DNA of 60,538 nucleotides from Pseudomonadota bacterium. Its GTDB lineage: Bacteria > Pseudomonadota > Alphaproteobacteria > Rhizobiales > JAKPQE01. Position 1 is the stretch's first letter. Each line of letters opens with the position of its first letter. Of the stretch, positions 1 through 60,538 are shown piece after piece. The notes below the pieces were generated by a model. That model did not search any database. It was not told the DNA's origin and worked only from the letters and a program-made list of their open reading frames with translations. The stretch covers positions 1-60,538 of the forward strand of contig JAKPQE010000065.1 in the NCBI GenBank assembly GCA_029572955.1, in the 5' to 3' direction. The position numbers and the translations under genes are program-made.

Positions 1-87
1 CCGGCGCAACAGGTGATCGCGCGGAACAAGCTGATCGAGCGTCACCATCTCGATCGCCAGTTGTTCAGGTCCAGGTTCCTTCAGCAT
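1..87 (-). CDS. IS1182-like transposase, 5' end only (cut by window edge)
   Basis: The minus strand encodes 29 residues from an ATG, beginning MLKEPGPEQLAIEMVTLDQL and then VPRDHLLRR, where the window ends. This opening matches the N-terminus I know from IS1182-family transposases (M-L-x-E-P-G-P, then V-P-x-D-H-L-L-R). Only the start is visible, so intactness, catalytic residues and the far end of the element cannot be judged. Two hairpins lie just upstream (101-162) and could shield the transposase from transcription coming from the neighbouring gene. The family call rests on the motif alone. Confidence 0.72.
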   Translation of the reverse strand, partial: MLKEPGPEQLAIEMVTLDQLVPRDHLLRR

Positions 88-100
88 GACCCACTGAATC

Positions 101-162
101 AAAAACCCCCGGCCAACACCAGGGGTTTGTCAGCAGTCTGGGGCGCGGAAGACCCGCGCCCC
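101..162 (-). terminator. Two successive hairpins after the Bax-inhibitor gene
   Basis: On the minus strand a GC-rich hairpin (arms GGGGCGCGG and CCGCGCCCC, 140-162) is followed by a second one (arms AAACCCC and GGGGGTTT, 101-128) ending in a T-run. The second has the form of an intrinsic terminator. They lie between the Bax-inhibitor stop and the transposase start. The distal hairpin may belong to the insertion element rather than to the host gene. Confidence 0.6.
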
Positions 163-189
163 ATTCCGATTTCCGGTCTGCCGCCGCGA

Positions 190-957
190 TCACTCGCGAT
201 TGCCGAAGAGCTGCAGCAGCATCATGAACAGGTTGATGAAGTCGAGGTAGAGGCGCAGCGCGCCGATGATCGACTTGCGGCCCATCACCGTGCCGTCGTC
301 GCCGGCATAGTACATCTCCTTGATCTGCTGGGTGTCGTAGGCGGTGAGGCCCGAGAACACCAGCACGCCGATGATCGAGATGGCGAACTGCAGCGCCGAG
401 GAGGCGAGGAAGATGTTCACCAGCGAGGCGATGATGATGCCGATGAGACCCATGAACAGGAACGAGCCGAGGCCCGACAGGCTCTTGCTGGTCGTGTAGC
501 CGTAGACGCTGAGCGCGCCGAACGACGCCGCGGTGATGAAGAACACCCGGGCGATGCTGCCATGCGCGTAGACGAGGAAGATCGTCGAGAGCGAGACGCC
601 GACAAGGGCCGAATAGACCCAGAACAGCGTCTGGGCGCCGCCGACGCTCATCGAGTTGATGCGCGCCGAAAGCCAGAACACGAGGCCGAGCGGGGCGAGC
701 ATGACCACCCACTTCAGCGGCGAGGTGTAGAGCATCGTGCCGATATCGGTCAGGTGCATGGCGCCGTCCGGGCCGACGCCGACGGCGAGCTTGAAGGTGC
801 CGATGGCGGCAAGGCCGGTCACCGCCAGGGCGATCGCCATGTAGTTGTAGACCCCGAGCATGTAGCTGCGCAGGCCCTGATCGATGGCGCCAGCTTCCAC
901 GCCTGCTCCGGTACGATAGCCGTAGCCCGCCGAAGGATTGCGATCGTAGTTGGACAT
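190..957 (-). CDS. Bax inhibitor-1/YccA family membrane protein
   Basis: A 255-residue polytopic inner-membrane protein with about seven hydrophobic segments after a polar N-terminus of about 35 residues. The C-terminal half has the family features: an acidic residue in TAYDTQQIKEMY, a final helix YLDFINLFMMLLQLFG and the polar tail NRE. Bacterial relatives (YccA, YetJ) are linked to FtsH regulation and pH-dependent calcium leak; which of these applies here is not visible. The ATG at 957 is preceded by GGAGA about ten bases upstream. The gene is monocistronic, with its own promoter-like element at 1021-1049 and a terminator at 101-162. Confidence 0.9.
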   Translation of the reverse strand: MSNYDRNPSAGYGYRTGAGVEAGAIDQGLRSYMLGVYNYMAIALAVTGLAAIGTFKLAVGVGPDGAMHLTDIGTMLYTSPLKWVVMLAPLGLVFWLSARINSMSVGGAQTLFWVYSALVGVSLSTIFLVYAHGSIARVFFITAASFGALSVYGYTTSKSLSGLGSFLFMGLIGIIIASLVNIFLASSALQFAISIIGVLVFSGLTAYDTQQIKEMYYAGDDGTVMGRKSIIGALRLYLDFINLFMMLLQLFGNRE

Positions 958-1020
958 CGTTGGGATTTCTCCGTTGTTGCCGGACGCCTCGTGTGCGCCG
1001 CGCGAAAAACCGTCCGCGTC

Positions 1021-1049
1021 AATATGGTCGCGACCATCCGGTGCTACAA
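1021..1049 (-). promoter_or_regulatory. Candidate promoter of the Bax-inhibitor gene with overlapping palindrome
   Basis: On the minus strand TTGTAG (1049-1044) and CATATT (1026-1021) are separated by exactly 17 bases, a plausible sigma-70 layout. The 14-bp perfect palindrome ATGGTCGCGACCAT (1024-1037) fills most of the spacer and touches the -10 box, as an operator would. No regulator is identified. Confidence 0.4.
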
Positions 1050-1107
1050 GACCAAATCGGCATCGCGGTGAACGCGCCTTCCGCTACGACAACCGGACCT
1101 CGCCGCC

Positions 1108-3690
1108 TCAGAGTTCGCGCAGCACGCTCGCCGGCTTGTTGCCGAGAACCCGCCAGGTTCCGAAGAGTCCGAAGACGATGGTGAGGGCGAGCGCCCCGAG
1201 CGCGGCGAGTGCCGCCGTGCCCGGCAGGAAGGTGAAGCCGATGTGCATCACTTTTTCGAGAACCACATAGGCCGCGAGCGCCCCGGCTCCGACGCCGAAG
1301 AGCGCCGTCGCCACGCCGAGGATCAGGTATTCGAGCCCGAAGGCGAAGACCAGCCGGCGCCGCGTCGCCCCGAGGGTCATCAGCACCACCGCATCGTGGA
1401 TGCGCGCCCGGTGGCTCGCCGCCAGCGCGCCGGCGAGCACCAGCACCGAGACGACGAGGGTGACGCTGCTCGCCGCCCGTACCGCGAAGGCGAGTTCGCC
1501 GACGAGATCGTTGGCCGCCTGCAGCGCTTCCTTCACCCGCACCGCCGTCACCGCCGGGAATTCCCGCGTCACGGCCTTGAGGAGTTCGATCTCCTCCGCC
1601 GTCGTCGCCTTGCCGGGGAAGGACACGGTGGCAAGGTGGGTATGCGGCGCGCCGGCGAAGCTGTTCGGCGAGAACACCATGACAAAGTTGATGGCGAGCG
1701 AGCGCCATTCGACCTCGCGGAAATTGGCGATCTTCGCCGTGATCTCGCGGCCGAGCACGTTGACGCTGACCGGATCGCCGAGCTTCAGGCCGAGCTCGCC
1801 GGCAAGCTCGCCCTCGAAGGAGACGAGCGGCTCGCCCTGATGGTCGGCCGGCCACCAGGCGCCGGCCGATAGCGTCGAATTTTCCGGCAACTCGGCCGAA
1901 TAGGTGATGCCGCGATCGCCGTTCAGCACCCAGGCCGCCCCCGGCGGCGGCGTGATCTCGTCGGCCGGAACGCCGGCGAGCGCCGTGATCCGCCCGCGCA
2001 GCATCGGCACGCTCTCGACGGTCGCGCCCGGTGCCTCGGCCTTCAGGAAGCCGAGGAAGCGGTCCTTCTCGCCATTGTCGATGTCGAGGAAGAAAAAGCT
2101 CGGCGCCGCCGCCGGCAGGGTCGAGGTGAGATTGTGCCTGAGATTGCCGTCGATCTGCGAAATCGTGACGAGGAGCGCGAGGCCGAGGCCGAGCGACAGC
2201 GTCACTGTCGGCGTCAGCGCGCCCGGCCGGTAGATGTTGGTGAGGGCGAGGCGCAGCCCCGTCGAGCGCGGCCGCGGCAGCCGCCGTGCCGCCGCCATCA
2301 GGCCCGTGCCGACGAGGCGCAGGATGACGAAGGCCGCCGCCGAGGCGCCGATATAGACGAAGGCCACCCGCGTGTCGTCGGCGCTCGCCACCGCGAGCGT
2401 CGCGAGAAGGCCGATCGCCGCCGCCGTCGCGAGGCCGTGCGCCGGCTTCGGCCAGCGCCGGGCTGGGTCGATGAGATCGCGAAAGAGCGCCGAGACCGGC
2501 ACGTCGCTCGCCCGGCCGAGCGGCCAGAGCGCGAAGGCGAGCGCGGTGAGAAGGCCGTAGGCGACCGCCATCAGCAGCTCGCGCGGATAGATGTCGATGG
2601 CGAGCGGGAACGGCAGCACGCCGGCGAGCAGCCTTGCGGCGACCGGCGGCGCCAGCGCGCCGATCGCGAGGCCGATGGCAATCCCGATGCCGGCGATCAT
2701 CAGGATCTGGATGAGATAGAGCGAAAGGACGAAGCCGCCCGAGGCGCCGACGCATTTCAGCGTCGCGATGACGTTCTGCTTGGTGTCGAGAAAGGCGCGG
2801 ACCGCATTGGCGACGCCGATGCCGCCGACGACGAGCGCCGTGAGGCCGACGAGTGTCAGGAACTGGGCGAAGCGGTTGATGTTCTGCTCGAGCCGCGGCG
2901 CCGCATTGGCCCGCGAGCGCACCTGCCAGCCGGCCTGCGGAAAGGCCGCCTCGGCCGCCGCCACCGCGCGCTCGACCGCAGCGGCCTCGCCATTCGGCAG
3001 CTTCACCCGGTTGTGCCACTGGACGAGGCTGCCGGGCCGGAGGAGGCCACTGTCGTCGAGCGCGGCGCGCGAGATCATCAGCCGCGGGCCGAAGCCGGGG
3101 CCGCCGACGAGCCGGTCGGGTTCGGCCGCGATCGTCCCGGCGATGACGAGCCGCAGATTGCCGAAAAGGGCCTCGTCGCCGACCTCGAGGCCGAGACGCA
3201 GCATCAGCGCCGGCTCGGCGAGCGCGCCGTAGCGCCCGTCCGCCCGGCGCGCCAGCGCCGCCTGGACCTCGCCGCCGCCCTCGATCGCAAGTTCGCCGTA
3301 AAGCGGATAGGTCGCGTCGACCGCCTTCATCTCGACCAGCGTCGCGTCGTTGCCGTCGGCCCGGCGCAGCATCGCCCGCATGGTGCCGGCGACCGACACC
3401 CGCCCGAGCCCGTCGAGGAAGGCGCGTTCCTCGGCGCTCGCCTGGCGCTGCACGAGGTCGAAGGAGATGTCGCCGCCGACGAGCACCTGGCCCTCGCGCG
3501 AGATGCCGTCGGTCAGCGCCCGCGACAGCGAGCCGACGCCGGCGATCGCGGCAACGCCGATGGCGATGCAGGCAAGGAACACATAGAAGCCGGAAAGGCC
3601 GCCGCGCAGCTCGCGAAGCGCGAAGCGGAACGCGGTGCGAAGGCCGCCGCCCGGCGGGATCGCGGCAGCCGGCTGGTAGGGCGCGTTCAT
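1108..3690 (-). CDS. FtsX-like ABC transporter permease, YbbP type
   Basis: An 860-residue MacB/FtsX-family permease. An N-terminal transmembrane helix is followed by a large periplasmic domain, a block of helices around residues 265-425, a second periplasmic domain and three C-terminal helices. This duplicated layout is that of YbbP/YfiC-type proteins. The start is ATG at 3690 (MNAPYQPAAA), overlapping the stop of the ATPase gene by four bases (ATGA), so the two are translationally coupled. A longer frame open to 4479 is only read-through of the ATPase gene in another frame. By analogy with E. coli ybbA-ybbP beside tesA, the pair probably exports or extracts a lipophilic substrate; the substrate is unknown. 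Confidence 0.88.
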   Translation of the reverse strand: MNAPYQPAAAIPPGGGLRTAFRFALRELRGGLSGFYVFLACIAIGVAAIAGVGSLSRALTDGISREGQVLVGGDISFDLVQRQASAEERAFLDGLGRVSVAGTMRAMLRRADGNDATLVEMKAVDATYPLYGELAIEGGGEVQAALARRADGRYGALAEPALMLRLGLEVGDEALFGNLRLVIAGTIAAEPDRLVGGPGFGPRLMISRAALDDSGLLRPGSLVQWHNRVKLPNGEAAAVERAVAAAEAAFPQAGWQVRSRANAAPRLEQNINRFAQFLTLVGLTALVVGGIGVANAVRAFLDTKQNVIATLKCVGASGGFVLSLYLIQILMIAGIGIAIGLAIGALAPPVAARLLAGVLPFPLAIDIYPRELLMAVAYGLLTALAFALWPLGRASDVPVSALFRDLIDPARRWPKPAHGLATAAAIGLLATLAVASADDTRVAFVYIGASAAAFVILRLVGTGLMAAARRLPRPRSTGLRLALTNIYRPGALTPTVTLSLGLGLALLVTISQIDGNLRHNLTSTLPAAAPSFFFLDIDNGEKDRFLGFLKAEAPGATVESVPMLRGRITALAGVPADEITPPPGAAWVLNGDRGITYSAELPENSTLSAGAWWPADHQGEPLVSFEGELAGELGLKLGDPVSVNVLGREITAKIANFREVEWRSLAINFVMVFSPNSFAGAPHTHLATVSFPGKATTAEEIELLKAVTREFPAVTAVRVKEALQAANDLVGELAFAVRAASSVTLVVSVLVLAGALAASHRARIHDAVVLMTLGATRRRLVFAFGLEYLILGVATALFGVGAGALAAYVVLEKVMHIGFTFLPGTAALAALGALALTIVFGLFGTWRVLGNKPASVLREL

Positions 3691-4415
3691 TCTCCCGCCA
3701 CCTCGCTCTCGGCCGGCTCGGCCGGTTCGTCGCCCTCGATCTCGCCGTCCTTCAGCCGGACGATGCGGGCGCAGCGCCGGGCGAGCCGCAGGTCGTGGGT
3801 GACGAGGAACAGCGTCATCCGGCGCGTCGCCTGCGCAGCGAACAGCAGGTCGACGATCTTCTCGCCGGTCGCCTCGTCGAGATTGCCCGTCGGCTCGTCG
3901 GCGATGAGGATCGGCGGATTGGCGACGAGCGCCCGGGCGATCGCCACGCGCTGCTGCTCGCCGCCGGAAAGCGCCGCCGGATAGTGCGAGAGGCGGGCGC
4001 CGAGGCCGACCGATTCGAGTTCGGCCCGGGCCCGCTCGAAGGCCCGCGGCTCGCCGGCGAGTTCCAGCAGCACGGCGACGTTTTCGAGCGCCGTCATGTT
4101 CGGCACGAGATGGAACGACTGGAAGACGATGCCGATGCGCCGGCCGCGGAACCGGGCGAGCGCGTCCTCGCTGAGCCGGCCGAGATCCTCGCCGGCGATC
4201 CGGACGATGCCGCTGTCGGCCCGCTCGAGGCCCGCCGTCACCATCAGGAGCGTCGACTTGCCCGAGCCCGACGGCCCGACGAGGCCGACCGCCTCGCCCG
4301 CCGGCACCCTGAGGCTGACGCCCTTCAGGATATGCACCCGCGCCGCGCCCTCGCCGAGCGTGAGATGGACGTCTTCGAGATCGATCGCGGGGTTGTTCAC
4401 GGGGCGAATATCCAT
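3687..4415 (-). CDS. ABC transporter ATP-binding protein, YbbA/LolD-like
   Basis: A 242-residue ATPase with Walker A GPSGSGKST (about residues 47-55), Q-loop FQSFH, signature LSGGEQQR, Walker B ILIADEP and the H-loop VTHD. The SGGEQQR signature and short length place it with LolD/MacB/YbbA importers of energy for FtsX-type permeases. It is the first gene of a two-gene operon with the permease and is divergent from the tesA-like gene across 78 bases. No strong Shine-Dalgarno precedes the ATG at 4415, so a GTG five codons downstream is a possible alternative start. Confidence 0.92.
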   Translation of the reverse strand: MDIRPVNNPAIDLEDVHLTLGEGAARVHILKGVSLRVPAGEAVGLVGPSGSGKSTLLMVTAGLERADSGIVRIAGEDLGRLSEDALARFRGRRIGIVFQSFHLVPNMTALENVAVLLELAGEPRAFERARAELESVGLGARLSHYPAALSGGEQQRVAIARALVANPPILIADEPTGNLDEATGEKIVDLLFAAQATRRMTLFLVTHDLRLARRCARIVRLKDGEIEGDEPAEPAESEVAGE

Positions 4416-4493
4416 ATCTATCTGAGCGATGGGCGAGGCGCCCCATGATGGCGCCGCAACGGCCGAGGACCAACCTCATATGGGGCGCGAGGC

Positions 4494-5159
4494 ATGAGTT
4501 TCAAAACTGCCTTTCGGAGAGCGACCGCCATCGCCGGGCTCGTCGCGCTCCTCGCCGGCGCGGGCCTTGCCGCGGCGGCGCCGGCGCGGGCCGAGCCGCT
4601 CGTCCTCGTCGCCTTCGGCGACAGCCTCACCGCCGGCTACGGTGTCGGCGCCGCCGACGCCTTCCCGGTCCGTCTCGAAGCGGCGCTGCAGGCGCGCGGC
4701 CACGACGTCAGAATCGTCAATGCCGGCGTTTCCGGCGACACGTCCTCGGGCGGCCTTGCCCGGCTCGACTGGTCGCTGCCGCAGGAGACCGGCGCCGTCA
4801 TCCTCGAACTCGGCGCCAACGACGCCCTGCGCGGCATCGACCCGGCCGTCACCGAGAAGTCGCTCGACGCCATCCTCGGCAAGCTCGCGGCGCGCCAAAT
4901 TCCGGTGCTCGTCGCCGGCATGAAGGCGCCGCCCAACATGGGCGAGGACTACGCCGCGCGGTTCGACGCGATCTTCCCGACGCTCGCCGAAAAATACGGC
5001 GCCCTCCTCTATCCCTTCTTCCTCGACGGCGTCGCCGCCGACCCGAGCCTCAACCAGCCCGACGGCATCCATCCGACGCCGGCTGGCGTCGCCGTCATCG
5101 TCGAGCGCATCCTGCCGCTCGTCGAAGACCTCGTCGCCCGCGCCGGGACGCGCTCCTGA
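4494..5159 (+). CDS. tesA: Arylesterase / lysophospholipase, SGNH hydrolase (TesA-like)
   Basis: A 221-residue exported SGNH hydrolase. A signal peptide (about 1-33, ending ARA) precedes block I FGDSLTAGYG with the nucleophile Ser44. Block III GAND lies at 107-110, and block V DGIH supplies Asp190 and His193. This order and spacing are those of E. coli TesA (thioesterase I / protease I / lysophospholipase L1). It is divergent from the YbbA-YbbP-like exporter, the same neighbourhood as in E. coli, which supports a joint role in lipid or acyl-ester handling in the periplasm. Confidence 0.9.
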   Translation: MSFKTAFRRATAIAGLVALLAGAGLAAAAPARAEPLVLVAFGDSLTAGYGVGAADAFPVRLEAALQARGHDVRIVNAGVSGDTSSGGLARLDWSLPQETGAVILELGANDALRGIDPAVTEKSLDAILGKLAARQIPVLVAGMKAPPNMGEDYAARFDAIFPTLAEKYGALLYPFFLDGVAADPSLNQPDGIHPTPAGVAVIVERILPLVEDLVARAGTRS

Positions 5160-5188
5160 CGGCCACCAACCAAAGGCAGATCCGACCG

Positions 5189-6235
5189 ATGCAGTATCGC
5201 CAGCTCGGCACGACCGACCTTCGCGTTTCCGAAATCACCCTCGGCACGATGACCTTCGGCGAGCAGAACACCGAGGCCGAGGGCCACGAGCAGATGGACC
5301 GCGCGCTCGACGCCGGCATCAACATCCTCGATGCCGCCGAGCTCTATCCGATCGCCCCGCGCCGCGAGACGCAGGGCCGCACCGAGGAGATCATCGGCAC
5401 CTGGATGAAGGCGCGGCGCAACCGCGACCGCGTCGTCATCGCCACCAAGGTGATCGGCCGCTCGACCATGGACTGGTTCCGCGACGACGGCGCCAGGGGC
5501 GAGCTGTCGCGCCCGCAGATCCTCGAGGCCGTCGACAAGAACCTGCGGCGCCTGCAGACCGACTATATCGACCTCTATCAGGTGCACTGGCCCGACCGCG
5601 CCGTCCCGACCTTCGGCTCCAACCCCACCGTCTACAAGGTCGAGCCGGCCCCCGAGATCGCCATCGAGGAAACCCTCGACGTCCTCGGCGAGCTGGTGAA
5701 ATCCGGCAAGGTGCGCCATGTCGGCATTTCGAACGAGAGCCCGTGGGGCACCATGCGCTATCTGCGCCACCACGAGCGCAGCGGCGCGCCGCGCATCCAG
5801 TCGATCCAGAACGCCTACAACCTCGTCAACCGCACCTTCGAGGTCGGCCTTGCCGAGTTCTGCACGCGCGAGACCGTCTCGCTGCTCGCCTATTCACCCC
5901 TCGGCCAGGGCTTCCTCACCGGCAAGTATCGCAACGGCGCCAGGCCCGCCGGTGCCCGCAAGACCCTCTTCGACCGCCTGCAGCGCTACGAGAAGCCCGG
6001 CACCGACGCGGCGGTGGAGAAATACTGCGCGCTTGCCGCCGAACTCGGCGTCTCGCCCTCGGTGCTCGCCATCGCCTTCGTGCTGTCGCGCCCCTTCGTC
6101 ACCTCGACGATCATCGGCGCGACCTCGATGGCCCAGCTCGAGGAAGACCTTTCCGCCCTCGATTTCGCCATCACGCCGGAAATCGAGGAGCGCATCGACG
6201 CCATTCACCAGATACACTCGAACCCGGCCCCCTGA
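5189..6235 (+). CDS. NADP(H)-dependent aldo/keto reductase, Tas-like
   Basis: A 348-residue aldo/keto reductase of the Tas subgroup, recognised by the N-terminus MQYRQLGTTDLRVSEITLGT and the ETQGRTEEIIG segment. The expected catalytic tetrad is visible as Asp48, Tyr53, Lys87 and His133 (in YQVHWPDR). It probably reduces small carbonyls in the cytoplasm; the physiological substrate is unknown even for E. coli Tas. The ATG at 5189 gives the conserved N-terminus. The frame is open further upstream through the tesA-like gene, but that part is a shadow. It starts 29 bases after tesA and may be co-transcribed. Confidence 0.9.
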   Translation: MQYRQLGTTDLRVSEITLGTMTFGEQNTEAEGHEQMDRALDAGINILDAAELYPIAPRRETQGRTEEIIGTWMKARRNRDRVVIATKVIGRSTMDWFRDDGARGELSRPQILEAVDKNLRRLQTDYIDLYQVHWPDRAVPTFGSNPTVYKVEPAPEIAIEETLDVLGELVKSGKVRHVGISNESPWGTMRYLRHHERSGAPRIQSIQNAYNLVNRTFEVGLAEFCTRETVSLLAYSPLGQGFLTGKYRNGARPAGARKTLFDRLQRYEKPGTDAAVEKYCALAAELGVSPSVLAIAFVLSRPFVTSTIIGATSMAQLEEDLSALDFAITPEIEERIDAIHQIHSNPAP

Positions 6236-6269
6236 GGGCCGGTGATTCTGCGCCGGCCCGATCCCGCTG

Positions 6270-6316
6270 GAGCGTTTCCAGGCGAAGCGGAAACCGGTTC
6301 GCCGTCCGGAAATGCG
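6270..6316. repeat. Copy 1 of a 47-bp dispersed intergenic repeat
   Basis: The segment starts GAGCGTTTCCAGGCGAAGCG, has ACCGGTT in the middle and ends CCGGAAATGCG. It matches the segment at 8738-8784 at 38 of 47 positions with no gaps. Elements with this core (GAGCGTTTTC, ACCGGTT, CCGGAAACGCG) are abundant between genes in Hyphomicrobiales genomes. Here it sits in the 158-base gap between two co-directional genes. Confidence 0.65.
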
Positions 6317-6393
6317 ATAGAACAACAACTTGGAGCCATTCACCGATTCCGTGAAGAGGTGAACGGCTCTGGCCCCGACGAGAGGAGCCGGCC

Positions 6394-6930
6394 ATGCCCC
6401 GCCTCTTCACCGCCCTCGAAATTCCGCCCGACATCGCCGATCGTCTTTCGAGCCTGCGCGGCGGCCTTTCCAATGCCCGCTGGATCACCCCGGAGAACTA
6501 CCACGTCACCCTGCGCTTCATCGGCGACATCGACGACCGCACCGCCGACATGGTGCTCGACGAACTCGACGGCATCATCCGCCATCTCGCCTTCGTGGTG
6601 ACGCTGACCGGGCTCGACGCCTTCGGCGGCAGCCGGCCGCGCGCCGTGATCGCCCGCATCGAGCCCTCGCGACCGCTGGTCGAGCTCGCCGCCGACCACG
6701 AGCGCGCCATGCAGCGCATCGGCCTTGCCGCCGAGACGCGCAAGTTCACGCCGCATGTGACGCTCGCCCGCCTGCGCGGCATTTCCTCGATGGCCGTCGC
6801 CGGCTATCTCGCCTCGCGCGGCGCGGCCTTTTCGCCGATGAGTTTCGAAGCGCGCCGCTTCGTGCTCTACTCGTCGCGTGCCTCGACCGGCGGCGGGCCC
6901 TATATCGTCGAGCACGCCTGGCCCCTTTGA
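6394..6930 (+). CDS. thpR: RNA 2',3'-cyclic phosphodiesterase (ThpR/LigT family)
   Basis: A 178-residue 2H phosphoesterase. The two catalytic HxTx motifs are both HVTL, at residues 37-40 and 121-124, the expected duplicated arrangement. The family hydrolyses 2',3'-cyclic phosphate ends of RNA to 2'-phosphate and can ligate tRNA halves in vitro. Its length is that of the family. It is followed after 42 bases by the pterin dehydratase gene; no functional link is apparent. Confidence 0.92.
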   Translation: MPRLFTALEIPPDIADRLSSLRGGLSNARWITPENYHVTLRFIGDIDDRTADMVLDELDGIIRHLAFVVTLTGLDAFGGSRPRAVIARIEPSRPLVELAADHERAMQRIGLAAETRKFTPHVTLARLRGISSMAVAGYLASRGAAFSPMSFEARRFVLYSSRASTGGGPYIVEHAWPL

Positions 6931-6972
6931 GGCGCCGGGCGCTCCGGCCGACGCAAAGGAAGGGAGAACGAC

Positions 6973-7296
6973 ATGGCGACGAAGCTTTCCGACGAATATC
7001 GCGGCGAACTCCTGTCGCAGCTGAGCGAGTGGACGCTCGCCTCCGACCGCGACGCCCTCAGCCGCACCTTCGCCTTCCGCGATTTCAACGAGGCCTTCGG
7101 CTGGATGACGCGCATCGCGCTCATCGCCGAAAAGCTCGACCATCACCCCGAATGGACCAACGTCTACAACAGCGTCACGGTCACGCTGACCACCCACGAC
7201 GCCGGCGGGCTTTCCGACCTCGACATCAAGCTCGCCCAGGCGATGGACCTCATCGCCGGCCAGACCTCGTCGGGCGGCGGTGGCGGCGGCGACTGA
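6973..7296 (+). CDS. phhB: 4a-hydroxytetrahydrobiopterin dehydratase
   Basis: A 107-residue pterin-4a-carbinolamine dehydratase. The family hallmark HHPEW followed by [14 protein letters not shown] (about residues 50-68) is intact and carries the active-site histidines. It dehydrates 4a-hydroxytetrahydropterin, recycling the cofactor of aromatic amino acid hydroxylases. No hydroxylase gene lies in the window. The C-terminus ends in a run of glycines (GGGGGGD), a small oddity. An AGGGAG ribosome-binding site stands before the ATG. Confidence 0.92.
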
Positions 7297-7322
7297 GCCG
7301 CCACACCGGCAGGCGAAACGAT

Positions 7323-7346
7323 AACGGCGCCCTTGCGGGCGCCGTT
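7323..7346. terminator. Bidirectional terminator hairpin between convergent genes
   Basis: A perfect hairpin with arms AACGGCGCCC (7323-7332) and GGGCGCCGTT (7337-7346) and a four-base loop lies between the convergent pterin dehydratase and dehydrogenase genes. There is no long T-run, so its efficiency is uncertain. Confidence 0.6.
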
Positions 7347-7370
7347 GGCATTCCGGCCGTGCTGCGAGCC

Positions 7371-8156
7371 TCACTTCGGCGCGAGGCGGACGGCACCGTC
7401 GAGGCGGATCGACACGCCGTTCAGCATGTCGTTCTCGCAGATGTGCTGCACGAGGGCGCCGAACTCGTCCGGATCGCCGAGCCGCGAGGGGAACGGCACC
7501 GAGGCGGCGAGCGCCGCGCGCACGTCGTCCGGCAGACCGTCGAACATCGGCGTGTGGAAGAGGCCCGGCATGATCGTCGCGACGCGGATGCCCTCGCGGG
7601 CGAGGTCGCGCGCCACCGGCAGGGTGAGCGCCATGATGCCGCCCTTCGAGGCGGCATAGGCGGCCTGGCCCATCTGCCCGTCCTCGGCCGCGACCGACGA
7701 GGTCGACACGATGACGCCGCGCCCGCCGTCGGTGGTGACCGGCTCGAGACCGGCCATGCCGGCCGAGCATTTCGCCATCATGTGGAAGCTGCCGACGAGA
7801 TTGACGCCGATCACCTTGGCAAAGCCGGCGACGTCGTGTGGCCGGATGGCGCCCGTCTCGCGGTCGCGCGAAATGGTCTTCCTGCCGATCACGATGCCGG
7901 CGCAGTTGACGAGGATGCGCTCCTGGCCGTGCGCCGCCCGCGCCTTGGCAAGGCCCGCATCGACGCTCTCTTCGCTCGTCACGTCGACCGGCACGTAGAG
8001 ACCGCCGATCTCGGCGGCGAGGGCCTCGCCCTTCTCCGCGTTGAGGTCGAACAGCGCCACCTTGGCACCCGCCGCCGCCAGGCGCCGCGCGCTCGCCGCG
8101 CCGAGGCCCGAGGCGCCGCCGGTGACGACCGCCGGCGTGTTGGCTCCGATCTGCAT
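7371..8156 (-). CDS. SDR-family 3-hydroxyacyl-CoA dehydrogenase (HSD17B10-like)
   Basis: A 261-residue short-chain dehydrogenase. The NAD-binding motif TGGASGLG is at 12-19, the catalytic serine in STSSV at about 154, and the YAASK pair is Tyr167 and Lys171. The segments GRKTISRDRETG and YAASKGGIMALTLPVARDLA closely resemble type 10 hydroxysteroid/3-hydroxy-2-methylbutyryl-CoA dehydrogenases, which act in isoleucine and fatty-acid oxidation. Acidic residue Asp37 after the second strand fits NAD rather than NADP. It is monocistronic. Confidence 0.85.
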   Translation of the reverse strand: MQIGANTPAVVTGGASGLGAASARRLAAAGAKVALFDLNAEKGEALAAEIGGLYVPVDVTSEESVDAGLAKARAAHGQERILVNCAGIVIGRKTISRDRETGAIRPHDVAGFAKVIGVNLVGSFHMMAKCSAGMAGLEPVTTDGGRGVIVSTSSVAAEDGQMGQAAYAASKGGIMALTLPVARDLAREGIRVATIMPGLFHTPMFDGLPDDVRAALAASVPFPSRLGDPDEFGALVQHICENDMLNGVSIRLDGAVRLAPK

Positions 8157-8313
8157 GGATCAGCACTCCCCGAATTCGTTGCTCGTGAAACCTTGTGTAA
8201 CCGATCGCGGATGAGCCCGCCAGCCGGGCCGCACTTGCAATGACCTTTCGTCCGCACCATTTGCCACGTTGCGGTTTTCGCGGCGCCCGCCGCGATCGAA
8301 ATGGGGGTAGCTG

Positions 8314-8739
8314 ATGGCGAGGACGCACGACGGCACGCTCGATCCCGACGAGATCATCATGCCGAAGCGCGGCGAGAACGACGCCGCGGACGAGGCCCGT
8401 CGCGCCGCCCGCGACGAGAAGAACGTCCGGAAGAATTTCTGGGCGACGGTGCGCAAGGCCGCCCGCTACATTCCGTTCATGGAAGAGGTGATCGCGGCCT
8501 ACTACTGCGCCCTCGACCCCGAGACGCCGTTCCGCGTCCGCGCCACGCTGATCGGCGCGCTCGCCTATTTCGTGATGCCGATCGACGCGATCCCCGATTT
8601 CATTCTCGCCGTCGGCTTCACCGACGACGCGGCCCTGCTCGCCTCGGTCATCGCCATGGTGCGCGCCCACATCCGGCCGGAGCACCGCGACGCCGCCAGG
8701 CGCGTCCTTGCCGAGGAGCAGATCGGCCCCGCGGCCTGA
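8314..8739 (+). CDS. YkvA family (DUF1232) membrane protein
   Basis: A 141-residue protein with a charged N-terminus and the DUF1232 signature: an ALAYFVMPIDAIPDF segment (about residues 87-101) where a short hydrophobic helix contains the conserved D-x-x-P-D pattern. Function is unknown for the family. It is divergent from the dehydrogenase gene across 157 bases, and its TGA stop overlaps the first bases of a dispersed repeat. Confidence 0.8.
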   Translation: MARTHDGTLDPDEIIMPKRGENDAADEARRAARDEKNVRKNFWATVRKAARYIPFMEEVIAAYYCALDPETPFRVRATLIGALAYFVMPIDAIPDFILAVGFTDDAALLASVIAMVRAHIRPEHRDAARRVLAEEQIGPAA

Positions 8740-8784
8740 GCGTTTTCAGGAAAAGCGGGGACCGGTTTTCCGACCGGAAACGCG
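8738..8784. repeat. Copy 2 of the 47-bp dispersed intergenic repeat
   Basis: It begins GAGCGTTTTCAGGAAAAGCG, has ACCGGTT in the centre and ends CCGGAAACGCG. It aligns without gaps to 6270-6316 (38 of 47 identical). It starts within the stop codon of the YkvA gene and fills most of the gap before the convergent oxidoreductase gene. Confidence 0.65.
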
Positions 8785-8805
8785 ACCGCCCCCGCCGCCT
8801 GAGCC

Positions 8806-9780
8806 TCACGGCACCACGATGACCTTGCCCTTGACGCCGCGGCCGGCGATCGCCTCGAGCGCCGCCGGCGTGTCGGCGAGCGCGAAGACCTTGTGGATGT
8901 GCGGATTGATCCGGCCCTCGCCGATCCACGAGAGCAGCAGCTCCATGTTCTCCCGGTGGCCGTCGGGATCGCGCACGATCGCCTCGCCCCAGAACACGCC
9001 GAGCACGTCGCAGCCCTTCAGGAGCACGAGATTGAGCGGGATCTTCGGGATCTCGCCGGCGGCAAAGCCGATGACGAGATAGCGACCCTCCCAGGCCGTC
9101 GCCCGGAGCGCCGCCTCGGCATAGGCGCCGCCGACCGGGTCGTAGACGACGTCGACGCCGGCCCCGCCGGTCAGCTCCTTCAGCCGTTCCTTCAGGTTCT
9201 CCCTGGAATAGTCGATCGTCTCGTCGGCCCCGACCTTGCGGCAGAAGTCGAGCTTTTCCGGCGAGGAGGCGCAGGCGATGACGCGCGCGCCCATCACCTT
9301 GGCGACCTCGATCGCCGCCTGGCCGACGCCGCCCGAGGCGCCGAGCACGGCGACCGTCTCGCCGGGCTGCAGCCGCGCCCGGTCGCGCAGGGCATGGATC
9401 GTCGTGCCGTAGGTGATGGTGACGCCGGCCGCGACCATCGGGTCGACGGTCTCCGGTCGATGCACGAGGTCGTCTTCGGCGACCAGCACCTTCTCCCGGC
9501 AGCCGCCATAACGCACATAGGCGATCACCTTGTCGCCCGGCTTGAAGATCTCGACACCCTCGCCGACGCTTTCCACCACGCCGGCGATCTCGCCGCCCGG
9601 CGAGAACGGCCGCTCCGGCCGGATCTGGTAGCGATCGGCGATGATCAGCGTGTCGAAGAAATTGAGCCCGGTCGCCTCGACCCGAACCACCGCCATGCCT
9701 GGCTGCGTCTCTGGTGCCGCCACGTCCTCGAACACGAGGCTGGCCGGCGCGCCCGGCGCCTTGCTGATCACTGCGCGCAT
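8806..9780 (-). CDS. Zinc-independent NADPH:quinone oxidoreductase (MDR superfamily)
   Basis: A 324-residue medium-chain dehydrogenase/reductase. An N-terminal GroES-like part (about 1-115) contains the QOR-type segment GLNFFDTLI. The nucleotide-binding domain has GASGGVG at 147-153. The catalytic and structural zinc cysteines of alcohol dehydrogenases are absent, as in quinone oxidoreductases. Likely reaction: NADPH-dependent reduction of quinones or enones. The ATG at 9780 follows a strong CCGGGGGG Shine-Dalgarno. It is divergent from typA. Confidence 0.87.
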   Translation of the reverse strand: MRAVISKAPGAPASLVFEDVAAPETQPGMAVVRVEATGLNFFDTLIIADRYQIRPERPFSPGGEIAGVVESVGEGVEIFKPGDKVIAYVRYGGCREKVLVAEDDLVHRPETVDPMVAAGVTITYGTTIHALRDRARLQPGETVAVLGASGGVGQAAIEVAKVMGARVIACASSPEKLDFCRKVGADETIDYSRENLKERLKELTGGAGVDVVYDPVGGAYAEAALRATAWEGRYLVIGFAAGEIPKIPLNLVLLKGCDVLGVFWGEAIVRDPDGHRENMELLLSWIGEGRINPHIHKVFALADTPAALEAIAGRGVKGKVIVVP

Positions 9781-9885
9781 GATCCCCCCCGGATATGTCC
9801 CTCGATTCCGCTTCGAATGAGGCCGGATTTCACATTAGAGGTCAAGCTCATCCGGCACCTGCGCGCCGATGTTGCAGTCGCGCCA

Positions 9886-9913
9886 TTGTGGATTGTCGCA
9901 TTACCGCTATAGT
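9886..9913 (+). promoter_or_regulatory. Candidate typA promoter
   Basis: TTGTGG (9886-9891) and TATAGT (9908-9913) are spaced by 16 bases, 56 bases before the typA start codon. It is the best sigma-70-like pair in the 188-base divergent region. Confidence 0.45.
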
Positions 9914-9968
9914 CCGCGCCGATTTTCATGCGCGCGCCGATATGGCGCTGCGCCCAACCGGTGACCTC

Positions 9969-11804
<1,836 letters not shown>

Positions 11805-11830
11805 GATCGACCGCATCGCGGAGACGTCCC

Positions 11831-11866
11831 GAAAGGTCGGCACATGCATGTGCCGGCCTTTCTTGC
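11831..11866 (+). terminator. Intrinsic terminator of typA
   Basis: A long inverted repeat (GAAAGGTCGGCACATG paired with CATGTGCCGGCCTTTC, one mismatch, 11831-11862) ends in TTCTT, 26 bases after the typA stop. It is a clear rho-independent structure. Confidence 0.75.
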
Positions 11867-11922
11867 ATTCTGCCTGCCGAAAGTGCGCATGCCCCGTTGC
11901 GAAATGGTCTTACCTCCTTAGA

Positions 11923-12447
11923 ATGATTGGCATGAGCACCGTATCGATCGGCATCCGGCGGGCAGGTACGAAGGACGCGGCAGGCGTCGCCGCGGTTCAC
12001 GACGATGCCTGGCGTCAGGCCTATCGCGGGCTCATTCCCGGCCGCGAGCTGGAGCGCATGGTCAACCGCCGCGGCGCGACCTGGTGGTCGACGGCGATCG
12101 CCAACGGCCTGCCGATCCTCATCCTCGAATTCGACGGTGCGGTCGCCGGCTACGCCACCTTCGGGCGCAGCCGTCTCGGCTCTCTGACCCACAAGGGCGA
12201 GATCTACGAACTCTATCTCGCGCCGACGCACCAGGGCCTCGGCCTCGGCCGCCGGCTGTTCGAGGCGGCGAGCGCCGGCCTCGCCCGCCGCTCTCTCGTG
12301 CCGCATCTGGTCTGGGCGCTCGAGGCCAATGACGGCGCCTGCGCCTTCTATGAGAGGATGGGCGGCAAGGTCGTCGCCCGCGGCAGCGAGCGCTTCGGCG
12401 GCGAGATCCTGCCGAAGATCGCCTTCGGCTATGGCGAGAAGGACTGA
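11923..12447 (+). CDS. GNAT family N-acetyltransferase
   Basis: A 174-residue GCN5-related acetyltransferase. The acetyl-CoA loop is the segment QGLGLGRRLF (about residues 99-108), with the preceding strand IYELYLAP and the later ALEANDGACAFYERMGG typical of the fold. Substrate is unknown. The start is uncertain: ATG at 11923 and ATG at 11932 are both possible and neither has a good Shine-Dalgarno. The frame is open further upstream, but that part overlaps the typA terminator and is unlikely to be translated. Confidence 0.85.
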   Translation: MIGMSTVSIGIRRAGTKDAAGVAAVHDDAWRQAYRGLIPGRELERMVNRRGATWWSTAIANGLPILILEFDGAVAGYATFGRSRLGSLTHKGEIYELYLAPTHQGLGLGRRLFEAASAGLARRSLVPHLVWALEANDGACAFYERMGGKVVARGSERFGGEILPKIAFGYGEKD

Positions 12448-12465
12448 TACCAGGGGTCCGTCGCT

Positions 12466-12747
12466 TCAGTCCGCCTTCTTTTCAAGCCGCCCGCTCTGGC
12501 GCAGCACGAAGCCGATGACCTGCGCCACCGCCCGATAGAGTTCTTCCGGGATCTGGTCGTCGAGTTCGACGAAGGACAGCGCCTCGGCGAGGATCGCGTT
12601 CTCCTCGATGAAGACACCGTGCTCCTTCGCCCTGGCGACGATCTGCTCGGCGACGAGCCCGCGCCCCTTGGCGACCACGGTCGGCACGCCGCCATGCTCG
12701 TAATGGAGCGCCACCGCCACCGAACGCTGCTTGTCGTCCTCGCTCAT
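12466..12747 (-). CDS. FlhB-like C-terminal domain protein (stand-alone)
   Basis: A 93-residue protein resembling the cytoplasmic C-terminal half of FlhB/YscU export switches (SVAVALHYEHGG, VVAKGRGLVAEQIVARAKEHGV, IPEELYRAVAQVI). It has no membrane part and no NPTH autocleavage motif: it begins where the cleaved FlhB fragment would begin, so it looks like a permanently switched form. Such small FlhB2/YlqH-like proteins accompany FliK-like genes. Its ATG overlaps the stop of the upstream FliK-like gene by four bases, which indicates coupled translation. No other flagellar gene lies in the window. Confidence 0.82.
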   Translation of the reverse strand: MSEDDKQRSVAVALHYEHGGVPTVVAKGRGLVAEQIVARAKEHGVFIEENAILAEALSFVELDDQIPEELYRAVAQVIGFVLRQSGRLEKKAD

Positions 12748-14495
12748 GACTGGCGGTCCACGAAATAGCCGGCCCGCTCCGCCGCGCCCTGCCGCCCCGG
12801 CCGGCAGCGGACCTCGTCGATCTCGAAGGCCTCGCCGGTCAGCGCCTGCTTCAGCTCGTCGATCCCGCGCGACAGCTTCTCGGCGCTCTCCGGCCGCTCG
12901 GCCCACAGCGTCACCCCGACCTTCTCGCCGGCCAGCGTGACGAGGGCGTCGACCGGCCCGAGCGGTTCGAGGTCCATGGCGAACCGCACCTGCCAGACCG
13001 GCCCCTTGCGCTCGCTCTTGCCCCGCGCATCGCGGCTGATCGCGAACTGCGCCATCATCGTCTCGGCGCCGAGCCCGACCGGCAGCTCCATGGTCCATTG
13101 CGTGAGGCCCGGCTCGCTGCGTGCGGTCGGGGTGTCGCCGGCATCGGGCAGCGCCGCCATCTGGGCGAGGCGAACCCGCGACAGCGCCGCCTCGGTCTCG
13201 CCGAGAAGGTGACGCGCCATCGCCGGCCCATCGGCGTCGAGCGGCAGGGTCGGCGCGCCGGCGCGCTGGGCCAGCGGCGCGGCGCCACGGCGCGGCGGCG
13301 GCAGCGTCTCGCCGCGCGTCGCCAGCCCCTCCTCCGCCATGTCGCCGAGAAATGTCAGGAGCGCCGATTTCAGCGTACCGAGCGAGGCCTTGAGATCGCC
13401 CTGTGCCGGCGCCTTGCCGTCGGCGAGCCGGGCTTCGAGAAAGACGCCGGAGCGCGCCAGTGCGCTCTTGAGTGCTTCGCCGCTCGGCGCTTCGGCGCTG
13501 TCGAGCCGGAAACCGAGAAGCGCCGCCGCCGCCCGCATCACCGGCTCGGGCAGGCGCTGGCCACGGCCGGCAACGAGCGCCGAGAGATCGGCATAGAGCG
13601 CCGCCATGCTGCCCTGACGCGCGACGTCGCCCCGCATTGCCGCCTGCACCGCCGCCTTCAACGTATCGGCGAGCGGCGGACGGCTCGCCATCTCCGCCGC
13701 CGGCGCCGCCGCGCGGGGCGTTGCCGGCGCAGTGGCTGCCGCCGTAGCGGACGCTCCGGCCGGGGTCGCCGCCGTCGCTGCGCCGGTCGCCGCCGACGTC
13801 TGGCCGCCGGTGGCCGCCGCCGGTGCCGCGCCCCCGCCGGGGCCGGTCTGGCCGGCCGGCGTCGGGACATTCGCCGCCTGCGGCGCACCTCCTTGTGCCG
13901 GCAGCGCCGTGCCACCTGCCGGCTGGGCCGGCGCCGCGGCCGGTGCCGGGCCACCGCCGGGGGCAATGCCTGCGGTCGATGGAGCGCCCGCGCCGGTCGA
14001 GGTCGGCGCCGCAGCCGGAGCCGTTCCGCCGCCCGATGCCGCCGCCGGGCCACGCACGGTGCCGGCCTCACTGCTGCCCGCGGCCGGGGCTGTCCCCGGC
14101 GTCGCCGGCGCCGGCGCGGCCGGTCTTGCCGTGGCCGCAACCGCACCGCCGGTCAGCACCGCCGGGCGATCGAGACCGCTCGCCGGCTGCGGCGCGGCGC
14201 CGGCGCCACCCTGGCCCTGCCCCGTCGCCGCCGTCGGCGGCCGCTCGGTCGGGACCAGCCGCAGGCTGTCGCCCTGGCGCTGCACTTCGAGAAAGAGGGT
14301 CGCGCCGGGCTTCAGCGGCGTTTGCGGCACCGCCTCGAGCAGGCCGAGCAGGGTCTGCAGGCGCACCGAGCCGTTCTCGAGCACGGCCGTCACCCGCGCC
14401 TCGAGCACCTGGCCGTCGGCGAGCGGCTGTCCACCCTTCGTGGCCGCGAGAAGCGCCGACTGACCGGCGGAAAGGGAAAGGTTCTCGATCGCCAC
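12744..14495 (-). CDS. FliK-like flagellar hook-length control protein
   Basis: A 583-residue three-part protein. The N-terminal domain (about 1-85) is followed by a long low-complexity linker rich in Ala, Pro, Gly and Thr (about 86-270), then a C-terminal FliK-type domain (about 450-583) with WTMELPVGLG and a region of alternating strands ending in VRCRPGRQGAAERAGYF. FliK proteins measure hook length and switch export specificity through FlhB-C, and the next gene encodes just such a domain. The pair stands outside any flagellar cluster here, so a modified role is possible. The linker's composition produces long spurious frames on the opposite strand. Confidence 0.72.
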   Translation of the reverse strand: MAIENLSLSAGQSALLAATKGGQPLADGQVLEARVTAVLENGSVRLQTLLGLLEAVPQTPLKPGATLFLEVQRQGDSLRLVPTERPPTAATGQGQGGAGAAPQPASGLDRPAVLTGGAVAATARPAAPAPATPGTAPAAGSSEAGTVRGPAAASGGGTAPAAAPTSTGAGAPSTAGIAPGGGPAPAAAPAQPAGGTALPAQGGAPQAANVPTPAGQTGPGGGAAPAAATGGQTSAATGAATAATPAGASATAAATAPATPRAAAPAAEMASRPPLADTLKAAVQAAMRGDVARQGSMAALYADLSALVAGRGQRLPEPVMRAAAALLGFRLDSAEAPSGEALKSALARSGVFLEARLADGKAPAQGDLKASLGTLKSALLTFLGDMAEEGLATRGETLPPPRRGAAPLAQRAGAPTLPLDADGPAMARHLLGETEAALSRVRLAQMAALPDAGDTPTARSEPGLTQWTMELPVGLGAETMMAQFAISRDARGKSERKGPVWQVRFAMDLEPLGPVDALVTLAGEKVGVTLWAERPESAEKLSRGIDELKQALTGEAFEIDEVRCRPGRQGAAERAGYFVDRQS

Positions 14496-14534
14496 GCTCG
14501 GCCCCGCGCCTGCAAATCCATTGCCGCGAACGAT

Positions 14535-14569
14535 AAAAAGCCGGCGCGGATCTCATCATCCGCGCCGGC
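14535..14569 (-). terminator. Intrinsic terminator of the sulfide-dehydrogenase/tetraheme locus
   Basis: On the minus strand a perfect 12-bp stem (GCCGGCGCGGAT paired with ATCCGCGCCGGC, 14540-14569) is followed by TTTTT. It lies 70 bases after the tetraheme cytochrome stop and before the FliK-like start. Confidence 0.8.
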
Positions 14570-14639
14570 CCGAAGTCTACACCCATTGCCGGCGACACCG
14601 AAGTGCGGCGCCGCGCCGGGCTTCCATTGGGTTACCGGA

Positions 14640-15209
14640 TCACTCCGCCTTGTAGTCGGCCGGCAGCCGGTGAACGATGCCCTTGTGGCAGGAGATGCAG
14701 TGGTCGCCGGTCTCCATCGCTTCCTGATGCTTGCGCTGGGCGCGGCGGCTCTGCTGGTCGATCTCCATGGTCTGGAAGTCGTGGCACGAGCGGCAGTTCT
14801 TCGACTTGCGCGTTTCCATGTGGCCCCAGACGCGCTTGGCCATGGTGAGGCGCTGCGCCTCGTATTTCTCCGGCGTGTCGATGGTGCCGAGGATGTGGTG
14901 CAGCACGTCCTTGCTCGCCGCGATCTTGGCGATGATCTTGGCCGGGAACTCCTTGGGCACATGGCAGTCGGCGCAGCCGACGCGCACGCCCGAGATGTTC
15001 TTGTGATGGAAGCTCTTCTTGTATTCTTCGTAGTTGGTTTCCATCTCGTGGCAAGACGTACAGAATTCTGTCGTATTGGTGTAGTCGAGCCCGGCACTGA
15101 ACCCGACGAGCAGGCAGAACATGCCGATCGCACCGAAGAAGAAGGCCGCGAGAACCCGCGGCCGCTTAACGAAATCCCAAGCTTTTCTCAACGCACCTGC
15201 CCCCAACAA
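14640..15209 (-). CDS. NapC/NirT-family membrane tetraheme cytochrome c
   Basis: A 189-residue quinol-linked cytochrome. One N-terminal membrane anchor (about 18-42) is followed by four CxxCH haem sites: CTSCH 50-54, CADCH 79-83, CRSCH 139-143 and CISCH 171-175. This number and spacing fit the NapC/NirT family, which passes electrons between the quinone pool and periplasmic partners. It lies 133 bases downstream of the flavocytochrome c sulfide dehydrogenase genes in the same direction, with a terminator after it. A role in moving sulfide-derived electrons to or from quinone is an inference from position. Confidence 0.9.
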   Translation of the reverse strand: MLGAGALRKAWDFVKRPRVLAAFFFGAIGMFCLLVGFSAGLDYTNTTEFCTSCHEMETNYEEYKKSFHHKNISGVRVGCADCHVPKEFPAKIIAKIAASKDVLHHILGTIDTPEKYEAQRLTMAKRVWGHMETRKSKNCRSCHDFQTMEIDQQSRRAQRKHQEAMETGDHCISCHKGIVHRLPADYKAE

Positions 15210-15342
15210 GAACAGACCGGCATGCTCCCCCCAGCATGATCCGGCCGGTTATCCTCCGGCCTCTTTCCGATCCCGGCGCGACGGCGACGGGAGCCGCGCG
15301 GCAGCCGAGGCCGCCGCGCGGAACGTGTCGCTTCGCTGTGGC

Positions 15343-16635
15343 TCAGCCCCAGCTGTCCTTGCGGATGTTGTTGTACCAGCTGTGAGCGTAGCCGACCTCG
15401 CGCTTGAACTGCTCGGGGCTGGCGTCGCCCGGCGTCAGGCCGCCGGCACCCTCGACACCGCCGATGACGTCCTTCTCGGCGTTGTAGCGGTACACCGCCG
15501 CGACCGAGAAGCCGTAATCCTTGCCGGCAATCGAGTAGCAGGTGTTGACGTAGGACGGCGTCACCGGCTCCTTGCCGGCGAGGATCGCGGCAATCGCCGC
15601 GGCCGTGACCTTGCCCTGCGAGTTGGCCGAATAGCCCGACTTCGGCATCGCCGTGGCGATCGCCGCGTCACCGATGACGTGGACGCCGGCCACCTTCTTG
15701 GATTCGAAGGTCTGCTTGTCGACCGGGCACCAGCCCTTCTCGTCGGCGAGGCCCGCATCCATGGCGATCTTGCCCGCCGTCTGCTGCGGGATGTAGTTCA
15801 GCACCGCCGGCTTGAAGGTCTCGAAGTCGGTGACGATTTCCTTCGTCCCCGCGTCGACCTTGGAGATGCCGCCGACCTTGGCGAACGGCAGCCACTCGAT
15901 CAGGCTGTTGTCGGTCTCGAACCCGTAGAGCTTCTTCCAGGCGCCGGTGAACAGGCCCTGCTTGGCGAACTTCTCCTTCGGGTCGATGATGATGACCTTC
16001 GACTTCGGCTTGTGCTCCTTGAGGTAGCCGGCGATCAGGCTGGCGCGCTCGTAGGGCCCGGGCGGGCAGCGGAACGGATCGGCCGGCGCGACGATCGCGA
16101 CGAGCCCGCCATCCTCCATGGCCTCCAGCTGCTTGCGCAGGATGGTGGTCTGCTCACCGGCCTTCCAGGCGTGCGGCACGTTGCCGGCGTCGGCCTCGGT
16201 GATGCCCTCGTGGGTGTAGTTGAAGTCGATGCCCGGCGCGACGACGCAGCGGTCGAAGGCAAAGCTCTGGCCGCCCTTGGTGGCGACCGTCTTGGCGCCG
16301 CCGTCGATGCCGGTGGCGAAGTCGTGCACGACGTTGACGCCGATCTTCTTCAGACCGTCGTAGCCGACCTGGATCTGCTCGATCGTGCGCTCGCCGCCGA
16401 GCACTTCGTTCGACATGAAGCAGGTGTGATAGAGCTCGTTCGGCTCGATCAGCGTGACGTCGATGTCGGGATTGGCGAGTTTGAGATAGCGCGCCGTGGT
16501 GGCGCCACCCGGGCCGCCGCCGATGATCACGACCTTGCCGCCCGCCGCGCGCGCGACATGGGGCAGGCCGAGAGCGCCGGCGAACGCGGTGGCGCCGCTG
16601 AGCTGGACGAAAGTCCGACGATTGATAGCGGTCAT
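15343..16635 (-). CDS. fccB: Flavocytochrome c sulfide dehydrogenase, flavoprotein subunit
   Basis: A 430-residue exported flavoprotein. A Tat signal (RRTFVQLSG) is cleaved near residue 30, then comes the FAD motif VVIIGGGPGGATTARYL. The cysteine for covalent FAD is Cys72 (HTCFMSNEV). The redox pair is Cys190 (FRCPPGPYER) and Cys366 (NTCYSI). Subtracting 30 gives 42, 160 and 336, in line with Cys42, Cys161 and Cys337 of the Allochromatium enzyme as I recall them. It oxidises sulfide to sulfur in the periplasm with FccA. The ATG at 16635 is preferred because a GGGGGGAAAG Shine-Dalgarno precedes it; an ATG at 16653 overlaps the fccA stop by four bases. Confidence 0.93.
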   Translation of the reverse strand: MTAINRRTFVQLSGATAFAGALGLPHVARAAGGKVVIIGGGPGGATTARYLKLANPDIDVTLIEPNELYHTCFMSNEVLGGERTIEQIQVGYDGLKKIGVNVVHDFATGIDGGAKTVATKGGQSFAFDRCVVAPGIDFNYTHEGITEADAGNVPHAWKAGEQTTILRKQLEAMEDGGLVAIVAPADPFRCPPGPYERASLIAGYLKEHKPKSKVIIIDPKEKFAKQGLFTGAWKKLYGFETDNSLIEWLPFAKVGGISKVDAGTKEIVTDFETFKPAVLNYIPQQTAGKIAMDAGLADEKGWCPVDKQTFESKKVAGVHVIGDAAIATAMPKSGYSANSQGKVTAAAIAAILAGKEPVTPSYVNTCYSIAGKDYGFSVAAVYRYNAEKDVIGGVEGAGGLTPGDASPEQFKREVGYAHSWYNNIRKDSWG

Positions 16636-16649
16636 GGCTTTCCCCCCGA

Positions 16650-17270
16650 TCATTTCTGGCTGCCGAAGAAATTGATGACCGCGGCGATGCCTTCCTCGCC
16701 ATGCGTGTCGACCAGGTCCTTCAGATTGCGCTGCTTCTTGTTGCGCTCCTTGGAGGAGAGCGCCTCGTTGTTTTCGAGATTGCGCGTGCCGGAGATCAGG
16801 TCGCGCAGCTCGGACTCGATGTACGGCATCATCTGGCCGGCGAGCGCCGGATAGTCCTCGGCCGACCGCCCGTCCTTCTCGTGGCAGTCCTCGCAGAGAT
16901 TGTCGTAAATCTCCTTGCCCTTGGCCACGAGCGCCGGGTCGGTCTTCTGGTCGACGATGCGACCGAACGGCTTGGCCGCGAAATACTCGGCGATCAGCTT
17001 CAGCTCGTCGTCGCTGTAGCCCTTGGCGATGCGCTGCATGATCGTCGACGGGCGCTTGCCGTCACGGAACGCCTGCATCGTCTCGACCATGTAGTCCTTG
17101 TTGGTGCCGGCGATGGTCGGCGAGGCCGGACCATAGCTCGTGCCGTCGGGCCCGTGACAGCCGTTGCAGGTGTCCGCCAGGAGCGAGGCACTCATCTCGG
17201 CGCCGAGCGCGAGACCGCCACTCGTCATCAGGAGCACGCAGGCAGACCCGAGGATCGCTTTGATTCTCAT
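16650..17270 (-). CDS. fccA: Flavocytochrome c sulfide dehydrogenase, dihaem cytochrome subunit
   Basis: A 206-residue exported dihaem cytochrome c. A signal peptide (about 1-24, ending ALGA) is followed by two class I-type cytochrome domains with CNGCH (35-39) and CEDCH (126-130). Methionine ligand candidates follow in each half. Length and duplicated fold match FccA/SoxE-type electron acceptors, and the flavoprotein gene follows with almost no gap. Electrons from sulfide would pass FAD to haem to a soluble cytochrome or, in this locus, possibly to the tetraheme protein. It is the first gene of the unit; the 320-base region upstream should hold the promoter. Confidence 0.92.
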   Translation of the reverse strand: MRIKAILGSACVLLMTSGGLALGAEMSASLLADTCNGCHGPDGTSYGPASPTIAGTNKDYMVETMQAFRDGKRPSTIMQRIAKGYSDDELKLIAEYFAAKPFGRIVDQKTDPALVAKGKEIYDNLCEDCHEKDGRSAEDYPALAGQMMPYIESELRDLISGTRNLENNEALSSKERNKKQRNLKDLVDTHGEEGIAAVINFFGSQK

Positions 17271-17525
17271 GTTTCCCCCACAATGGATTATTTGTTTCGT
17301 TTCAAATTAGCGATCGCAATTATACGCAACTTCGCCGTCATGAAAAGAGACCTGAAGCTTTATTAGACATTTCCCGTATTGTGCCCCGCAATAACACTTC
17401 GTATGACATCCCGTTCAAAAATTTCTTACAGTTTGCTGGAATTCCTAAAAATCGTTAGTCTCTAATATACGCATAAAGACGCCAAAATATGCGGCGTTGC
17501 AACATGAAGATTCTTGCATAAGAAA
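17271..17525. promoter_or_regulatory. AT-rich non-coding region upstream of fccA with inverted repeat
   Basis: No gene is seen between fccA and the coiled-coil gene terminator. This stretch is strikingly AT-richer than its surroundings. It contains an inverted repeat, AATT-A-GCGATCGC-AATT, at 17305-17321, about 35-50 bases upstream of the fccA start, where an operator could sit. The palindromic 8-mer GCGATCGC is its core. A weak promoter-like pair on the minus strand (TTGCGG, 18 bases, TCTAAT) lies near 17350-17385. Sulfide-responsive control is an inference from the operon's job. Confidence 0.4.
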
Positions 17526-17553
17526 ACGGCGCGGGGGCAAAACCCCGCGCCGT
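17526..17553 (-). terminator. Intrinsic terminator of the coiled-coil protein gene
   Basis: On the minus strand an 11-bp perfect stem (ACGGCGCGGGG with CCCCGCGCCGT) and six-base loop is followed by TTTTCTT, 38 bases after the stop of the coiled-coil gene. Confidence 0.75.
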
Positions 17554-17590
17554 CTCGAACCCCTGACCCCGATGCGATCGAGCCCGTCCC

Positions 17591-18847
17591 TCAGCGTGCC
17601 GCAACCTCGCGCAGCACGCGGATCCGGTCGGCAAGGGACATTGCTCCGGCATCGGCGCCATTGCCGCTCGCCGCCTTGCCCTTGCCGCTCTCGGCGAGGA
17701 TGCGGTTGATCACCGACCCCTCGCCTTCGAGGGCGGCCGTCATGCGGCCGATTTCGGCGGCGATGTCGTTGATTCGCTCGCGCAGCAGCGCGTGTTCCGA
17801 GCGCTCCGCCTCCCAGTCGCGATCGGCCGACCGGTTGCTCCGGGTGATTTCTTCCTTGAGGCCGGTATTTTCGGCAACGAGGGTCGCGAGCTTGTCCTCG
17901 AGCAGCGACTTGGCGGCCGTCAGGCTGCCGATCCGGTTCTTCAGCACCTCGCCGCTGCGCTCCACCGCGTCGCGCTCGCCCTCGAGCCGGGAGCGCAGGC
18001 TCGCCACCTCGCCCTCGAGTTCGAGCCGCGCCGTCTCGGCGGCGACGAGGCGCTCCTCGAGATCGCCGGCGCGGCCGTCGCCCGAGCTCAGCTCGGCCTG
18101 CAGGGCGGCAAGATCGCCCTTCTTCTTTTCCACCTCGGCGTCGCGCGCCGCGACGTCCGCCCGGCGCTGCTCGGCGGCAGCGTCCAGTTCGGCGATCCGC
18201 GCCTTGGCCTCGGCGATCTCGCCGGCGCGTTCCTCGGCCCGCGCTTCGGCCGCCACCAACCGCGCCCGATCCGCGGTGCGCTCCATGCGCAGCGTCGCGA
18301 TCTCGTCGCGCAGCGCGTCCATCTGGGTCGAGCGCGCCACCAGTTCCACCTTCTGGCCGTCGAAGTCGCTGCGCGTCTCGGCATAGCGCTCCTCGACCCG
18401 CTTGAGGTCCTCGCTGCGCATGTCGAGGGTACGCTGCACCTCGCGCAGGTTCCGCGAAACCTGGGCGATCTCCTCTTCCTTCTGCAGGATGGTGCGGCGC
18501 AGGTCGCCCTCGCGATTTTCCAGGTCGACGATCGCGGCGATCTTGTCGTCGCGCTCGGCGCCGAGCATCTGGATCGTCTCGCGCTTCTTGCCGATCTCGA
18601 AAAGCTGGTCGGCGGCGCGCTTCTTCAGCTCCTCGACGCTGAGCTCGAGGCGCCGCGTCGACAGCGCGAATTCGGCGCGAAGCTGATCCTTCTCGGCCCG
18701 GATCTCGTCGAGGCTGAGCGGGATCGATCCCTCGATCCGGCGCTGCGTCAGCCGCGCCGCCCGGCGCACGACGATCGGCACCAGCAGCAGGCCGAGGAGG
18801 CCGGCGGCAAGTGCCCCGAGTGCGAAATACATGGCAGCTTCGATCAC
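17591..18847 (-). CDS. Membrane-anchored coiled-coil protein, function unknown
   Basis: A 418-residue protein with one N-terminal transmembrane helix (YFALGALAAGLLGLLLVPIV) and then the conserved-looking segment RRIEGSIPLSLDEIRAEKDQLRAEFA. Almost uninterrupted heptad-rich coiled coil follows (about 50-380), dominated by Glu, Arg, Ala and Leu. Proteins of this design occur widely in Hyphomicrobiales but I know no assigned function. The GTG at 18847 is chosen because GGAGG stands seven bases before it and it places the helix at the very N-terminus. Longer frames upstream have no such site. The gene has its own terminator. Confidence 0.7.
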   Translation of the reverse strand: MIEAAMYFALGALAAGLLGLLLVPIVVRRAARLTQRRIEGSIPLSLDEIRAEKDQLRAEFALSTRRLELSVEELKKRAADQLFEIGKKRETIQMLGAERDDKIAAIVDLENREGDLRRTILQKEEEIAQVSRNLREVQRTLDMRSEDLKRVEERYAETRSDFDGQKVELVARSTQMDALRDEIATLRMERTADRARLVAAEARAEERAGEIAEAKARIAELDAAAEQRRADVAARDAEVEKKKGDLAALQAELSSGDGRAGDLEERLVAAETARLELEGEVASLRSRLEGERDAVERSGEVLKNRIGSLTAAKSLLEDKLATLVAENTGLKEEITRSNRSADRDWEAERSEHALLRERINDIAAEIGRMTAALEGEGSVINRILAESGKGKAASGNGADAGAMSLADRIRVLREVAAR

Positions 18848-18922
18848 CGGCAGGCCTCCACTCGCAACTGTCCCAGCCGGGCGGGCCTCGCGATCCGCAA
18901 AGCGTTCTCCGCCCAAACGCCA

Positions 18923-18961
18923 AAAAAAGAACCCGGCCCCGTTTCATGTCCGGGACCGGGA
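18923..18961 (-). terminator. Intrinsic terminator after eipA
   Basis: Minus-strand hairpin with arms CCCGGTCCCGG and CCGGGGCCGGG (18933-18961, imperfect), followed by TTCTTTTTTT. It lies between eipA and the downstream coiled-coil gene and ends the eipA transcript. Confidence 0.65.
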
Positions 18962-19037
18962 TCATGCCAGATGTCGCAGCCTGCCGCCACGTTAAGACCG
19001 GATTAACCTAAACGGCCGGCCCCGTTCGGCGAAACGC

Positions 19038-19625
19038 TCAGAACGGGTTCCAGGTCGGCTTCTGCCGGAATTTCAGATAGCCGACATTGACGCCGAGGCG
19101 GGCGCCGACGCCGGCGCGGACCGGCACCACGTAGATGTCGTGGTTCGACAGCACCGTCATGCCGAAGCCGCCGACCAGATAGGCCGAGCCGGCGACGCCG
19201 ACGAAGCGGCGGAAGATCGCGTCGATGCTCGGCAGATTGTAGACCAGCATCATCGTGCGGGCGCCGTCGCCGCCGAAATCCCAGCCGAGCGACGGGCCCT
19301 GCCAGTAGACCTTGTGGACGCCGGCATTCTTGGTGAAGAGCTGGCCCTCGCCGTAGCGCAGGCCGACCGCGAGCGCCCCCGAGCCTTCCTCGCCGAGGAT
19401 GTAGCCGTTCGGCTGGCCGTATTTGCTGACCGCGCGCTCGACGACGGTGGCGAGCCCCTGCGAGACCTTGCCGAAGAACTGATGGCCCGCACTGACGATC
19501 TCGTTGGTCGAGTAGGTGCCCTGCCCGGTGTCCTGGGCCGCCGCCGGCAGCGCCGCAACACCGGCCAGAGCCGCCATCGTGAGCCCGAGCGCCGCCCGGA
19601 CGATCTTCGCTGCAAGGGTTCTCAT
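19038..19625 (-). CDS. eipA: EipA-type envelope integrity protein (DUF1134)
   Basis: A 195-residue periplasmic protein. A signal peptide (about 1-31, ending PAAAQ) precedes the DUF1134 domain, with YSTNEIVSAGHQFFG, a Gly-rich beta stretch (GYILGEEGSGALAVGLRYGEG) and LGVNVGYLKFRQKPTWNPF at the end. This is the EipA family described in Brucella, needed for envelope integrity and interacting genetically with LPS O-antigen synthesis. Of two adjacent ATG codons the second (19625) has better spacing from the GGAGG site. It is divergent from the YHS-domain gene. Confidence 0.85.
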   Translation of the reverse strand: MRTLAAKIVRAALGLTMAALAGVAALPAAAQDTGQGTYSTNEIVSAGHQFFGKVSQGLATVVERAVSKYGQPNGYILGEEGSGALAVGLRYGEGQLFTKNAGVHKVYWQGPSLGWDFGGDGARTMMLVYNLPSIDAIFRRFVGVAGSAYLVGGFGMTVLSNHDIYVVPVRAGVGARLGVNVGYLKFRQKPTWNPF

Positions 19626-19796
19626 CATCCCTCCCTGGAAGGTGGCCGGCGCTGTCGCCGGCGCCCCGCGACCCCATGGCCTCAAGGGCATTAACGCTCG
19701 CCACACCGATGCCGCCTAGACTGGCGACCGGCATTCCCGGCGAGGCGCGCAACGGCGCGAATCGCTCGCCGATCGAGCGCAGTTTGGAGGCGATTC

Positions 19797-20282
19797 ATGT
19801 CGAGGCCAAGGCAACAAGTCGGCATTCGCGCGGCACTCGCCACCGCTGCCGTGCTCGCCTTCACGCTCCTCGCGACCGCCGCCGCCGCGACCGAGCGCGT
19901 CGTCGTCGATCCGCTCACCGGCATCGCCATCGGCGGCTACGATCCGGTCAGCTATTTCACCGGCGACGAACCGCGCCCCGGCAAGACCGAATACGAGCTG
20001 TCCTGGAACGGCGCCGTCTGGCATTTCGCCAACGAGGGCAACCTGGCCGCCTTCCGCGAGGCGCCCGAGGTCTATGCCCCGATGTATGGCGGCCACTGCG
20101 CCATGGCCGCCGCCCGCAACGCCATCGCCGACGGCAAGCCGCATCTCTGGCGCCTCTATCGCGAGCGCCTCTATCTCTTCTTCTCGGTCGCCAACCGCGC
20201 CTCTTTCGACACCGATCCGGCACGCTGGATGGAGCGGGCCGACGCCAACTGGCCAGAGCTCGAACGGGCGCTCTCGCGCTGA
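19797..20282 (+). CDS. Exported YHS-domain protein
   Basis: A 161-residue protein with a signal peptide (about 1-31, ending AAAA) and a YHS-like domain: GGYDPVSYFTGDEPRPGKTEY, then WNGAVWHFANEGNLAAFREAPEVYAPMYGGHCA. YHS domains often bind metals or accompany metal and redox proteins. The single Cys near residue 102 could take part. Function is unknown. It is monocistronic and converges on the thioesterase gene with a nine-base gap. Confidence 0.75.
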   Translation: MSRPRQQVGIRAALATAAVLAFTLLATAAAATERVVVDPLTGIAIGGYDPVSYFTGDEPRPGKTEYELSWNGAVWHFANEGNLAAFREAPEVYAPMYGGHCAMAAARNAIADGKPHLWRLYRERLYLFFSVANRASFDTDPARWMERADANWPELERALSR

Positions 20283-20291
20283 CCGGTCTTT

Positions 20292-20786
20292 TCACGGAAT
20301 GGCAGCCGGACCGCCAGCCGGCTCTCGGCCGGCGCCCTTCTCGAGAAGTGCCCTGAGCGTCGCCGGCAGCCGCCGCGGCCGGCCCTCGCGGTTGATCACC
20401 ACCGCCGTGCCGCGCGCCCGAACGAGGACATCGCTGCCGCGTCGCACCTCCTGCTCGACCTCGAACCGCACGCCCGTCACCGCGCCGGCGAAATGCGTGA
20501 CGACCTCGAGCACGTCGTCGATCCGCGCCGGCTTCAGGAAGTCGAGCTCCATGTGGATGATGGCGAAGGCGAGCGCCTCGCCCTCCGCGCCGGCGTCGAG
20601 CGCGCTGTGGTGGATGCCGAGCAGCCTGAGATAGTCCGAGCGGCCGCGCTCCATGAATCTGAGGTAGTTGGCGTGATAGACGACGCCCGAGAAATCGGTG
20701 TCCTCGAAATAGACCCTGACCGCCAGGAGGTGGCGCCCGTCCTCGATGCGGCCGGCGATGTCCGGCCAGGCCCCGCGCGTCGTCAT
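20292..20786 (-). CDS. Acyl-CoA thioesterase, YbgC/4-hydroxybenzoyl-CoA thioesterase family
   Basis: A 164-residue single hotdog-fold thioesterase. The family motif YFEDTDFSGVVYHANYLRFMER (about residues 26-47) holds the catalytic Asp31. YbgC hydrolyses short acyl-CoA or acyl-ACP and associates with the Tol-Pal system. In many proteobacteria ybgC precedes tolQ, but here no tol genes follow: the next gene is a convergent YHS gene. The ATG overlaps the stop of the upstream unknown gene (ATGA), so translation is coupled. Confidence 0.88.
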   Translation of the reverse strand: MTTRGAWPDIAGRIEDGRHLLAVRVYFEDTDFSGVVYHANYLRFMERGRSDYLRLLGIHHSALDAGAEGEALAFAIIHMELDFLKPARIDDVLEVVTHFAGAVTGVRFEVEQEVRRGSDVLVRARGTAVVINREGRPRRLPATLRALLEKGAGREPAGGPAAIP

Positions 20787-21160
20787 GCCTCTTCGAGCCG
20801 CCCCTTGAGCAGTTCCGCCATGAGTTCGAGGGCCCGCGCCCTCACCGCCGAGGCGGCGAAGTGATAATAGTTCAGCTTGCAGGCGATGGGCAGGTGCAGG
20901 GCGTCGCGGTCGGCGTCCTCGAAATCGACCCAGGCGATCACCGGCACGTCGAACTTCACCGTATCGACGCACACCCAGTAGCCGTCGGCGAGCACCATCT
21001 CGATTTCCTTGAGGCCGGGAAGCTTCAGCCGCATCGGCGCGCCGAAGCGGCGCCGCGCCCGGCGCCAGAGATTGTAGAGCGGCGCCGGGATCTTGTCGGC
21101 GCGCTGCGCCATCACCGGAAGCTCGGCCAGTCGGCGGTCCATGTCGATCGGTGGCGTCAT
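20783..21160 (-). CDS. Conserved-looking hypothetical protein between ruvB and ybgC
   Basis: A 125-residue cytoplasmic protein I do not recognise. It has no signal peptide or helix. The features are a basic stretch (LWRRARRRFGAP), a beta-rich middle (GYWVCVDTVKFDVPVIAWVDFED) and a helical end (SAVRARALELMAELLKGRLEEA). The ATG at 21160 follows GGGGGAGG with three to five bases spacing; an ATG 15 codons upstream lacks such a site. It overlaps the thioesterase start by four bases, so it is very probably translated. Confidence 0.7.
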   Translation of the reverse strand: MTPPIDMDRRLAELPVMAQRADKIPAPLYNLWRRARRRFGAPMRLKLPGLKEIEMVLADGYWVCVDTVKFDVPVIAWVDFEDADRDALHLPIACKLNYYHFAASAVRARALELMAELLKGRLEEA

Positions 21161-21259
21161 CGGCCTCCCCCGCGACGTGCCCGCGCCATGCGGCGCGATC
21201 GGCACCCATCGCCGGGAAGATAGCGCAGCCGGGGCGTCCGTCCGCCCCCTTTTCGCCGC

Positions 21260-22294
21260 TCAGCCGTCGTCGTCGGCGAAAAGCCCCATCTGCTGGTGGT
21301 CGCGCGGCACGGCGAGCCCGAGATGGCGGAACGAGACGTGGGTCAGCACCCGGCCGCGCGGCGTGCGCTGGATGAAGCCCTGCTGGATCAGGAACGGCTC
21401 GACGATCTCCTCGATCGCGTCGCGCGGCTCCGAGAGCGCCGCGGCGATCGTCTCGATGCCGACCGGTCCGCCGCCGTAATTGAGCGCGATGCAGTTGAGG
21501 TAGCGCCGGTCGAGCGAATCGAGGCCGCGATTGTCGACCTCGAGCTGGCCGAGCGCCCGGTCGGCGACCTTGCGGTCGATGCCGCCGTCGCCGGTGACCG
21601 CCGCGAAGTCGCGCACCCGGCGCAAGAGCCGGCCGGCGATGCGCGGCGTGCCGCGCGCCCGCCGGGCGATCTCGCTCGCCCCGTCGTCGCTGATCGGCAC
21701 GCCCATGATCCGCGCGCCGCGCCGCACGATCTCCTCGAGCTCGGCGTCGGTGTAGAAATCGAGCCGCACCGGAATGCCGAAACGGTCGCGCAGCGGCGTC
21801 GTCAGCAGGCCGAGCCGGGTCGTCGCCCCGATCAGCGTGAACTTCGAAAGGTCGATGCGCACCGAGCGCGCCGCCGGCCCCTCGCCGATGATCAGGTCGA
21901 GCTGGAAGTCCTCCATCGCCGGATAGAGGATTTCCTCGACCGCCGGATTGAGCCGGTGGATCTCGTCGATGAAGAGGACGTCGCGATCCTCGAGATTGGT
22001 CAGGAGCGCCGCGAGGTCGCCGGCCTTGGCGATCACCGGCCCGGAGGTCGCCCGGAAATTGACCCCGAGCTCGCGCGACACGATCTGGGCGAGCGTCGTC
22101 TTGCCGAGACCGGGCGGACCGACGAAGAGCACGTGATCGAGCGCCTCGCCGCGATTACGCGCCGCCTCGATGAACACCTGCATGTTGGCGCGGGCCTGCG
22201 CCTGGCCGATGAACTCGCCGAGCCGCTGCGGCCGAAGGCTGGTGTCGACCGCCTCTTCCGGCCGCTCGCTGGCGGCGACAAGTCGATCGGTCAT
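21260..22294 (-). CDS. ruvB: Holliday junction branch-migration ATPase RuvB
   Basis: A 344-residue AAA+ motor. Walker A is GPPGLGKTT (about 59-67), Walker B FIDEIH, followed by sensor and arginine-finger segments ([18 protein letters not shown]). A winged-helix C-terminal domain ends with [14 protein letters not shown]. With RuvA it drives branch migration at Holliday junctions. Its start overlaps the ruvA stop by four bases. Confidence 0.97.
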
Positions 22295-22905
22295 CTACTC
22301 AGTTCCTTCAGGGCGAGACGGATCAGCGTCTCGGTCGGGGCACCCTCGCCGGCGCTGCGGCTGGCGGCGGCCACCGCCGCGCTCGCCTGAACCTGTTGAT
22401 AGCCGAGATTGGCGAGCGCCGAAACCGCGTCGGCCTGCGGCCCGCCGCGCGCCTCGGCGACGTCGCCGGAAAGCCGGGCGACGTCCGGATCGACGTCGGC
22501 GAAGGCCGGCGCCTTGGTCTTCAGCTCGGCGACAATGCGCTCGGCGACCTTCTTTCCGACCCCCGGCGCCCGCGCGATCATCGCGATGTCGCGAAGCGCG
22601 ATGGCGTTGGCGAGATCGCCCGGCTTCATCGTGCCGAGCACGCCGAGCGCCACCTTGGCGCCGACGCCCTGCACCGTCATCAGCAGGCGGAACCACTCGC
22701 GCTCGAGATCGGAGGAAAACCCGTAGAGCCGGATCATGTCCTCGCGCAGATAGGTCTCGATCGACAGCACCGCCGCCTCGCCGGCCGCGGGCAGCGTCTG
22801 CAGCGTGCGGGTCGGACAGTGCACCTGATAGCCGACGCCGTGAACGTCGAGGATCACGTAGTCCTGCCCGTAGGAATCGACGACGCCCTTGAGCTTTCCG
22901 ATCAT
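22291..22905 (-). CDS. ruvA: Holliday junction DNA-binding subunit RuvA
   Basis: A 204-residue protein starting [20 protein letters not shown]. The OB-fold domain I is followed by helix-hairpin-helix motifs ([14 protein letters not shown] and [17 protein letters not shown]) and a flexible linker to the C-terminal domain that contacts RuvB ([11 protein letters not shown]). The usual upstream partner ruvC is not next to it here: an unrelated secreted-protein gene with a terminator precedes it. Confidence 0.96.
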
Positions 22906-22931
22906 CAGCGCATCCGCAACGGCATTTCACC

Positions 22932-22960
22932 AAAAAGGCCGGCGGCGCCATCCGCCGGCC
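22932..22960 (-). terminator. Intrinsic terminator upstream of ruvA
   Basis: Minus-strand hairpin with nine-base arms GGCCGGCGG (22960-22952) and CCGCCGGCC (22945-22937), followed by TTTTT (22936-22932). It ends the transcript of the secreted-protein gene at 23031 and separates it from ruvAB. Confidence 0.78.
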
Positions 22961-23030
22961 ACGGGAATCTTACCGTTCCGGAATAGAACATTCCGTAAAC
23001 AAACTCAAGGCGAGGCTGTCCCCCGCCCGA

Positions 23031-23600
23031 CTATTCCGTCCGCACGGTCGGCATGTCGCCCGGCGCCACCGGCCGGAAGTCGCCCGGCGCGCCCGGAATG
23101 ACGTTGCCCATCTGGCCCTGCAGCAGTGCCCGCACCGCGCTCCAGTCGAGCTCCATCGAGTTGTTGATCGGATTGCAGTCGTCGTTCCCGGTCTGGTCGT
23201 CGGTCGCAAGGCCCGCGTCGTATTCGATCCGGCAGACATATTTCATGCCCTCGTTCCCCTCGGCCGGGAAATCGAGGATGTTGCGCGACACCTTCAGCGT
23301 CTCGCCCATCGGCAGCGCCTCGAAATGGCGGAACTTCAGGCGATGCGGCTCGCTGTCGCCGGCCTGGCTCTCGTAGAAATGGATGCCCTGGGCGGTCTCG
23401 GTCGAGACGTAGTCGGCGCCGCCGTCGTTGCGGATCACGCAACTGATCTCGAAATCATAGGTATTCGGCCGCTTGCTTTCGACCGAACCGATCGACAGCT
23501 CGACAACGGCGAGGTCGGGACCCGGGCAGGCAGCATGAACTCCGGGCGCCCCAAGCAATCCGGCCAGAGCCAGCGCACCAATTCCCACAATTCGCGTCAT
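23031..23600 (-). CDS. Exported protein with a possible CARDB-like domain
   Basis: A 189-residue protein with a signal peptide (about 1-24, ending VHAAC). One domain then follows with the pattern [12 protein letters not shown], an internal [10 protein letters not shown], and [13 protein letters not shown]. That sequence of features recalls CARDB/DUF11-type beta-sandwich adhesion domains, but the match is by eye only. The C-terminal tail is rich in Pro and Gly. Function is unknown. It ends in a terminator ahead of ruvA and is divergent from ispG. Confidence 0.6.
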
Positions 23601-23774
23601 CGTTCCCCCCGTATCTCTTGCGACGACTGTCGAGGCGTCTTTTTTAGCCGTACCTGCGGCAGAACGAAAGCGTCCGATCGCCGATGCGTCACCGGAACGT
23701 CGCCTGCTCCGCTTTTTTCTGGAGCCGGCCGGCTTCCGCCTCTATTTTCCGTGCCGCAAAACGGGAGTGTGACA

Positions 23775-25016
23775 ATGCGCTTCGAGAGTGGTCCGGCCCC
23801 GCGCAGGAAGACCCATGCGGTCCGCATCGGCGACGTCGTCGTCGGCGGCGGCGCGCCGATCGTCGTCCAGTCGATGACCAATACCGACACCGCCGACGTC
23901 GAGGCGACGGTGGCGCAGGTGGCGAGCCTTGCCCGCGCCGGCTCCGAACTCGTGCGCATCACCGTCGACCGCGCCGAGGCCGCCGCCGCCGTCCCCCACA
24001 TCCGCGACCGCCTCGCCGCCATGGCGATCGAAGTGCCGCTCGTCGGCGATTTCCATTACATCGGCCACAAGCTGCTCGCCGAGCATCCGGCCTGCGCCGA
24101 GGCGCTCGCCAAATACCGCATCAATCCCGGCAATGTCGGCTTCCGCGACAAGCGCGACAGCCAGTTCGCCGCGATGGTCGAGATCGCCGCGCGCAACGGT
24201 GCGGCGGTACGCATCGGCGTCAACTGGGGCTCGCTCGACCAGGAACTGCTGACCCGCCTGATGGACGACAACGCCAGGCTCGCCGAACCGGCCGAGCCGC
24301 GCTTCGTCATGTACGAGGCGATGAACCGCTCCGCCCTCGATTCGGCCGCCCGCGCCGAGGAACTCGGCCTTTCCGCCGACCGCATCGTGCTCTCGGCCAA
24401 GGTCAGCCAGGTGCAGGATCTCGTCGCGGTCTATACCGATCTCGCCGAGCGCTCCGGATACGCGCTCCACCTCGGCCTCACCGAGGCCGGCATGGGTTCC
24501 AAGGGCATCGTCGCCTCGAGCGCGGCGATGGCGATCCTCCTGCAGCGCGGCATCGGCGACACCATCCGCGTCTCGCTGACGCCCGAGCCCGGCGGCGACC
24601 GCGCCCGCGAGGTCGTCGTCGCCCAGGAGATACTGCAGACCCTGGGGCTGAGGACCTTCCTGCCGGTGGTCGCCGCCTGCCCCGGCTGCGGCCGCACCAC
24701 CTCGACCACCTTCCAGGAACTCGCCCGCTCGATCGAGGACATGATCCGCGAGAAAATGCCGGACTGGCGCCGGCGCTATCCCGGCGTCGAGACGCTGAAG
24801 CTCGCGGTCATGGGCTGCATCGTCAACGGCCCGGGCGAATCCAAGCACGCCGACATCGGCATCTCGCTGCCCGGCACCGGCGAGGCGCCGGCCGCGCCGG
24901 TCTTCGTCGACGGCGCCAAGGTGGCGACCCTGCGCGGCGCGACGCTTGCCGCCGACTTCACCCGGATGGTCGAGGACTATGTCGAGCGCCGCTACGGCGC
25001 CGGAGGCGGAAAGTGA
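23775..25016 (+). CDS. ispG: (E)-4-hydroxy-3-methylbut-2-enyl-diphosphate synthase
   Basis: A 413-residue GcpE/IspG enzyme of the MEP isoprenoid pathway. The TIM-barrel part begins with [19 protein letters not shown]. The 4Fe-4S ligands are Cys302 and Cys305 (CPGCGR) and Cys348 ([10 protein letters not shown], with the fourth-ligand Glu just after). The ATG at 23775 has GGGAG upstream. The stop overlaps the GTG start of purU. The open frame upstream of 23775 is not part of the gene. Confidence 0.96.
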
Positions 25017-25885
25017 ACACGATGGAACAGGCGACAAAGTCCAACTACGTCCTCACCCTCACCTGCCGCGACCGGCCCGGCATCGTCGCCGCCGTCGCGA
25101 CCTTTCTCGCCGACAATGGCTGCAACATCGTCGAGAGCGCCCAGTTCGGCGACACCGGCACCGGCCTGTTCTTCATGCGCGTCGTCTTCGCCTCCGAGGC
25201 CGGTGCGACGCTCGAGGCGCTGCGGACCGGCTTTGCCGCCGTCTCGGCCCGCTTCGAGATGACCGCCGCGATCAACGACCTCGCCGCCCGCGCCCGCATC
25301 GTCGTCATGGTCTCGCGCTTCGGCCACTGCCTCAACGATCTCATCTATCGCTGGCAGATCGACGCCCTGCCGATCGAGATCGCCGCCGTCGTCTCCAACC
25401 ACGAGGACTTCCGCGCCCTCACCGAGAAGAACGACCTGCCCTTCGTCCACATTCCGGTGACGCGCGCGACGAAGGACGCCGCCGAGGCCGCCCTTCTCGA
25501 TCTCGTCGCCCGCGAGCGGGTCGACCTCGTCGTCCTCGCCCGCTACATGCAGGTGCTCTCCAACGACGCCTGCCGCCGCCTCGAGGGCCGCGTCATCAAC
25601 ATCCACCACTCGTTCCTGCCGAGCTTCAAGGGCGCCATGCCCTACCACCAGGCCCATGCTCGCGGCGTCAAGCTGATCGGCGCCACCGCGCACTACGTCA
25701 CCCCCGATCTCGACGAGGGCCCGATCATCGAGCAGGACGTCGCCCGCGTGAACCACGCCGCCTCGCCCGCCGACATGGTCGCCATCGGCCGCGACGTCGA
25801 GGCCCAGGTGTTCGCCCGCGCCATCAAGTACCACGTCGAGCACCGGGTCCTGCTCAACGACAACCGCACCGTCGTCTTCACCTGA
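25013..25885 (+). CDS. purU: Formyltetrahydrofolate deformylase
   Basis: A 290-residue enzyme that hydrolyses 10-formyl-THF to THF and formate. An N-terminal ACT domain (about 10-90, [15 protein letters not shown]) is followed by a formyltransferase-type domain with catalytic Asn196, His198 ([10 protein letters not shown]) and Asp234. The GTG at 25013 is chosen: GGAGG lies six bases before it, and it overlaps the ispG stop (GTGA). The ATG at 25022 would be 15 bases from that site. The pairing with ispG looks like translational coupling rather than shared chemistry. Confidence 0.94.
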
Positions 25886-25931
25886 GCATGGCCGGGCGGC
25901 GACCGCCGTCCGCCCCGATCGAAAGCCCCCG

Positions 25932-27149
25932 ATGACCGAGCCCGAGCCCGGAACGCCGCCGGCGCCCGATCCCGCCGCCTCCCGCGCCGGTATCGCGCTG
26001 CTCGGCGCCCTCGTCGCCTTCGGCGCGCTGTCGATCGACATGTACCTGCCGAGCCTGCCCGATATCGCCGCGAGCCTCGATGCCTCGCCCGATCGCGTCC
26101 AGGCGACGCTGACGACGTTCTTTTCCGGCTTCGCCATCGCCATGCTGGTCTATGGCCCGCTGTCGGACACCATCGGCCGCCGGCCGCTGCTGATCGGCGG
26201 CATCATCGCCTTCATCCTCGCCTCGATCGGCTGCGCCTTCGCCGCGAGCGTCGAGCAGCTCGTCGTGCTGCGCTTCCTGCAGGCCGCCGGCGGCGCCGCC
26301 GCCTCGGTGCTCGGCCGCGCCATCGTGCGCGACATCTTCCCGCCCGCCGAGGCACCGGGCGCGCTTTCCACCATGGCGCTCGTCATGGCCTTCGGCCCGC
26401 TGCTCGCCCCGCTCGTCGGCGGCCAGATCCTGCGCTTTGCCGAATGGCCGGCGATCTTCCTCGTCCTTGCCGCCTACGGCACCGTCTGCCTCGTCGCCAC
26501 CCTGCGCATGATCCCCGAGACGCTGCCGGCCGAGCGTCGCCGCGACCTCCGTCTCGGCCGCGCCTTCCTCGCCTATGGCCGCATCCTCACCGACCGCGTC
26601 ACCTTCGGCTATCTCCTCGCCAGCGGCTTCAGCTTTGCCGCGATGTTCGCCTACATCACCGGGACGCCCTTCGTGTACATCGAACATTTCGGCGTGCCGC
26701 GCGAATGGTACGGCGTGCTCTTCGGGCTCAACATCGTCTCGCAGATGAGCTTCACCTATCTCAACGCCCGGCTGGTGCGCCGCTGCGGGCCGCAGAAGAT
26801 GACGCTGTTCGGCGTCGTCGTCGGCTTTGCCGGCGCAACGCTCCTCCTCTTTGCCGGCCTTACCGGCATCGGCGGCCTGCCGCTCGTCGTCCTCGCCCTC
26901 CTGCCGGTCGTCGGCATCACCGCCCTCGTCGGCGCCAATTCCACCGCCATCGCCCTCAACCGCTTCCCCGAGAATGCCGGCGCCGCCGCCGCCACTTTCA
27001 CCGCCGCGATGTTCGCCTTCGGCGCCCTTGCCAGCGTCGGTGTCGGCCTCCTCCACGACGGCACCCCGGCGGCCATGTCGCTCGTCGTCTTCGGCTGCTC
27101 GGCAGTCGCCCTCCTCGGCCGCCTCGCGGCCCGCGAGAACGCGGCGTAG
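25932..27149 (+). CDS. Bcr/CflA-type multidrug efflux MFS transporter
   Basis: A 405-residue transporter with about 12 membrane helices. Helix 1 has the acidic motif SIDMYLPSLP, typical of the DHA1 Bcr/CflA drug:H+ antiporters. Motif A is GPLSDTIGRRP (about 75-85), and motif C-like Gly/Pro-rich sequence (AFGPLLAPLVGG) follows in helix 5. Likely drug or metabolite export. It starts 46 bases after purU and lies upstream of the rotary ATPase operon, from which it is separated by a 142-base gap. Confidence 0.88.
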   Translation: MTEPEPGTPPAPDPAASRAGIALLGALVAFGALSIDMYLPSLPDIAASLDASPDRVQATLTTFFSGFAIAMLVYGPLSDTIGRRPLLIGGIIAFILASIGCAFAASVEQLVVLRFLQAAGGAAASVLGRAIVRDIFPPAEAPGALSTMALVMAFGPLLAPLVGGQILRFAEWPAIFLVLAAYGTVCLVATLRMIPETLPAERRRDLRLGRAFLAYGRILTDRVTFGYLLASGFSFAAMFAYITGTPFVYIEHFGVPREWYGVLFGLNIVSQMSFTYLNARLVRRCGPQKMTLFGVVVGFAGATLLLFAGLTGIGGLPLVVLALLPVVGITALVGANSTAIALNRFPENAGAAAATFTAAMFAFGALASVGVGLLHDGTPAAMSLVVFGCSAVALLGRLAARENAA

Positions 27150-27211
27150 CGTCGCGATCTACGGTAATCCGACGCCGGCTGAGCATCGCCGTCCCGGATC
27201 ACTCGCCGAAT

Positions 27212-27226
27212 TTCCTATATTAGGAA
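27212..27226. promoter_or_regulatory. Perfect inverted repeat upstream of the rotary ATPase operon
   Basis: TTCCTATATTAGGAA is a perfect 6-3-6 inverted repeat in an AT-rich island within otherwise GC-rich DNA, 66 bases before the first start codon of the operon. It overlaps a possible -10 box (TATATT). It looks like an operator for a dimeric regulator; no regulator gene is adjacent. Confidence 0.45.
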
Positions 27227-27291
27227 TATGATGGAAGCGCCGCGCGGCGCACGTCGGGGCGCTGTCGCGGCTGAGGCGGGGGGCGTGGACG

Positions 27292-27666
27292 ATGACCGGC
27301 GATCCGGACCGGAAAGAAGCCCGGGGCCATGACATCGCCGGCGACGCCGGCATGATCGACGCCGTGCTGAAGGCCGAGCGCGCCGCCGAGGAACTCATCG
27401 CCCGAACGCGGATCGAGGCCGCCGAGCGACGCGAGGCGGCCCGCGCGCGGGCCCGGGCGATCGAGGCCCGCGCCGCGACCCGCCTCACCGCCCTGCGCCA
27501 GCGCTACGAAGCCCGTATCGAGGCCAAGGTCGCCGAACTCACCGAAAAGGCCAGCCGGGAGACGGCCGAGGCGACCGACGCCGCCTTCTCCGACGACGAC
27601 ATCGCCGCCGCGGCCGCGGCCGTCGCCATCCGGCTGACGGGAGGCGAGGATGCACCGCCGCGCTGA
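27292..27666 (+). CDS. V/A-type ATPase peripheral stalk subunit G/H-like
   Basis: A 124-residue, largely helical protein rich in Ala, Arg and Glu (about residues 20-100). This is the composition and length of the G/H peripheral-stalk subunit, which pairs with subunit E as a coiled coil. The sequence itself is too generic for certainty. Its position as first gene before I, K, F, E, A, B and D matches the G position in Thermus-type operons and decides the call. It overlaps the next gene by 17 bases. Confidence 0.72.
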   Translation: MTGDPDRKEARGHDIAGDAGMIDAVLKAERAAEELIARTRIEAAERREAARARARAIEARAATRLTALRQRYEARIEAKVAELTEKASRETAEATDAAFSDDDIAAAAAAVAIRLTGGEDAPPR

Positions 27667-28381
27667 CCATGCCTATGCCGCCGCCCGCATGCAGGCCCGC
27701 TTCGGCCAGCTCGCCGACGACGACGACTGGCAGCGCCTCGCCGTCAATCGCCAGCTCGCCCCCTGGATCGAGCAGGCCCGCCTCATCCCGCTGAAGCGCT
27801 GGCTGTCGCGGCTCGCCGTCGACGCCCGGCCGCACGCCCTCGAACGCACCCTGCGCGCCGCCTGGAGCGCCGTCGTCGCCGAGACCGCCGCCTGGCTGCC
27901 GGAGCCCGAACGCCCGGCCGTCGCCTGGCTCGCGGCATTGCCCTATCTCGCGCCGCTGCAGGCCGTGCGCGGCGAGGACACGCGCCCGCCGCGCCTTGCC
28001 TGGATCGACGAGGACCCGGCGATCGCCGCCGTTGCCGGAGAGGCCGCCGCCCCGTCGCGCGGCAAGGGCCCCGCGCTCGCCGCCCTCGTCGGCGGCGATG
28101 CGATGGCGCTCTGGCGCGCCGAGTGGCGCCGCCGCCTCGCGCCGGTCTTCCCCGACGCCCGCCGCCAGGCCGAACCGCTGATCGTCGCCGTCGCCGTCTC
28201 CGACCCGGCCGACCGGGCGGCGAAACTCGCGGCCCTGCGCCGCGGCTTCCGTCGCCACGCCGGCGAGCCGGTCGCGGTGTTCTTCTTCCTCGGCCTCCTC
28301 TGGCTCGAATTCACCCGCCTGCGCGGCGAGGTCATGCGCCGGGCGACGCTGCCGGAGATCGTCGGGAGGGCCGCATCATGA
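27650..28381 (+). CDS. Divergent subunit in V/A-ATPase operon, candidate subunit C (V0D/AC39-like)
   Basis: A 243-residue soluble protein, mostly helical, with a YAAARMQARFG opening and several Trp-rich segments (ERTLRAAWSAVVAETAAWL, FFFLGLLWLEFTRLRGEVMRR). The V/A-type machine needs a funnel-shaped subunit C between the rotor shaft and the K ring, and no other gene in the operon fills that role. This protein is shorter than usual subunit C (about 320-390 residues), and I cannot see clear family motifs. The call therefore rests on position and elimination. Its stop overlaps the subunit I start (ATGA). Confidence 0.5.
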   Translation: MHRRADHAYAAARMQARFGQLADDDDWQRLAVNRQLAPWIEQARLIPLKRWLSRLAVDARPHALERTLRAAWSAVVAETAAWLPEPERPAVAWLAALPYLAPLQAVRGEDTRPPRLAWIDEDPAIAAVAGEAAAPSRGKGPALAALVGGDAMALWRAEWRRRLAPVFPDARRQAEPLIVAVAVSDPADRAAKLAALRRGFRRHAGEPVAVFFFLGLLWLEFTRLRGEVMRRATLPEIVGRAAS

Positions 28382-30219
28382 CGTTGCGGCCGGTCGAGAC
28401 GCGCTGGTTCGAGTTCGTCGCGCTGCATCGCGATGCGGTCGCCGCGCTCGAGTGCCTGGCGACGTCCGGCGCCGTCGAACTGGAAATGCGCGCCGCCCCC
28501 GACGCCGTCGTCATCTTTCCGGGGCTGAAGCGGGCGCTCGCCACTTTCGATGATCTCGCCGCCCGCTACGGTTCCGTCTGGCCGGCGCCGCAAGGCCCGA
28601 AGGTCGTGCCGGAAGGCACGCCGGCGGCGATCATCGAGGCAGCCCTCGCCCGCCTCGAGGCCTGGAGCGCGGATGCCGGCGCCACCGTCGCCCTCTTCGA
28701 GGAGGTCCGCCACGACCGCGCCGGCCTTGCCCGGCTCGAGGCGTTCCTTGACGCCGCCACCGCGCCGCTGCCCGATCTCGGCCTTCTCGCCGTCGCCGGC
28801 CCGACCCTCGACCAGCGCCTCTACCGCCTCGGCCCCGACGCCGGCGATGTCGAGGCGCCGGGCGCGCTCGTCATGACCCGCTATCCGGCCGCCGACGCGC
28901 TCTGGCTGCTGGTCGTCGGTCCCGTCGCCGGGATCGCCGCCTTCGACGAGCAGATGGCCGCATCGAAGGCCCTGCGCGTCGACATCCCCGAATGGCTCGC
29001 CGGCGAACGGCGGGACGCCGCTGCGGCGCTCGATCGCCGGATCGCCCGGCTCGATGCCGAACTCGCCGCGGCCAAGGCCGATCTCGACGCCCTCGCCGAA
29101 CGGCACCGCGTCGCCGAGGCGCTCGGCAATCTCGCCGTCATGCGCTGGATCGCCACCCACGCCACCAACCTCGAAGGCTCCGGCCGCCTCGTGCGCATCA
29201 CCGGCTGGACCACCGAAGCCGGCGCCCGCGCCGTCGAGCGCCTCGTCGCCGAACACGAGGTCAACGGCGTCATCTGCTTCCCGCCGGTGCCGGCCGGCAT
29301 GAACCCACCGCTCGTCCTGCGCAACCCGCGCCCGATCCGCCGCTTCGAAATTTTCGCCCGCATGCTCGGCATGCCCGGCCGCACCGAGGTCGACCCGAGC
29401 GCCATCGTCGCCGTCGTCGCCCCGCTGCTCTTCGGCTACATGTTCGGCGACGTCGGCCAGGGCGCGGTGCTCGTCGTCGCCGGCCTCGCCCTCGGCCGCC
29501 GCCTGCCGGTGCTCTCGATCCTCGTTCCCTGCGGCATCGTCGCCATCGTCTTCGGCTTCCTCTTCGGCTCCGTCTTCGCGCTCGAAACCGTCATCCCGCC
29601 GCTCTGGCTGCATCCGATCGTCGAGCCGGTCACCGTGCTCGCCGTGCCGGTCGCTGGCGGTGCCACCATCCTTGCCGCCGGCCTCCTGCTCGACGCGCTC
29701 GAGGCCCATTGGCGCGGCCGGCTCGTCGCCTGGCTCGCCGCCGATGCCGGCTTCCTCGTCGCCTATCTCGGCGTCCTCGCCACCGTCTTCCTCGGCCCGT
29801 CGGCCCTCGCCCTCACCGGCATCGGCCTCCTCTGGTTCGTCGCCGGCCGCGGCATCGTCGACGGGCCCGGCATGGCCGCCGCCGGCGCCGCCCTGTCGCA
29901 CGGCGTCGAGGCCTTCCTGCAGCTCCTCGTCAACACCCTGTCCTTTGCCCGTGTCGGCGCCTTCGCGCTCGCTCATGCCGGCCTGTCGCTCGCCGTCGTC
30001 GGCCTTGCCGATGCCGCCGGTCCGGTCGGCTTCTGGATCGTGCTCCTCGTCGGCAATGCCCTCGTCCTTGCCCTCGAAGGCCTCGCCGTCGGCATCCAGA
30101 CCACCCGTCTCATCCTCTTTGAGTTCTTCATCCGCTTCCTGAAGGCCGAGGGCCGGCCGTTCCGCCCGCTCCCGCTTCCGGACATCCGCAAACCAGCCAC
30201 GGAGACCGAACCGTCATGA
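28378..30219 (+). CDS. V/A-type ATPase subunit I (a-type stator)
   Basis: A 613-residue membrane stator subunit. The soluble N-terminal half (about 1-310) contains two helical hairpins and alpha/beta lobes. The membrane half has the family signature PLLFGYMFGDVGQG followed by about seven helices. A later segment LVNTLSFARVGAFALAHAGLS contains the arginine expected in the ion channel facing the K ring. Length is close to Thermus and Enterococcus subunit I. The ATG at 28378 overlaps the preceding stop, which makes it the clear start. Confidence 0.9.
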   Translation: MTLRPVETRWFEFVALHRDAVAALECLATSGAVELEMRAAPDAVVIFPGLKRALATFDDLAARYGSVWPAPQGPKVVPEGTPAAIIEAALARLEAWSADAGATVALFEEVRHDRAGLARLEAFLDAATAPLPDLGLLAVAGPTLDQRLYRLGPDAGDVEAPGALVMTRYPAADALWLLVVGPVAGIAAFDEQMAASKALRVDIPEWLAGERRDAAAALDRRIARLDAELAAAKADLDALAERHRVAEALGNLAVMRWIATHATNLEGSGRLVRITGWTTEAGARAVERLVAEHEVNGVICFPPVPAGMNPPLVLRNPRPIRRFEIFARMLGMPGRTEVDPSAIVAVVAPLLFGYMFGDVGQGAVLVVAGLALGRRLPVLSILVPCGIVAIVFGFLFGSVFALETVIPPLWLHPIVEPVTVLAVPVAGGATILAAGLLLDALEAHWRGRLVAWLAADAGFLVAYLGVLATVFLGPSALALTGIGLLWFVAGRGIVDGPGMAAAGAALSHGVEAFLQLLVNTLSFARVGAFALAHAGLSLAVVGLADAAGPVGFWIVLLVGNALVLALEGLAVGIQTTRLILFEFFIRFLKAEGRPFRPLPLPDIRKPATETEPS

Positions 30220-30569
30220 CCGGCAGACCGTTTCTTCTCGTCCTTCTCGCCGGAGCCGGCCTCGTCGCCATCGCCCTCAGCGGCCTGCTCCTCATCGCCA
30301 ATTTCGCCCTCGCCGAAACCCCGGCGACGGCCGCCGGCGCGCTCGACCCGGCGATCTTCCAGTGGGCCGCGCTCGGCGCCGCCATCTCCTCCGGTCTTGC
30401 CACCCTCGCCGCCGGCTATGCCGTGGCCATGGTCGGCAGCGCCGCGGTCGGCGCCCTTGCCGAAAAGCCCGAGCTTCTCGGCCGCGTCCTCGTCATGGTC
30501 GGCCTTGCCGAAGGCATCGCCATCTACGGCCTGATCGTCGCCATCCTGATCCTCAACCGGGCCGGATGA
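30216..30569 (+). CDS. V/A-type ATPase subunit K (rotor ring proteolipid)
   Basis: A 117-residue proteolipid with three hydrophobic stretches. The first (7-32, ending ALAE) may be a cleaved signal as in Thermus, leaving one two-helix hairpin. The ion-carrying glutamate is Glu99 in GLAEGIAIYGLI. A single hairpin rather than the fused double hairpin of NtpK suggests a ring like that of Thermus. No clear Gln/Thr/Ser sodium ligands surround Glu99, so protons are the more likely ion (inference). Start overlaps the subunit I stop (ATGA). Confidence 0.92.
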   Translation: MTGRPFLLVLLAGAGLVAIALSGLLLIANFALAETPATAAGALDPAIFQWAALGAAISSGLATLAAGYAVAMVGSAAVGALAEKPELLGRVLVMVGLAEGIAIYGLIVAILILNRAG

Positions 30570-30570
30570 G

Positions 30571-30867
30571 ATGACCCGTTCGGTGTTCATCGGCGACGAG
30601 GTGACGGGCGCCGGCTTTGCCCTCGCCGGGCTCGAGGTGCGCGGCCCGGACGCGGCGGCGAGCCCCGAGGCCTTCGCCGCGGCGATCGAGGGCGCCGATT
30701 TCGTCCTCGTCACCGCCGAGGCGGCGGCCCGCCTGCCGGCCGCCCTCGTCGCCGCCGCCGTCGCCCGCGCCCGGCCGCTCGTCGCCGTCGTGCCCGACAT
30801 GACCGGCGGACGCCCACCACAGGACCTCGCCGCCCGCGTCTATGCAGCGCTCGGAGTTGAAACGTGA
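30571..30867 (+). CDS. V/A-type ATPase subunit F
   Basis: A 98-residue Rossmann-like protein. It opens SVFIGDEVTGAGFALAGLEV, has a central strand ADFVLVTAEAA and continues PLVAVVPDM, the pattern of subunit F, which caps the central shaft D. Length fits the family. It starts one base after the subunit K stop and overlaps the subunit E start as GTGA. Confidence 0.85.
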   Translation: MTRSVFIGDEVTGAGFALAGLEVRGPDAAASPEAFAAAIEGADFVLVTAEAAARLPAALVAAAVARARPLVAVVPDMTGGRPPQDLAARVYAALGVET

Positions 30868-31505
30868 CCACACCGCTTGCCAAGGCAGAAGCACTCGTTG
30901 CCGAACTCGGCCGCAACGCCGCCGCCGAGCGCGCCGCCATCCTCGCCGAGGCCGATGCCGAATGCGCCGCGATCGAGGCCGCCGCGCGGCGCCACGCGCG
31001 AACGAGCGCCGCCGACACCATCGCCGACCTGCGCCGTGCCGGCAGCCGCCGTCTCGCCCGCGCCGAGGCCGAACTCGCGACCGCCCGCCGCTATCGCCAG
31101 AACGCCGACGGCAATCGTGCGGTCGAACGGGCATGGCCGCGCATCGAGGCGAGTCTTGCCGCGCGCTGGGCCGATCCGGTTGGCCGCGCCGCCTGGGTCG
31201 CCTCGCTCGTCGCCGCCGGCAACCGTTACCTGCCGCGCGGCACCTGGACGATCGCGCACCCGGCCGATTGCGATCCCCTCACCCACGGCACGCTGTTTGC
31301 CGGCCTCGAGAAGAGCCTGCCGGACAAGCCGGAGTTCCGGCCGACCCCGGACATTGCCGCCGGCCTCAGGATCAGCGTCGGCAGCGCCGTCCTCGACGGC
31401 ACGGCGAGCAAGCTCGTCGCCGATCGCGCCCTCATCGGCGGCCTCCTCGTCGCCGCCCTGCAAAGCCCCGCCAAGGCGGGAGGAAACGATGTCGGTATCG
31501 ATTGA
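30864..31505 (+). CDS. V/A-type ATPase peripheral stalk subunit E
   Basis: A 213-residue protein with a GTG start overlapping the subunit F stop. The N-terminal half (about 5-95) is a continuous Ala/Glu/Arg helix for pairing with subunit G. The C-terminal half is a globular alpha/beta domain (LRISVGSAVLDGTASKLVADRALIGGLL), as expected for E, which docks on subunit B. It overlaps the subunit A gene by 17 bases. Confidence 0.82.
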   Translation: MTTPLAKAEALVAELGRNAAAERAAILAEADAECAAIEAAARRHARTSAADTIADLRRAGSRRLARAEAELATARRYRQNADGNRAVERAWPRIEASLAARWADPVGRAAWVASLVAAGNRYLPRGTWTIAHPADCDPLTHGTLFAGLEKSLPDKPEFRPTPDIAAGLRISVGSAVLDGTASKLVADRALIGGLLVAALQSPAKAGGNDVGID

Positions 31506-33321
31506 CCGCCCCGAAAATGCTGCAACCGATGCTGCAGCAAATCCTGCAGCAAAAGCCGATGCTGCACCGCAAAAACGGGCACTCGCCCATATCCGCTGGA
31601 TCGGCGGCAGCGTGCTCCATGCCGAGACCCGCGACCGCTTCATGATCGGCGAGGCGATCGCCGTCGGCGCGGCCGGGCTGCTCGGCGAGGTGATCCGCCT
31701 CGACGGTCGCCGCTTCGTCGCCCAGGTCTACGAGGACACCACCGGCCTGCGCCCCGGCGACACCATTCTCGGCACCGGCCTGCCGCTCTCCATCCCGCTG
31801 CGCCCCGGTCTTCTCGGCGGCATCTACGACGGTCTGCTGCGCCCGCTGTCGTCGCCCGAAAGCGGTGGCGTCGCGCCACCCGACCGCCTGCCCTTCGTGC
31901 CGCTGGCAGCGACTGGCGACGCCGTGCGGCCCGGCATGGCCCTCGGCCGCGTCGAGGCCGGCGACATCGCCGAAGAGCGCCTCGTCCCGCCGAACCTTGC
32001 CGGCACGCTCGAATGGATCGCGCCGGCCGGCGACTACGGGCTCGAGGAGCCGCTGGCGAGGATCCGCGCCGCCGACGGCCGCCTCGTCGAAGTCGCCATG
32101 ATCGAGCGCTGGCCGGTGCGCCGGCCGCGGCCCGTCGCCCGCCGCCTTGCCGCCGATCAGCCGATGATCACCGGCCAGCGCATTCTCGACACGCTCTTTC
32201 CGATCGCCCGCGGCAGCCGCGCCGCCATCCCCGGCGGCTTCGGCACCGGCAAGACGGTGTTGCAGCAGACGCTTGCCAAATGGTGCGACGCCGACGTCAT
32301 CGTCTATGTCGGCTGCGGCGAGCGCGGCAACGAGATGGCCGAGGTGCTGCACGAGTTTCCCGGCCTCGTCGACCCGCGCAACGACCGCCCGCTGATCGAG
32401 CGCACGGTCATCATCGCCAACACCTCGAACATGCCGGTCGCCGCCCGCGAGGCCAGCATCTACACCGCCGTCACGGTCGGCGAGTATCTGCGCGACCAGG
32501 GCCTCAACGTCGCCCTGATGGCCGATTCGACCAGCCGCTGGGCCGAGGCCCTGCGCGAGGTTTCCGGCCGCCTCGGCGAGCTGCCGGGCGAGGCCGGCTA
32601 TCCCGCCTACCTCTCCTCGCGCCTTGCCGAATTCTACGAGCGCAGCGCCCGCGTCGAGACCCTCTCGGGCAAGGAAGGCTCGCTCACCCTCATCGGCGCC
32701 GTCAGCCCGCCGGCCGGCGACTTCTCCGAGCCGGTGACGAGCCACACCAAGCGCTATGTCCGCTGCTTCTGGGGCCTCGACCGCGAGCGCGCCCAGGCCC
32801 GCTTCTATCCGGCGATCCACCCGCTGCAATCCTATTCGGAAGACGCCCGCGGCCTTGCCCGCTGGTGGGCGACGTCCGGTCATCCCGACTGGCAGCGCCA
32901 GCGCGAGCGGCTGCTGTCGCTGCTCGAGGAAGAATCGAAACTCGAGCGCATGGCCCGCATCGTCGGCAAGGAAGCGCTGCCGCCGCGCCAGCAATTGCTG
33001 CTGATCTCGGCCGAGCTCGTCGGCCACGCCTTCCTCTACCAGTCGGCCTATTCCGAGGTCGACCGCTTCTGCTCGCCGGCCCGCCAGAGCGAGATGCTGA
33101 AGCTCATCGACCGCTTCATCACCCTCGCCGACGGCGCCCTCGATCGCGGCGCGACGCCCGACGAGATCGCCGCCCTGCCGGTGTTCCGCCGGCTGCAGCG
33201 CATGAGCGAGGATATCGGCGAGGACCGCCTCGAGGCCTTCGCCGACCTGCGCCGCGACCTCGAGACGGCGATGGCCGCCCTCGGCAGGACGGCCCATGCC
33301 GCGACGGGAGAGACGCGATGA
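31489..33321 (+). CDS. V/A-type ATPase catalytic subunit A
   Basis: A 610-residue catalytic subunit. A beta-barrel N-terminal domain (about 34-105) and the bulge domain are followed by the nucleotide-binding domain with Walker A GGFGTGKT at 249-256. CGERGNEM supplies the catalytic Glu, and [22 protein letters not shown] the Walker B region. The C-terminal helical domain is complete. The ATG at 31489 has a GGGAGGAAA site. Odd: residues 11-27 form an Ala-rich linker ([17 protein letters not shown]) encoded with GCA and GCT codons, unlike the GCC/GCG habit around it. Confidence 0.96.
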
Positions 33322-34724
33322 CCATGTGGGCCGAACTGACCACCACCGGCACCGCCACCCGCATCGAGGGGCCGCTGCTCTATCTCGCCCGCAATGTCGA
33401 CGTCGGCCTCAACGAGGCCGTCGAGATCGAGGGCGCCGACGGCGCCGCCCGCCTCGGCCGCATCGCCGCGCTCGACGAGTCGACGATCATCGTCGAGGTG
33501 CTCGAGGCGACCGCCGGCCTCGGCCTTGCCGACACGCGCGTGCGCTTCCGCGGCGAGGCGCTGCGCTTCCCCGTCGGCCCGGGCCTTCTCGGCCGCGTCT
33601 TCGACGGCGTCGGCCGGCCGATCGACGGCGGTCCGCCGATCCCGGCGACGCGCTTTCCGCGCATCGACGGCGAACCGCTCAATCCGGCGATGCGGGCGCT
33701 GCCCTCCGACTTCATCGAAACCGGCGTCTCGACCATCGACCTGATGAACAGCCTCGTTCGCGGCCAGAAGCTGCCGGTGTTCTCGGCCGGCGGCCTGCCG
33801 CACGACCGCCTCGCCGCCGAGATCGCGGTGCAGGCGCGCCTGCGCGGCGACAGGACCGGCGGCTTCGCCATCGTCTTCGTCGGCATCGGCGTTTCCCACG
33901 ACGTCGCCGAGAGCTACCGCCAGGCGATGCAGGAGTCGGGCGCCCTCGCCCACACGGCGATGTTCCTCAACCTCGCCAGCGAGCCCTCGACCCAGCGCCT
34001 GCTGACCCCCCGCTACGCCCTGACCGCCGCCGAACATCTCGCCTTCGTCGAGGGCCGCCATGTCCTCGTCATCATGACGGACCTGACCAACTACTGCGAG
34101 GCGCTGCGCGAGGTCTCGGCCAGCCATGGCGAGATCCCGAGCCGCAAGGGCTATCCCGGCTACATGTATTCGGACCTTGCGACGATCTACGAGCGCGCCG
34201 GCCTCGTCCACGGCCGCGCCGGCTCGGTGACCCAGCTGCCGATCCTCACCATGCCGGCCGACGACATCGGCCATCCGATCCCCGACATCACCGGCTACAT
34301 CACCGAGGGCCAGATCGTGCTCGACCGCGAGCTCGACCATCGCGGCGTCTATCCGCCGGTCAACGTGCTGCCGAGCCTGTCGCGCCTGATGAGCGCCGGC
34401 ACCGGCAAGGGCTTCACCGATCCCGACCACCCGGCCCTCGCCCACCAGCTCTTTGCCGCCTATGCCCGCGCCGTGCGTGTCCGGGTGCTGGCGAGCGTCG
34501 TCGGCCGCGACGGCCTCACCGCCACCGACCGCCGCTTCCTCGATTTCGCCGACACCTTCGAGACGAGCCTCGTCAGCCAGCCCGGCGCCCGCAGCCTCGA
34601 GGAATCGATGGCCGTCGGCTGGCGCATCCTCGCCGACCTGCCGACGAGCGAACTCGCCCGCCTCTCCGACACCCAGATCGAGCGCCACATCGCGCCGCTG
34701 ACCGAGGCGACGCGCCATGGCTGA
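33318..34724 (+). CDS. V/A-type ATPase regulatory subunit B
   Basis: A 468-residue non-catalytic subunit. It has the beta-barrel start, then a nucleotide-fold domain in which Walker A is replaced by FSAGGLPHDRLAAEIA, as normal for B subunits. The conserved LVIMTDLTNYCEALREVSASHGEIPSRKGYPGYMYSDLA block and PVNVLPSLSRLM follow. It alternates with A in the hexamer. Start overlaps the subunit A stop (ATGA) and its end overlaps subunit D by eight bases. Confidence 0.96.
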   Translation: MTMWAELTTTGTATRIEGPLLYLARNVDVGLNEAVEIEGADGAARLGRIAALDESTIIVEVLEATAGLGLADTRVRFRGEALRFPVGPGLLGRVFDGVGRPIDGGPPIPATRFPRIDGEPLNPAMRALPSDFIETGVSTIDLMNSLVRGQKLPVFSAGGLPHDRLAAEIAVQARLRGDRTGGFAIVFVGIGVSHDVAESYRQAMQESGALAHTAMFLNLASEPSTQRLLTPRYALTAAEHLAFVEGRHVLVIMTDLTNYCEALREVSASHGEIPSRKGYPGYMYSDLATIYERAGLVHGRAGSVTQLPILTMPADDIGHPIPDITGYITEGQIVLDRELDHRGVYPPVNVLPSLSRLMSAGTGKGFTDPDHPALAHQLFAAYARAVRVRVLASVVGRDGLTATDRRFLDFADTFETSLVSQPGARSLEESMAVGWRILADLPTSELARLSDTQIERHIAPLTEATRHG

Positions 34725-35331
34725 GCTCGCCCCGACCAGAAGCGCCGCCCTCGCCCTTGCCGACGAACGCCAGGTCATCCGCCAGGGCTACGATTTCCTC
34801 GACGAGAAGCGCATGCTGCTCGCCGCCGAGATGGTGCGTGCCCTTGCCCGCTATCGCGATCTCGGCGACGAGTGGAACCGCACCGCCGCGATCGCCGCCG
34901 AACACCTCGGCCGCGCCATCGCCGGCCACGGCCTCGACGGCGTCGAGAGCTGGCCGCCGCTCCGGCGCGACGAGGCGCGGATCGTGCGCGACGAGACGCC
35001 GTTCCTCGGCGTCACCCTGCTGTCCGCGACGTGCGAGGCGCCGCGCTTCGCCCTCGCCTTCCCGGCGATCGGCCATGCCGCCGAGATCGAGGCGGCCCGC
35101 GGCAGCTTCGCCGATCTCGTCGCCATCGGCGTCGAACTCGCCGCGATGGCGGCGAGCCTCGAACGGCTCATCGAGGACTACAAGAAGACCGAGCGCCGCG
35201 CCCGGGCGCTCGAAAACGTGCTCCTGCCCGACATCAATGCCGCGCTGAAGCGCATCGTCGAGCATCTCGAGATGGTCGAGCAGGAAGAGGCGATCCGGGT
35301 GAGAAAGGCCGCCGACCGCCAGGGCCGGTGA
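34717..35331 (+). CDS. V/A-type ATPase central shaft subunit D
   Basis: A 204-residue helical protein. The N-terminal LAPTRSAALALADERQVIRQGYDFLDEKRMLL and the C-terminal helix KKTERRARALENVLLPDINAALKRIVEHLEMVEQEE are the two halves of the subunit D coiled-coil shaft; the latter motif is highly conserved. It is the last gene of the operon. Only 12 bases separate its stop from that of the convergent rppH, and no terminator is visible there. Confidence 0.93.
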   Translation: MAELAPTRSAALALADERQVIRQGYDFLDEKRMLLAAEMVRALARYRDLGDEWNRTAAIAAEHLGRAIAGHGLDGVESWPPLRRDEARIVRDETPFLGVTLLSATCEAPRFALAFPAIGHAAEIEAARGSFADLVAIGVELAAMAASLERLIEDYKKTERRARALENVLLPDINAALKRIVEHLEMVEQEEAIRVRKAADRQGR

Positions 35332-35343
35332 GGCCGGGGCGCC

Positions 35344-35850
35344 TCAGACGAGGTGTCGGAAAGCGGCGACGACGCGCTCGTAGACCGGTCGCTTGAACGG
35401 CACGATCAGATCCGGCAGGTGCTCCAGCCGCTCCCACTTCCATTCGGAGAATTCGGCCTTGTGGCCGCCGCCGGGCTCCAGCACGTTGATCTCGCTGTCC
35501 GCGCCGGTGAAGCGCAGGGCGAACCATTTCTGCGTCTGGCCGCGATATTTGCCCTTCCAGGCCTGGCCGACGACGTCGCGCGGGATGTCGTAGGAGAACC
35601 ATTCCGACGCCTCGGCGATGATCTCGACCGAGCGGATGCTGGTCTCCTCGAACAGTTCGCGCCTGACCGCGACGGCCGGGTCCTCGCCCGGGTCGATGCC
35701 GCCCTGCGGCAGCTGCCAGGCATGGGTCGCATCGACATGCTCGGGCCCCTTGGTGCGCCGGCCGATGAAGGCAAGGCCGCTCGCATTGAGGACCAGCGCC
35801 CCGACGCAGGGGCGATAGGGCAGGCTTTCGATGTCGACCGTCTTCGTCAC
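35344..35850 (-). CDS. rppH: RNA pyrophosphohydrolase RppH (Nudix)
   Basis: A 168-residue Nudix hydrolase that removes pyrophosphate from 5'-triphosphorylated RNA to start decay. The Nudix box spans residues 50-72 ([20 protein letters not shown] then TSI), with the final Gly replaced by Ser. [10 protein letters not shown] and the later WFSYDIP and [13 protein letters not shown] match RppH/IalA. The GTG at 35850 is chosen because GGAG lies seven bases upstream and it gives the normal short N-terminus; an in-frame ATG 11 codons earlier lacks a site. It lies downstream of the deacetylase gene, 40 bases away. Confidence 0.92.
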
Positions 35851-35890
35851 GGGGAGGCTCCGTCTTGCGGCGCGGCGGGCCACGCCGGCG

Positions 35891-37108
35891 TCAGTTTGTC
35901 TGCTTGGCCGCGATCGCGCTCGCCGGCACGAGGAGGAAGCCGCGATCGCCGAGCGATTTCGCCCATTCCGAGATGCGCTCCACCGCGATCGGCAGGCCCG
36001 AGGCGATGCCGACCGCGAAGCCCTGCGATTTGGCCAGCGTCTCCAGCTTCAGGAGCTTGGTGTCGATCTCGTTCTTGGTCGGCATGGCATCGATGAGAAG
36101 GTCGCCGCGCGCGAAGGGTAGCTGGAACTCCGGCGCGTGGCTCGCCGTCAGCGAGCGCGACGACGAGCCGTCGTCGACGAAGTAGAGGCCGCGCCGGGCG
36201 ATCTCGTCGAGCACCGGGTCGAAGCTCGCCGGCGTCGCCGTGAAGCGCGCGCCCATGTGGTTCATCACCCCGGCATAGCCGCCGATCCGCGCCATCAGCC
36301 AGTGCAGCCGGCCGGCGTTGACCTCCGGCGACACGCTGGTCAGCAGCGTGTGCGGGCCGGGATCGTTGTCGGGATAGTCGAACGGCTCGAGCGGCAGCTG
36401 CAGCAAGACCTCGTGGCCCTCCTGCCGGGCCCGCGAAACCCAGCGCGACAGGCTGTTGCCGTAGGGCGCGAAGGCGAGCGTCACGTCCGGCGGCAGGACG
36501 CGGATCGCCTCCTGCGTCGCCGTCTGGCTGAGGCCGAGGCCGCTGACCACGATGGCGATGCGCGGCTGGCCCATGGCGCCCTCGGCCGCCTTGCGGCCAT
36601 AGACGTCCATCGGCCGGGTACCGTCCTTGGCGACGCGCGGCAGCGGCCCGTGCTCGCCCTGTTCGGTCAGCCGTTCGTCGGCACCGGTGCTGACGACACT
36701 CGAGCCGCCGGTCTCGGCGCCCGTCGACAGGTCGCGGATGACGACCTCGCCTTCGCCCGCCTCGTCGTCGGCCGTCGTTCCCGGCGGATTGTCGACCTTG
36801 ATGATGCGCGGGCCGCCGTCGGCCTGTTCCTGCGGTCGCGGATCGGGTTCCGCCACCACCGTCGGCGCCATGCCCGAAAAGCCGCCCATGCCGACCTGGC
36901 CCATGCCGATCGAGGGCACCGTCTCGATCTTGACGACCGCCACCGGCTGGCCGCCGAAGGGATCGTCGACGAACAGGATCCAGCCCGCCGTGACGATGGC
37001 GAGAAGGCCGACGAGGCCGGCCCCGATCGGCATCAGCGGCAGCTGGAATCGCTGCCGGTCCGGCCCGGCATCGGTGCCGAGCGGTGTGGTGAGGTCGCTG
37101 TCTGCCAC
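35891..37108 (-). CDS. Divergent polysaccharide deacetylase family protein (YibQ-like)
   Basis: A 405-residue membrane-anchored protein. One helix (about 29-46) follows a polar N-terminus, then a Pro/Asp-rich linker, then the deacetylase-like domain (about 185-400) with [43 protein letters not shown] and [10 protein letters not shown]. The family has the NodB barrel but changed metal ligands; activity is unproven. It stands between ctpA and rppH, a conserved order in Hyphomicrobiales, and probably works on the cell envelope with them. Confidence 0.87.
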
Positions 37109-37180
37109 GATCGTCCGCCGTTGTCGATCATGGGCGGGGCGGCGCCGGATGCCTCTTCCGGCGTCGCCCCGACCGTTTCA

Positions 37181-38650
37181 TCAGTTCGGAACGCTGCCTT
37201 CCGGATTGGGCGGGAAGGCGGCGTTGACCTGGGTTCCGCGCAAGAGGCCGAAGGCATAGTTGAGCTGCGTGTCGTCCTTCGGATCGGGCGGCACATAGGC
37301 CGACGACCCGGAGCTCTCCTCCGGCTTCGCCCCGTCTTCGGCCGGCGCCATGCTGTCGGTCGGAGCCATGCCGTCGGCCGGCGCCATGCTCTCGGCCGGC
37401 GCCATGCTCTCGGCCGGCGCCATGCTCTCGGTCGGGGCCGCGGCATCGCCCGCCGGCGCGCCGCCATTGGTCTCGTTGATGAGATGGCCCGGCAGGTCGG
37501 CTTCGCCGCGCGGCTTGTCCTTGCCCTTCAGCTCGTCCGGGATGTTCTGCAGGACGACGATGTCCGGCTCGATGCCGGTCGCCTGGATCGAGCGGCCGGA
37601 CGGCGTGTAGTAGCGCGCCGTGGTCAGCCGGATGGCGCCGTTCGAGCCGAGCGGGATGATCGTCTGCACCGAGCCCTTGCCGAACGACCGGCTGCCGACG
37701 ATGGTCGCCCGGCGATGGTCCTGCAGCGCGCCGGCGACGATCTCCGAGGCCGAGGCCGAACCGCCGTTGACGAGCACGATCACCGGCTTGCCCTTGGCCA
37801 GATCGCCTGGCCGGGCGTTGTAGCGGTCGGCTTCCTCGGCCTTGCGGCCGCGCGTCGAGACGATCTCGCCGCGCTCGAGGAAGGCGTCCGAGACCGCGAT
37901 CGCCTGATCGAGCAGACCGCCCGGATTGTTGCGCAGGTCGACGACGTAGCCCTTCAGCTTGTCCTTGCCGACCTGCTTGGAAATCTTGTCGATCGCCGCC
38001 TTCAGGCCGTCATAGGTCTGCTCGTTGAACTGGGTGACGCGGATGTAGCCGACGTCCTCGCCCTCGATTCGGTCCTTGACCGAGCGGATGCGGATGATGT
38101 CGCGCACCACCTTGATCTCGAGCGGCTCGCCGGCGCCCTCGCGCACGATCGTCAGGATGATCTCGGAATTGACCGGACCGCGCATCTTGTCGACGGCCTG
38201 GTTGAGGGTCATGCCCTGCACCTGTTCGCCGTCGAGATGGGTGATGAGGTCGCCCGCGAGGATGCCGGCCCGCGAGGCCGGCGTATCGTCGATCGGCGAG
38301 ACCACCTTGACGATGCCCTCTTCCATCGTGACCTCGATGCCGAGCCCGCCGAACTCGCCACGGGTCTGCACCTGCATGTCCTTGTAGTTCTTCGGATTGA
38401 GGTAACTCGAATGCGGGTCGAGCGAGGTCAGCATGCCGTTGATCGCCGATTCGATCATCTTGGCTTCGTCCGGCTCCTCGACATAGTCGGCCCGAACCCG
38501 TTCGAACACGTCGCCGAACAGATTGAGCTGACGGTAGGTATCGGTGGCCGCGGCGATCGCCGAGCCGACCCAGCCGTCCAGCTGCGACACCGTCACCGTC
38601 GCAGTAGCGCCGAGCAGCGCGCCGGCGAGCACTAGAGAAATCTTCCGCAT
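37181..38650 (-). CDS. ctpA: Carboxyl-terminal processing protease CtpA (S41)
   Basis: A 489-residue exported serine protease. A signal or anchor sequence (about 1-34) is followed by a helical N-domain and a PDZ domain (about 95-180, GEFGGLGIEV to VREGAG). The S41 core has catalytic Ser300 in GGSASASEI and Lys325 in RSFGKGSVQT. It trims periplasmic proteins near their C-termini and often works on peptidoglycan enzymes. Odd: the C-terminal tail holds a tandem six-residue repeat (xxSMAP units). Its ATG overlaps the stop of the EnvC-like gene by one base (TAATG). Confidence 0.95.
   Translation of the reverse strand: MRKISLVLAGALLGATATVTVSQLDGWVGSAIAAATDTYRQLNLFGDVFERVRADYVEEPDEAKMIESAINGMLTSLDPHSSYLNPKNYKDMQVQTRGEFGGLGIEVTMEEGIVKVVSPIDDTPASRAGILAGDLITHLDGEQVQGMTLNQAVDKMRGPVNSEIILTIVREGAGEPLEIKVVRDIIRIRSVKDRIEGEDVGYIRVTQFNEQTYDGLKAAIDKISKQVGKDKLKGYVVDLRNNPGGLLDQAIAVSDAFLERGEIVSTRGRKAEEADRYNARPGDLAKGKPVIVLVNGGSASASEIVAGALQDHRRATIVGSRSFGKGSVQTIIPLGSNGAIRLTTARYYTPSGRSIQATGIEPDIVVLQNIPDELKGKDKPRGEADLPGHLINETNGGAPAGDAAAPTESMAPAESMAPAESMAPADGMAPTDSMAPAEDGAKPEESSGSSAYVPPDPKDDTQLNYAFGLLRGTQVNAAFPPNPEGSVPN
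37341..37439. repeat. 18-bp in-frame tandem repeat in the ctpA tail
   Basis: Five 18-bp units of the form GCCGGCGCCATGCTCTCG plus a half unit encode the six-residue period ESMAPA/DSMAPT on the minus strand. Units three to five are identical, so the array should be prone to copy-number change. It lies outside the protease core. Confidence 0.85.
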
Positions 38651-40026
38651 TATCCGCGAGCCTTTTCGTCAGTCGTGCCCGCCCACCACGGGGCGGAGTC
38701 GATTGCGGTGCCGTCCTTGCGAAATTCGACATAGAGGACCGGTTGCGAGGACAATATATCCACTGCGGTCGCGCTTGCCAGCTTTCGCGTACCCATCACG
38801 GCCACAGGTTCTCCGGCAAGAACGAACTGGCCGAGTTCGACGTCGATTCTCTCCATGCCGGCAAGCACGATATGGTACCCGCCGCCGACATTTACGATCA
38901 ATAGCTGGCCGTAGGAGCGGAACGCCCCGGCATAGACCACCCAGCCGTCGGCCGGCGCGACGACCTGGGCGCCGGCGCGGGTGGCGATCGATCGCCCCTT
39001 GGCCTCGCCGCCGATGCCGTCCGGCGCGCCGTATTCGCGCACGATGACGCCCTTGACCGGCAGCGGCGCGAGCCCGCGCGCATCGTCGAAGGCCATCGCC
39101 GGCGTGATGCGGCCGGTGTCGGCGAGCGCCACCTTGGCCGGCTTCTCCTTGCCCTCGGCCTTGGCGACCGCCGCCTCGGCGTCGGCCTTGGCGGCCGCTT
39201 CGGCCGCGCCGCGCGCCGCCGCGATATCGGTCTCGAGCTTGCCGATCAGGTCCTTGAGGCTGGTCACCTGGCCGGCGAGCTCGCCGGCGGTCTTGCGCTC
39301 CGCCTCGAGGCTCGCGGTCGAGACCTCGCCGCCCTTCTTCTTTTCCTCGATCAGCTTCTGCAGCCGCGCCCGTTCCTCGGCGAGCGTCGTCACCTCGCCC
39401 TTCAGCCGGTCGCGCTCGTCGGTCATCTTCTTTTCGAGCCCGACGAGTTCGGCAAGATCGGCGGCGAGCGCATCCGCCTCGACCCTGAGTTCCGGCAGCA
39501 CCGCGCCGAGCAGGATCGCGCTGCGCACCGCCGCGAGTGCGTCGTCTGGCCGCGCCACCAGTGCCGGCGGCGGCTTGCGCCCGATTCGCTGCAGCGCGGC
39601 GAGCAATTCGGCGAGCACCCCGCGCCGCTCGGCGAGCGAGGCCCGAATGCTTTTCTCGTTGGCCGCCAGTGTCAGCAACCGTCGCTCCGTCGCCGAAATG
39701 GCCTCTTCGGCCTCCTGGGTGCGCCGCGCCGTCTTGATCAGCTCGGCATTGATCCGCGCCCTGTCGTTCTCGAGCGCGGCGATCTCGTTCGCCAGCGCCT
39801 TCTGCCGCTCCTCGGACTGCGCCAGCGCCGCCGCCGCCTTTTCGAGCGCGCCCTCGGCCGACTGCTTTTCGACCGACAGCCGGTCGACCGGATTGCCGGT
39901 CATCTCCGTTGCCGCCTCCGGCGCCTTCGGCTCCTCGGCGCGGACCGGGCAGAGCGGCAACAGGGTCGCCAGCGCGACCGTCGCACTCCACCGAACAGCC
40001 CGCCCTCTCCAGGCACCTTGCGCCAT
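38650..40026 (-). CDS. EnvC-like murein hydrolase activator (M23 domain)
   Basis: A 458-residue exported protein. A signal peptide (ending VRAEE near residue 32) is followed by a long two-part coiled coil (about 50-265) and a C-terminal LytM/M23 domain (about 325-445) with GRSIATRAGAQVVAPADGWVVYAG and GGYHIVLAGMERIDV. The zinc ligands of true M23 peptidases look incomplete (HIVLAG in place of HxH), as in EnvC, so an activator role for amidases is likelier than hydrolysis. The ATG at 40026 is preferred over a TTG four codons upstream. Coupled to ctpA. Confidence 0.88.
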   Translation of the reverse strand: MAQGAWRGRAVRWSATVALATLLPLCPVRAEEPKAPEAATEMTGNPVDRLSVEKQSAEGALEKAAAALAQSEERQKALANEIAALENDRARINAELIKTARRTQEAEEAISATERRLLTLAANEKSIRASLAERRGVLAELLAALQRIGRKPPPALVARPDDALAAVRSAILLGAVLPELRVEADALAADLAELVGLEKKMTDERDRLKGEVTTLAEERARLQKLIEEKKKGGEVSTASLEAERKTAGELAGQVTSLKDLIGKLETDIAAARGAAEAAAKADAEAAVAKAEGKEKPAKVALADTGRITPAMAFDDARGLAPLPVKGVIVREYGAPDGIGGEAKGRSIATRAGAQVVAPADGWVVYAGAFRSYGQLLIVNVGGGYHIVLAGMERIDVELGQFVLAGEPVAVMGTRKLASATAVDILSSQPVLYVEFRKDGTAIDSAPWWAGTTDEKARG

Positions 40027-40132
40027 TGCGTCTACCAAATCCGCGACCCGACCATCGTAGCGGCCGACCTTAGCCGCCGATCCGTTAGCGGTTTGTTAAC
40101 CATGAACGCCGGCATCGGCCGACCTGCGGCCT

Positions 40133-40663
40133 TCAGTCGTCGAGCCGGCGCCGCTTCGGCGCGCCGCGGACATGGTCCACCACGCCCTCGGTCGGCCCGC
40201 CCGCCATCACCGGCCGCGGCGCGAAACGGCCGAGGGTGCGCACCCGGTCGTACATCACGATCGCGCCGGCGGTGGCGACGTTGATGCAGAAAGCCGTCGG
40301 AATTTTGACAATGAAATCACACCGCTGCCGCATTTCCGGGGTGAGCGAGTAGCGCTCGGCGCCGAGCACGTAGGCCGCCTGCGCCGGATGGCGGAAGCTC
40401 GGCAGCTCGATCGCCGTATCGTCGATCTCGATGCCGACGAGACGGCAGCCGCGCGGCAGCTGCATCTCCTCGATCGAGGCCCAGGGGTAGTACGGAACCT
40501 GCTGGAAGCTCTCCGAGGTGTCGGAGCGCGGCCGGCCGAGCCGCTTTTCCGCGTCCACCGTGAAGACGAAGCTCGCCCCGAAGGCATGCGCCGAGCGAAT
40601 GAGATTGCCGAGATTCATCGGCTTCGAGACCCCCTCGATGCCGATCGCGAAATAGCCGCGCAT
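40133..40663 (-). CDS. TrmH/SpoU-family RNA methyltransferase
   Basis: A 176-residue SPOUT methyltransferase. Motif 1 is seen in KPMNLGNLIRSAHAFGA, motif 2 around AYVLGAERYSLTPEM, and motif 3 in IPTAFCINVATAGAIVMYDR, which forms the knotted SAM site. It probably methylates a ribose 2'-OH in tRNA or rRNA; the target is not readable. The ATG at 40663 is preceded by GGAG at five bases. An ATG five codons upstream is less well placed. Confidence 0.87.
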   Translation of the reverse strand: MRGYFAIGIEGVSKPMNLGNLIRSAHAFGASFVFTVDAEKRLGRPRSDTSESFQQVPYYPWASIEEMQLPRGCRLVGIEIDDTAIELPSFRHPAQAAYVLGAERYSLTPEMRQRCDFIVKIPTAFCINVATAGAIVMYDRVRTLGRFAPRPVMAGGPTEGVVDHVRGAPKRRRLDD

Positions 40664-40736
40664 GCCGTCTCCTTCCAATTCGATTCGTTTGCCGGCGCGC
40701 CCGCGGCCGCACCGCCCGTCTTCGCCGCACCGGCCG

Positions 40737-41480
40737 CTAGTTGCCGTAGACGCAGTCGAGATAGGGCCGCGCCCCCGTCGCCCGCCGTTCGATCACCCCG
40801 GCGAGCGCCGCGAGGCGCCGCGAGGGCTTGCCCGGGTTGCGCGTTTCCGGGCTCGGCAGGGTGACGGCGAGCCGCGCCGCCTCCTTCGGCCCGAGCGCCG
40901 CCGCACTCTTCTTGAAATAGTGCCGGGCGGCCGCCTCCGCGCCGTAGATGCCCGGTCCCCATTCGGCGATGTTGAGGTAGATCTCCAGCATGCGCCGCTT
41001 CGACCAGACGAGATCGGCGGCGAGCGCCAGCGGCACCTCGAGGCCCTTGCGCACATAGCTGCGCGACGGCCAGAGGAAGAGGTTCTTCACCGTCTGCATC
41101 GGGATGGTCGAGGCGCCGCGCGTCGTCTCGCCCTCGATCGCGTCCTGCGCGACCTGCCGCAGCGCGCCCCAGTCGACGCCGCCATGGCGGCAGAACTGGC
41201 CGTCTTCCGACATCACCACGGCGATCGCCAGTTCCGGCGCGATCTTCTCGATCGGCACCCATGTGCGCGATACCGGCTTCAGCCGCAGCCAGTCGCCGAG
41301 CATCAGGGTCGAGACCGGCGGCACCACGCCGTAGACGACGATCAGCACCAGCGGCAGGGCGACGAGCACCGCGGCGAGCTTCGCGGCCCGGCGCAGCCAC
41401 GCCCGTCGCGACGCGGGCCGGCCCGTTCCCGGCCGCATCCGCGAAGCCCTCTCGTCACTCGACCCTTTCGCCTCGATCAT
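40737..41480 (-). CDS. mtgA: Monofunctional biosynthetic peptidoglycan transglycosylase
   Basis: A 247-residue GT51 enzyme. A basic N-terminus and one membrane helix (about 31-53) are followed by the glycosyltransferase fold: AVVMSEDGQFCRHGGVDW contains the catalytic Glu, then RGASTIPMQTVKNLFLWPSRSYVRKGLE, and EIYLNIAEWGPGIYGAEAAARHYF. It polymerises lipid II into glycan strands without a transpeptidase domain. It is divergent from the prenyl diphosphate synthase gene across 66 bases, so polymer synthesis and its lipid-carrier precursor pathway are neighbours. Confidence 0.95.
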   Translation of the reverse strand: MIEAKGSSDERASRMRPGTGRPASRRAWLRRAAKLAAVLVALPLVLIVVYGVVPPVSTLMLGDWLRLKPVSRTWVPIEKIAPELAIAVVMSEDGQFCRHGGVDWGALRQVAQDAIEGETTRGASTIPMQTVKNLFLWPSRSYVRKGLEVPLALAADLVWSKRRMLEIYLNIAEWGPGIYGAEAAARHYFKKSAAALGPKEAARLAVTLPSPETRNPGKPSRRLAALAGVIERRATGARPYLDCVYGN

Positions 41481-41546
41481 CCGCCGCTTATAACCCCGCC
41501 GACCGGGTAACGGAACGCCCGGCCATCGACGGAAAGGCCCCCTTGC

Positions 41547-42461
41547 ATGACGGCCCGCGATTTCCAGACCCGCCTCGCCCATGTCGCGACCCTCGTCGAG
41601 GCGCGCCTCGCCATCCTGCTCGGCGACGGCGTTCTTGCCGGCGAGATCGCCCGGCCGCAACGGCTGATGGCCGCCATGCGCCACGCCGTGCTCGGCGGCG
41701 GCAAGCGCCTGCGCCCGTTCCTCGTCGTCGAGACCGCCGGCCTCTTCGGCCTTGCCGAGGACGCCGCCCTCGACGCCGCCGCCGCCGTCGAATGCATCCA
41801 CTGCTATTCCCTCGTCCACGACGACCTGCCGGCGATGGACGACGACGACATGCGCCGCGGCCGCCCGACCGTTCACCGCGCCTTCGACGAGGCGACGGCG
41901 ATCCTTGCCGGCGACGCGCTCCTCACCCTCGCCTTCGACATTCTCGGCCGCACGGACACCGCCGCCGACCCGGCCGTGCGGGCCGATCTCGTGCTCGGCC
42001 TCGCCCGCGCCTCGGGCCTTGCCGGCATGGTCGGCGGCCAGATGCTCGACCTCGCCGCCGAGACCGCCGACGTCCCGCTCGACGAGGCCGCGATCCGCCG
42101 CCTGCAGGCGATGAAGACCGGCGCCCTCATCGCCTTTTCCGCCGAGGCCGGGGCGATCCTCGGCAAGGCGAGCGCCGACGAGCACGCCGCCCTTGCCGCC
42201 TTCGGGCGCACGATCGGCCTCGCCTTCCAGCTCGCCGACGACCTCCTCGATGTCGAGGGCGATGCGGCGACCCTCGGCAAGGCCGCCGCCAAGGACGCCG
42301 AACGCGGCAAGGCGACCCTCGTCTCGCTGCACGGGGTGGAGGCGACCCGCCGCCACCTCGCCGGCCTCGTCGCCGAGGCCGACGCGCTGCTCGCCCCGTT
42401 CGGCGCCCGCGCCGACACCCTGCGGGCCGCCGCCCGCTTCGTCGCCGAGCGCCGCCACTGA
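41547..42461 (+). CDS. ispA: Polyprenyl (farnesyl/geranylgeranyl) diphosphate synthase
   Basis: A 304-residue trans-prenyltransferase. The first Asp-rich motif DDLPAMDDDDMRRGRPT begins at residue 92. The second is in QLADDLLDVEGD (about 228-239), followed by KDAERGKATLVSLHG. The two-residue insertion in the first motif (DDxxxxD) and the length fit IspA-type short-chain synthases that make farnesyl diphosphate. Product chain length cannot be proven from sequence. Confidence 0.92.
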   Translation: MTARDFQTRLAHVATLVEARLAILLGDGVLAGEIARPQRLMAAMRHAVLGGGKRLRPFLVVETAGLFGLAEDAALDAAAAVECIHCYSLVHDDLPAMDDDDMRRGRPTVHRAFDEATAILAGDALLTLAFDILGRTDTAADPAVRADLVLGLARASGLAGMVGGQMLDLAAETADVPLDEAAIRRLQAMKTGALIAFSAEAGAILGKASADEHAALAAFGRTIGLAFQLADDLLDVEGDAATLGKAAAKDAERGKATLVSLHGVEATRRHLAGLVAEADALLAPFGARADTLRAAARFVAERRH

Positions 42462-42502
42462 AAGAAAGACGGCTGAATCCGATTCGGCCCTGACCGCTCC
42501 AT

Positions 42503-42528
42503 CGGAGGTTTACGGAGGCGAACCTCCG
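42503..42528 (+). promoter_or_regulatory. Hairpin in the leader of the secreted-protein cluster
   Basis: CGGAGGTT (42503-42510) pairs with AACCTCCG (42521-42528), with a ten-base loop that itself contains GGAGG. It lies 23 bases before the first ATG of the four-gene cluster, just upstream of the AAGGAG ribosome-binding site. It could be a weak ispA terminator or a leader structure. Confidence 0.4.
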
Positions 42529-42550
42529 GCCGATCCGAAGGAGCACTTCC

Positions 42551-42940
42551 ATGAGACATTTGCTCGTCACAGGCGCGGCTCTCGCCCTTCTTCTGGCGTC
42601 CGGCGCGATTGCCGGCGCAACCGATCTGGTCCCGGCACCGGCCGTGGATCCGGGCACGACCGCCAGCATCGCCGACGGCAAGGCCCGCCATATCGTGGTC
42701 AGCGGCCCGGCCGACATCGTCATCACCGTCGAGCGCCAGGCCCGCGAACAGCCGACCGTGCGCTGGTATCCCGACAACCGCTACATCGTCGTACCGCCCG
42801 AGGGGCCGGCGCCCGTCGCCGAGGCCCGCAGGCTCGACCTCGACGATTTCGGCGGTGGCCGGGCGCCCGACTGGAACGAGCCCGACCTGCCGCCGGCCCG
42901 CTCGACCATTCACATCACCATCGAGACCGTCCAGCGCTGA
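42551..42940 (+). CDS. Small exported protein, first gene of the OmpA-caspase cluster
   Basis: A 129-residue protein I do not recognise. A signal peptide (about 1-22, ending GAIAGA) is followed by a short beta-rich segment (KARHIVVSGPADIVITVERQ) that mirrors a segment near the C-terminus of the OmpA-domain protein two genes on (VVPGGAGDVTVTVEP). A Pro/Asp-rich middle and a final strand (STIHITIETVQR) follow. AAGGAG precedes the ATG. It lies 48 bases before the OmpA-domain gene and is probably periplasmic. Confidence 0.65.
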   Translation: MRHLLVTGAALALLLASGAIAGATDLVPAPAVDPGTTASIADGKARHIVVSGPADIVITVERQAREQPTVRWYPDNRYIVVPPEGPAPVAEARRLDLDDFGGGRAPDWNEPDLPPARSTIHITIETVQR

Positions 42941-42988
42941 GCGGCGCGATGCGGCAAGGCCCGACGGGCCGCAGCCAGGGAGAACGAA

Positions 42989-43753
42989 ATGTCCGCCATC
43001 ATGAAGCGTCTCGGAGCAGCGGCCCTGGTGGTCCTGCTCGGCGCCGGCACGGCCCTCGCCGCCAGCGAGTCCGAGATCAACGCCATCATCAAGTCGCTGG
43101 CGCCGATCAAGGGCCAGACCATCAGCCCCGGCTACGGCGGCGGCCAGGCCGAGGAAGTCCTCGTCGACCGCGACCGCATCACCGTCGACTACGCCTATTC
43201 GGTCGAGATCGAGGTCTACTTCCCGTTCGACAGCGCCCGCCTGACGCCGCGCGCCAAGGATCAGCTCGAGGCGCTCGGTCGCGCCCTCGAATCGCAGACC
43301 CTGGTGCCGTACCGCTACCTCGTCGCCGGCCACACCGACGCCAAGGGCTCGGCCGCCTACAACGAGGACCTGTCGTGGCGCCGGGCCCGGTCGGTCGCCA
43401 GCTATCTCATCGAGAATTTCGCCATCGAGCCGCGCCGCCTGCGCACCAAGGGCTGGGGCGAAAGCCGCCTGAAGGATCCGGGCCACCCGAACGCCGGCAT
43501 CAACCGCCGCGTCGAGATCGTGCTGATGCGGCCGATGGCGATGGAGCAGCTGACGCCCGAGCCGCAGGGCCACACGACGACGATCGTCGTTCCCGGCGGC
43601 GCCGGTGACGTCACCGTGACGGTCGAGCCGCGCGACGAGACCCCGGCCGGCATGGCCGGCGATCGCCCGGCGGCAGCGCCCGTCGAGCCCGCGACCGATC
43701 CCGCCACCGGCCTCAAGGTGCGGCCGGACGGCAGTGTCAAGATCCCGTGGTAG
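42989..43753 (+). CDS. Exported OmpA-domain protein (peptidoglycan-binding)
   Basis: A 254-residue protein. A signal peptide (about 1-25, ending ALAA) is followed by a short N-domain and the OmpA C-terminal domain: FPFDSARLTPRAKDQLEALG (78-97), AGHTDAKGSAAYNEDLSWRR (113-132, with Asp117 and Arg132 placed to bind diaminopimelate), and NRRVEIVL (172-179). No lipobox or beta-barrel is seen, so it is likely soluble and attached to peptidoglycan. The Pro/Glu-rich tail (about 185-254) is unusual for this short class. It should serve as the wall anchor of the cluster. Confidence 0.85.
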   Translation: MSAIMKRLGAAALVVLLGAGTALAASESEINAIIKSLAPIKGQTISPGYGGGQAEEVLVDRDRITVDYAYSVEIEVYFPFDSARLTPRAKDQLEALGRALESQTLVPYRYLVAGHTDAKGSAAYNEDLSWRRARSVASYLIENFAIEPRRLRTKGWGESRLKDPGHPNAGINRRVEIVLMRPMAMEQLTPEPQGHTTTIVVPGGAGDVTVTVEPRDETPAGMAGDRPAAAPVEPATDPATGLKVRPDGSVKIPW

Positions 43754-43835
43754 ACAGGGAGAGGAAAGCCGACCCGGCGGCACCGGTCGCCGCCGGCGAG
43801 AAGACCGAAAAAGCGATCCGAGAGAGGGACAAGCC

Positions 43836-44816
43836 ATGAAAAGACATCTGACCACCTTCCTGGCGATGCTCGCCGTGGTCGGCGCCGTGGATTTTGCGAC
43901 GCCCGTTTTCGCCGGTGAACAGCCCAACCTGCTGATCATGGGCGAGGACGCGGACCAGGACACCGTTCCCCGCAACTCGCGCGTCTTCAACCAGGTGCTG
44001 AACGCGCTGGCCGGCGAGATGCAGGCCAAGGGCTTCAAGGTCTATGACGAGACCGCCGTCTCCATGGACATCACCAATCCCGGCGTGGTCCGGCGCACCG
44101 ACGCCGAGGTGCTGACCATCGCCAAGCGCATTCCCGGCGTGCCGATCGACGTCGCGACGGTCTTCCAGATCTACGCCTTCGCCGAGCGCAACCCCTATGC
44201 CAACATCACCGATCTGCGCGTGCGGATCCCCGGCCGGCTGATCAACGTCCAGACCGGCCAGGCGCTCGGCAATTACGAGATCGCCTATGGCCCCGGCCAG
44301 CTGACCCCGCTGCCGGTCCAGTGCAACCGCGATTGCGTGCTCGAGCATGTCGGCGGCGAGGCCAAGAAGATCGCCACCGATGTCGGCGCCGTGCTCGCCC
44401 AGAAGCTCGACTTCCTGTCGCCGGCCCGGCCGCAGTCGCCGACCGCCGTCCTGCAGGGTGGCGGCATGAGCGGCATGACCGGCGTGCCGAGCGGCATGAT
44501 GGGCATGACCGGCATGGCCGCCCCGAGCGACTGCACCGGCATGACCACAGCCTATTCGCTGGTCTTCAACGGCTTCGCGCCCGAGGAGATCACCCGGATC
44601 GAGGAGTACATCGTCTCCTTCAAGGGCTATGACCATCATCGCCCGATGCGCGCCCAGCTCACCTCGTCCGAATACTGGTACGAGACCTGCTCGGACGCCG
44701 CCCGGCTCAACCGAAACCTGCGCCTGATGGCCGAGCAGATGGGCATCCAGACGCGGATCGGCATGGTCGGCAACAAGATCCAGGTCGACAAGATTGCGCC
44801 GCCGATGCAGCGCTGA
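43836..44816 (+). CDS. Exported protein with Met-rich linker, unknown function
   Basis: A 326-residue two-domain protein I cannot name. After a signal peptide (about 1-26, ending VFAG) the N-domain (about 28-200) begins PNLLIMGEDADQDTVPRNSRV. It has alternating strands and helices that suggest a CsgG/LpoB-like or other periplasmic assembly fold (inference). A linker at 211-236 has seven methionines (MSGMTGVPSGMMGMTGMA then ending CTGM). The C-domain (about 238-326) has YIVSFKGYDHHRPMRAQL and two Cys that may pair. A GAGAGAGG site precedes the ATG. It stands between the OmpA and caspase genes. Confidence 0.65.
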   Translation: MKRHLTTFLAMLAVVGAVDFATPVFAGEQPNLLIMGEDADQDTVPRNSRVFNQVLNALAGEMQAKGFKVYDETAVSMDITNPGVVRRTDAEVLTIAKRIPGVPIDVATVFQIYAFAERNPYANITDLRVRIPGRLINVQTGQALGNYEIAYGPGQLTPLPVQCNRDCVLEHVGGEAKKIATDVGAVLAQKLDFLSPARPQSPTAVLQGGGMSGMTGVPSGMMGMTGMAAPSDCTGMTTAYSLVFNGFAPEEITRIEEYIVSFKGYDHHRPMRAQLTSSEYWYETCSDAARLNRNLRLMAEQMGIQTRIGMVGNKIQVDKIAPPMQR

Positions 44817-44841
44817 CTAGAGTGTCGTCCGATCATCGGAG

Positions 44842-44861
44842 CGGGGCGGTCCGCCGCCCCG
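44842..44861 (+). terminator. GC hairpin between the Met-rich protein and caspase genes
   Basis: A perfect stem CGGGGCGG/CCGCCCCG with a four-base loop lies 25 bases after the stop and 37 bases before the caspase start. There is no T-run, so it may attenuate transcription or protect the upstream message rather than end it. Confidence 0.4.
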
Positions 44862-44897
44862 TTCCCGTCCCCACCCGAGGCATGACCGGAGCAACCG

Positions 44898-46661
44898 ATG
44901 AAACGGTCGGCGACCCCAAGGTTTCGTGCCACGCTTGCCGCGACGGCCATCCTCGCCGTCGGCTTCCTCGCCGCCGCCGGCCTGCCCGTCCGCGCCAGTG
45001 AGCGCGCCGACCTCTGCGCCCGCAATCGCGACAGCATCGCCCTCGTCATCGGCAACCGCGACTACGAACAGACGATCGCGGTTCCCTATGCCGGCAACGA
45101 CGCCCGCGCCATCCGCCAGTTCCTGGTCGACCGCCTGTGCTATCGCGACGGCAACGTGGTGCTGCTCGAGAACGCCACCTTCAATCATCTGCGCAACTGG
45201 CTCGGCACCGCCGACGATCCGCACGGCCAGCTCTGGAACTGGGTCAAGCCCGGCCGTTCCGACGTCGTCGTCTACTATTCCGGCCACGGCGCCCCGGACC
45301 GCTCCGGCGGCTCGGCCTACATCGTCCCGGTCGACGGCAATCCCGACAAGGCCGACCTCGGCTTCTCGCTCGAGACCCTCGAGCGCAACCTCGAGGCCCT
45401 CAAGGAAAACGTCCTCGGCCCCGACCGTCAGCTGGTGCTGATGCTCGACGCCTGCTTCTCCGGCAAGACCTCGAGCGGCGAGCCGCTGATCAAGGGCTCC
45501 TTCACCGGCTGGACGCCGAAATACCCGACCGCGACGAGCGGCATCCTGCGCTTCTCCGCCGCCGGGCCGGACGAGATCGCCCGCTGGGACGAGGACGCCG
45601 GCCACGGCCTCTTCACCCGCGTCTTCCTCGACGGCGTCGCCGGCGCCGCCGACCGCAACATCGCCGGCGATCGCGACGGCGTCGTCAGCGGCGACGAGCT
45701 TCTCGCCTATCTCGCCGACGAGGTCGGCTATGCCGCCCGCCGCCGCTGGGGCGCCGACCAGCGCCCCGACCTGCCGAAGGCCGGCAGCCTTGTCTGGCGC
45801 ATCGCCGTCGGCCGCGACTATCCGGCCGGCGAGGCCTTCCGCGACTGCACCGACTGTCCGGAGATGATCGCCATTCCCGCCGGCAGCTTCGACATGGGCT
45901 CGCCCGCCGACGAGCCCGGCCGCCACGCCGACGAGGGCCCGCGCCACGAGGTCGCCTTCGCCGCCCCCTTCGCCCTGTCGCGCACCGAGGTGACGGTCGG
46001 CGATTTCCGCCGCTTCGCCGAGGCGACCGGCCATGCCGCGACCGGCCGCTGCCGCGCCTTCGAGGGCGGCCGCTGGCAGGAGACCGGCGGCGACTGGTCG
46101 GCACCCGGCTTTGCCCAGGGCGAGGACGAGCCCGTCGTCTGCCTCGCGGCCGGCGACGTCGCCGCCTATATCGACTGGCTCAACGATCGCGCCGGCGGCG
46201 GCTATCGCCTGCCGAGCGAGGCCGAATGGGAATATGCCGCAAGGGCCGGCAGCGCCGCCGCCTATCCCTGGGGCGCCGACGTCGACAAGGGCTGCGGCCA
46301 CGCCAACGGCCCGGACCGCGCCGGCACCGCGCTCGCCGGCGGGCTTGCCGCCATGGCCTGCGACGACGGCTTTGCCCGCACCGCCCCGGTCGGCCGCCTC
46401 CGGCCCAACGCCTTCGGCCTCCACGACATGGCCGGCAATGTCTTCGAGCGCACCGCCGACTGCTGGCACGCGAGCTATGCCGGCGCACCGGCCGACGGCG
46501 GCGCCTGGATCGACGGTACGACTTGCGAGAAACGCGTGATCCGCGGCGGCTCCTACATCCTCAATCCGCGCACGCTCCGAAGCGCCGCCCGCAGCCCGAT
46601 CGAGGATGCGACCGCGGCGGTCAATGTCGGCTTCCGCCTCGCCCGCTCGCTCGGCTTCTGA
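44898..46661 (+). CDS. Secreted caspase-like protease fused to a formylglycine-enzyme-like domain
   Basis: A 587-residue exported fusion. A signal peptide (about 1-33) is followed by a C14/caspase-like domain (about 45-300) with catalytic His130 in YYSGHG and Cys186 in LDACFSG. The second domain (about 320-585) is of the FGE/SUMF1 type, with IPAGSFDMGS, EVTVGDFRRF, YRLPSEAEWEYAARAG, HDMAGNVFE and VIRGGSY. The two cysteines needed for formylglycine formation are missing: the stretch after GGSY is ILNPRTLRSAAR. The domain is therefore probably a binding module. It is last of a four-gene run and overlaps the convergent glycosyltransferase by 41 bases. Confidence 0.9.
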   Translation: MKRSATPRFRATLAATAILAVGFLAAAGLPVRASERADLCARNRDSIALVIGNRDYEQTIAVPYAGNDARAIRQFLVDRLCYRDGNVVLLENATFNHLRNWLGTADDPHGQLWNWVKPGRSDVVVYYSGHGAPDRSGGSAYIVPVDGNPDKADLGFSLETLERNLEALKENVLGPDRQLVLMLDACFSGKTSSGEPLIKGSFTGWTPKYPTATSGILRFSAAGPDEIARWDEDAGHGLFTRVFLDGVAGAADRNIAGDRDGVVSGDELLAYLADEVGYAARRRWGADQRPDLPKAGSLVWRIAVGRDYPAGEAFRDCTDCPEMIAIPAGSFDMGSPADEPGRHADEGPRHEVAFAAPFALSRTEVTVGDFRRFAEATGHAATGRCRAFEGGRWQETGGDWSAPGFAQGEDEPVVCLAAGDVAAYIDWLNDRAGGGYRLPSEAEWEYAARAGSAAAYPWGADVDKGCGHANGPDRAGTALAGGLAAMACDDGFARTAPVGRLRPNAFGLHDMAGNVFERTADCWHASYAGAPADGGAWIDGTTCEKRVIRGGSYILNPRTLRSAARSPIEDATAAVNVGFRLARSLGF

Positions 46662-48573
46662 CCGTATCGTCGCCCTGCGACGTCGGCTCGTGCGGTGTCT
46701 TTTCCCACAGGAACGGATCGCGCCAGAGCTGGTAGACGGCCCGATAGGCGGCGAGCGAGATCAGCACCCAATAGACCGGCAGCGTCACCAGCCGGCCGAC
46801 GAGCCGGCCGGCACGGCGCCGTTCGAGGCCGACAGCGGCGACCGCGATCGCCCCGGCATAGCCGGCGACGAGGTTGAAGGCGTCGATGCCGAGCAGCACC
46901 CGGCCGAACACCCCGTTGGCCGCGACGAGATCGGCAAGGCCGGCGAGCACGACGACGCCGGCGACGAGAAACACCGGATGGACGAGCGCCGAGAGCACCA
47001 TGCCGCCGACCATCACCTGCAGGGCGAGGAAACCGGCCGGATTGAGGTCGGCAAGGAGCCGGCGCGGCCTGCGCATGTGGACGAGATAGGTCTGCATCCA
47101 GCCCTTCATCCAGCGCGTCCGCTGGCGCAGCCAGACGCCGAAGCTCCCCGGTGCCGTCTCCCGCGTCGCCGAGGCGATCACCGCCGCGCGATAGCCGAAC
47201 CGGGCGAGGCGCTGGCCGATATCGGCATCCTCGGTGACGTTGAACGGGTCCCAGCCGCCGATCCGCTCCAGCACCTCGCGGCGGAAGTGGTTCGAGGTAC
47301 CGCCGAGCGGCAGCGGCAGCCGCATCATCGCGAGGAACGGCAGGAGCACGTGGAACTGTCCGGCATATTCGGCAAGGAACTGCCCGGCGATCCAGCCGCC
47401 CTCGGGGTCGATGTCGAGCCGCCCCTGCACGCAGCCGAGCTTCGGCCCGCCGCGCCAGAAGGCGGCGAGCGCGACGCGCAGCTGGTCGGGATCGGGCCGG
47501 TCCTCGGCGTCGTAGACGACGACGAAGTCGCCGCGCACGAGCGGCAGCGCGAAAGCGAGCGCCTTCGGCTTGGTGCGCGGCTGCGACGGCGGCACGACCA
47601 CGACCTCGAAGGGCGGGCCGATGCCGAGCGCCGCGATCGCGCCTCGTGTCTCGGCATCGTCGGCCTCGACGACGAGCTTGATGTCGAGCCGCTCGGGCGG
47701 GTAGTCGAGCCGGCCGAGCGCGGCGACGAGGCCGGCGACCATCGCACCCTCGCGATAGAGCGGCACGAGTACGCTGTAGACCGGCAAGGCCTCGTCCGGG
47801 GCCCGGGCAGCCCGCCGCTCGCGCATCTGCGGCTTCATCACGGCGAGAATGCGGACCGCGACGACGGCGAGGAAGACGAGCGTCAGGACGATGTTGAGGA
47901 GCACCAGCATCGCGCCGGGAAAGACGATCCCCGCCGCCGCGACGAGGCCGAGCGTGCCGGCGAGCGCCAGGCGTTGCAGCCGGGTCAGCACGGCGAGCGC
48001 CGACATCTCAGGGAAGCGGCGGGCAAGGCCCTCGCGCGCGCTTGCCGTCAGGCTCTCGCCCGCCGCCGCGGTCAGGACGGTGCGGATCGACGACGGCGTC
48101 GCGATCGCGATCTGGCGGGCAAGATGCGGCTTTTCGGCGAGAAGCCGGCGCAGATCGTCGACCTCCGGCCCGAGCGGCGCCGTCGCCGCGCCGCGCCCGG
48201 TCACCCCGCCGGCGAGCCCGACCAGCCGGCCATGGCGGATCGCGGCGGCCGGCACCATGCCCGGCCGGGCCGCCGCCGCGAGCCGGTCGGCGTCGAGGAA
48301 CGGCAGGCCGAGACTGCCGGCAAGTGCCTGGAAATAGGTCGTCTCGCCGATCGCGCCCGCGCAGACGAGCGCGTCGGCCGGAGCGATGCCGAGCCGCGCG
48401 GCCCGCGCGCAGGCGTCATCGAGCACCGCCGGCGCAATGCCGAGCCGCGCGAGAAAGGCAATGTCCGAGGGCCAGCGCGACGACGTCTCGCGCGCCCCGA
48501 TCGGGCGTCGCCGTGCCGCCGGCCGTGGCGGGACCCGCTCGCCACCCTCGCCGATGCCGGTAAGAGACGCCAT
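46621..48573 (-). CDS. Membrane family-2 glycosyltransferase with MshEN-like N-terminal domain
   Basis: A 650-residue enzyme. The N-terminal part (about 35-170: LGIAPADALVCAGAIGETTYFQALAGSLGLPFLD) resembles the MshEN/GspE N-terminal fold, which in some proteins binds cyclic di-GMP. Two helices (about 203-245) precede a processive-type GT2 domain with VLVPLYREG, DAED (355-358), TED (447-449) and QRTRW (484-488). Four or so further helices follow. It likely polymerises or exports a polysaccharide using nucleotide sugars; the sugar is unknown. The last 14 codons overlap the caspase gene's end in the convergent direction. Confidence 0.85.
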   Translation of the reverse strand: MASLTGIGEGGERVPPRPAARRRPIGARETSSRWPSDIAFLARLGIAPAVLDDACARAARLGIAPADALVCAGAIGETTYFQALAGSLGLPFLDADRLAAAARPGMVPAAAIRHGRLVGLAGGVTGRGAATAPLGPEVDDLRRLLAEKPHLARQIAIATPSSIRTVLTAAAGESLTASAREGLARRFPEMSALAVLTRLQRLALAGTLGLVAAAGIVFPGAMLVLLNIVLTLVFLAVVAVRILAVMKPQMRERRAARAPDEALPVYSVLVPLYREGAMVAGLVAALGRLDYPPERLDIKLVVEADDAETRGAIAALGIGPPFEVVVVPPSQPRTKPKALAFALPLVRGDFVVVYDAEDRPDPDQLRVALAAFWRGGPKLGCVQGRLDIDPEGGWIAGQFLAEYAGQFHVLLPFLAMMRLPLPLGGTSNHFRREVLERIGGWDPFNVTEDADIGQRLARFGYRAAVIASATRETAPGSFGVWLRQRTRWMKGWMQTYLVHMRRPRRLLADLNPAGFLALQVMVGGMVLSALVHPVFLVAGVVVLAGLADLVAANGVFGRVLLGIDAFNLVAGYAGAIAVAAVGLERRRAGRLVGRLVTLPVYWVLISLAAYRAVYQLWRDPFLWEKTPHEPTSQGDDTVRSRASGRGGSRH

Positions 48574-48694
48574 CTGATACCCGCTCGGGGAAAACGCGGC
48601 TCGCCGCCTTACCTTTCCGCGTCCGCCGGACTATAACGGCGCGACACGGAGCCATTCATCGGCATGTAACAGAAAAACCGGGGCGCGCAAAAGA

Positions 48695-49564
48695 TTGGTT
48701 GCATACCCGTCACCCCTCCCTTTTCGGAGTAGACTCGCCGCCGCCATGCTGTTTCTGGCGCTGCTGGCGAGCCTCGCCCTGCCGGCCTTCGCCATCGAGC
48801 CCGGCAGCGTGCCGAATTACTGGGATCCCAAGCGCCGCCTGGAGGCGCCGACCACCACCGGCCGACCGTCGATCCGCTTCCTGACGAGCGACGATTTCCC
48901 GCCGTTCAACTTCATCGATTCGACCGGTCACCTCACCGGCTTCAACACCGATCTCGCCCGCGCCGTCTGCGTGGTCATCGGCCTGCCCTGCACGATCCAG
49001 GCCCGGCCCTTCGCCGATCTCCTGCCCGCCCTCGAGAAGGGCGACGGCGACGCCGTCATCGCCGGCCTCTCCCGTGCCGGCACCGACCGCGACAAGATCG
49101 ATTTCACCGAGACCTATCTGCGCCTCCCGGCCCGCTTCGCCGTGCGCAAGGAGGATACCCGCTTCGAGGCGACCCCCGAGGGGCTGGCCGGCAAGATCGT
49201 CGCCACCGCCGGCGGCACCGCGCACGAGGCCTATCTGAAGGCGTTCTTCCCGAAGATCCGCCTGCGCGCCTATCCGGGCATCGCCAAGGCGCGCGCCGCG
49301 CTGAAGGACGGCGAGGCGGACGTGCTTTTCGGCGACGGCATGTCGACGGGCTTCTGGCTCACCGGCAGCGAGGCCGACGGCTGCTGCACCTTCATCGGCG
49401 GGGCCTATACCGAGATCGCCTATTTCGGCGAGGGACTGGCGATCGCCGTGCGCCATGGCGACGGCACGCTGCGCGCCATGCTCAATTACGGCCTGCAGCA
49501 GGTCTACCAGAACGGCGCCTACGCCGAACTCTACATGCGCTATTTCCCGCTCGGGATCTATTGA
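48695..49564 (+). CDS. Periplasmic solute-binding protein, family 3 (amino-acid type)
   Basis: A 289-residue protein of the SBP_bac_3 fold. A signal peptide (FRSRLAAAMLFLALLASLALPAFA) precedes IRFLTSDDFPPFNFIDSTGHLTGFNTDLARAVC. The binding-site pattern (Asp, Arg) is recognisable in RAGTDRDKIDFTETYL. No ABC permease or ATPase gene is near, so it may be an orphan receptor or serve a distant transporter. The start is uncertain: a TTG at 48695 includes the basic residues a signal needs; the ATG at 48746 would start inside the hydrophobic part. Its end overlaps the convergent hydroxylase-family gene by seven bases. Confidence 0.8.
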   Translation: MVAYPSPLPFRSRLAAAMLFLALLASLALPAFAIEPGSVPNYWDPKRRLEAPTTTGRPSIRFLTSDDFPPFNFIDSTGHLTGFNTDLARAVCVVIGLPCTIQARPFADLLPALEKGDGDAVIAGLSRAGTDRDKIDFTETYLRLPARFAVRKEDTRFEATPEGLAGKIVATAGGTAHEAYLKAFFPKIRLRAYPGIAKARAALKDGEADVLFGDGMSTGFWLTGSEADGCCTFIGGAYTEIAYFGEGLAIAVRHGDGTLRAMLNYGLQQVYQNGAYAELYMRYFPLGIY

Positions 49565-50385
49565 GCCGGCTTCGAGCCGGTCCGGCTCGCCGTGAACGGC
49601 GCGGCGAGCGCCCAGCCGATCCCGGTCGGCGTCTCGCCCGGAAAATCGTCGAGCCCGATCGCCATGCCCTCGTGGCCGCCGCGCGGCTGCTCGACATAGC
49701 TGCCGAACACCCGGTCCCAGATCGAGAGATTGAAGCCGTAGTTGGAATCGGTCTCCGGCTGGATCGTCGAATGGTGGACCCGGTGCATGTCCGGCGTCAC
49801 CACGGCGAGCCGCAGGACCCGGTCGAGCCCGGCCGGCAGGCGGGCATTGGCATGGTTGAACATCGCCATACCGTTCAGCACCACCTCGAAGACGACGACC
49901 GCCACGGCCGACGGGCCGATCAGGAAGACCAGCGCGATCTTCAGCAGCATCGACAGGCCGATCTCGATCGGATGGAACCGCAGCGCCGTCGTCACGTCGA
50001 AATCGGGGTCGGCATGGTGGACCATGTGCAGGCGCCACAGGACCGGCACCTTGTGGAAGATCACGTGCTGCCAGTAGATCGCCATGTCGAGGAGAACGAC
50101 GGCGACGAGGCCCTCGGCGAGCGGCGGCAGATCGATCTGGTTGAGAAGGCCGATCGAGCGCGCCGAGGCGATCTCGGCCGCGCCCACCGCGACGAGCGGA
50201 AAGAGCAGCCGGATGAACAGGCTGTCGAGGGCGACGATGCCGAGATTGGTGACCCAGCGCCGCGACCGGGGGAAGTGCCGCTCCCGGCGCGGCCGGACCG
50301 CTTCCGCGATCGCCATGACGGCGAAGACGGCGGCGAAACTGCCGAAACGCACCACCGTCTCGGATATTCCGAACACCTCGGCCAT
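49558..50385 (-). CDS. Fatty-acid hydroxylase / sterol desaturase superfamily membrane protein
   Basis: A 275-residue di-iron membrane enzyme. Several helices frame the histidine clusters HVIFH, HMVHH, FNHAN and HRVHH, which make the metal site of this superfamily. Substrate could be a fatty acid, carotenoid or hopanoid-like lipid; the sequence does not say. The ATG at 50385 (MAEVFGISETVV) is the last sensible start; longer frames upstream run into the divergent hydrolase gene region and lack support. Confidence 0.87.
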   Translation of the reverse strand: MAEVFGISETVVRFGSFAAVFAVMAIAEAVRPRRERHFPRSRRWVTNLGIVALDSLFIRLLFPLVAVGAAEIASARSIGLLNQIDLPPLAEGLVAVVLLDMAIYWQHVIFHKVPVLWRLHMVHHADPDFDVTTALRFHPIEIGLSMLLKIALVFLIGPSAVAVVVFEVVLNGMAMFNHANARLPAGLDRVLRLAVVTPDMHRVHHSTIQPETDSNYGFNLSIWDRVFGSYVEQPRGGHEGMAIGLDDFPGETPTGIGWALAAPFTASRTGSKPAQ

Positions 50386-50503
50386 ACGGAATCCGCCCTC
50401 AACTCCAGCCGGCACTTGTCGGCACACGCCACTTGCCCCGATACTATGGAGACCTGACCCGACCTCGGCAAGCCGAACCGGCGCCGCAACGATCGATCCC
50501 GCA

Positions 50504-51154
50504 ATGACCGACTTTCTGGAAACGCCCGCCCGCGCCGCGCCGCGCGGCACCCTCGTCCTCGCCCATGGCGCCGGTGCGCCGATGGATTCGGCCTTCATGA
50601 ACCGCATCGCCGAAGACCTCGCCGATGTCGGCCTCGCCGTGCTGCGCTTCGAGTTCCCCTATATGGCGGGCCGGCGCACCGGCGGGCCGAAGCGCCCGCC
50701 GCCACGCGCCGAGACGCTGATCGAGAGCTTCGCGGCCGCCGTCGCCGCAGCGGATCCGGCGACCCGCGCCGCGCCGCTCCTCGTCGGCGGCAAGTCCCTC
50801 GGCGGCCGCGTCGCGGCGCTCTACGCCGGCAGCGACCTTCTAGATCCGGCGGTCGCCGGGATCGTCTGCCTCGGCTATCCGTTCCATGCACCGGGCAAGC
50901 CGGAGGCGACGCGCCTCGGCCCGATCGAGGAAAGCCGCCTGCCGCTTCTCGTCTGCCAGGGCGAGCGCGACAGCTTCGGCAATCGCGCCGAGGTCGAGAT
51001 CTATCCTCTCCCCGCCCATGCCGAGCTTCTCTGGCTCGCCGACGGCAGCCACGATCTCGCCCCGCGCGGCAAGGCCGCCGCGACCTGGGCGGGCAACCTG
51101 AGGCAAGCCGCGGCCGCCGTGGCGGCCTTCGCCGACCGCCTCGCCGGCGCCTGA
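50504..51154 (+). CDS. Alpha/beta hydrolase of the KANL3/Tex30 type
   Basis: A 216-residue hydrolase. The oxyanion segment LVLAHGAGAPMDS is typical of the KANL3/Tex30/dienelactone-hydrolase-like group. The nucleophile is Ser98 in GGKSLGGR. Acidic and His candidates are Asp156 (CQGERDSFG) and His183 (DGSHDLAPRGK). The substrate is unknown. The stop codon lies in the first unit of a 15-bp tandem repeat. Confidence 0.82.
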   Translation: MTDFLETPARAAPRGTLVLAHGAGAPMDSAFMNRIAEDLADVGLAVLRFEFPYMAGRRTGGPKRPPPRAETLIESFAAAVAAADPATRAAPLLVGGKSLGGRVAALYAGSDLLDPAVAGIVCLGYPFHAPGKPEATRLGPIEESRLPLLVCQGERDSFGNRAEVEIYPLPAHAELLWLADGSHDLAPRGKAAATWAGNLRQAAAAVAAFADRLAGA

Positions 51155-51203
51155 AAACCCGGCTCCTGAAAACCCGGCTCCTGAAAACCCGGCTCCTGAA
51201 AAC
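51151..51203. repeat. 15-bp tandem repeat spanning the hydrolase stop codon
   Basis: Three perfect units CTGAAAACCCGGCTC (51151-51165, 51166-51180, 51181-51195) are followed by a partial unit CTGAAAAC. The first contains the TGA stop of the hydrolase gene. Each unit supplies an in-frame TGA, since 15 is a multiple of three. Confidence 0.9.
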
Positions 51204-51208
51204 GAAGA

Positions 51209-51231
51209 CGGCCGGCACATCGGCCGGCCGT
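51209..51231. terminator. Hairpin between convergent hydrolase and TerB genes
   Basis: ACGGCCGG (51209-51216) pairs with CCGGCCGT (51224-51231) with a seven-base loop. On the minus strand it is followed by CTTCGTTTTC. It probably ends both convergent transcripts. Confidence 0.6.
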
Positions 51232-51256
51232 AGCGTATTCCGCTCAAAAAAAACGG

Positions 51257-51670
51257 TCAGATCGTCATGTAGCGCGCCCGCGCGCCGCGCTCGATCGCCG
51301 CGACCGAGAGCTTGTCGAGATTGAGCCTGTCGCGCAGCATCTGCAGGAAGCGCAGCTCCTCCTGCTCGACATGGAGGTCGACCGCCGCCACCTCGACCGC
51401 CACCGCATAGGCCGTCTCGTAGAGCTTGTGCGGCAGCGAGCGGGCGACGATATCGAGGATCTCGTCGAGCCCGTCCTCCACGTTGAGAAGATCGCCGCAA
51501 GCCTCGGCGACGGGAACGAGCTGCTCCACGTTGAAGCCGCGGAAGACCGGCAGGGTCTGCACCACTTCGCCGATGGCGTGGAGCTCGGCATCGGTCATTT
51601 TCCGGTCGACGGCCGACATGGTCACCATGACGTAGATCAGGGCTTCGTGATGGGAGATCGCCTGGGTCAT
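51257..51670 (-). CDS. TerB family (tellurite-resistance-like) protein
   Basis: A 137-residue all-helical cytoplasmic protein. The pattern ALIYVMVTMSAVDRKMTDAELHAIGEVV in the first half and VAVEVAAVDLHVEQEELRFLQMLRDRL in the second are the two EF-hand-like TerB repeats with acidic metal-binding loops (VDRKMTDAE and VDLHVEQEE). Function outside ter operons is unknown. It is divergent from the EncFtn-like gene across 213 bases. Confidence 0.82.
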   Translation of the reverse strand: MTQAISHHEALIYVMVTMSAVDRKMTDAELHAIGEVVQTLPVFRGFNVEQLVPVAEACGDLLNVEDGLDEILDIVARSLPHKLYETAYAVAVEVAAVDLHVEQEELRFLQMLRDRLNLDKLSVAAIERGARARYMTI

Positions 51671-51818
51671 CTTTTTTTGTTCCTTGAATGGCTTGTGGCC
51701 GCATGCGGGTGCTTCGATTCGACCCTATGACCTCGCCGTCGCCGGAGCAAGTGTGCCGATGCACCGACCCGCCGCCGACCTGCGGCAGATGGCCCGATAT
51801 CGTCGTCCGACCGATCGA

Positions 51819-51846
51819 TTGCCCTCGGTGCCCCGGCGTCCATAAT
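51819..51846 (+). promoter_or_regulatory. Candidate promoter of the EncFtn-like gene
   Basis: TTGCCC (51819-51824) and CATAAT (51841-51846) are spaced by 16 bases, 38 bases before the start codon. Confidence 0.4.
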
Positions 51847-51883
51847 GGCAAGGAACCCGCAACGACACGAAGGAGCGTCGCCG

Positions 51884-52177
51884 ATGTCGAACGAAGGCTA
51901 TCACGAGCCGGTTTCCGAACTCTCCGACGAGACCCGCGACATGCACCGGGCGATCATCTCGCTGATGGAGGAGCTGGAAGCGGTCGACTGGTACAATCAG
52001 CGCGTCGACGCCTGCAAGGACGACGAACTGCGCGAAATCCTCGCCCACAACCGCGACGAGGAGAAGGAGCACGCCGCGATGGTGCTCGAATGGATCCGCC
52101 GCAAGGATCCGGCCTTCGACCACGAACTGAAGGACTACCTCTTCAAGGACGGCCCGATCGGCCACCATCACGACTGA
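51884..52177 (+). CDS. Encapsulated-ferritin-like (EncFtn) protein without targeting tail
   Basis: A 97-residue two-helix ferritin-like protein very close to Rhodospirillum rubrum EncFtn over its core (SLMEELEAVDWYNQRVDA, then ILAHNRDEEKEHAAMVLEW). The iron ligands Glu30, Glu60 and His63 and the nearby Tyr37 are present, matching E32, E62, H65 and Y39 there. EncFtn forms a ring of dimers whose interfaces hold di-iron ferroxidase sites. Odd: it ends at GPIGHHHD, so the C-terminal peptide that directs EncFtn into encapsulin shells is absent, and no shell gene lies in the window. AAGGAG precedes the ATG at 51884; an ATG 13 codons upstream is less likely. Confidence 0.9.
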   Translation: MSNEGYHEPVSELSDETRDMHRAIISLMEELEAVDWYNQRVDACKDDELREILAHNRDEEKEHAAMVLEWIRRKDPAFDHELKDYLFKDGPIGHHHD

Positions 52178-52249
52178 CCGATCCCCCCCCCGGAGCCGAT
52201 GAGCGCAGCGATTTCGGCGCGCGGGGAAAGAACCGGTTCGTGAGTTCTC

Positions 52250-52275
52250 CCGCCGCCGGCCCCTTCCGGCGGCGG
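52250..52275 (+). terminator. Hairpin after the EncFtn-like gene
   Basis: CCGCCGCCGG (52250-52259) pairs perfectly with CCGGCGGCGG (52266-52275), loop of six bases, 72 bases after the stop and upstream of the lysK promoter. A short T-run (TTT) follows eight bases later. Confidence 0.6.
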
Positions 52276-52298
52276 CATCGTTTCGGTACCGCGCGCGA

Positions 52299-52327
52299 TT
52301 GACGGACCGGCCCGCGGTTTCTAGTGT
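52299..52327 (+). promoter_or_regulatory. Candidate lysK promoter
   Basis: TTGACG (52299-52304) and TAGTGT (52322-52327) are separated by 17 bases, 77 bases before the lysK start codon. The -35 box is one base off consensus. Confidence 0.5.
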
Positions 52328-52404
52328 CCGCCGGCCCGCCCGAAAGGGGCTCCGGCCCGTCCGCGATGCGGACCGTCGACGACCCGCACATGAAGGAAAA
52401 GACG

Positions 52405-54039
52405 ATGGCGACCGATTCGCCTGACCGCTCGAACATGGAAGCCGCCTTCGAGGCGCTCGCGAAGAATGCCAAGGCCTGGCCTTTCGATGAGGCGAGGAAG
52501 ATCATCGCGCGCATCGAGAAATACGGGGAGAAACCCGACGGCGTGCTGTTCGAGACCGGTTACGGCCCGTCCGGCCTGCCCCATATCGGCACCTTCGGCG
52601 AGGTCGCCCGCACCACCATGGTGCGCCATGCCTTCGAGATCCTGACCGGCGGCAAGGTCAGGACGCGGCTGCTGTGCTTCTCCGACGACATGGACGGCAT
52701 GCGCAAGATCCCGGACACCGTGCCGGACCCGGAAGCGCTGAAGCCTTATCTGCACATGCCGCTGACCGTCGTGCCCGATCCCTTCGGCGGCAAGTTCGAG
52801 AGCTTCGGCCACCACAACAACGCCATGCTGCGCCGGTTCCTCGACACCTTCGGCTTCGACTACGAGTTCGCCTCGGCGACCGACTACTACAAGTCCGGCC
52901 GCTTCGACACGATGCTGCTGCATGCCGTCGCGTGCTACGACGACATCATGAAGGCGATGCTGCCGACGCTCGGCAAGGAGCGCCAGGCGACCTACTCGCC
53001 GTTCCTGCCGATCTCGCCGAAGACCGGCCGCGTGCTCTATGTCCCGATGAAGCATGTCGACGCCGCCGCCGGCACCATCACCTTCGACGACGAGGACGGC
53101 ACCGAGACGACGCTGCCGGTCACCGGCGGCGCCGTGAAGATGCAGTGGAAGCCCGATTTCGGCATGCGCTGGGCCGCCCTCGACGTCGATTTCGAGATGT
53201 TCGGCAAGGACCACGGGCCGAACGCCCCGCTCTACGACCGCATCTGCAACATCCTCGGCGGCCGGGCGCCGGAGCACTTCATCTACGAGCTCTTCCTCGA
53301 CGACAAGGGCGAGAAGATCTCGAAGTCGAAGGGCAACGGCCTGACCATCGACGAGTGGCTGACCTACGCCTCGCCGGAGAGCCTCGCGCTCTTCATGTAC
53401 CAGAAGCCGAAGACGGCCAAGCGCCTCTATTTCGACGTCATCCCGCGCCAGGTCGACGACTACTACGCCTTCCTCGGCAAGTACCCGGCCGACACGCCGG
53501 AGCAGCAGATCGAGAACCCGGTCTGGCACATCCATTCCGGTGAGCCGCCGGTCGACACGATCCCGGTTTCCTTCTCGATGCTGCTCAATCTCGTCAGCGC
53601 CTCCAATTCCGAGGATGCCGGCGTGCTCTGGGGCTTCCTTTCGCGCTACCGGCCCGGCATGACGGCCGAGAACACGCCCGAGCTCGACCGCCTCGTCGCC
53701 TACGCCATCCGCTATTTCCACGACTTCGTGAAGCCGGCGAAGGTGTTCCGCGCCCCGAGCGCGACCGAGCGCGCCGCCCTTGCCGATCTCGATGCCCGCC
53801 TTGCCGCGATGCCCGCCGGGGCCGACGGCGAGGCGATCCAGAACGAGGTCTACGCGGTCGGCAAGGAACACGACTTCGCCAATCTGCGCGACTGGTTCCA
53901 GGGGCTCTATCAGGTGCTGCTGGGTCAGGACCAGGGTCCGCGCTTCGGCTCCTTCGTCGCGCTCTACGGCATCGCCGAGACCCGCGCGCTGATCGCCGAG
54001 GCGCTCGCCGGCGGGCTCGTCACTGAAAAGCAGGACTGA
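52405..54039 (+). CDS. lysK: Lysyl-tRNA synthetase, class I
   Basis: A 544-residue class I (archaeal-type) LysRS that charges tRNA-Lys. The HIGH-type motif is GLPHIGTF (PHIG at 59-62) and the KMSKS-type motif is KISKSKG (304-310) in the Rossmann domain. A helical anticodon-binding C-terminal part follows. Most bacteria use the unrelated class II enzyme; class I is usual in alphaproteobacteria. The ATG at 52405 follows AAGGAA at six bases and is preferred to the ATG at 52390. Its last 20 bases overlap the convergent nuclease-like gene. Confidence 0.95.
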
Positions 54040-54778
54040 CCGGACGCAGTAGCGGCGGGCTTGCTTCGGGAAGGCTCGGCGCGACCTTGCGGTAGATGCC
54101 GCGGCCGGCCCGCTCGGCTTCCTTGGCGAGCGGACCGTAGTCCGCCGGCGCGCCCGCGACCGGCCTTGCCCAGCCCTGCTCGACGAGCCAGCGGTTGATG
54201 TCGATCGTCCCGACCCGGCAATAGGCCTCGTAGTCGCTCGTCGGCGTGCCGGGTGCCGCATCGCAGTCGACGAGCCTTGCCCGGATCAGCCGGCGCAGCG
54301 CCGACCGGCCCGCCCGTCCGCACGGCCAGGTCGCGCCGGCATCGTCGGCACAGACCCGCTCGGCCGGCAGCGTGTCGACGCCGGCGAACCGGACCCGCAC
54401 ATCCTCGGAGATGAACGACCCGGCGCTCTCGACGACGACCCTCGGATAGCGCCTGACTTCCGGCCGCGGCGGCCGCACCGGCGGCACGTAGCCCGGCACC
54501 CGCACCATCGGCCCCGCGCCCGGCGGGCCGGGCAGCACGCCAGGCGGCGTCACGTCGCGCCGGGCCGGTGCCACCTCCTCGCCGACCGGCGGCCCGCGTT
54601 CGGCACGGTCGGCCTTGTCCGCCGGTGCCGCCGTCTCCGCCCCCGCCGCCGGGCCATCGCCGGCGTCCCGCCCGGGTTTCGCGGCCCATTCCGGCTCGCG
54701 CTCGCCGGCCAGCCAGTTGCCGACCAGCACCGCGCCGATGAGCACGACGATGAGACCGAATGTCCGCGCGCCGGCCAT
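54020..54778 (-). CDS. Membrane-anchored thermonuclease-like (SNase-fold) protein
   Basis: A 252-residue protein. An N-terminal helix (about 7-24) and a long Ala/Pro-rich linker (about 30-110) precede a staphylococcal-nuclease-like domain (about 112-230) with [50 protein letters not shown] and the final RAGRGIYR. Some catalytic positions of SNase (Arg35, Glu43, Arg87) are hard to place, so activity is uncertain. Four Cys in the domain suggest disulfides in the periplasm. It follows the S24 regulator gene after 12 bases and may share its transcript. Confidence 0.75.
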
Positions 54779-54790
54779 CCCGTCCCCCGG

Positions 54791-55456
54791 CTACTGGCTC
54801 GCCCAGACGATGCGCGCCATCCACTCGACCTGGCCGAGCGGAATGACGCGGTTCTCGTGTTCCGGATTGAGCGAGACGAGCTCGATCGCCTTGACCGTCT
54901 TGCGGGCCAGCACCTTGGCCATCACCTCGCCGGCCTGCGTCTTCAGCACCACCCGGTCGCCGCGCCGGATCGAGGCCGAGGGCGAGATGATGATGATGTC
55001 GCCGTCGCGATAGAGCGGCAGCATGGAATCGCCGGAAACCTCGAGCGCGTAGCTGTTGGGATCGGCGGCGCCGGGAAACGGCACCTCGTCCCAGCCGCCG
55101 CCGACCGGGAAGCCGCCATCGTCGAAGAAGCCGCCGACACCGGCCTGGGCAAGGCCGATCAGCGGCACCGAGCGAAGGCCGGAAAGCGCCGGCCGCGCGG
55201 CCTGGCCGCGCTGCTGCAGCTGGCCTTCGACCTCGAGAAGCAGGGTGAATTCCTCGAGCGCCGCGCCGGTCGCCTCCAGCACCTTGGAGATGCTCTCGGT
55301 GCTCGGCCAGCGCAGGCGGCCGTCGACGGCCCGCCGCTTGGAAGGATTGAACGTCGTCGGATCGAGCCCGGCGCGCCGCGCCAGCCCGGACGGGCTGAGG
55401 CCGTAGCGCTCGGCGAGTGCGTCGATCGCGGCCCAGACCTGAGCATGAGAAAGCAT
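54791..55456 (-). CDS. LexA-like transcriptional regulator with S24 peptidase domain
   Basis: A 221-residue repressor. An N-terminal helix-turn-helix (about 4-45, YGLSPSGLARRAGLDPTTFNPSKR) is joined to an S24 autoprotease domain. Ser144 (SGDSMLP) and Lys181 (MAKVL) are 37 residues apart, as in LexA, and an Ala-Gly cleavage site is visible in LAQAGVGG (105-106). It may inactivate itself on RecA-ssDNA or another signal. The promoter region contains an imperfect palindrome that could be its own operator. It is divergent from pyc. Confidence 0.85.
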   Translation of the reverse strand: MLSHAQVWAAIDALAERYGLSPSGLARRAGLDPTTFNPSKRRAVDGRLRWPSTESISKVLEATGAALEEFTLLLEVEGQLQQRGQAARPALSGLRSVPLIGLAQAGVGGFFDDGGFPVGGGWDEVPFPGAADPNSYALEVSGDSMLPLYRDGDIIIISPSASIRRGDRVVLKTQAGEVMAKVLARKTVKAIELVSLNPEHENRVIPLGQVEWMARIVWASQ

Positions 55457-55760
55457 GGTCGACCTCCGGCGCGCCGCCGCGCGAGTTCTTTCGACGCCTA
55501 CTCAACAGGAAAATATACCTTTCGGACTTATCCCCGCTATCCCGCGATGTCCAGTGGAATCGGCCGCGGCAGGCTCGCCCGCGCCGGCCATCCACAGTCT
55601 CCGGCACTGCCGCGCCGTGCCGCGAGGGGCGACCTTTTTGGGCAGCCGCGCCCCTTTCCCCGGGGGCCGGGGCCGTATAAATAGCTCCGACAAAAGTCGA
55701 AAGGCCGGCGCGCCCGCCGCCGGCCGCCGACGACATCGCACGACCTGTTGGAGAGCTTTC
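55457..55760. promoter_or_regulatory. Divergent control region between the S24 regulator and pyc
   Basis: No gene is seen in these 304 bases. Near the regulator side, 55507-55522 reads GGAAAATATACCTTTC, an imperfect palindrome in an AT-rich island with a -10-like TATATT on the minus strand, a candidate auto-operator. On the pyc side TATAAA (55676-55681) is a good -10 box without a clear -35. A hairpin (GGCCGGCG/CGCCGGCC, 55703-55725) follows in the pyc leader. Confidence 0.4.
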
Positions 55761-58700
55761 TTGACGATCACCAAGATCCTTGCGGCGAACCGGTCCGAAA
55801 TCGCCATCCGCATCTTCCGTGCGGCCAACGAGCTGGGCCTCGAGACGGCCGCGGTCTATGCCGAGGAAGACAAGCTGGCGCTGCACCGCTTCAAGGCGGA
55901 CGAGGCCTACCAGATCGGCATCGGCATGGGGCCGATCGAGGCCTATCTGTCGGTCGAGGAGATGATCCGCGTCGCCCGCGAGGCGAAGGCCGACGCCATC
56001 CATCCCGGCTACGGCTTCCTCTCGGAAAGCCCGGAATTCGCCGAGGCCTGCGCCGCCGCCGGCATCGTCTTCATCGGCCCCTCGCCCGACACCATGCGCC
56101 GCCTCGGCAACAAGGTCGCGGCCCGCAATCTCGCCGTCGAGGCCGGCGTGCCGGTGATGCCGGCGACGCCGCCGCTACCCGACGACATGGCCGAGGTGAA
56201 GCGCCTCGCCGCCGGGATCGGCTATCCGGTGATGCTGAAGGCCTCCTGGGGCGGCGGCGGCCGCGGCATGCGCGCCCTGCGCAGCGAGGAAGACCTCGTG
56301 CGCGAGGTCGTCTCGGCCAAGCGCGAGGCCAAGGCCGCCTTCGGCAAGGACGAGATCTATCTGGAAAAGCTCGTCGAGCGCGCCCGCCATGTCGAGGTCC
56401 AGATCCTCGGCGACAGCCACGGCAACATCGTCCACCTTTTCGAGCGCGACTGCTCGGTGCAGCGCCGCAACCAGAAGGTCGTCGAGCGCGCCCCCGCCCC
56501 CTATCTCGACGCCGCCCGCCGCGACGAGATCTGCGGCTATGCCCTGAAGATCGCCCGCGCCGCCGATTATGTCGGCGCCGGCACCGTCGAGTTCCTGATG
56601 GATGCCGACACCGGCGCCTTCTATTTCATCGAGGTCAATCCGCGCATCCAGGTCGAGCACACCGTGACCGAGGTCGTCACCGGCATCGACATCGTCAAGG
56701 CGCAGATCCACATCGCCGAGGGCGAGGCCATCGGCACGCCGCAGTCGGGCGTGCCGCCGCAGGCCGAGATCCGCCTCAACGGCCACGCCCTGCAGTGCCG
56801 CATCACCACCGAGGACCCGGAGCAGAACTTCATTCCGGACTATGGCCGCATCACCGCCTATCGCGGCGCCATGGGCTTCGGCATCCGCCTCGACGGCGGC
56901 ACCGCCTATTCCGGCGCGGTCATCACCCGCCACTACGACCCGCTGCTGGAAAAGGTCACCGCCTGGGCGCCGAGCCCCGAGGAGGCGATCCGCCGCATGG
57001 ACCGGGCGCTGCGCGAATTCCGCATCCGCGGCGTCGCCACCAATCTCGCCTTCCTCGAGAACGTCATCGCCCACCCGAAATTCCGCGACAACAGCTACAC
57101 GACGCGCTTCATCGACGAGACGCCGGAGCTGTTCGCTGCCGTCAAGCGCCGCGACCGCGCGACGAAGCTCCTCACCTACATCGCCGACGTCACCGTCAAC
57201 GGCCACCCGGAGGCGCGCGGCCGCGCCCGTCCGCCGGCCGACGTGCCGCCGCCGGTGCCGCCGCGCTTCGGCGCGACGAAGCCAGAGGGCACCCGCCAGC
57301 TGCTCGACCGCCTCGGCCCGAAGAAATTCGCCGAATGGATGCGCGGCCAGGAGCGCGTGCTCGTCACCGACACCACGATGCGCGATGCCCACCAGTCGCT
57401 GCTGGCGACCCGCGTGCGCACCCACGACATCGCCGCCATCGCCGAGAGCTATGCCACCGGCCTGCCGGGCCTCTTCTCGCTCGAATGCTGGGGCGGCGCG
57501 ACCTTCGACGTCGCCATGCGCTTCCTCACCGAGGACCCGTGGGAGCGCCTCGCCCTCATCCGCGACAAGGCGCCGAACATCCTCCTGCAGATGCTGCTGC
57601 GCGGCTCGAACGGCGTCGGCTACACCAACTATCCCGACAATGTCGTGAAGTTCTTCGTGCGCCAGGCCGCCGCCGGCGGCGTCGACCTGTTCCGCGTCTT
57701 CGACTGCCTCAACTGGGTCGAGAACATGCGCGTCTCGATCGATGCCGTCTGCGAGGAGGAGAAGCTCTGCGAGGGCGCCATCTGCTACACTGGCGACATC
57801 CTCGACCCCGATCGCGCCAAATACGACCTCGAGTACTATGTCGGCCTTGCCCGCGAGCTCGAAGCCGCCGGCGTCCATGTCATCGGCATCAAGGACATGG
57901 CCGGGCTCCTGAAGCCGGCCGCCGCCCGCGTCCTCTTCAAGGCGCTGCGCGAGGAGACCGACCTGCCGCTGCACTTCCACACCCACGACACCTCCGGCGC
58001 CTCGGCCGCGACCGTGCTCGCCGCCGTCGAATCCGGCGCCGACGCGGTCGATGCGGCGATGGATGCCCTTTCCGGCCTCACCGCCCAGCCCTGCCTCGGC
58101 TCGATCGTCGAGGCGCTGCGCCGCACCGAGCGCGACACCGGGCTCGACCCGGCCGTCATCCGCCGCATCTCGTTCTACTGGGAGGCGGTGCGTTACCAGT
58201 ACCGCGCCTTCGAGAGCGATCTTCGGTCCGGCGCCTCCGAGGTCTATCTGCACGAGATGCCCGGCGGCCAGTTCACCAACCTCAAGGAGCAGGCCCGTTC
58301 GCTCGGCCTCGAGGCGCGCTGGCACGAGGTCGCCGAGGCCTATGCCGACGCCAACCGGCTGTTCGGCGACATCGTCAAGGTGACGCCGTCCTCGAAGGTC
58401 GTCGGCGACATGGCGCTGATGATGGTCTCCTCGGGCCTTTCCGCTGCCGACGTCGCCGATCCCGAGAAGGACGTCGCCTTCCCCGAATCCGTCGTCCAGA
58501 TGCTGCGCGGCGATCTCGGCCAGCCCCCTGGCGGCTGGCCCGCCGACCTGCAGAAGAAGGCGCTGAAGGGCGAAAAGCCGATCACCGTCAGGCCCGGTTC
58601 GCTGCTCGCGGCCGCCGACATCGAGGCCGAACGCGGCAAGGTCGCCGCCGAGCTCGAGCGCAAGGTCGACGACTTCGACCTTGCCAGCTACCTCATGTAT

Positions 58701-59207
58701 CCGAAGGTCTTTTCCGAATTCGCACGGGCCCGCGAGACCTACGGGCCGGTCAGCGTGCTGCCGACGCCGGTCTATTTCTACGGCCTGCAGCCCGGCGAGG
58801 AGATCATGCCCGACCTCGAGGCCGGCAAGACCCTCGTCATCCGCTGCCAGGCGATCGGCGAGCCGGACGAGGACGGCCAGGTCCGCGTCTTCTTCGAGCT
58901 CAACGGCCAGCCACGCATCGCCAAGGTGCCGGATCGTGCCCATGGTGCGAGCGGCGCCGGCCAGCGCCGCAAGGCCGATCCGGGCAACGCCGCCCATGTC
59001 GCCGCCCCGATGCCGGGCGTCGTCGCGACCCTCGCCGTCAAGGCCGGCCAGCAGGTCACCGCCGGCGACGTGCTGCTCTCCATCGAGGCGATGAAGATGG
59101 AAACCGCGCTCCATGCCGAGCGCGACGGCACCATCGCCGAGGTCGTCGTCCAGCCGGGCCAGCAGATCGACGCCAAGGACCTGCTGATCGTCTACGCCGA
59201 CGCCTGA
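55761..59207 (+). CDS. pyc: Pyruvate carboxylase
   Basis: A 1148-residue single-chain enzyme that makes oxaloacetate from pyruvate, bicarbonate and ATP. The biotin carboxylase domain (about 1-455) starts ITKILAANRSEIAIR and has the Gly-rich ATP loop KASWGGGGRGMR. The carboxyltransferase domain (about 530-800) has VTDTTMRDAHQSLLATRVRT and the metal-site HFHTHD. The biotin carrier C-terminus has AMKM with biotinylated Lys1112. The TTG start at 55761 is chosen: GGAGAG lies five bases before it and it gives the usual N-terminus, with no nearby ATG alternative. Monocistronic. Confidence 0.96.
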   Translation: MTITKILAANRSEIAIRIFRAANELGLETAAVYAEEDKLALHRFKADEAYQIGIGMGPIEAYLSVEEMIRVAREAKADAIHPGYGFLSESPEFAEACAAAGIVFIGPSPDTMRRLGNKVAARNLAVEAGVPVMPATPPLPDDMAEVKRLAAGIGYPVMLKASWGGGGRGMRALRSEEDLVREVVSAKREAKAAFGKDEIYLEKLVERARHVEVQILGDSHGNIVHLFERDCSVQRRNQKVVERAPAPYLDAARRDEICGYALKIARAADYVGAGTVEFLMDADTGAFYFIEVNPRIQVEHTVTEVVTGIDIVKAQIHIAEGEAIGTPQSGVPPQAEIRLNGHALQCRITTEDPEQNFIPDYGRITAYRGAMGFGIRLDGGTAYSGAVITRHYDPLLEKVTAWAPSPEEAIRRMDRALREFRIRGVATNLAFLENVIAHPKFRDNSYTTRFIDETPELFAAVKRRDRATKLLTYIADVTVNGHPEARGRARPPADVPPPVPPRFGATKPEGTRQLLDRLGPKKFAEWMRGQERVLVTDTTMRDAHQSLLATRVRTHDIAAIAESYATGLPGLFSLECWGGATFDVAMRFLTEDPWERLALIRDKAPNILLQMLLRGSNGVGYTNYPDNVVKFFVRQAAAGGVDLFRVFDCLNWVENMRVSIDAVCEEEKLCEGAICYTGDILDPDRAKYDLEYYVGLARELEAAGVHVIGIKDMAGLLKPAAARVLFKALREETDLPLHFHTHDTSGASAATVLAAVESGADAVDAAMDALSGLTAQPCLGSIVEALRRTERDTGLDPAVIRRISFYWEAVRYQYRAFESDLRSGASEVYLHEMPGGQFTNLKEQARSLGLEARWHEVAEAYADANRLFGDIVKVTPSSKVVGDMALMMVSSGLSAADVADPEKDVAFPESVVQMLRGDLGQPPGGWPADLQKKALKGEKPITVRPGSLLAAADIEAERGKVAAELERKVDDFDLASYLMYPKVFSEFARARETYGPVSVLPTPVYFYGLQPGEEIMPDLEAGKTLVIRCQAIGEPDEDGQVRVFFELNGQPRIAKVPDRAHGASGAGQRRKADPGNAAHVAAPMPGVVATLAVKAGQQVTAGDVLLSIEAMKMETALHAERDGTIAEVVVQPGQQIDAKDLLIVYADA

Positions 59208-59220
59208 GGCCCACGCGATA

Positions 59221-59361
59221 CTGAAGCACTCCTTTTTGACAAGGCTTCAGACCGCTTGCCCTCTCCCCTCCCTCCCCCGGCGGGGGAGGGTTCCAGCCGT
59301 ACCGGCGGGGAATGCCTTGCCCAAAGCCGCAGCCGAGCCCGCTCCCTTGGGGGAGGGCAAC
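59221..59361. repeat. Cluster of GC-rich palindromes in the gap after pyc
   Basis: The 300-base gap between pyc and the TadG-like gene holds no gene. It has CTGAAGC/GCTTCAG (59221-59250), a nine-base stem CCCTCCCCC/GGGGGAGGG with a three-base loop (59270-59290) and an extra CTCCC-TT-GGGGGAGG near 59340-59358. Such stacked palindromes resemble REP-like dispersed elements. Copy number elsewhere in the genome cannot be seen. Confidence 0.5.
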
Positions 59362-59454
59362 CGCAGCTTCGATTTGTCGTGGAACGGCAAATCGCTGGCG
59401 AAGGTCGGGAGGGGGACCGGCGCCAGCATGGCATCCTCGGCCGCAAAAAGCGAG

Positions 59455-59486
59455 AAGGCGGCGCCCGCCGGGTGCCGCCTTTTTTG
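59455..59486 (+). terminator. Strong intrinsic terminator
   Basis: AAGGCGGC (59455-59462) pairs with GCCGCCTT (59474-59481), with further pairing inside, followed by TTTTTG. It reads as a plus-strand terminator, probably for pyc 248 bases upstream, and lies 22 bases before the stop of the convergent TadG-like gene. Confidence 0.75.
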
Positions 59487-59507
59487 TCTCCAAGCCGTCC
59501 GGACCGG

Positions 59508-60538
59508 TTACTTCTCGATCCAGATGTTGCGCCCGATCGGGGCGATGCCGTCCGGCACCGGCACGTCGGTGGCGTTGTAGTTGGTGTTGAGGACGAGGTT
59601 CGGGCCGTCCTTCAATTCCAGCCGGTTGACGACGATCGCCGTGTAGGCCGACTTGTCGGCAACGGTGTAGGTGCCGGTCGACGTCGTCGTGGTTGACGCC
59701 TGCACGCCCTGGATGACGAGCGCGCCCTTCGGCAGGTAGATCGTCCCGGTGAGGTTCTTGGCGTTGCGCGAGGAAACCTTGTAGCTGTTGCCGAGGCTGG
59801 CAGCCGGATCCTCGAACATCAGGAGCCCCGCCATCGGGCCCGACCGCGCGCCGTTGAGGTCGATCGTCGAGCCTTCGCCGAATTCGAAGGTGGCGTTGTC
59901 GGCGAGATAGAGCCCGGCGTACTCCGCCTTCAGGGTCGAGAGATTGCCGACCTTCACCATGCCGCCCTTGATGACGTAGACGCCCTCGGTGAGGATGAGT
60001 GTCGCCGACGGCTTGACTTCGATGCCATCACAATAGACGCCGGGCTTGGCGACGGCATAGCCGCCCGTCGCCACGGTGAAACCGGTGTAGTCGCAGCCGC
60101 CGGCCGAGATCGTGGCGCGGCCGGCGAGCGGGTCCTCGGCCTGCGGACAATCGGTCGTCACGCCCGGCTGGAAGCTCGTCAGCGAGCCCTTGATGCCGCC
60201 GGAGGAGCAGATCAGTTCTGCCTCGATCTTCGAGGAGGTTTCCACGGTGAGGCCGGACTTGTCGGTCGAGTTCGAATAGACAGCGCAGGTCTTTGCGGTG
60301 ATCGTCGCATCGTCCTTGAGACGGACGACGCCGCTGTCGTCGTCGTTGAGCCCGATGACGCAGATGCGGCCGCCGCCGGCGATCCGGGCCGAAGCGGACG
60401 CCGAGACCTCGACCTCGTCGGTGCCGATGAGACCGGCGAAATACATCTTCGGGCTGTCGGTCAGCGTCACCGAGACGAGCGAGCCCTGGTCGCCGACATT
60501 GGCGACCACCTGCACGGTGTCGGCATAGCGGCCGAGAT
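59508..60538 (-). CDS. TadG-like pilus-assembly/envelope protein, 3' part (cut by window edge)
   Basis: The last 343 or so residues of a longer protein: the frame stays open to the window edge (LGRYADTVQVVANVGDQ precedes the first internal GTG). The visible part has segments typical of TadG/TadE-like proteins of alphaproteobacteria: YFAGLIGTDEVEVSASASARI, then a Cys-containing beta-rich domain (ICVIGLNDDDSG, CDYTGF, KPGVYCDGI) and a pectate-lyase-like series of short strands (TLILTEGVYVIKGGMVKVG). It ends with LVLNTNYNATDVPVPDGI. The N-terminal helix that anchors TadG is outside the window. Probably exported with a Tad/Flp pilus system. Confidence 0.75.
   Translation of the reverse strand, partial: LGRYADTVQVVANVGDQGSLVSVTLTDSPKMYFAGLIGTDEVEVSASASARIAGGGRICVIGLNDDDSGVVRLKDDATITAKTCAVYSNSTDKSGLTVETSSKIEAELICSSGGIKGSLTSFQPGVTTDCPQAEDPLAGRATISAGGCDYTGFTVATGGYAVAKPGVYCDGIEVKPSATLILTEGVYVIKGGMVKVGNLSTLKAEYAGLYLADNATFEFGEGSTIDLNGARSGPMAGLLMFEDPAASLGNSYKVSSRNAKNLTGTIYLPKGALVIQGVQASTTTTSTGTYTVADKSAYTAIVVNRLELKDGPNLVLNTNYNATDVPVPDGIAPIGRNIWIEK

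Follow-up and report, generated by a model that had tools for sequence, protein, structure and literature searches.

The window considered here, by which we mean the whole stretch of 60,538 nucleotides that was analysed, raises the question of why an apparently intact caspase relative should be exported next to a protein expected to hold the cell wall, and whether the genes lying together there form a system. Four genes on the + strand make up the cluster (42551-46661), separated by gaps of only 48, 82 and 81 bases, in agreement with the compact, co-directional arrangement described in a sequence-only reading of this DNA. They encode P0001 (42551-42940; 129 aa), a predicted exported orphan, P0002 (42989-43753; 254 aa), an OmpA-domain protein, P0003 (43836-44816; 326 aa), which was called a 'Met-rich' protein and serves here as the marker of the system, and P0004 (44898-46661; 587 aa), a caspase-like protease with a C-terminal PvdO/FGE-like domain. 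Judged by eye, the N-terminus of each of the four carries a Sec-type signal peptide, and export of all four is thus predicted, as that reading had proposed; no lipobox was seen in any of them on the same inspection. A promoter and terminator scan of the four-gene cluster gave no signal exceeding those of shuffled sequences.

The presence of an OmpA domain is well founded, since P0002 matches PF00691 with 75.3 bits, above the cut-off. Across 12 aligned sequences R132 never varies and D117 hardly does, and both align with the solved OmpA domains 9v99 and 5u1h; we take this Asp/Arg pair of OmpA-type domains to be the residues that bind peptidoglycan. With the pair kept, P0002 is likely to act as a peptidoglycan anchor. 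It belongs to a particular OmpA subfamily with an N-terminal signature, IIKSLAP in P0002 (43085..43105, + strand), and the corresponding pattern [IL][IL]x[SQ]LAP is found in 20 of the 7,294 ORFs scanned, all 20 being OmpA ORFs of P0003 loci. At three loci (L011, L012 and L015) the OmpA domain is fused to a subtilase.

P0004 is predicted to be a protease of the prokaryotic caspase type. It matches Peptidase_C14 (PF00656) with 45.9 bits against a cut-off of 21.4, over residues 47-249 in Pfam and over 45030..45677 (+ strand) with a purpose-built HMM, and the supposedly intact dyad is indeed found, with His130 in YYSGHG and Cys186 in DACFSG. It falls below the cut-off of the EACC1-type caspase model NF047832 (49.5 bits against 140). 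Of the other C14 domains, the 23 that span both positions all keep the same His and Cys, and the catalytic motifs of the trypsins and subtilases encoded at P0003 loci are likewise intact. The C-terminal domain of P0004 (45843..46658, + strand), delimited by Pfam, a PDB match and a purpose-built HMM, scores 198.4 bits against the FGE-sulfatase family PF03781. On alignment with the genuine FGE 5nxl it has no cysteine at either of the compared positions, which are presumably the FGE catalytic pair; the loss of both cysteines noted from the sequence therefore holds, and we do not class the domain as an FGE. Its closest relative is the dihydropyoverdine dehydrogenase PvdO (PDB 5hha, E-value 4.5e-59), which in the same alignment also has no Cys at the FGE positions, although P0004 differs from PvdO in joining the domain to a caspase and in scoring 245.6 bits against the PvdO equivalog NF051459, whose cut-off is 500. 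The domains attached to the caspase differ among loci, being PvdO/FGE, Sel1, WD40 or DUF1349-like, and only four of the 41 loci have an FGE domain close to P0003.

P0003 has no Pfam match above cut-off and no NCBIfam or PADLOC match, and PDB sequence searches with the protein itself, and with profiles of P0003 and of its recurrent neighbours c4 and c13, gave no meaningful match. The protein has an N-terminal domain (approximately residues 27-197), a variable linker and a C-terminal domain (approximately residues 236-320), with a Cys pair, C163 and C167, that is invariant in the family alignment. The methionine-rich linker that gave the protein its label does exist, as seven Met in 34 residues, but homologues in the alignment have other linkers, so that it is no feature of the family; both it and the FGE/PvdO-like domain of P0004 appear to be local variants. 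In an AlphaFold2 model (mean pLDDT 73.8) the N-terminal domain is predicted to adopt the FlgT/TolB-N/CsgG fold, matching FlgT with a Foldseek E-value of 4.7e-6 and a Z-score of 11.4 over 149 residues (4.1 A), PelC with a Z-score of 10.2 and CsgG with 9.6; TolB, LpoB and GNA1162 are also among the fold matches. P0003 thus shares the fold of a group of outer-envelope proteins (FlgT, the TolB N-domain, CsgG, PelC and LptE), but differs from them in its low identity (approximately 5-18 %), its additional C-terminal domain and its invariant C163/C167 pair.

The neighbourhoods of P0003 homologues carry most of the argument. We surveyed 41 loci, the window included (where bases 32001-56000 were scanned), scoring neighbours within 10 kb; these loci represent at most 28 genus-level groups, an upper figure because the groups of named loci were labelled by hand, and L087 and L088 were left out of the counts since they share contigs with L011 and L013. 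An OmpA of the special subfamily lies within 10 kb of P0003 in 27 of the 41 loci (26 on the same strand), and in 25 it is on the same strand at a distance of 1 kb or less. A caspase is present in 20 loci, a trypsin in eight and a subtilase in five; trypsin or subtilase genes adjoin P0003 elsewhere, whether or not a caspase is also there, and 22 loci have some protease on the same strand. The C14 gene is on the same strand in 15 loci and on the opposite strand only in five of the 20 that contain one. At seven loci no partner lies within 10 kb of P0003; two of these, L101 and L102, begin close to the end of a contig. From genome-wide C14 counts, a C14 gene would be expected within 10 kb of P0003 in 0.66 of 32 genomes; it was observed in 18 and absent in 14 (P0003 matches in G563 and G437 were left out of both the locus set and this test). 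We note that in the window genome two other C14 genes lie about 2.6 and 5.3 kb from a generic OmpA-domain match, so proximity of OmpA and C14 as such has a background.

Followed from the caspase instead, the association is looser. The caspase domain of P0004 finds matches at E ≤1e-30 in nine other genomes of the 199 searched, of which three have P0003 (in two of them no more than about 8-9 kb from the caspase) and six do not. The nearest genome, G001, has a caspase 53 % identical to P0004 and no P0003, and no partner of the system was found in the 14 kb after the caspase; its contig begins just before that gene and the genome is 84 % complete. The caspase is therefore tied to P0003 in some genomes but not everywhere, and the neighbourhood by which the sequence-only reading proposed that it be judged stands for P0003, which recurs with OmpA and proteases in scattered Alphaproteobacteria. 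The caspase itself appears to be one of three exchangeable protease types, along with trypsin and subtilase, and the occurrence of the other two beside P0003 suggests that the role is proteolysis itself rather than some special caspase chemistry.

The system also appears to be larger than four genes, adding a DUF4384-type protein and the families c4, c12 and c13, the last three of which, like P0003, are without a name in the libraries searched. The c4-c12-c13 genes recur around P0003 family loci, where a DUF4384-type protein occurs within 10 kb in 20 of the 41 (all 20 on the same strand), c13 within that distance in 18 and c4, on the same strand, in 18. In the window genome the c4-c12-c13-DUF4384 half is on another contig, C12, adjoined by a phage-type integrase, and on the mobilizable plasmid pMaq22A_2p of Methylobacterium aquaticum MA-22A (NZ_AP014706.1) the set forms one array, mostly annotated as "hypothetical". 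Because these four families were discovered in P0003 loci their locus counts are not independent, and a c13 survey of 397 genomes of the order is the better test, although its model was itself drawn mostly from P0003 loci. P0003 occurs in 17 of these genomes (and in 18 of 385 in a further genome search); 14 of the 17 have c13, and 14 of the 16 c13 genomes have P0003 (Fisher p 4e-21); counted by genus, the figure is 10 of 11 in both directions. The three P0003 genomes that lack c13 are G301 and two from a single genus, G028 and G164. Weaker c13 matches in 10 genomes (E-values of 1e-5 to 1e-3), whose alignments start no earlier than model position 167, were left out of the count. By eye c13 has one apparent membrane segment, and a Ser and a Lys are invariant in 10 sequences with a spacing and register that resemble those of Lon in hhalign, in which the match to the Lon protease domain is weak (E-value 0.033, probability 1.5 %; 0.76 with a smaller profile). 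Its structure model is poor (mean pLDDT 46.8) and the fold matches are meaningless; we retain a Lon-like c13 only in the tentative proposal given below.

P0001 stands apart. It has no Pfam or NCBIfam match and, itself excepted, no convincing relative in the 199 genomes searched, so its place in a conserved set is not upheld; a match in G156 (E-value 8e-4) has two internal stops and was set aside as a homologue. The short beta motif that P0001 and the OmpA protein had been thought to share is at chance level, its score being reached by 208 of 500 shuffles, and comparisons of P0001 with P0002, P0003 and P0004 were rejected alike (208, 445 and 269 of 500, respectively). Set against the L009 OmpA, P0001 gives a marginal score, reached by 18 of 500 shuffles; for the L010 OmpA the number is 66 of 500. 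The hexapeptide LDLDDF, at residues 95-100 of P0001 (42833..42850, + strand), appears to be a better link between the two proteins, since only seven of the 7,294 ORFs across the 41 loci carry it, namely P0001 and six OmpA tails of this system. LDDF or LDDY is present in the P0003 of L011, L012, L013, L015 and L090, where the OmpA tail has no such motif, and the motif is present in an OmpA tail of L009, L010, L077-L080 and L083-L085, where P0003 has none; in many loci, including L023 and L076, it is in neither. The pattern tracks clades, and we therefore note this exclusivity without claiming it.

That unrelated exported genes have merely come to lie together is barely credible. P0001 has no homologue, FGE domains are rare around P0003 and P0004-like caspases occur in genomes that have no P0003, but this view is contradicted by the C14-P0003 linkage and the c13-P0003 co-occurrence, and the set turns up repeatedly in the class and also on a plasmid. 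A role in biosynthesis or modification, in which a peptide or siderophore in the periplasm would be oxidized by the PvdO-like domain and trimmed by the caspase, draws on the resemblance of the P0004 domain to PvdO, a periplasmic enzyme; it is very unlikely, given the score below the equivalog cut-off, the absence of the domain from most P0003 loci and the Sel1, WD40 or DUF1349-like parts that other caspases of the set bear instead. Rather less improbable, though still quite unlikely, is a structural trans-envelope ring or secretion/assembly complex, with P0003 as a ring at the outer membrane, OmpA as its tie to the wall, the FGE-like fold as a ring part like PorK/GldK, and the proteases maturing cargo. 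The type IX secretion apparatus, a Bacteroidota system, combines an FGE-like fold (PorK/GldK) with an OmpA-type wall anchor (PorE), the pairing seen here, and the top fold matches of P0003 include the ring or channel parts FlgT, PelC and CsgG. The scores of P0004 against GldK (91.6; cut-off 350) and of P0002 against PorE (52.8; cut-off 600) are, however, far below the curated cut-offs, TolB, LpoB and GNA1162 match P0003 too (neither TolB nor LpoB is known to form rings), and no outer-membrane channel was among the families scored. An FGE-like domain found near so few P0003 genes is, moreover, not a core ring part.

An envelope-level conflict system, for phage or predator defence or abortive lysis, also deserves consideration, although we think it unlikely. 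It would resemble the peptidase-centred systems of Kaur et al. (2020; PMC7159879), but in exported form; that work reports caspase, trypsin, FGE-type and OmpA modules in conflict systems. VMAP, the iSTAND ternary system and System 4 have exchangeable caspase and trypsin and FGS and OmpA effector domains, as here, and some of the systems are proximal to the membrane or wall. The exchangeable peptidases, the variable caspase partner domains, the patchy distribution, the mobilizable plasmid and the integrase beside the second half all fit such a role. VMAP and iSTAND are, however, built on vWA-MoxR, whereas the present set looks exported and no vWA, MoxR or other NTPase was found in the system genes scanned. 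PADLOC 2.0.0 (2023 library), run on eight proteins, likewise matched no specific anti-phage system model, giving only generic caspase (36.6 bits), ZorB-like OmpA and, for the trypsin, RT-protease matches. No description of this gene set was found in the portions of the literature searched. Asplund-Samuelsson et al. (2012; PMC3501461) report FGE-sulfatase in 4.9 % of metacaspases, OmpA in 14 of 217 metacaspase operons and possible signal peptides among prokaryotic caspase homologues, but the sections consulted describe no P0003/DUF4384/c4/c12/c13 set, protease exchange or OmpA signature.

The recurrence of much of this set, with interchangeable proteases, in scattered relatives argues for a protease system of the envelope and against chance, and the best reading is an undescribed, mobile, wall-tethered, multi-protease envelope response system. 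It is very probable that the cluster and its recurring partners constitute one functional system, membership of which is well supported. On this view the cluster would supply the envelope-located half of a larger, multi-gene system for proteolytic response, present in scattered Alphaproteobacteria. In it P0002 would tie the complex to the wall, P0003 would act as the adaptor and short LDDF peptides, in the OmpA tail, P0001 or a P0003 loop, would dock the parts together. The caspase may wait beside P0003, and the changeable domain fused to it (PvdO/FGE-like in P0004, but Sel1 or another at other loci) would serve for recognition or for presenting the substrate. The protease would then be released or switched on by a perturbation of the wall or outer membrane, or by a foreign particle, and c13, with c4 and c12, would couple this event to the cytoplasm. 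From the wall-anchored, regulated protease system first suggested, the recurrent OmpA, P0003 and intact proteases stand, but its regulation, like its mechanism, trigger, targets and physical assembly, is something we infer; that a regulated envelope protease system works about as proposed seems to us an even matter, and any given trigger would be far less probable.

A more specific and decidedly tentative proposal is that of a new trans-envelope proteolytic signalling system comprising a wall-anchored OmpA, a FlgT/TolB-like adaptor and exchangeable exported proteases (caspase, trypsin, subtilase). Short LDDF peptides would join these parts, acting in cis as the P0003 loop or in trans, either as the tail of OmpA or on P0001 as a free carrier. 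In such signalling c13 would be the inner-membrane partner that relays inward, possibly as a Lon-like Ser-Lys protease, and c4 and c12 might help to pass the signal. If this were so, we know of no earlier cascade with several proteases, a caspase among them, that is assembled outside the inner membrane of bacteria. Bacterial caspase relatives are, as far as we are aware, abundant and mostly unassigned in function, and those studied are thought to act inside the cell. A recurrent mobile set that apparently exports an intact caspase into the periplasm, with a wall anchor as its neighbour, thus offers a concrete context for caspase function, and in P0003, c4, c12 and c13 it brings with it several protein families that are unnamed in the libraries searched.

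The four genes lie exactly as the sequence-only reading had laid them out, all on the forward strand, at 42551-42940 (P0001, 129 aa), 42989-43753 (P0002, 254 aa), 43836-44816 (P0003, 326 aa) and 44898-46661 (P0004, 587 aa), with gaps of 48, 82 and 81 bases. Its domain assignments are upheld by Pfam: P0002 is an OmpA-domain protein, and P0004 has a Peptidase_C14 domain, with the caspase His and Cys both present, followed by an FGE-sulfatase domain. The alignment confirms that this last part lacks the FGE cysteine pair; it is a PvdO relative (match to 5hha, E-value 4.5e-59), and PvdO, aligned alongside, is without these cysteines as well. No Pfam hit above cut-off and no NCBIfam hit was obtained for P0001 or P0003. 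All four proteins are predicted to be exported, judging from signal peptides read by eye. Elsewhere in the window, a reverse-strand gene for an S41/CtpA-type protease (37181-38650), whose C-terminal part has repeated APAESM/APADGM-like units, adjoins an M23 peptidase gene (38650-39903, reverse strand).

Since P0003 is the unnamed, specific member of the cluster, it was used as the bait for a neighbourhood test. A related-locus search gave seven loci in named genomes and, counting the window's genome, P0003 is present in 6 of 101 relatives, in 17 of the 397 genomes searched from the order and in 18 of the 385 searched from the class. The surroundings of most matches were taken, and 41 loci including the window were scanned with profiles built here. 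Within 10 kb of P0003, OmpA domains are found in 27 loci (26 on the same strand as P0003), C14 domains in 20 (15 on the same strand; in five C14 is only on the opposite one), trypsins in eight (all eight), S8 subtilases in five (four) and FGE domains in four; any of the three proteases is found in 23 (22). The unnamed families c4, c12 and c13 are present in 20, 16 and 18 loci and a DUF4384-type gene in 20 (same strand: c4 18, c13 15, DUF4384-type 20), counts that are partly circular because these four families were discovered in those loci. Among up to 28 genus-level groups, OmpA is a neighbour in 19, any protease in 16 and c13 in 15, and seven loci (L089, L094, L097 and L100-L103) have no scored partner within 10 kb. 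Several genomes have duplicated P0003 genes (L011, 9968-13614; L015, 8296-12051; L026, 8723-17878), and one copy in each of L011 and L015 looks shortened or split. In two Pelagimonas loci (L009 and L010, about 7258-19640) the sets are doubled around a single P0003, with two copies each of the DUF4384-type, OmpA and caspase genes and one trypsin. The OmpA-P0003 pair of L024 and L025, from two genomes of one family, is flanked by unassigned protein clusters c14 (~600 aa) and c15 (~160 aa).

Two less circular tests argue that these neighbourhoods are not due to chance. Using Pfam's own C14 model and genome-wide positions in 32 P0003-bearing genomes, a C14 gene lies within 10 kb of P0003 in 18, within 5 kb in 10 and within 3 kb in seven, where random placement predicts 0.66, 0.34 and 0.21 genomes; the tail probability of 1e-24 at 10 kb overstates independence, since the genomes are related. 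In the same 397 genomes of the order, c13 (counted at E <1e-20) is found in 16 and P0003 in 17, with both in 14 (Fisher p 4e-21; 10 of 11 genera each way). This does not reflect linkage only, because in G000, G225 and G244 the c13 and P0003 loci are on different contigs; in G040 a c4-c12-c13-OmpA group adjoins a second P0003 match, truncated and at the edge of a contig. The window's genome has c4 (3762-5132), c12 (to about 5643), c13 (5656-6888) and a DUF4384-type gene (6888-8261) on its contig C12, in the same order as in L011; the last was called with a profile built here (E-value 3.6e-24), and Pfam's own DUF4384 model does not match it at E 0.01. A phage-type tyrosine integrase gene (L109, 8677-9864) follows directly, which suggests a genomic island.

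One array is on the mobilizable Methylobacterium aquaticum plasmid pMaq22A_2p (NZ_AP014706.1), the only one of 72,556 plasmid records with a P0003 match, where genes for a caspase with Sel1 repeats, a DUF4384-type protein, an unnamed protein (166-aa range), c4, c12, c13, a trypsin, OmpA and P0003 all run in one direction. Six of the nine are annotated as hypothetical proteins; the remaining three have names (caspase family, serine protease, OmpA family). Directly 3′ of this P0003 is an unnamed gene of ~324 aa (L191, 16933-17907) with no Pfam match.

Other observations run against the reading of one system: the strand differences, caspases without P0003, and a background of OmpA genes near other C14 genes. 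They leave its odds as before, since the figures for linkage and co-occurrence stay the same. The window's genome has eight C14 genes; P0003 is absent around the other seven (six stretches), but in two of these stretches an OmpA domain is matched, at distances of about 2.6 and 5.3 kb from the C14 gene. When 199 genomes of the order were searched with P0004, many matches covered the FGE-like part alone; P0004-like caspases (E 1e-30 or better, caspase domain covered) are present in nine other genomes, of which G040, G173 and G195 also carry P0003 and G001, G009, G096, G136, G166 and G174 do not, so such caspases are also used outside the set. In G173 and G195 the caspase is about 8-9 kb from P0003, on the far side of the DUF4384-type gene. 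The G040 caspase (39 % identity) is on another contig than P0003 (C4; L185, 8493-10771), directly beside a DUF4384-type gene. The closest relative (53 % identity) is in G001, a member of the same family as the window's genome; no partner gene lies in the 14 kb that follow it, and its contig starts just before the gene. The proposal that the four genes form a conserved system stands for P0003, with OmpA and proteases as its recurrent neighbours; it fails for P0001, for which a search of 199 genomes turned up no convincing relative, and P0004-like caspases are not tied to P0003 everywhere.

The likeness of P0001 to P0002 was not borne out, the similarity not being significant. Among the 7,294 ORFs in the 41 loci, seven contain LDLDDF, namely P0001 and six tails of the system's OmpA proteins; the M. 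aquaticum OmpA tail also carries it, and related tails have LDD(F/Y)xx(G/P)RTP, but the motif is absent from P0002. This raises the possibility that P0001 is an OmpA tail that has become displaced. A similar LDDF is found in a P0003 loop of another clade; its presence in OmpA tail or P0003 loop is mutually exclusive in these loci, but the split follows clades. An AlphaFold2 model of P0003 from nine sequences (mean pLDDT 73.8) shows two domains modelled with confidence and, at 197-231, a linker of low confidence. The modelled first domain resembles FlgT, TolB N-domain, GNA1162, CsgG, PelC, HpaA and LptE (best Z 11.4, 149 residues, 4.1 Å), which places it among proteins of the outer envelope. 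Two cysteines, C163 and C167, do not vary across 13 sequences. The C-terminal domain was matched to nothing but a ribosomal protein (Z about 9, some 85 residues aligned), a result that is not trusted.

The protease position appears to be filled simply by a protease, since its type varies. His and Cys are kept in all 23 other C14 rows that cover both sites (the L093 row covers neither), all eight trypsins keep TN(H/Y)HC and GSSG(S/G), and all five subtilases keep GTSM; in L011, L012 and L015 subtilase and OmpA domain are fused in one frame. The caspase partner domains differ (PvdO/FGE in the window, Sel1 in M. aquaticum, WD40 and DUF1349-like in Pelagimonas, with one of the L009 caspases having WD40 repeats and the other DUF1349-like parts), as a recognition part might be expected to do. 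We keep a conflict or defence system, in itself unlikely, as a strong rival because the combination of varying partner domains, interchangeable proteases, scattered occurrence and mobile settings resembles such systems. Pieces of the set have been glimpsed before: the metacaspase tallies of Asplund-Samuelsson et al. (2012; PMC3501461) include OmpA in 14 of 217 operons and an FGE domain in 4.9 % of the metacaspases themselves, and passages of Kaur et al. (2020; PMC7159879) place caspase, trypsin, FGS and OmpA modules in vWA-MoxR and other systems. Unlike the vWA-MoxR systems as described there, the present set has neither vWA nor MoxR among the genes scanned, which counts against defence. A ring or secretion complex is kept as another rival, only slightly less probable. 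A literature search, with most subscription journals outside its coverage, found no description of the gene set.

A real, recurrent and apparently mobile gene set, with its membership, is well supported; every step of its working beyond joint export is conjectural. The OmpA protein, which has the domain and residues, would bind the wall, P0003 would act as adaptor, and the protease would be stationed in the periplasm until a disturbance releases it or switches it on. The c13 protein, which has an apparent membrane segment (by eye) followed by two invariant cysteines, would with c4 and c12 provide the link to the cytoplasm. The set is best placed among the peptidase-centred multi-gene systems, with a fair chance of being a kind of its own.
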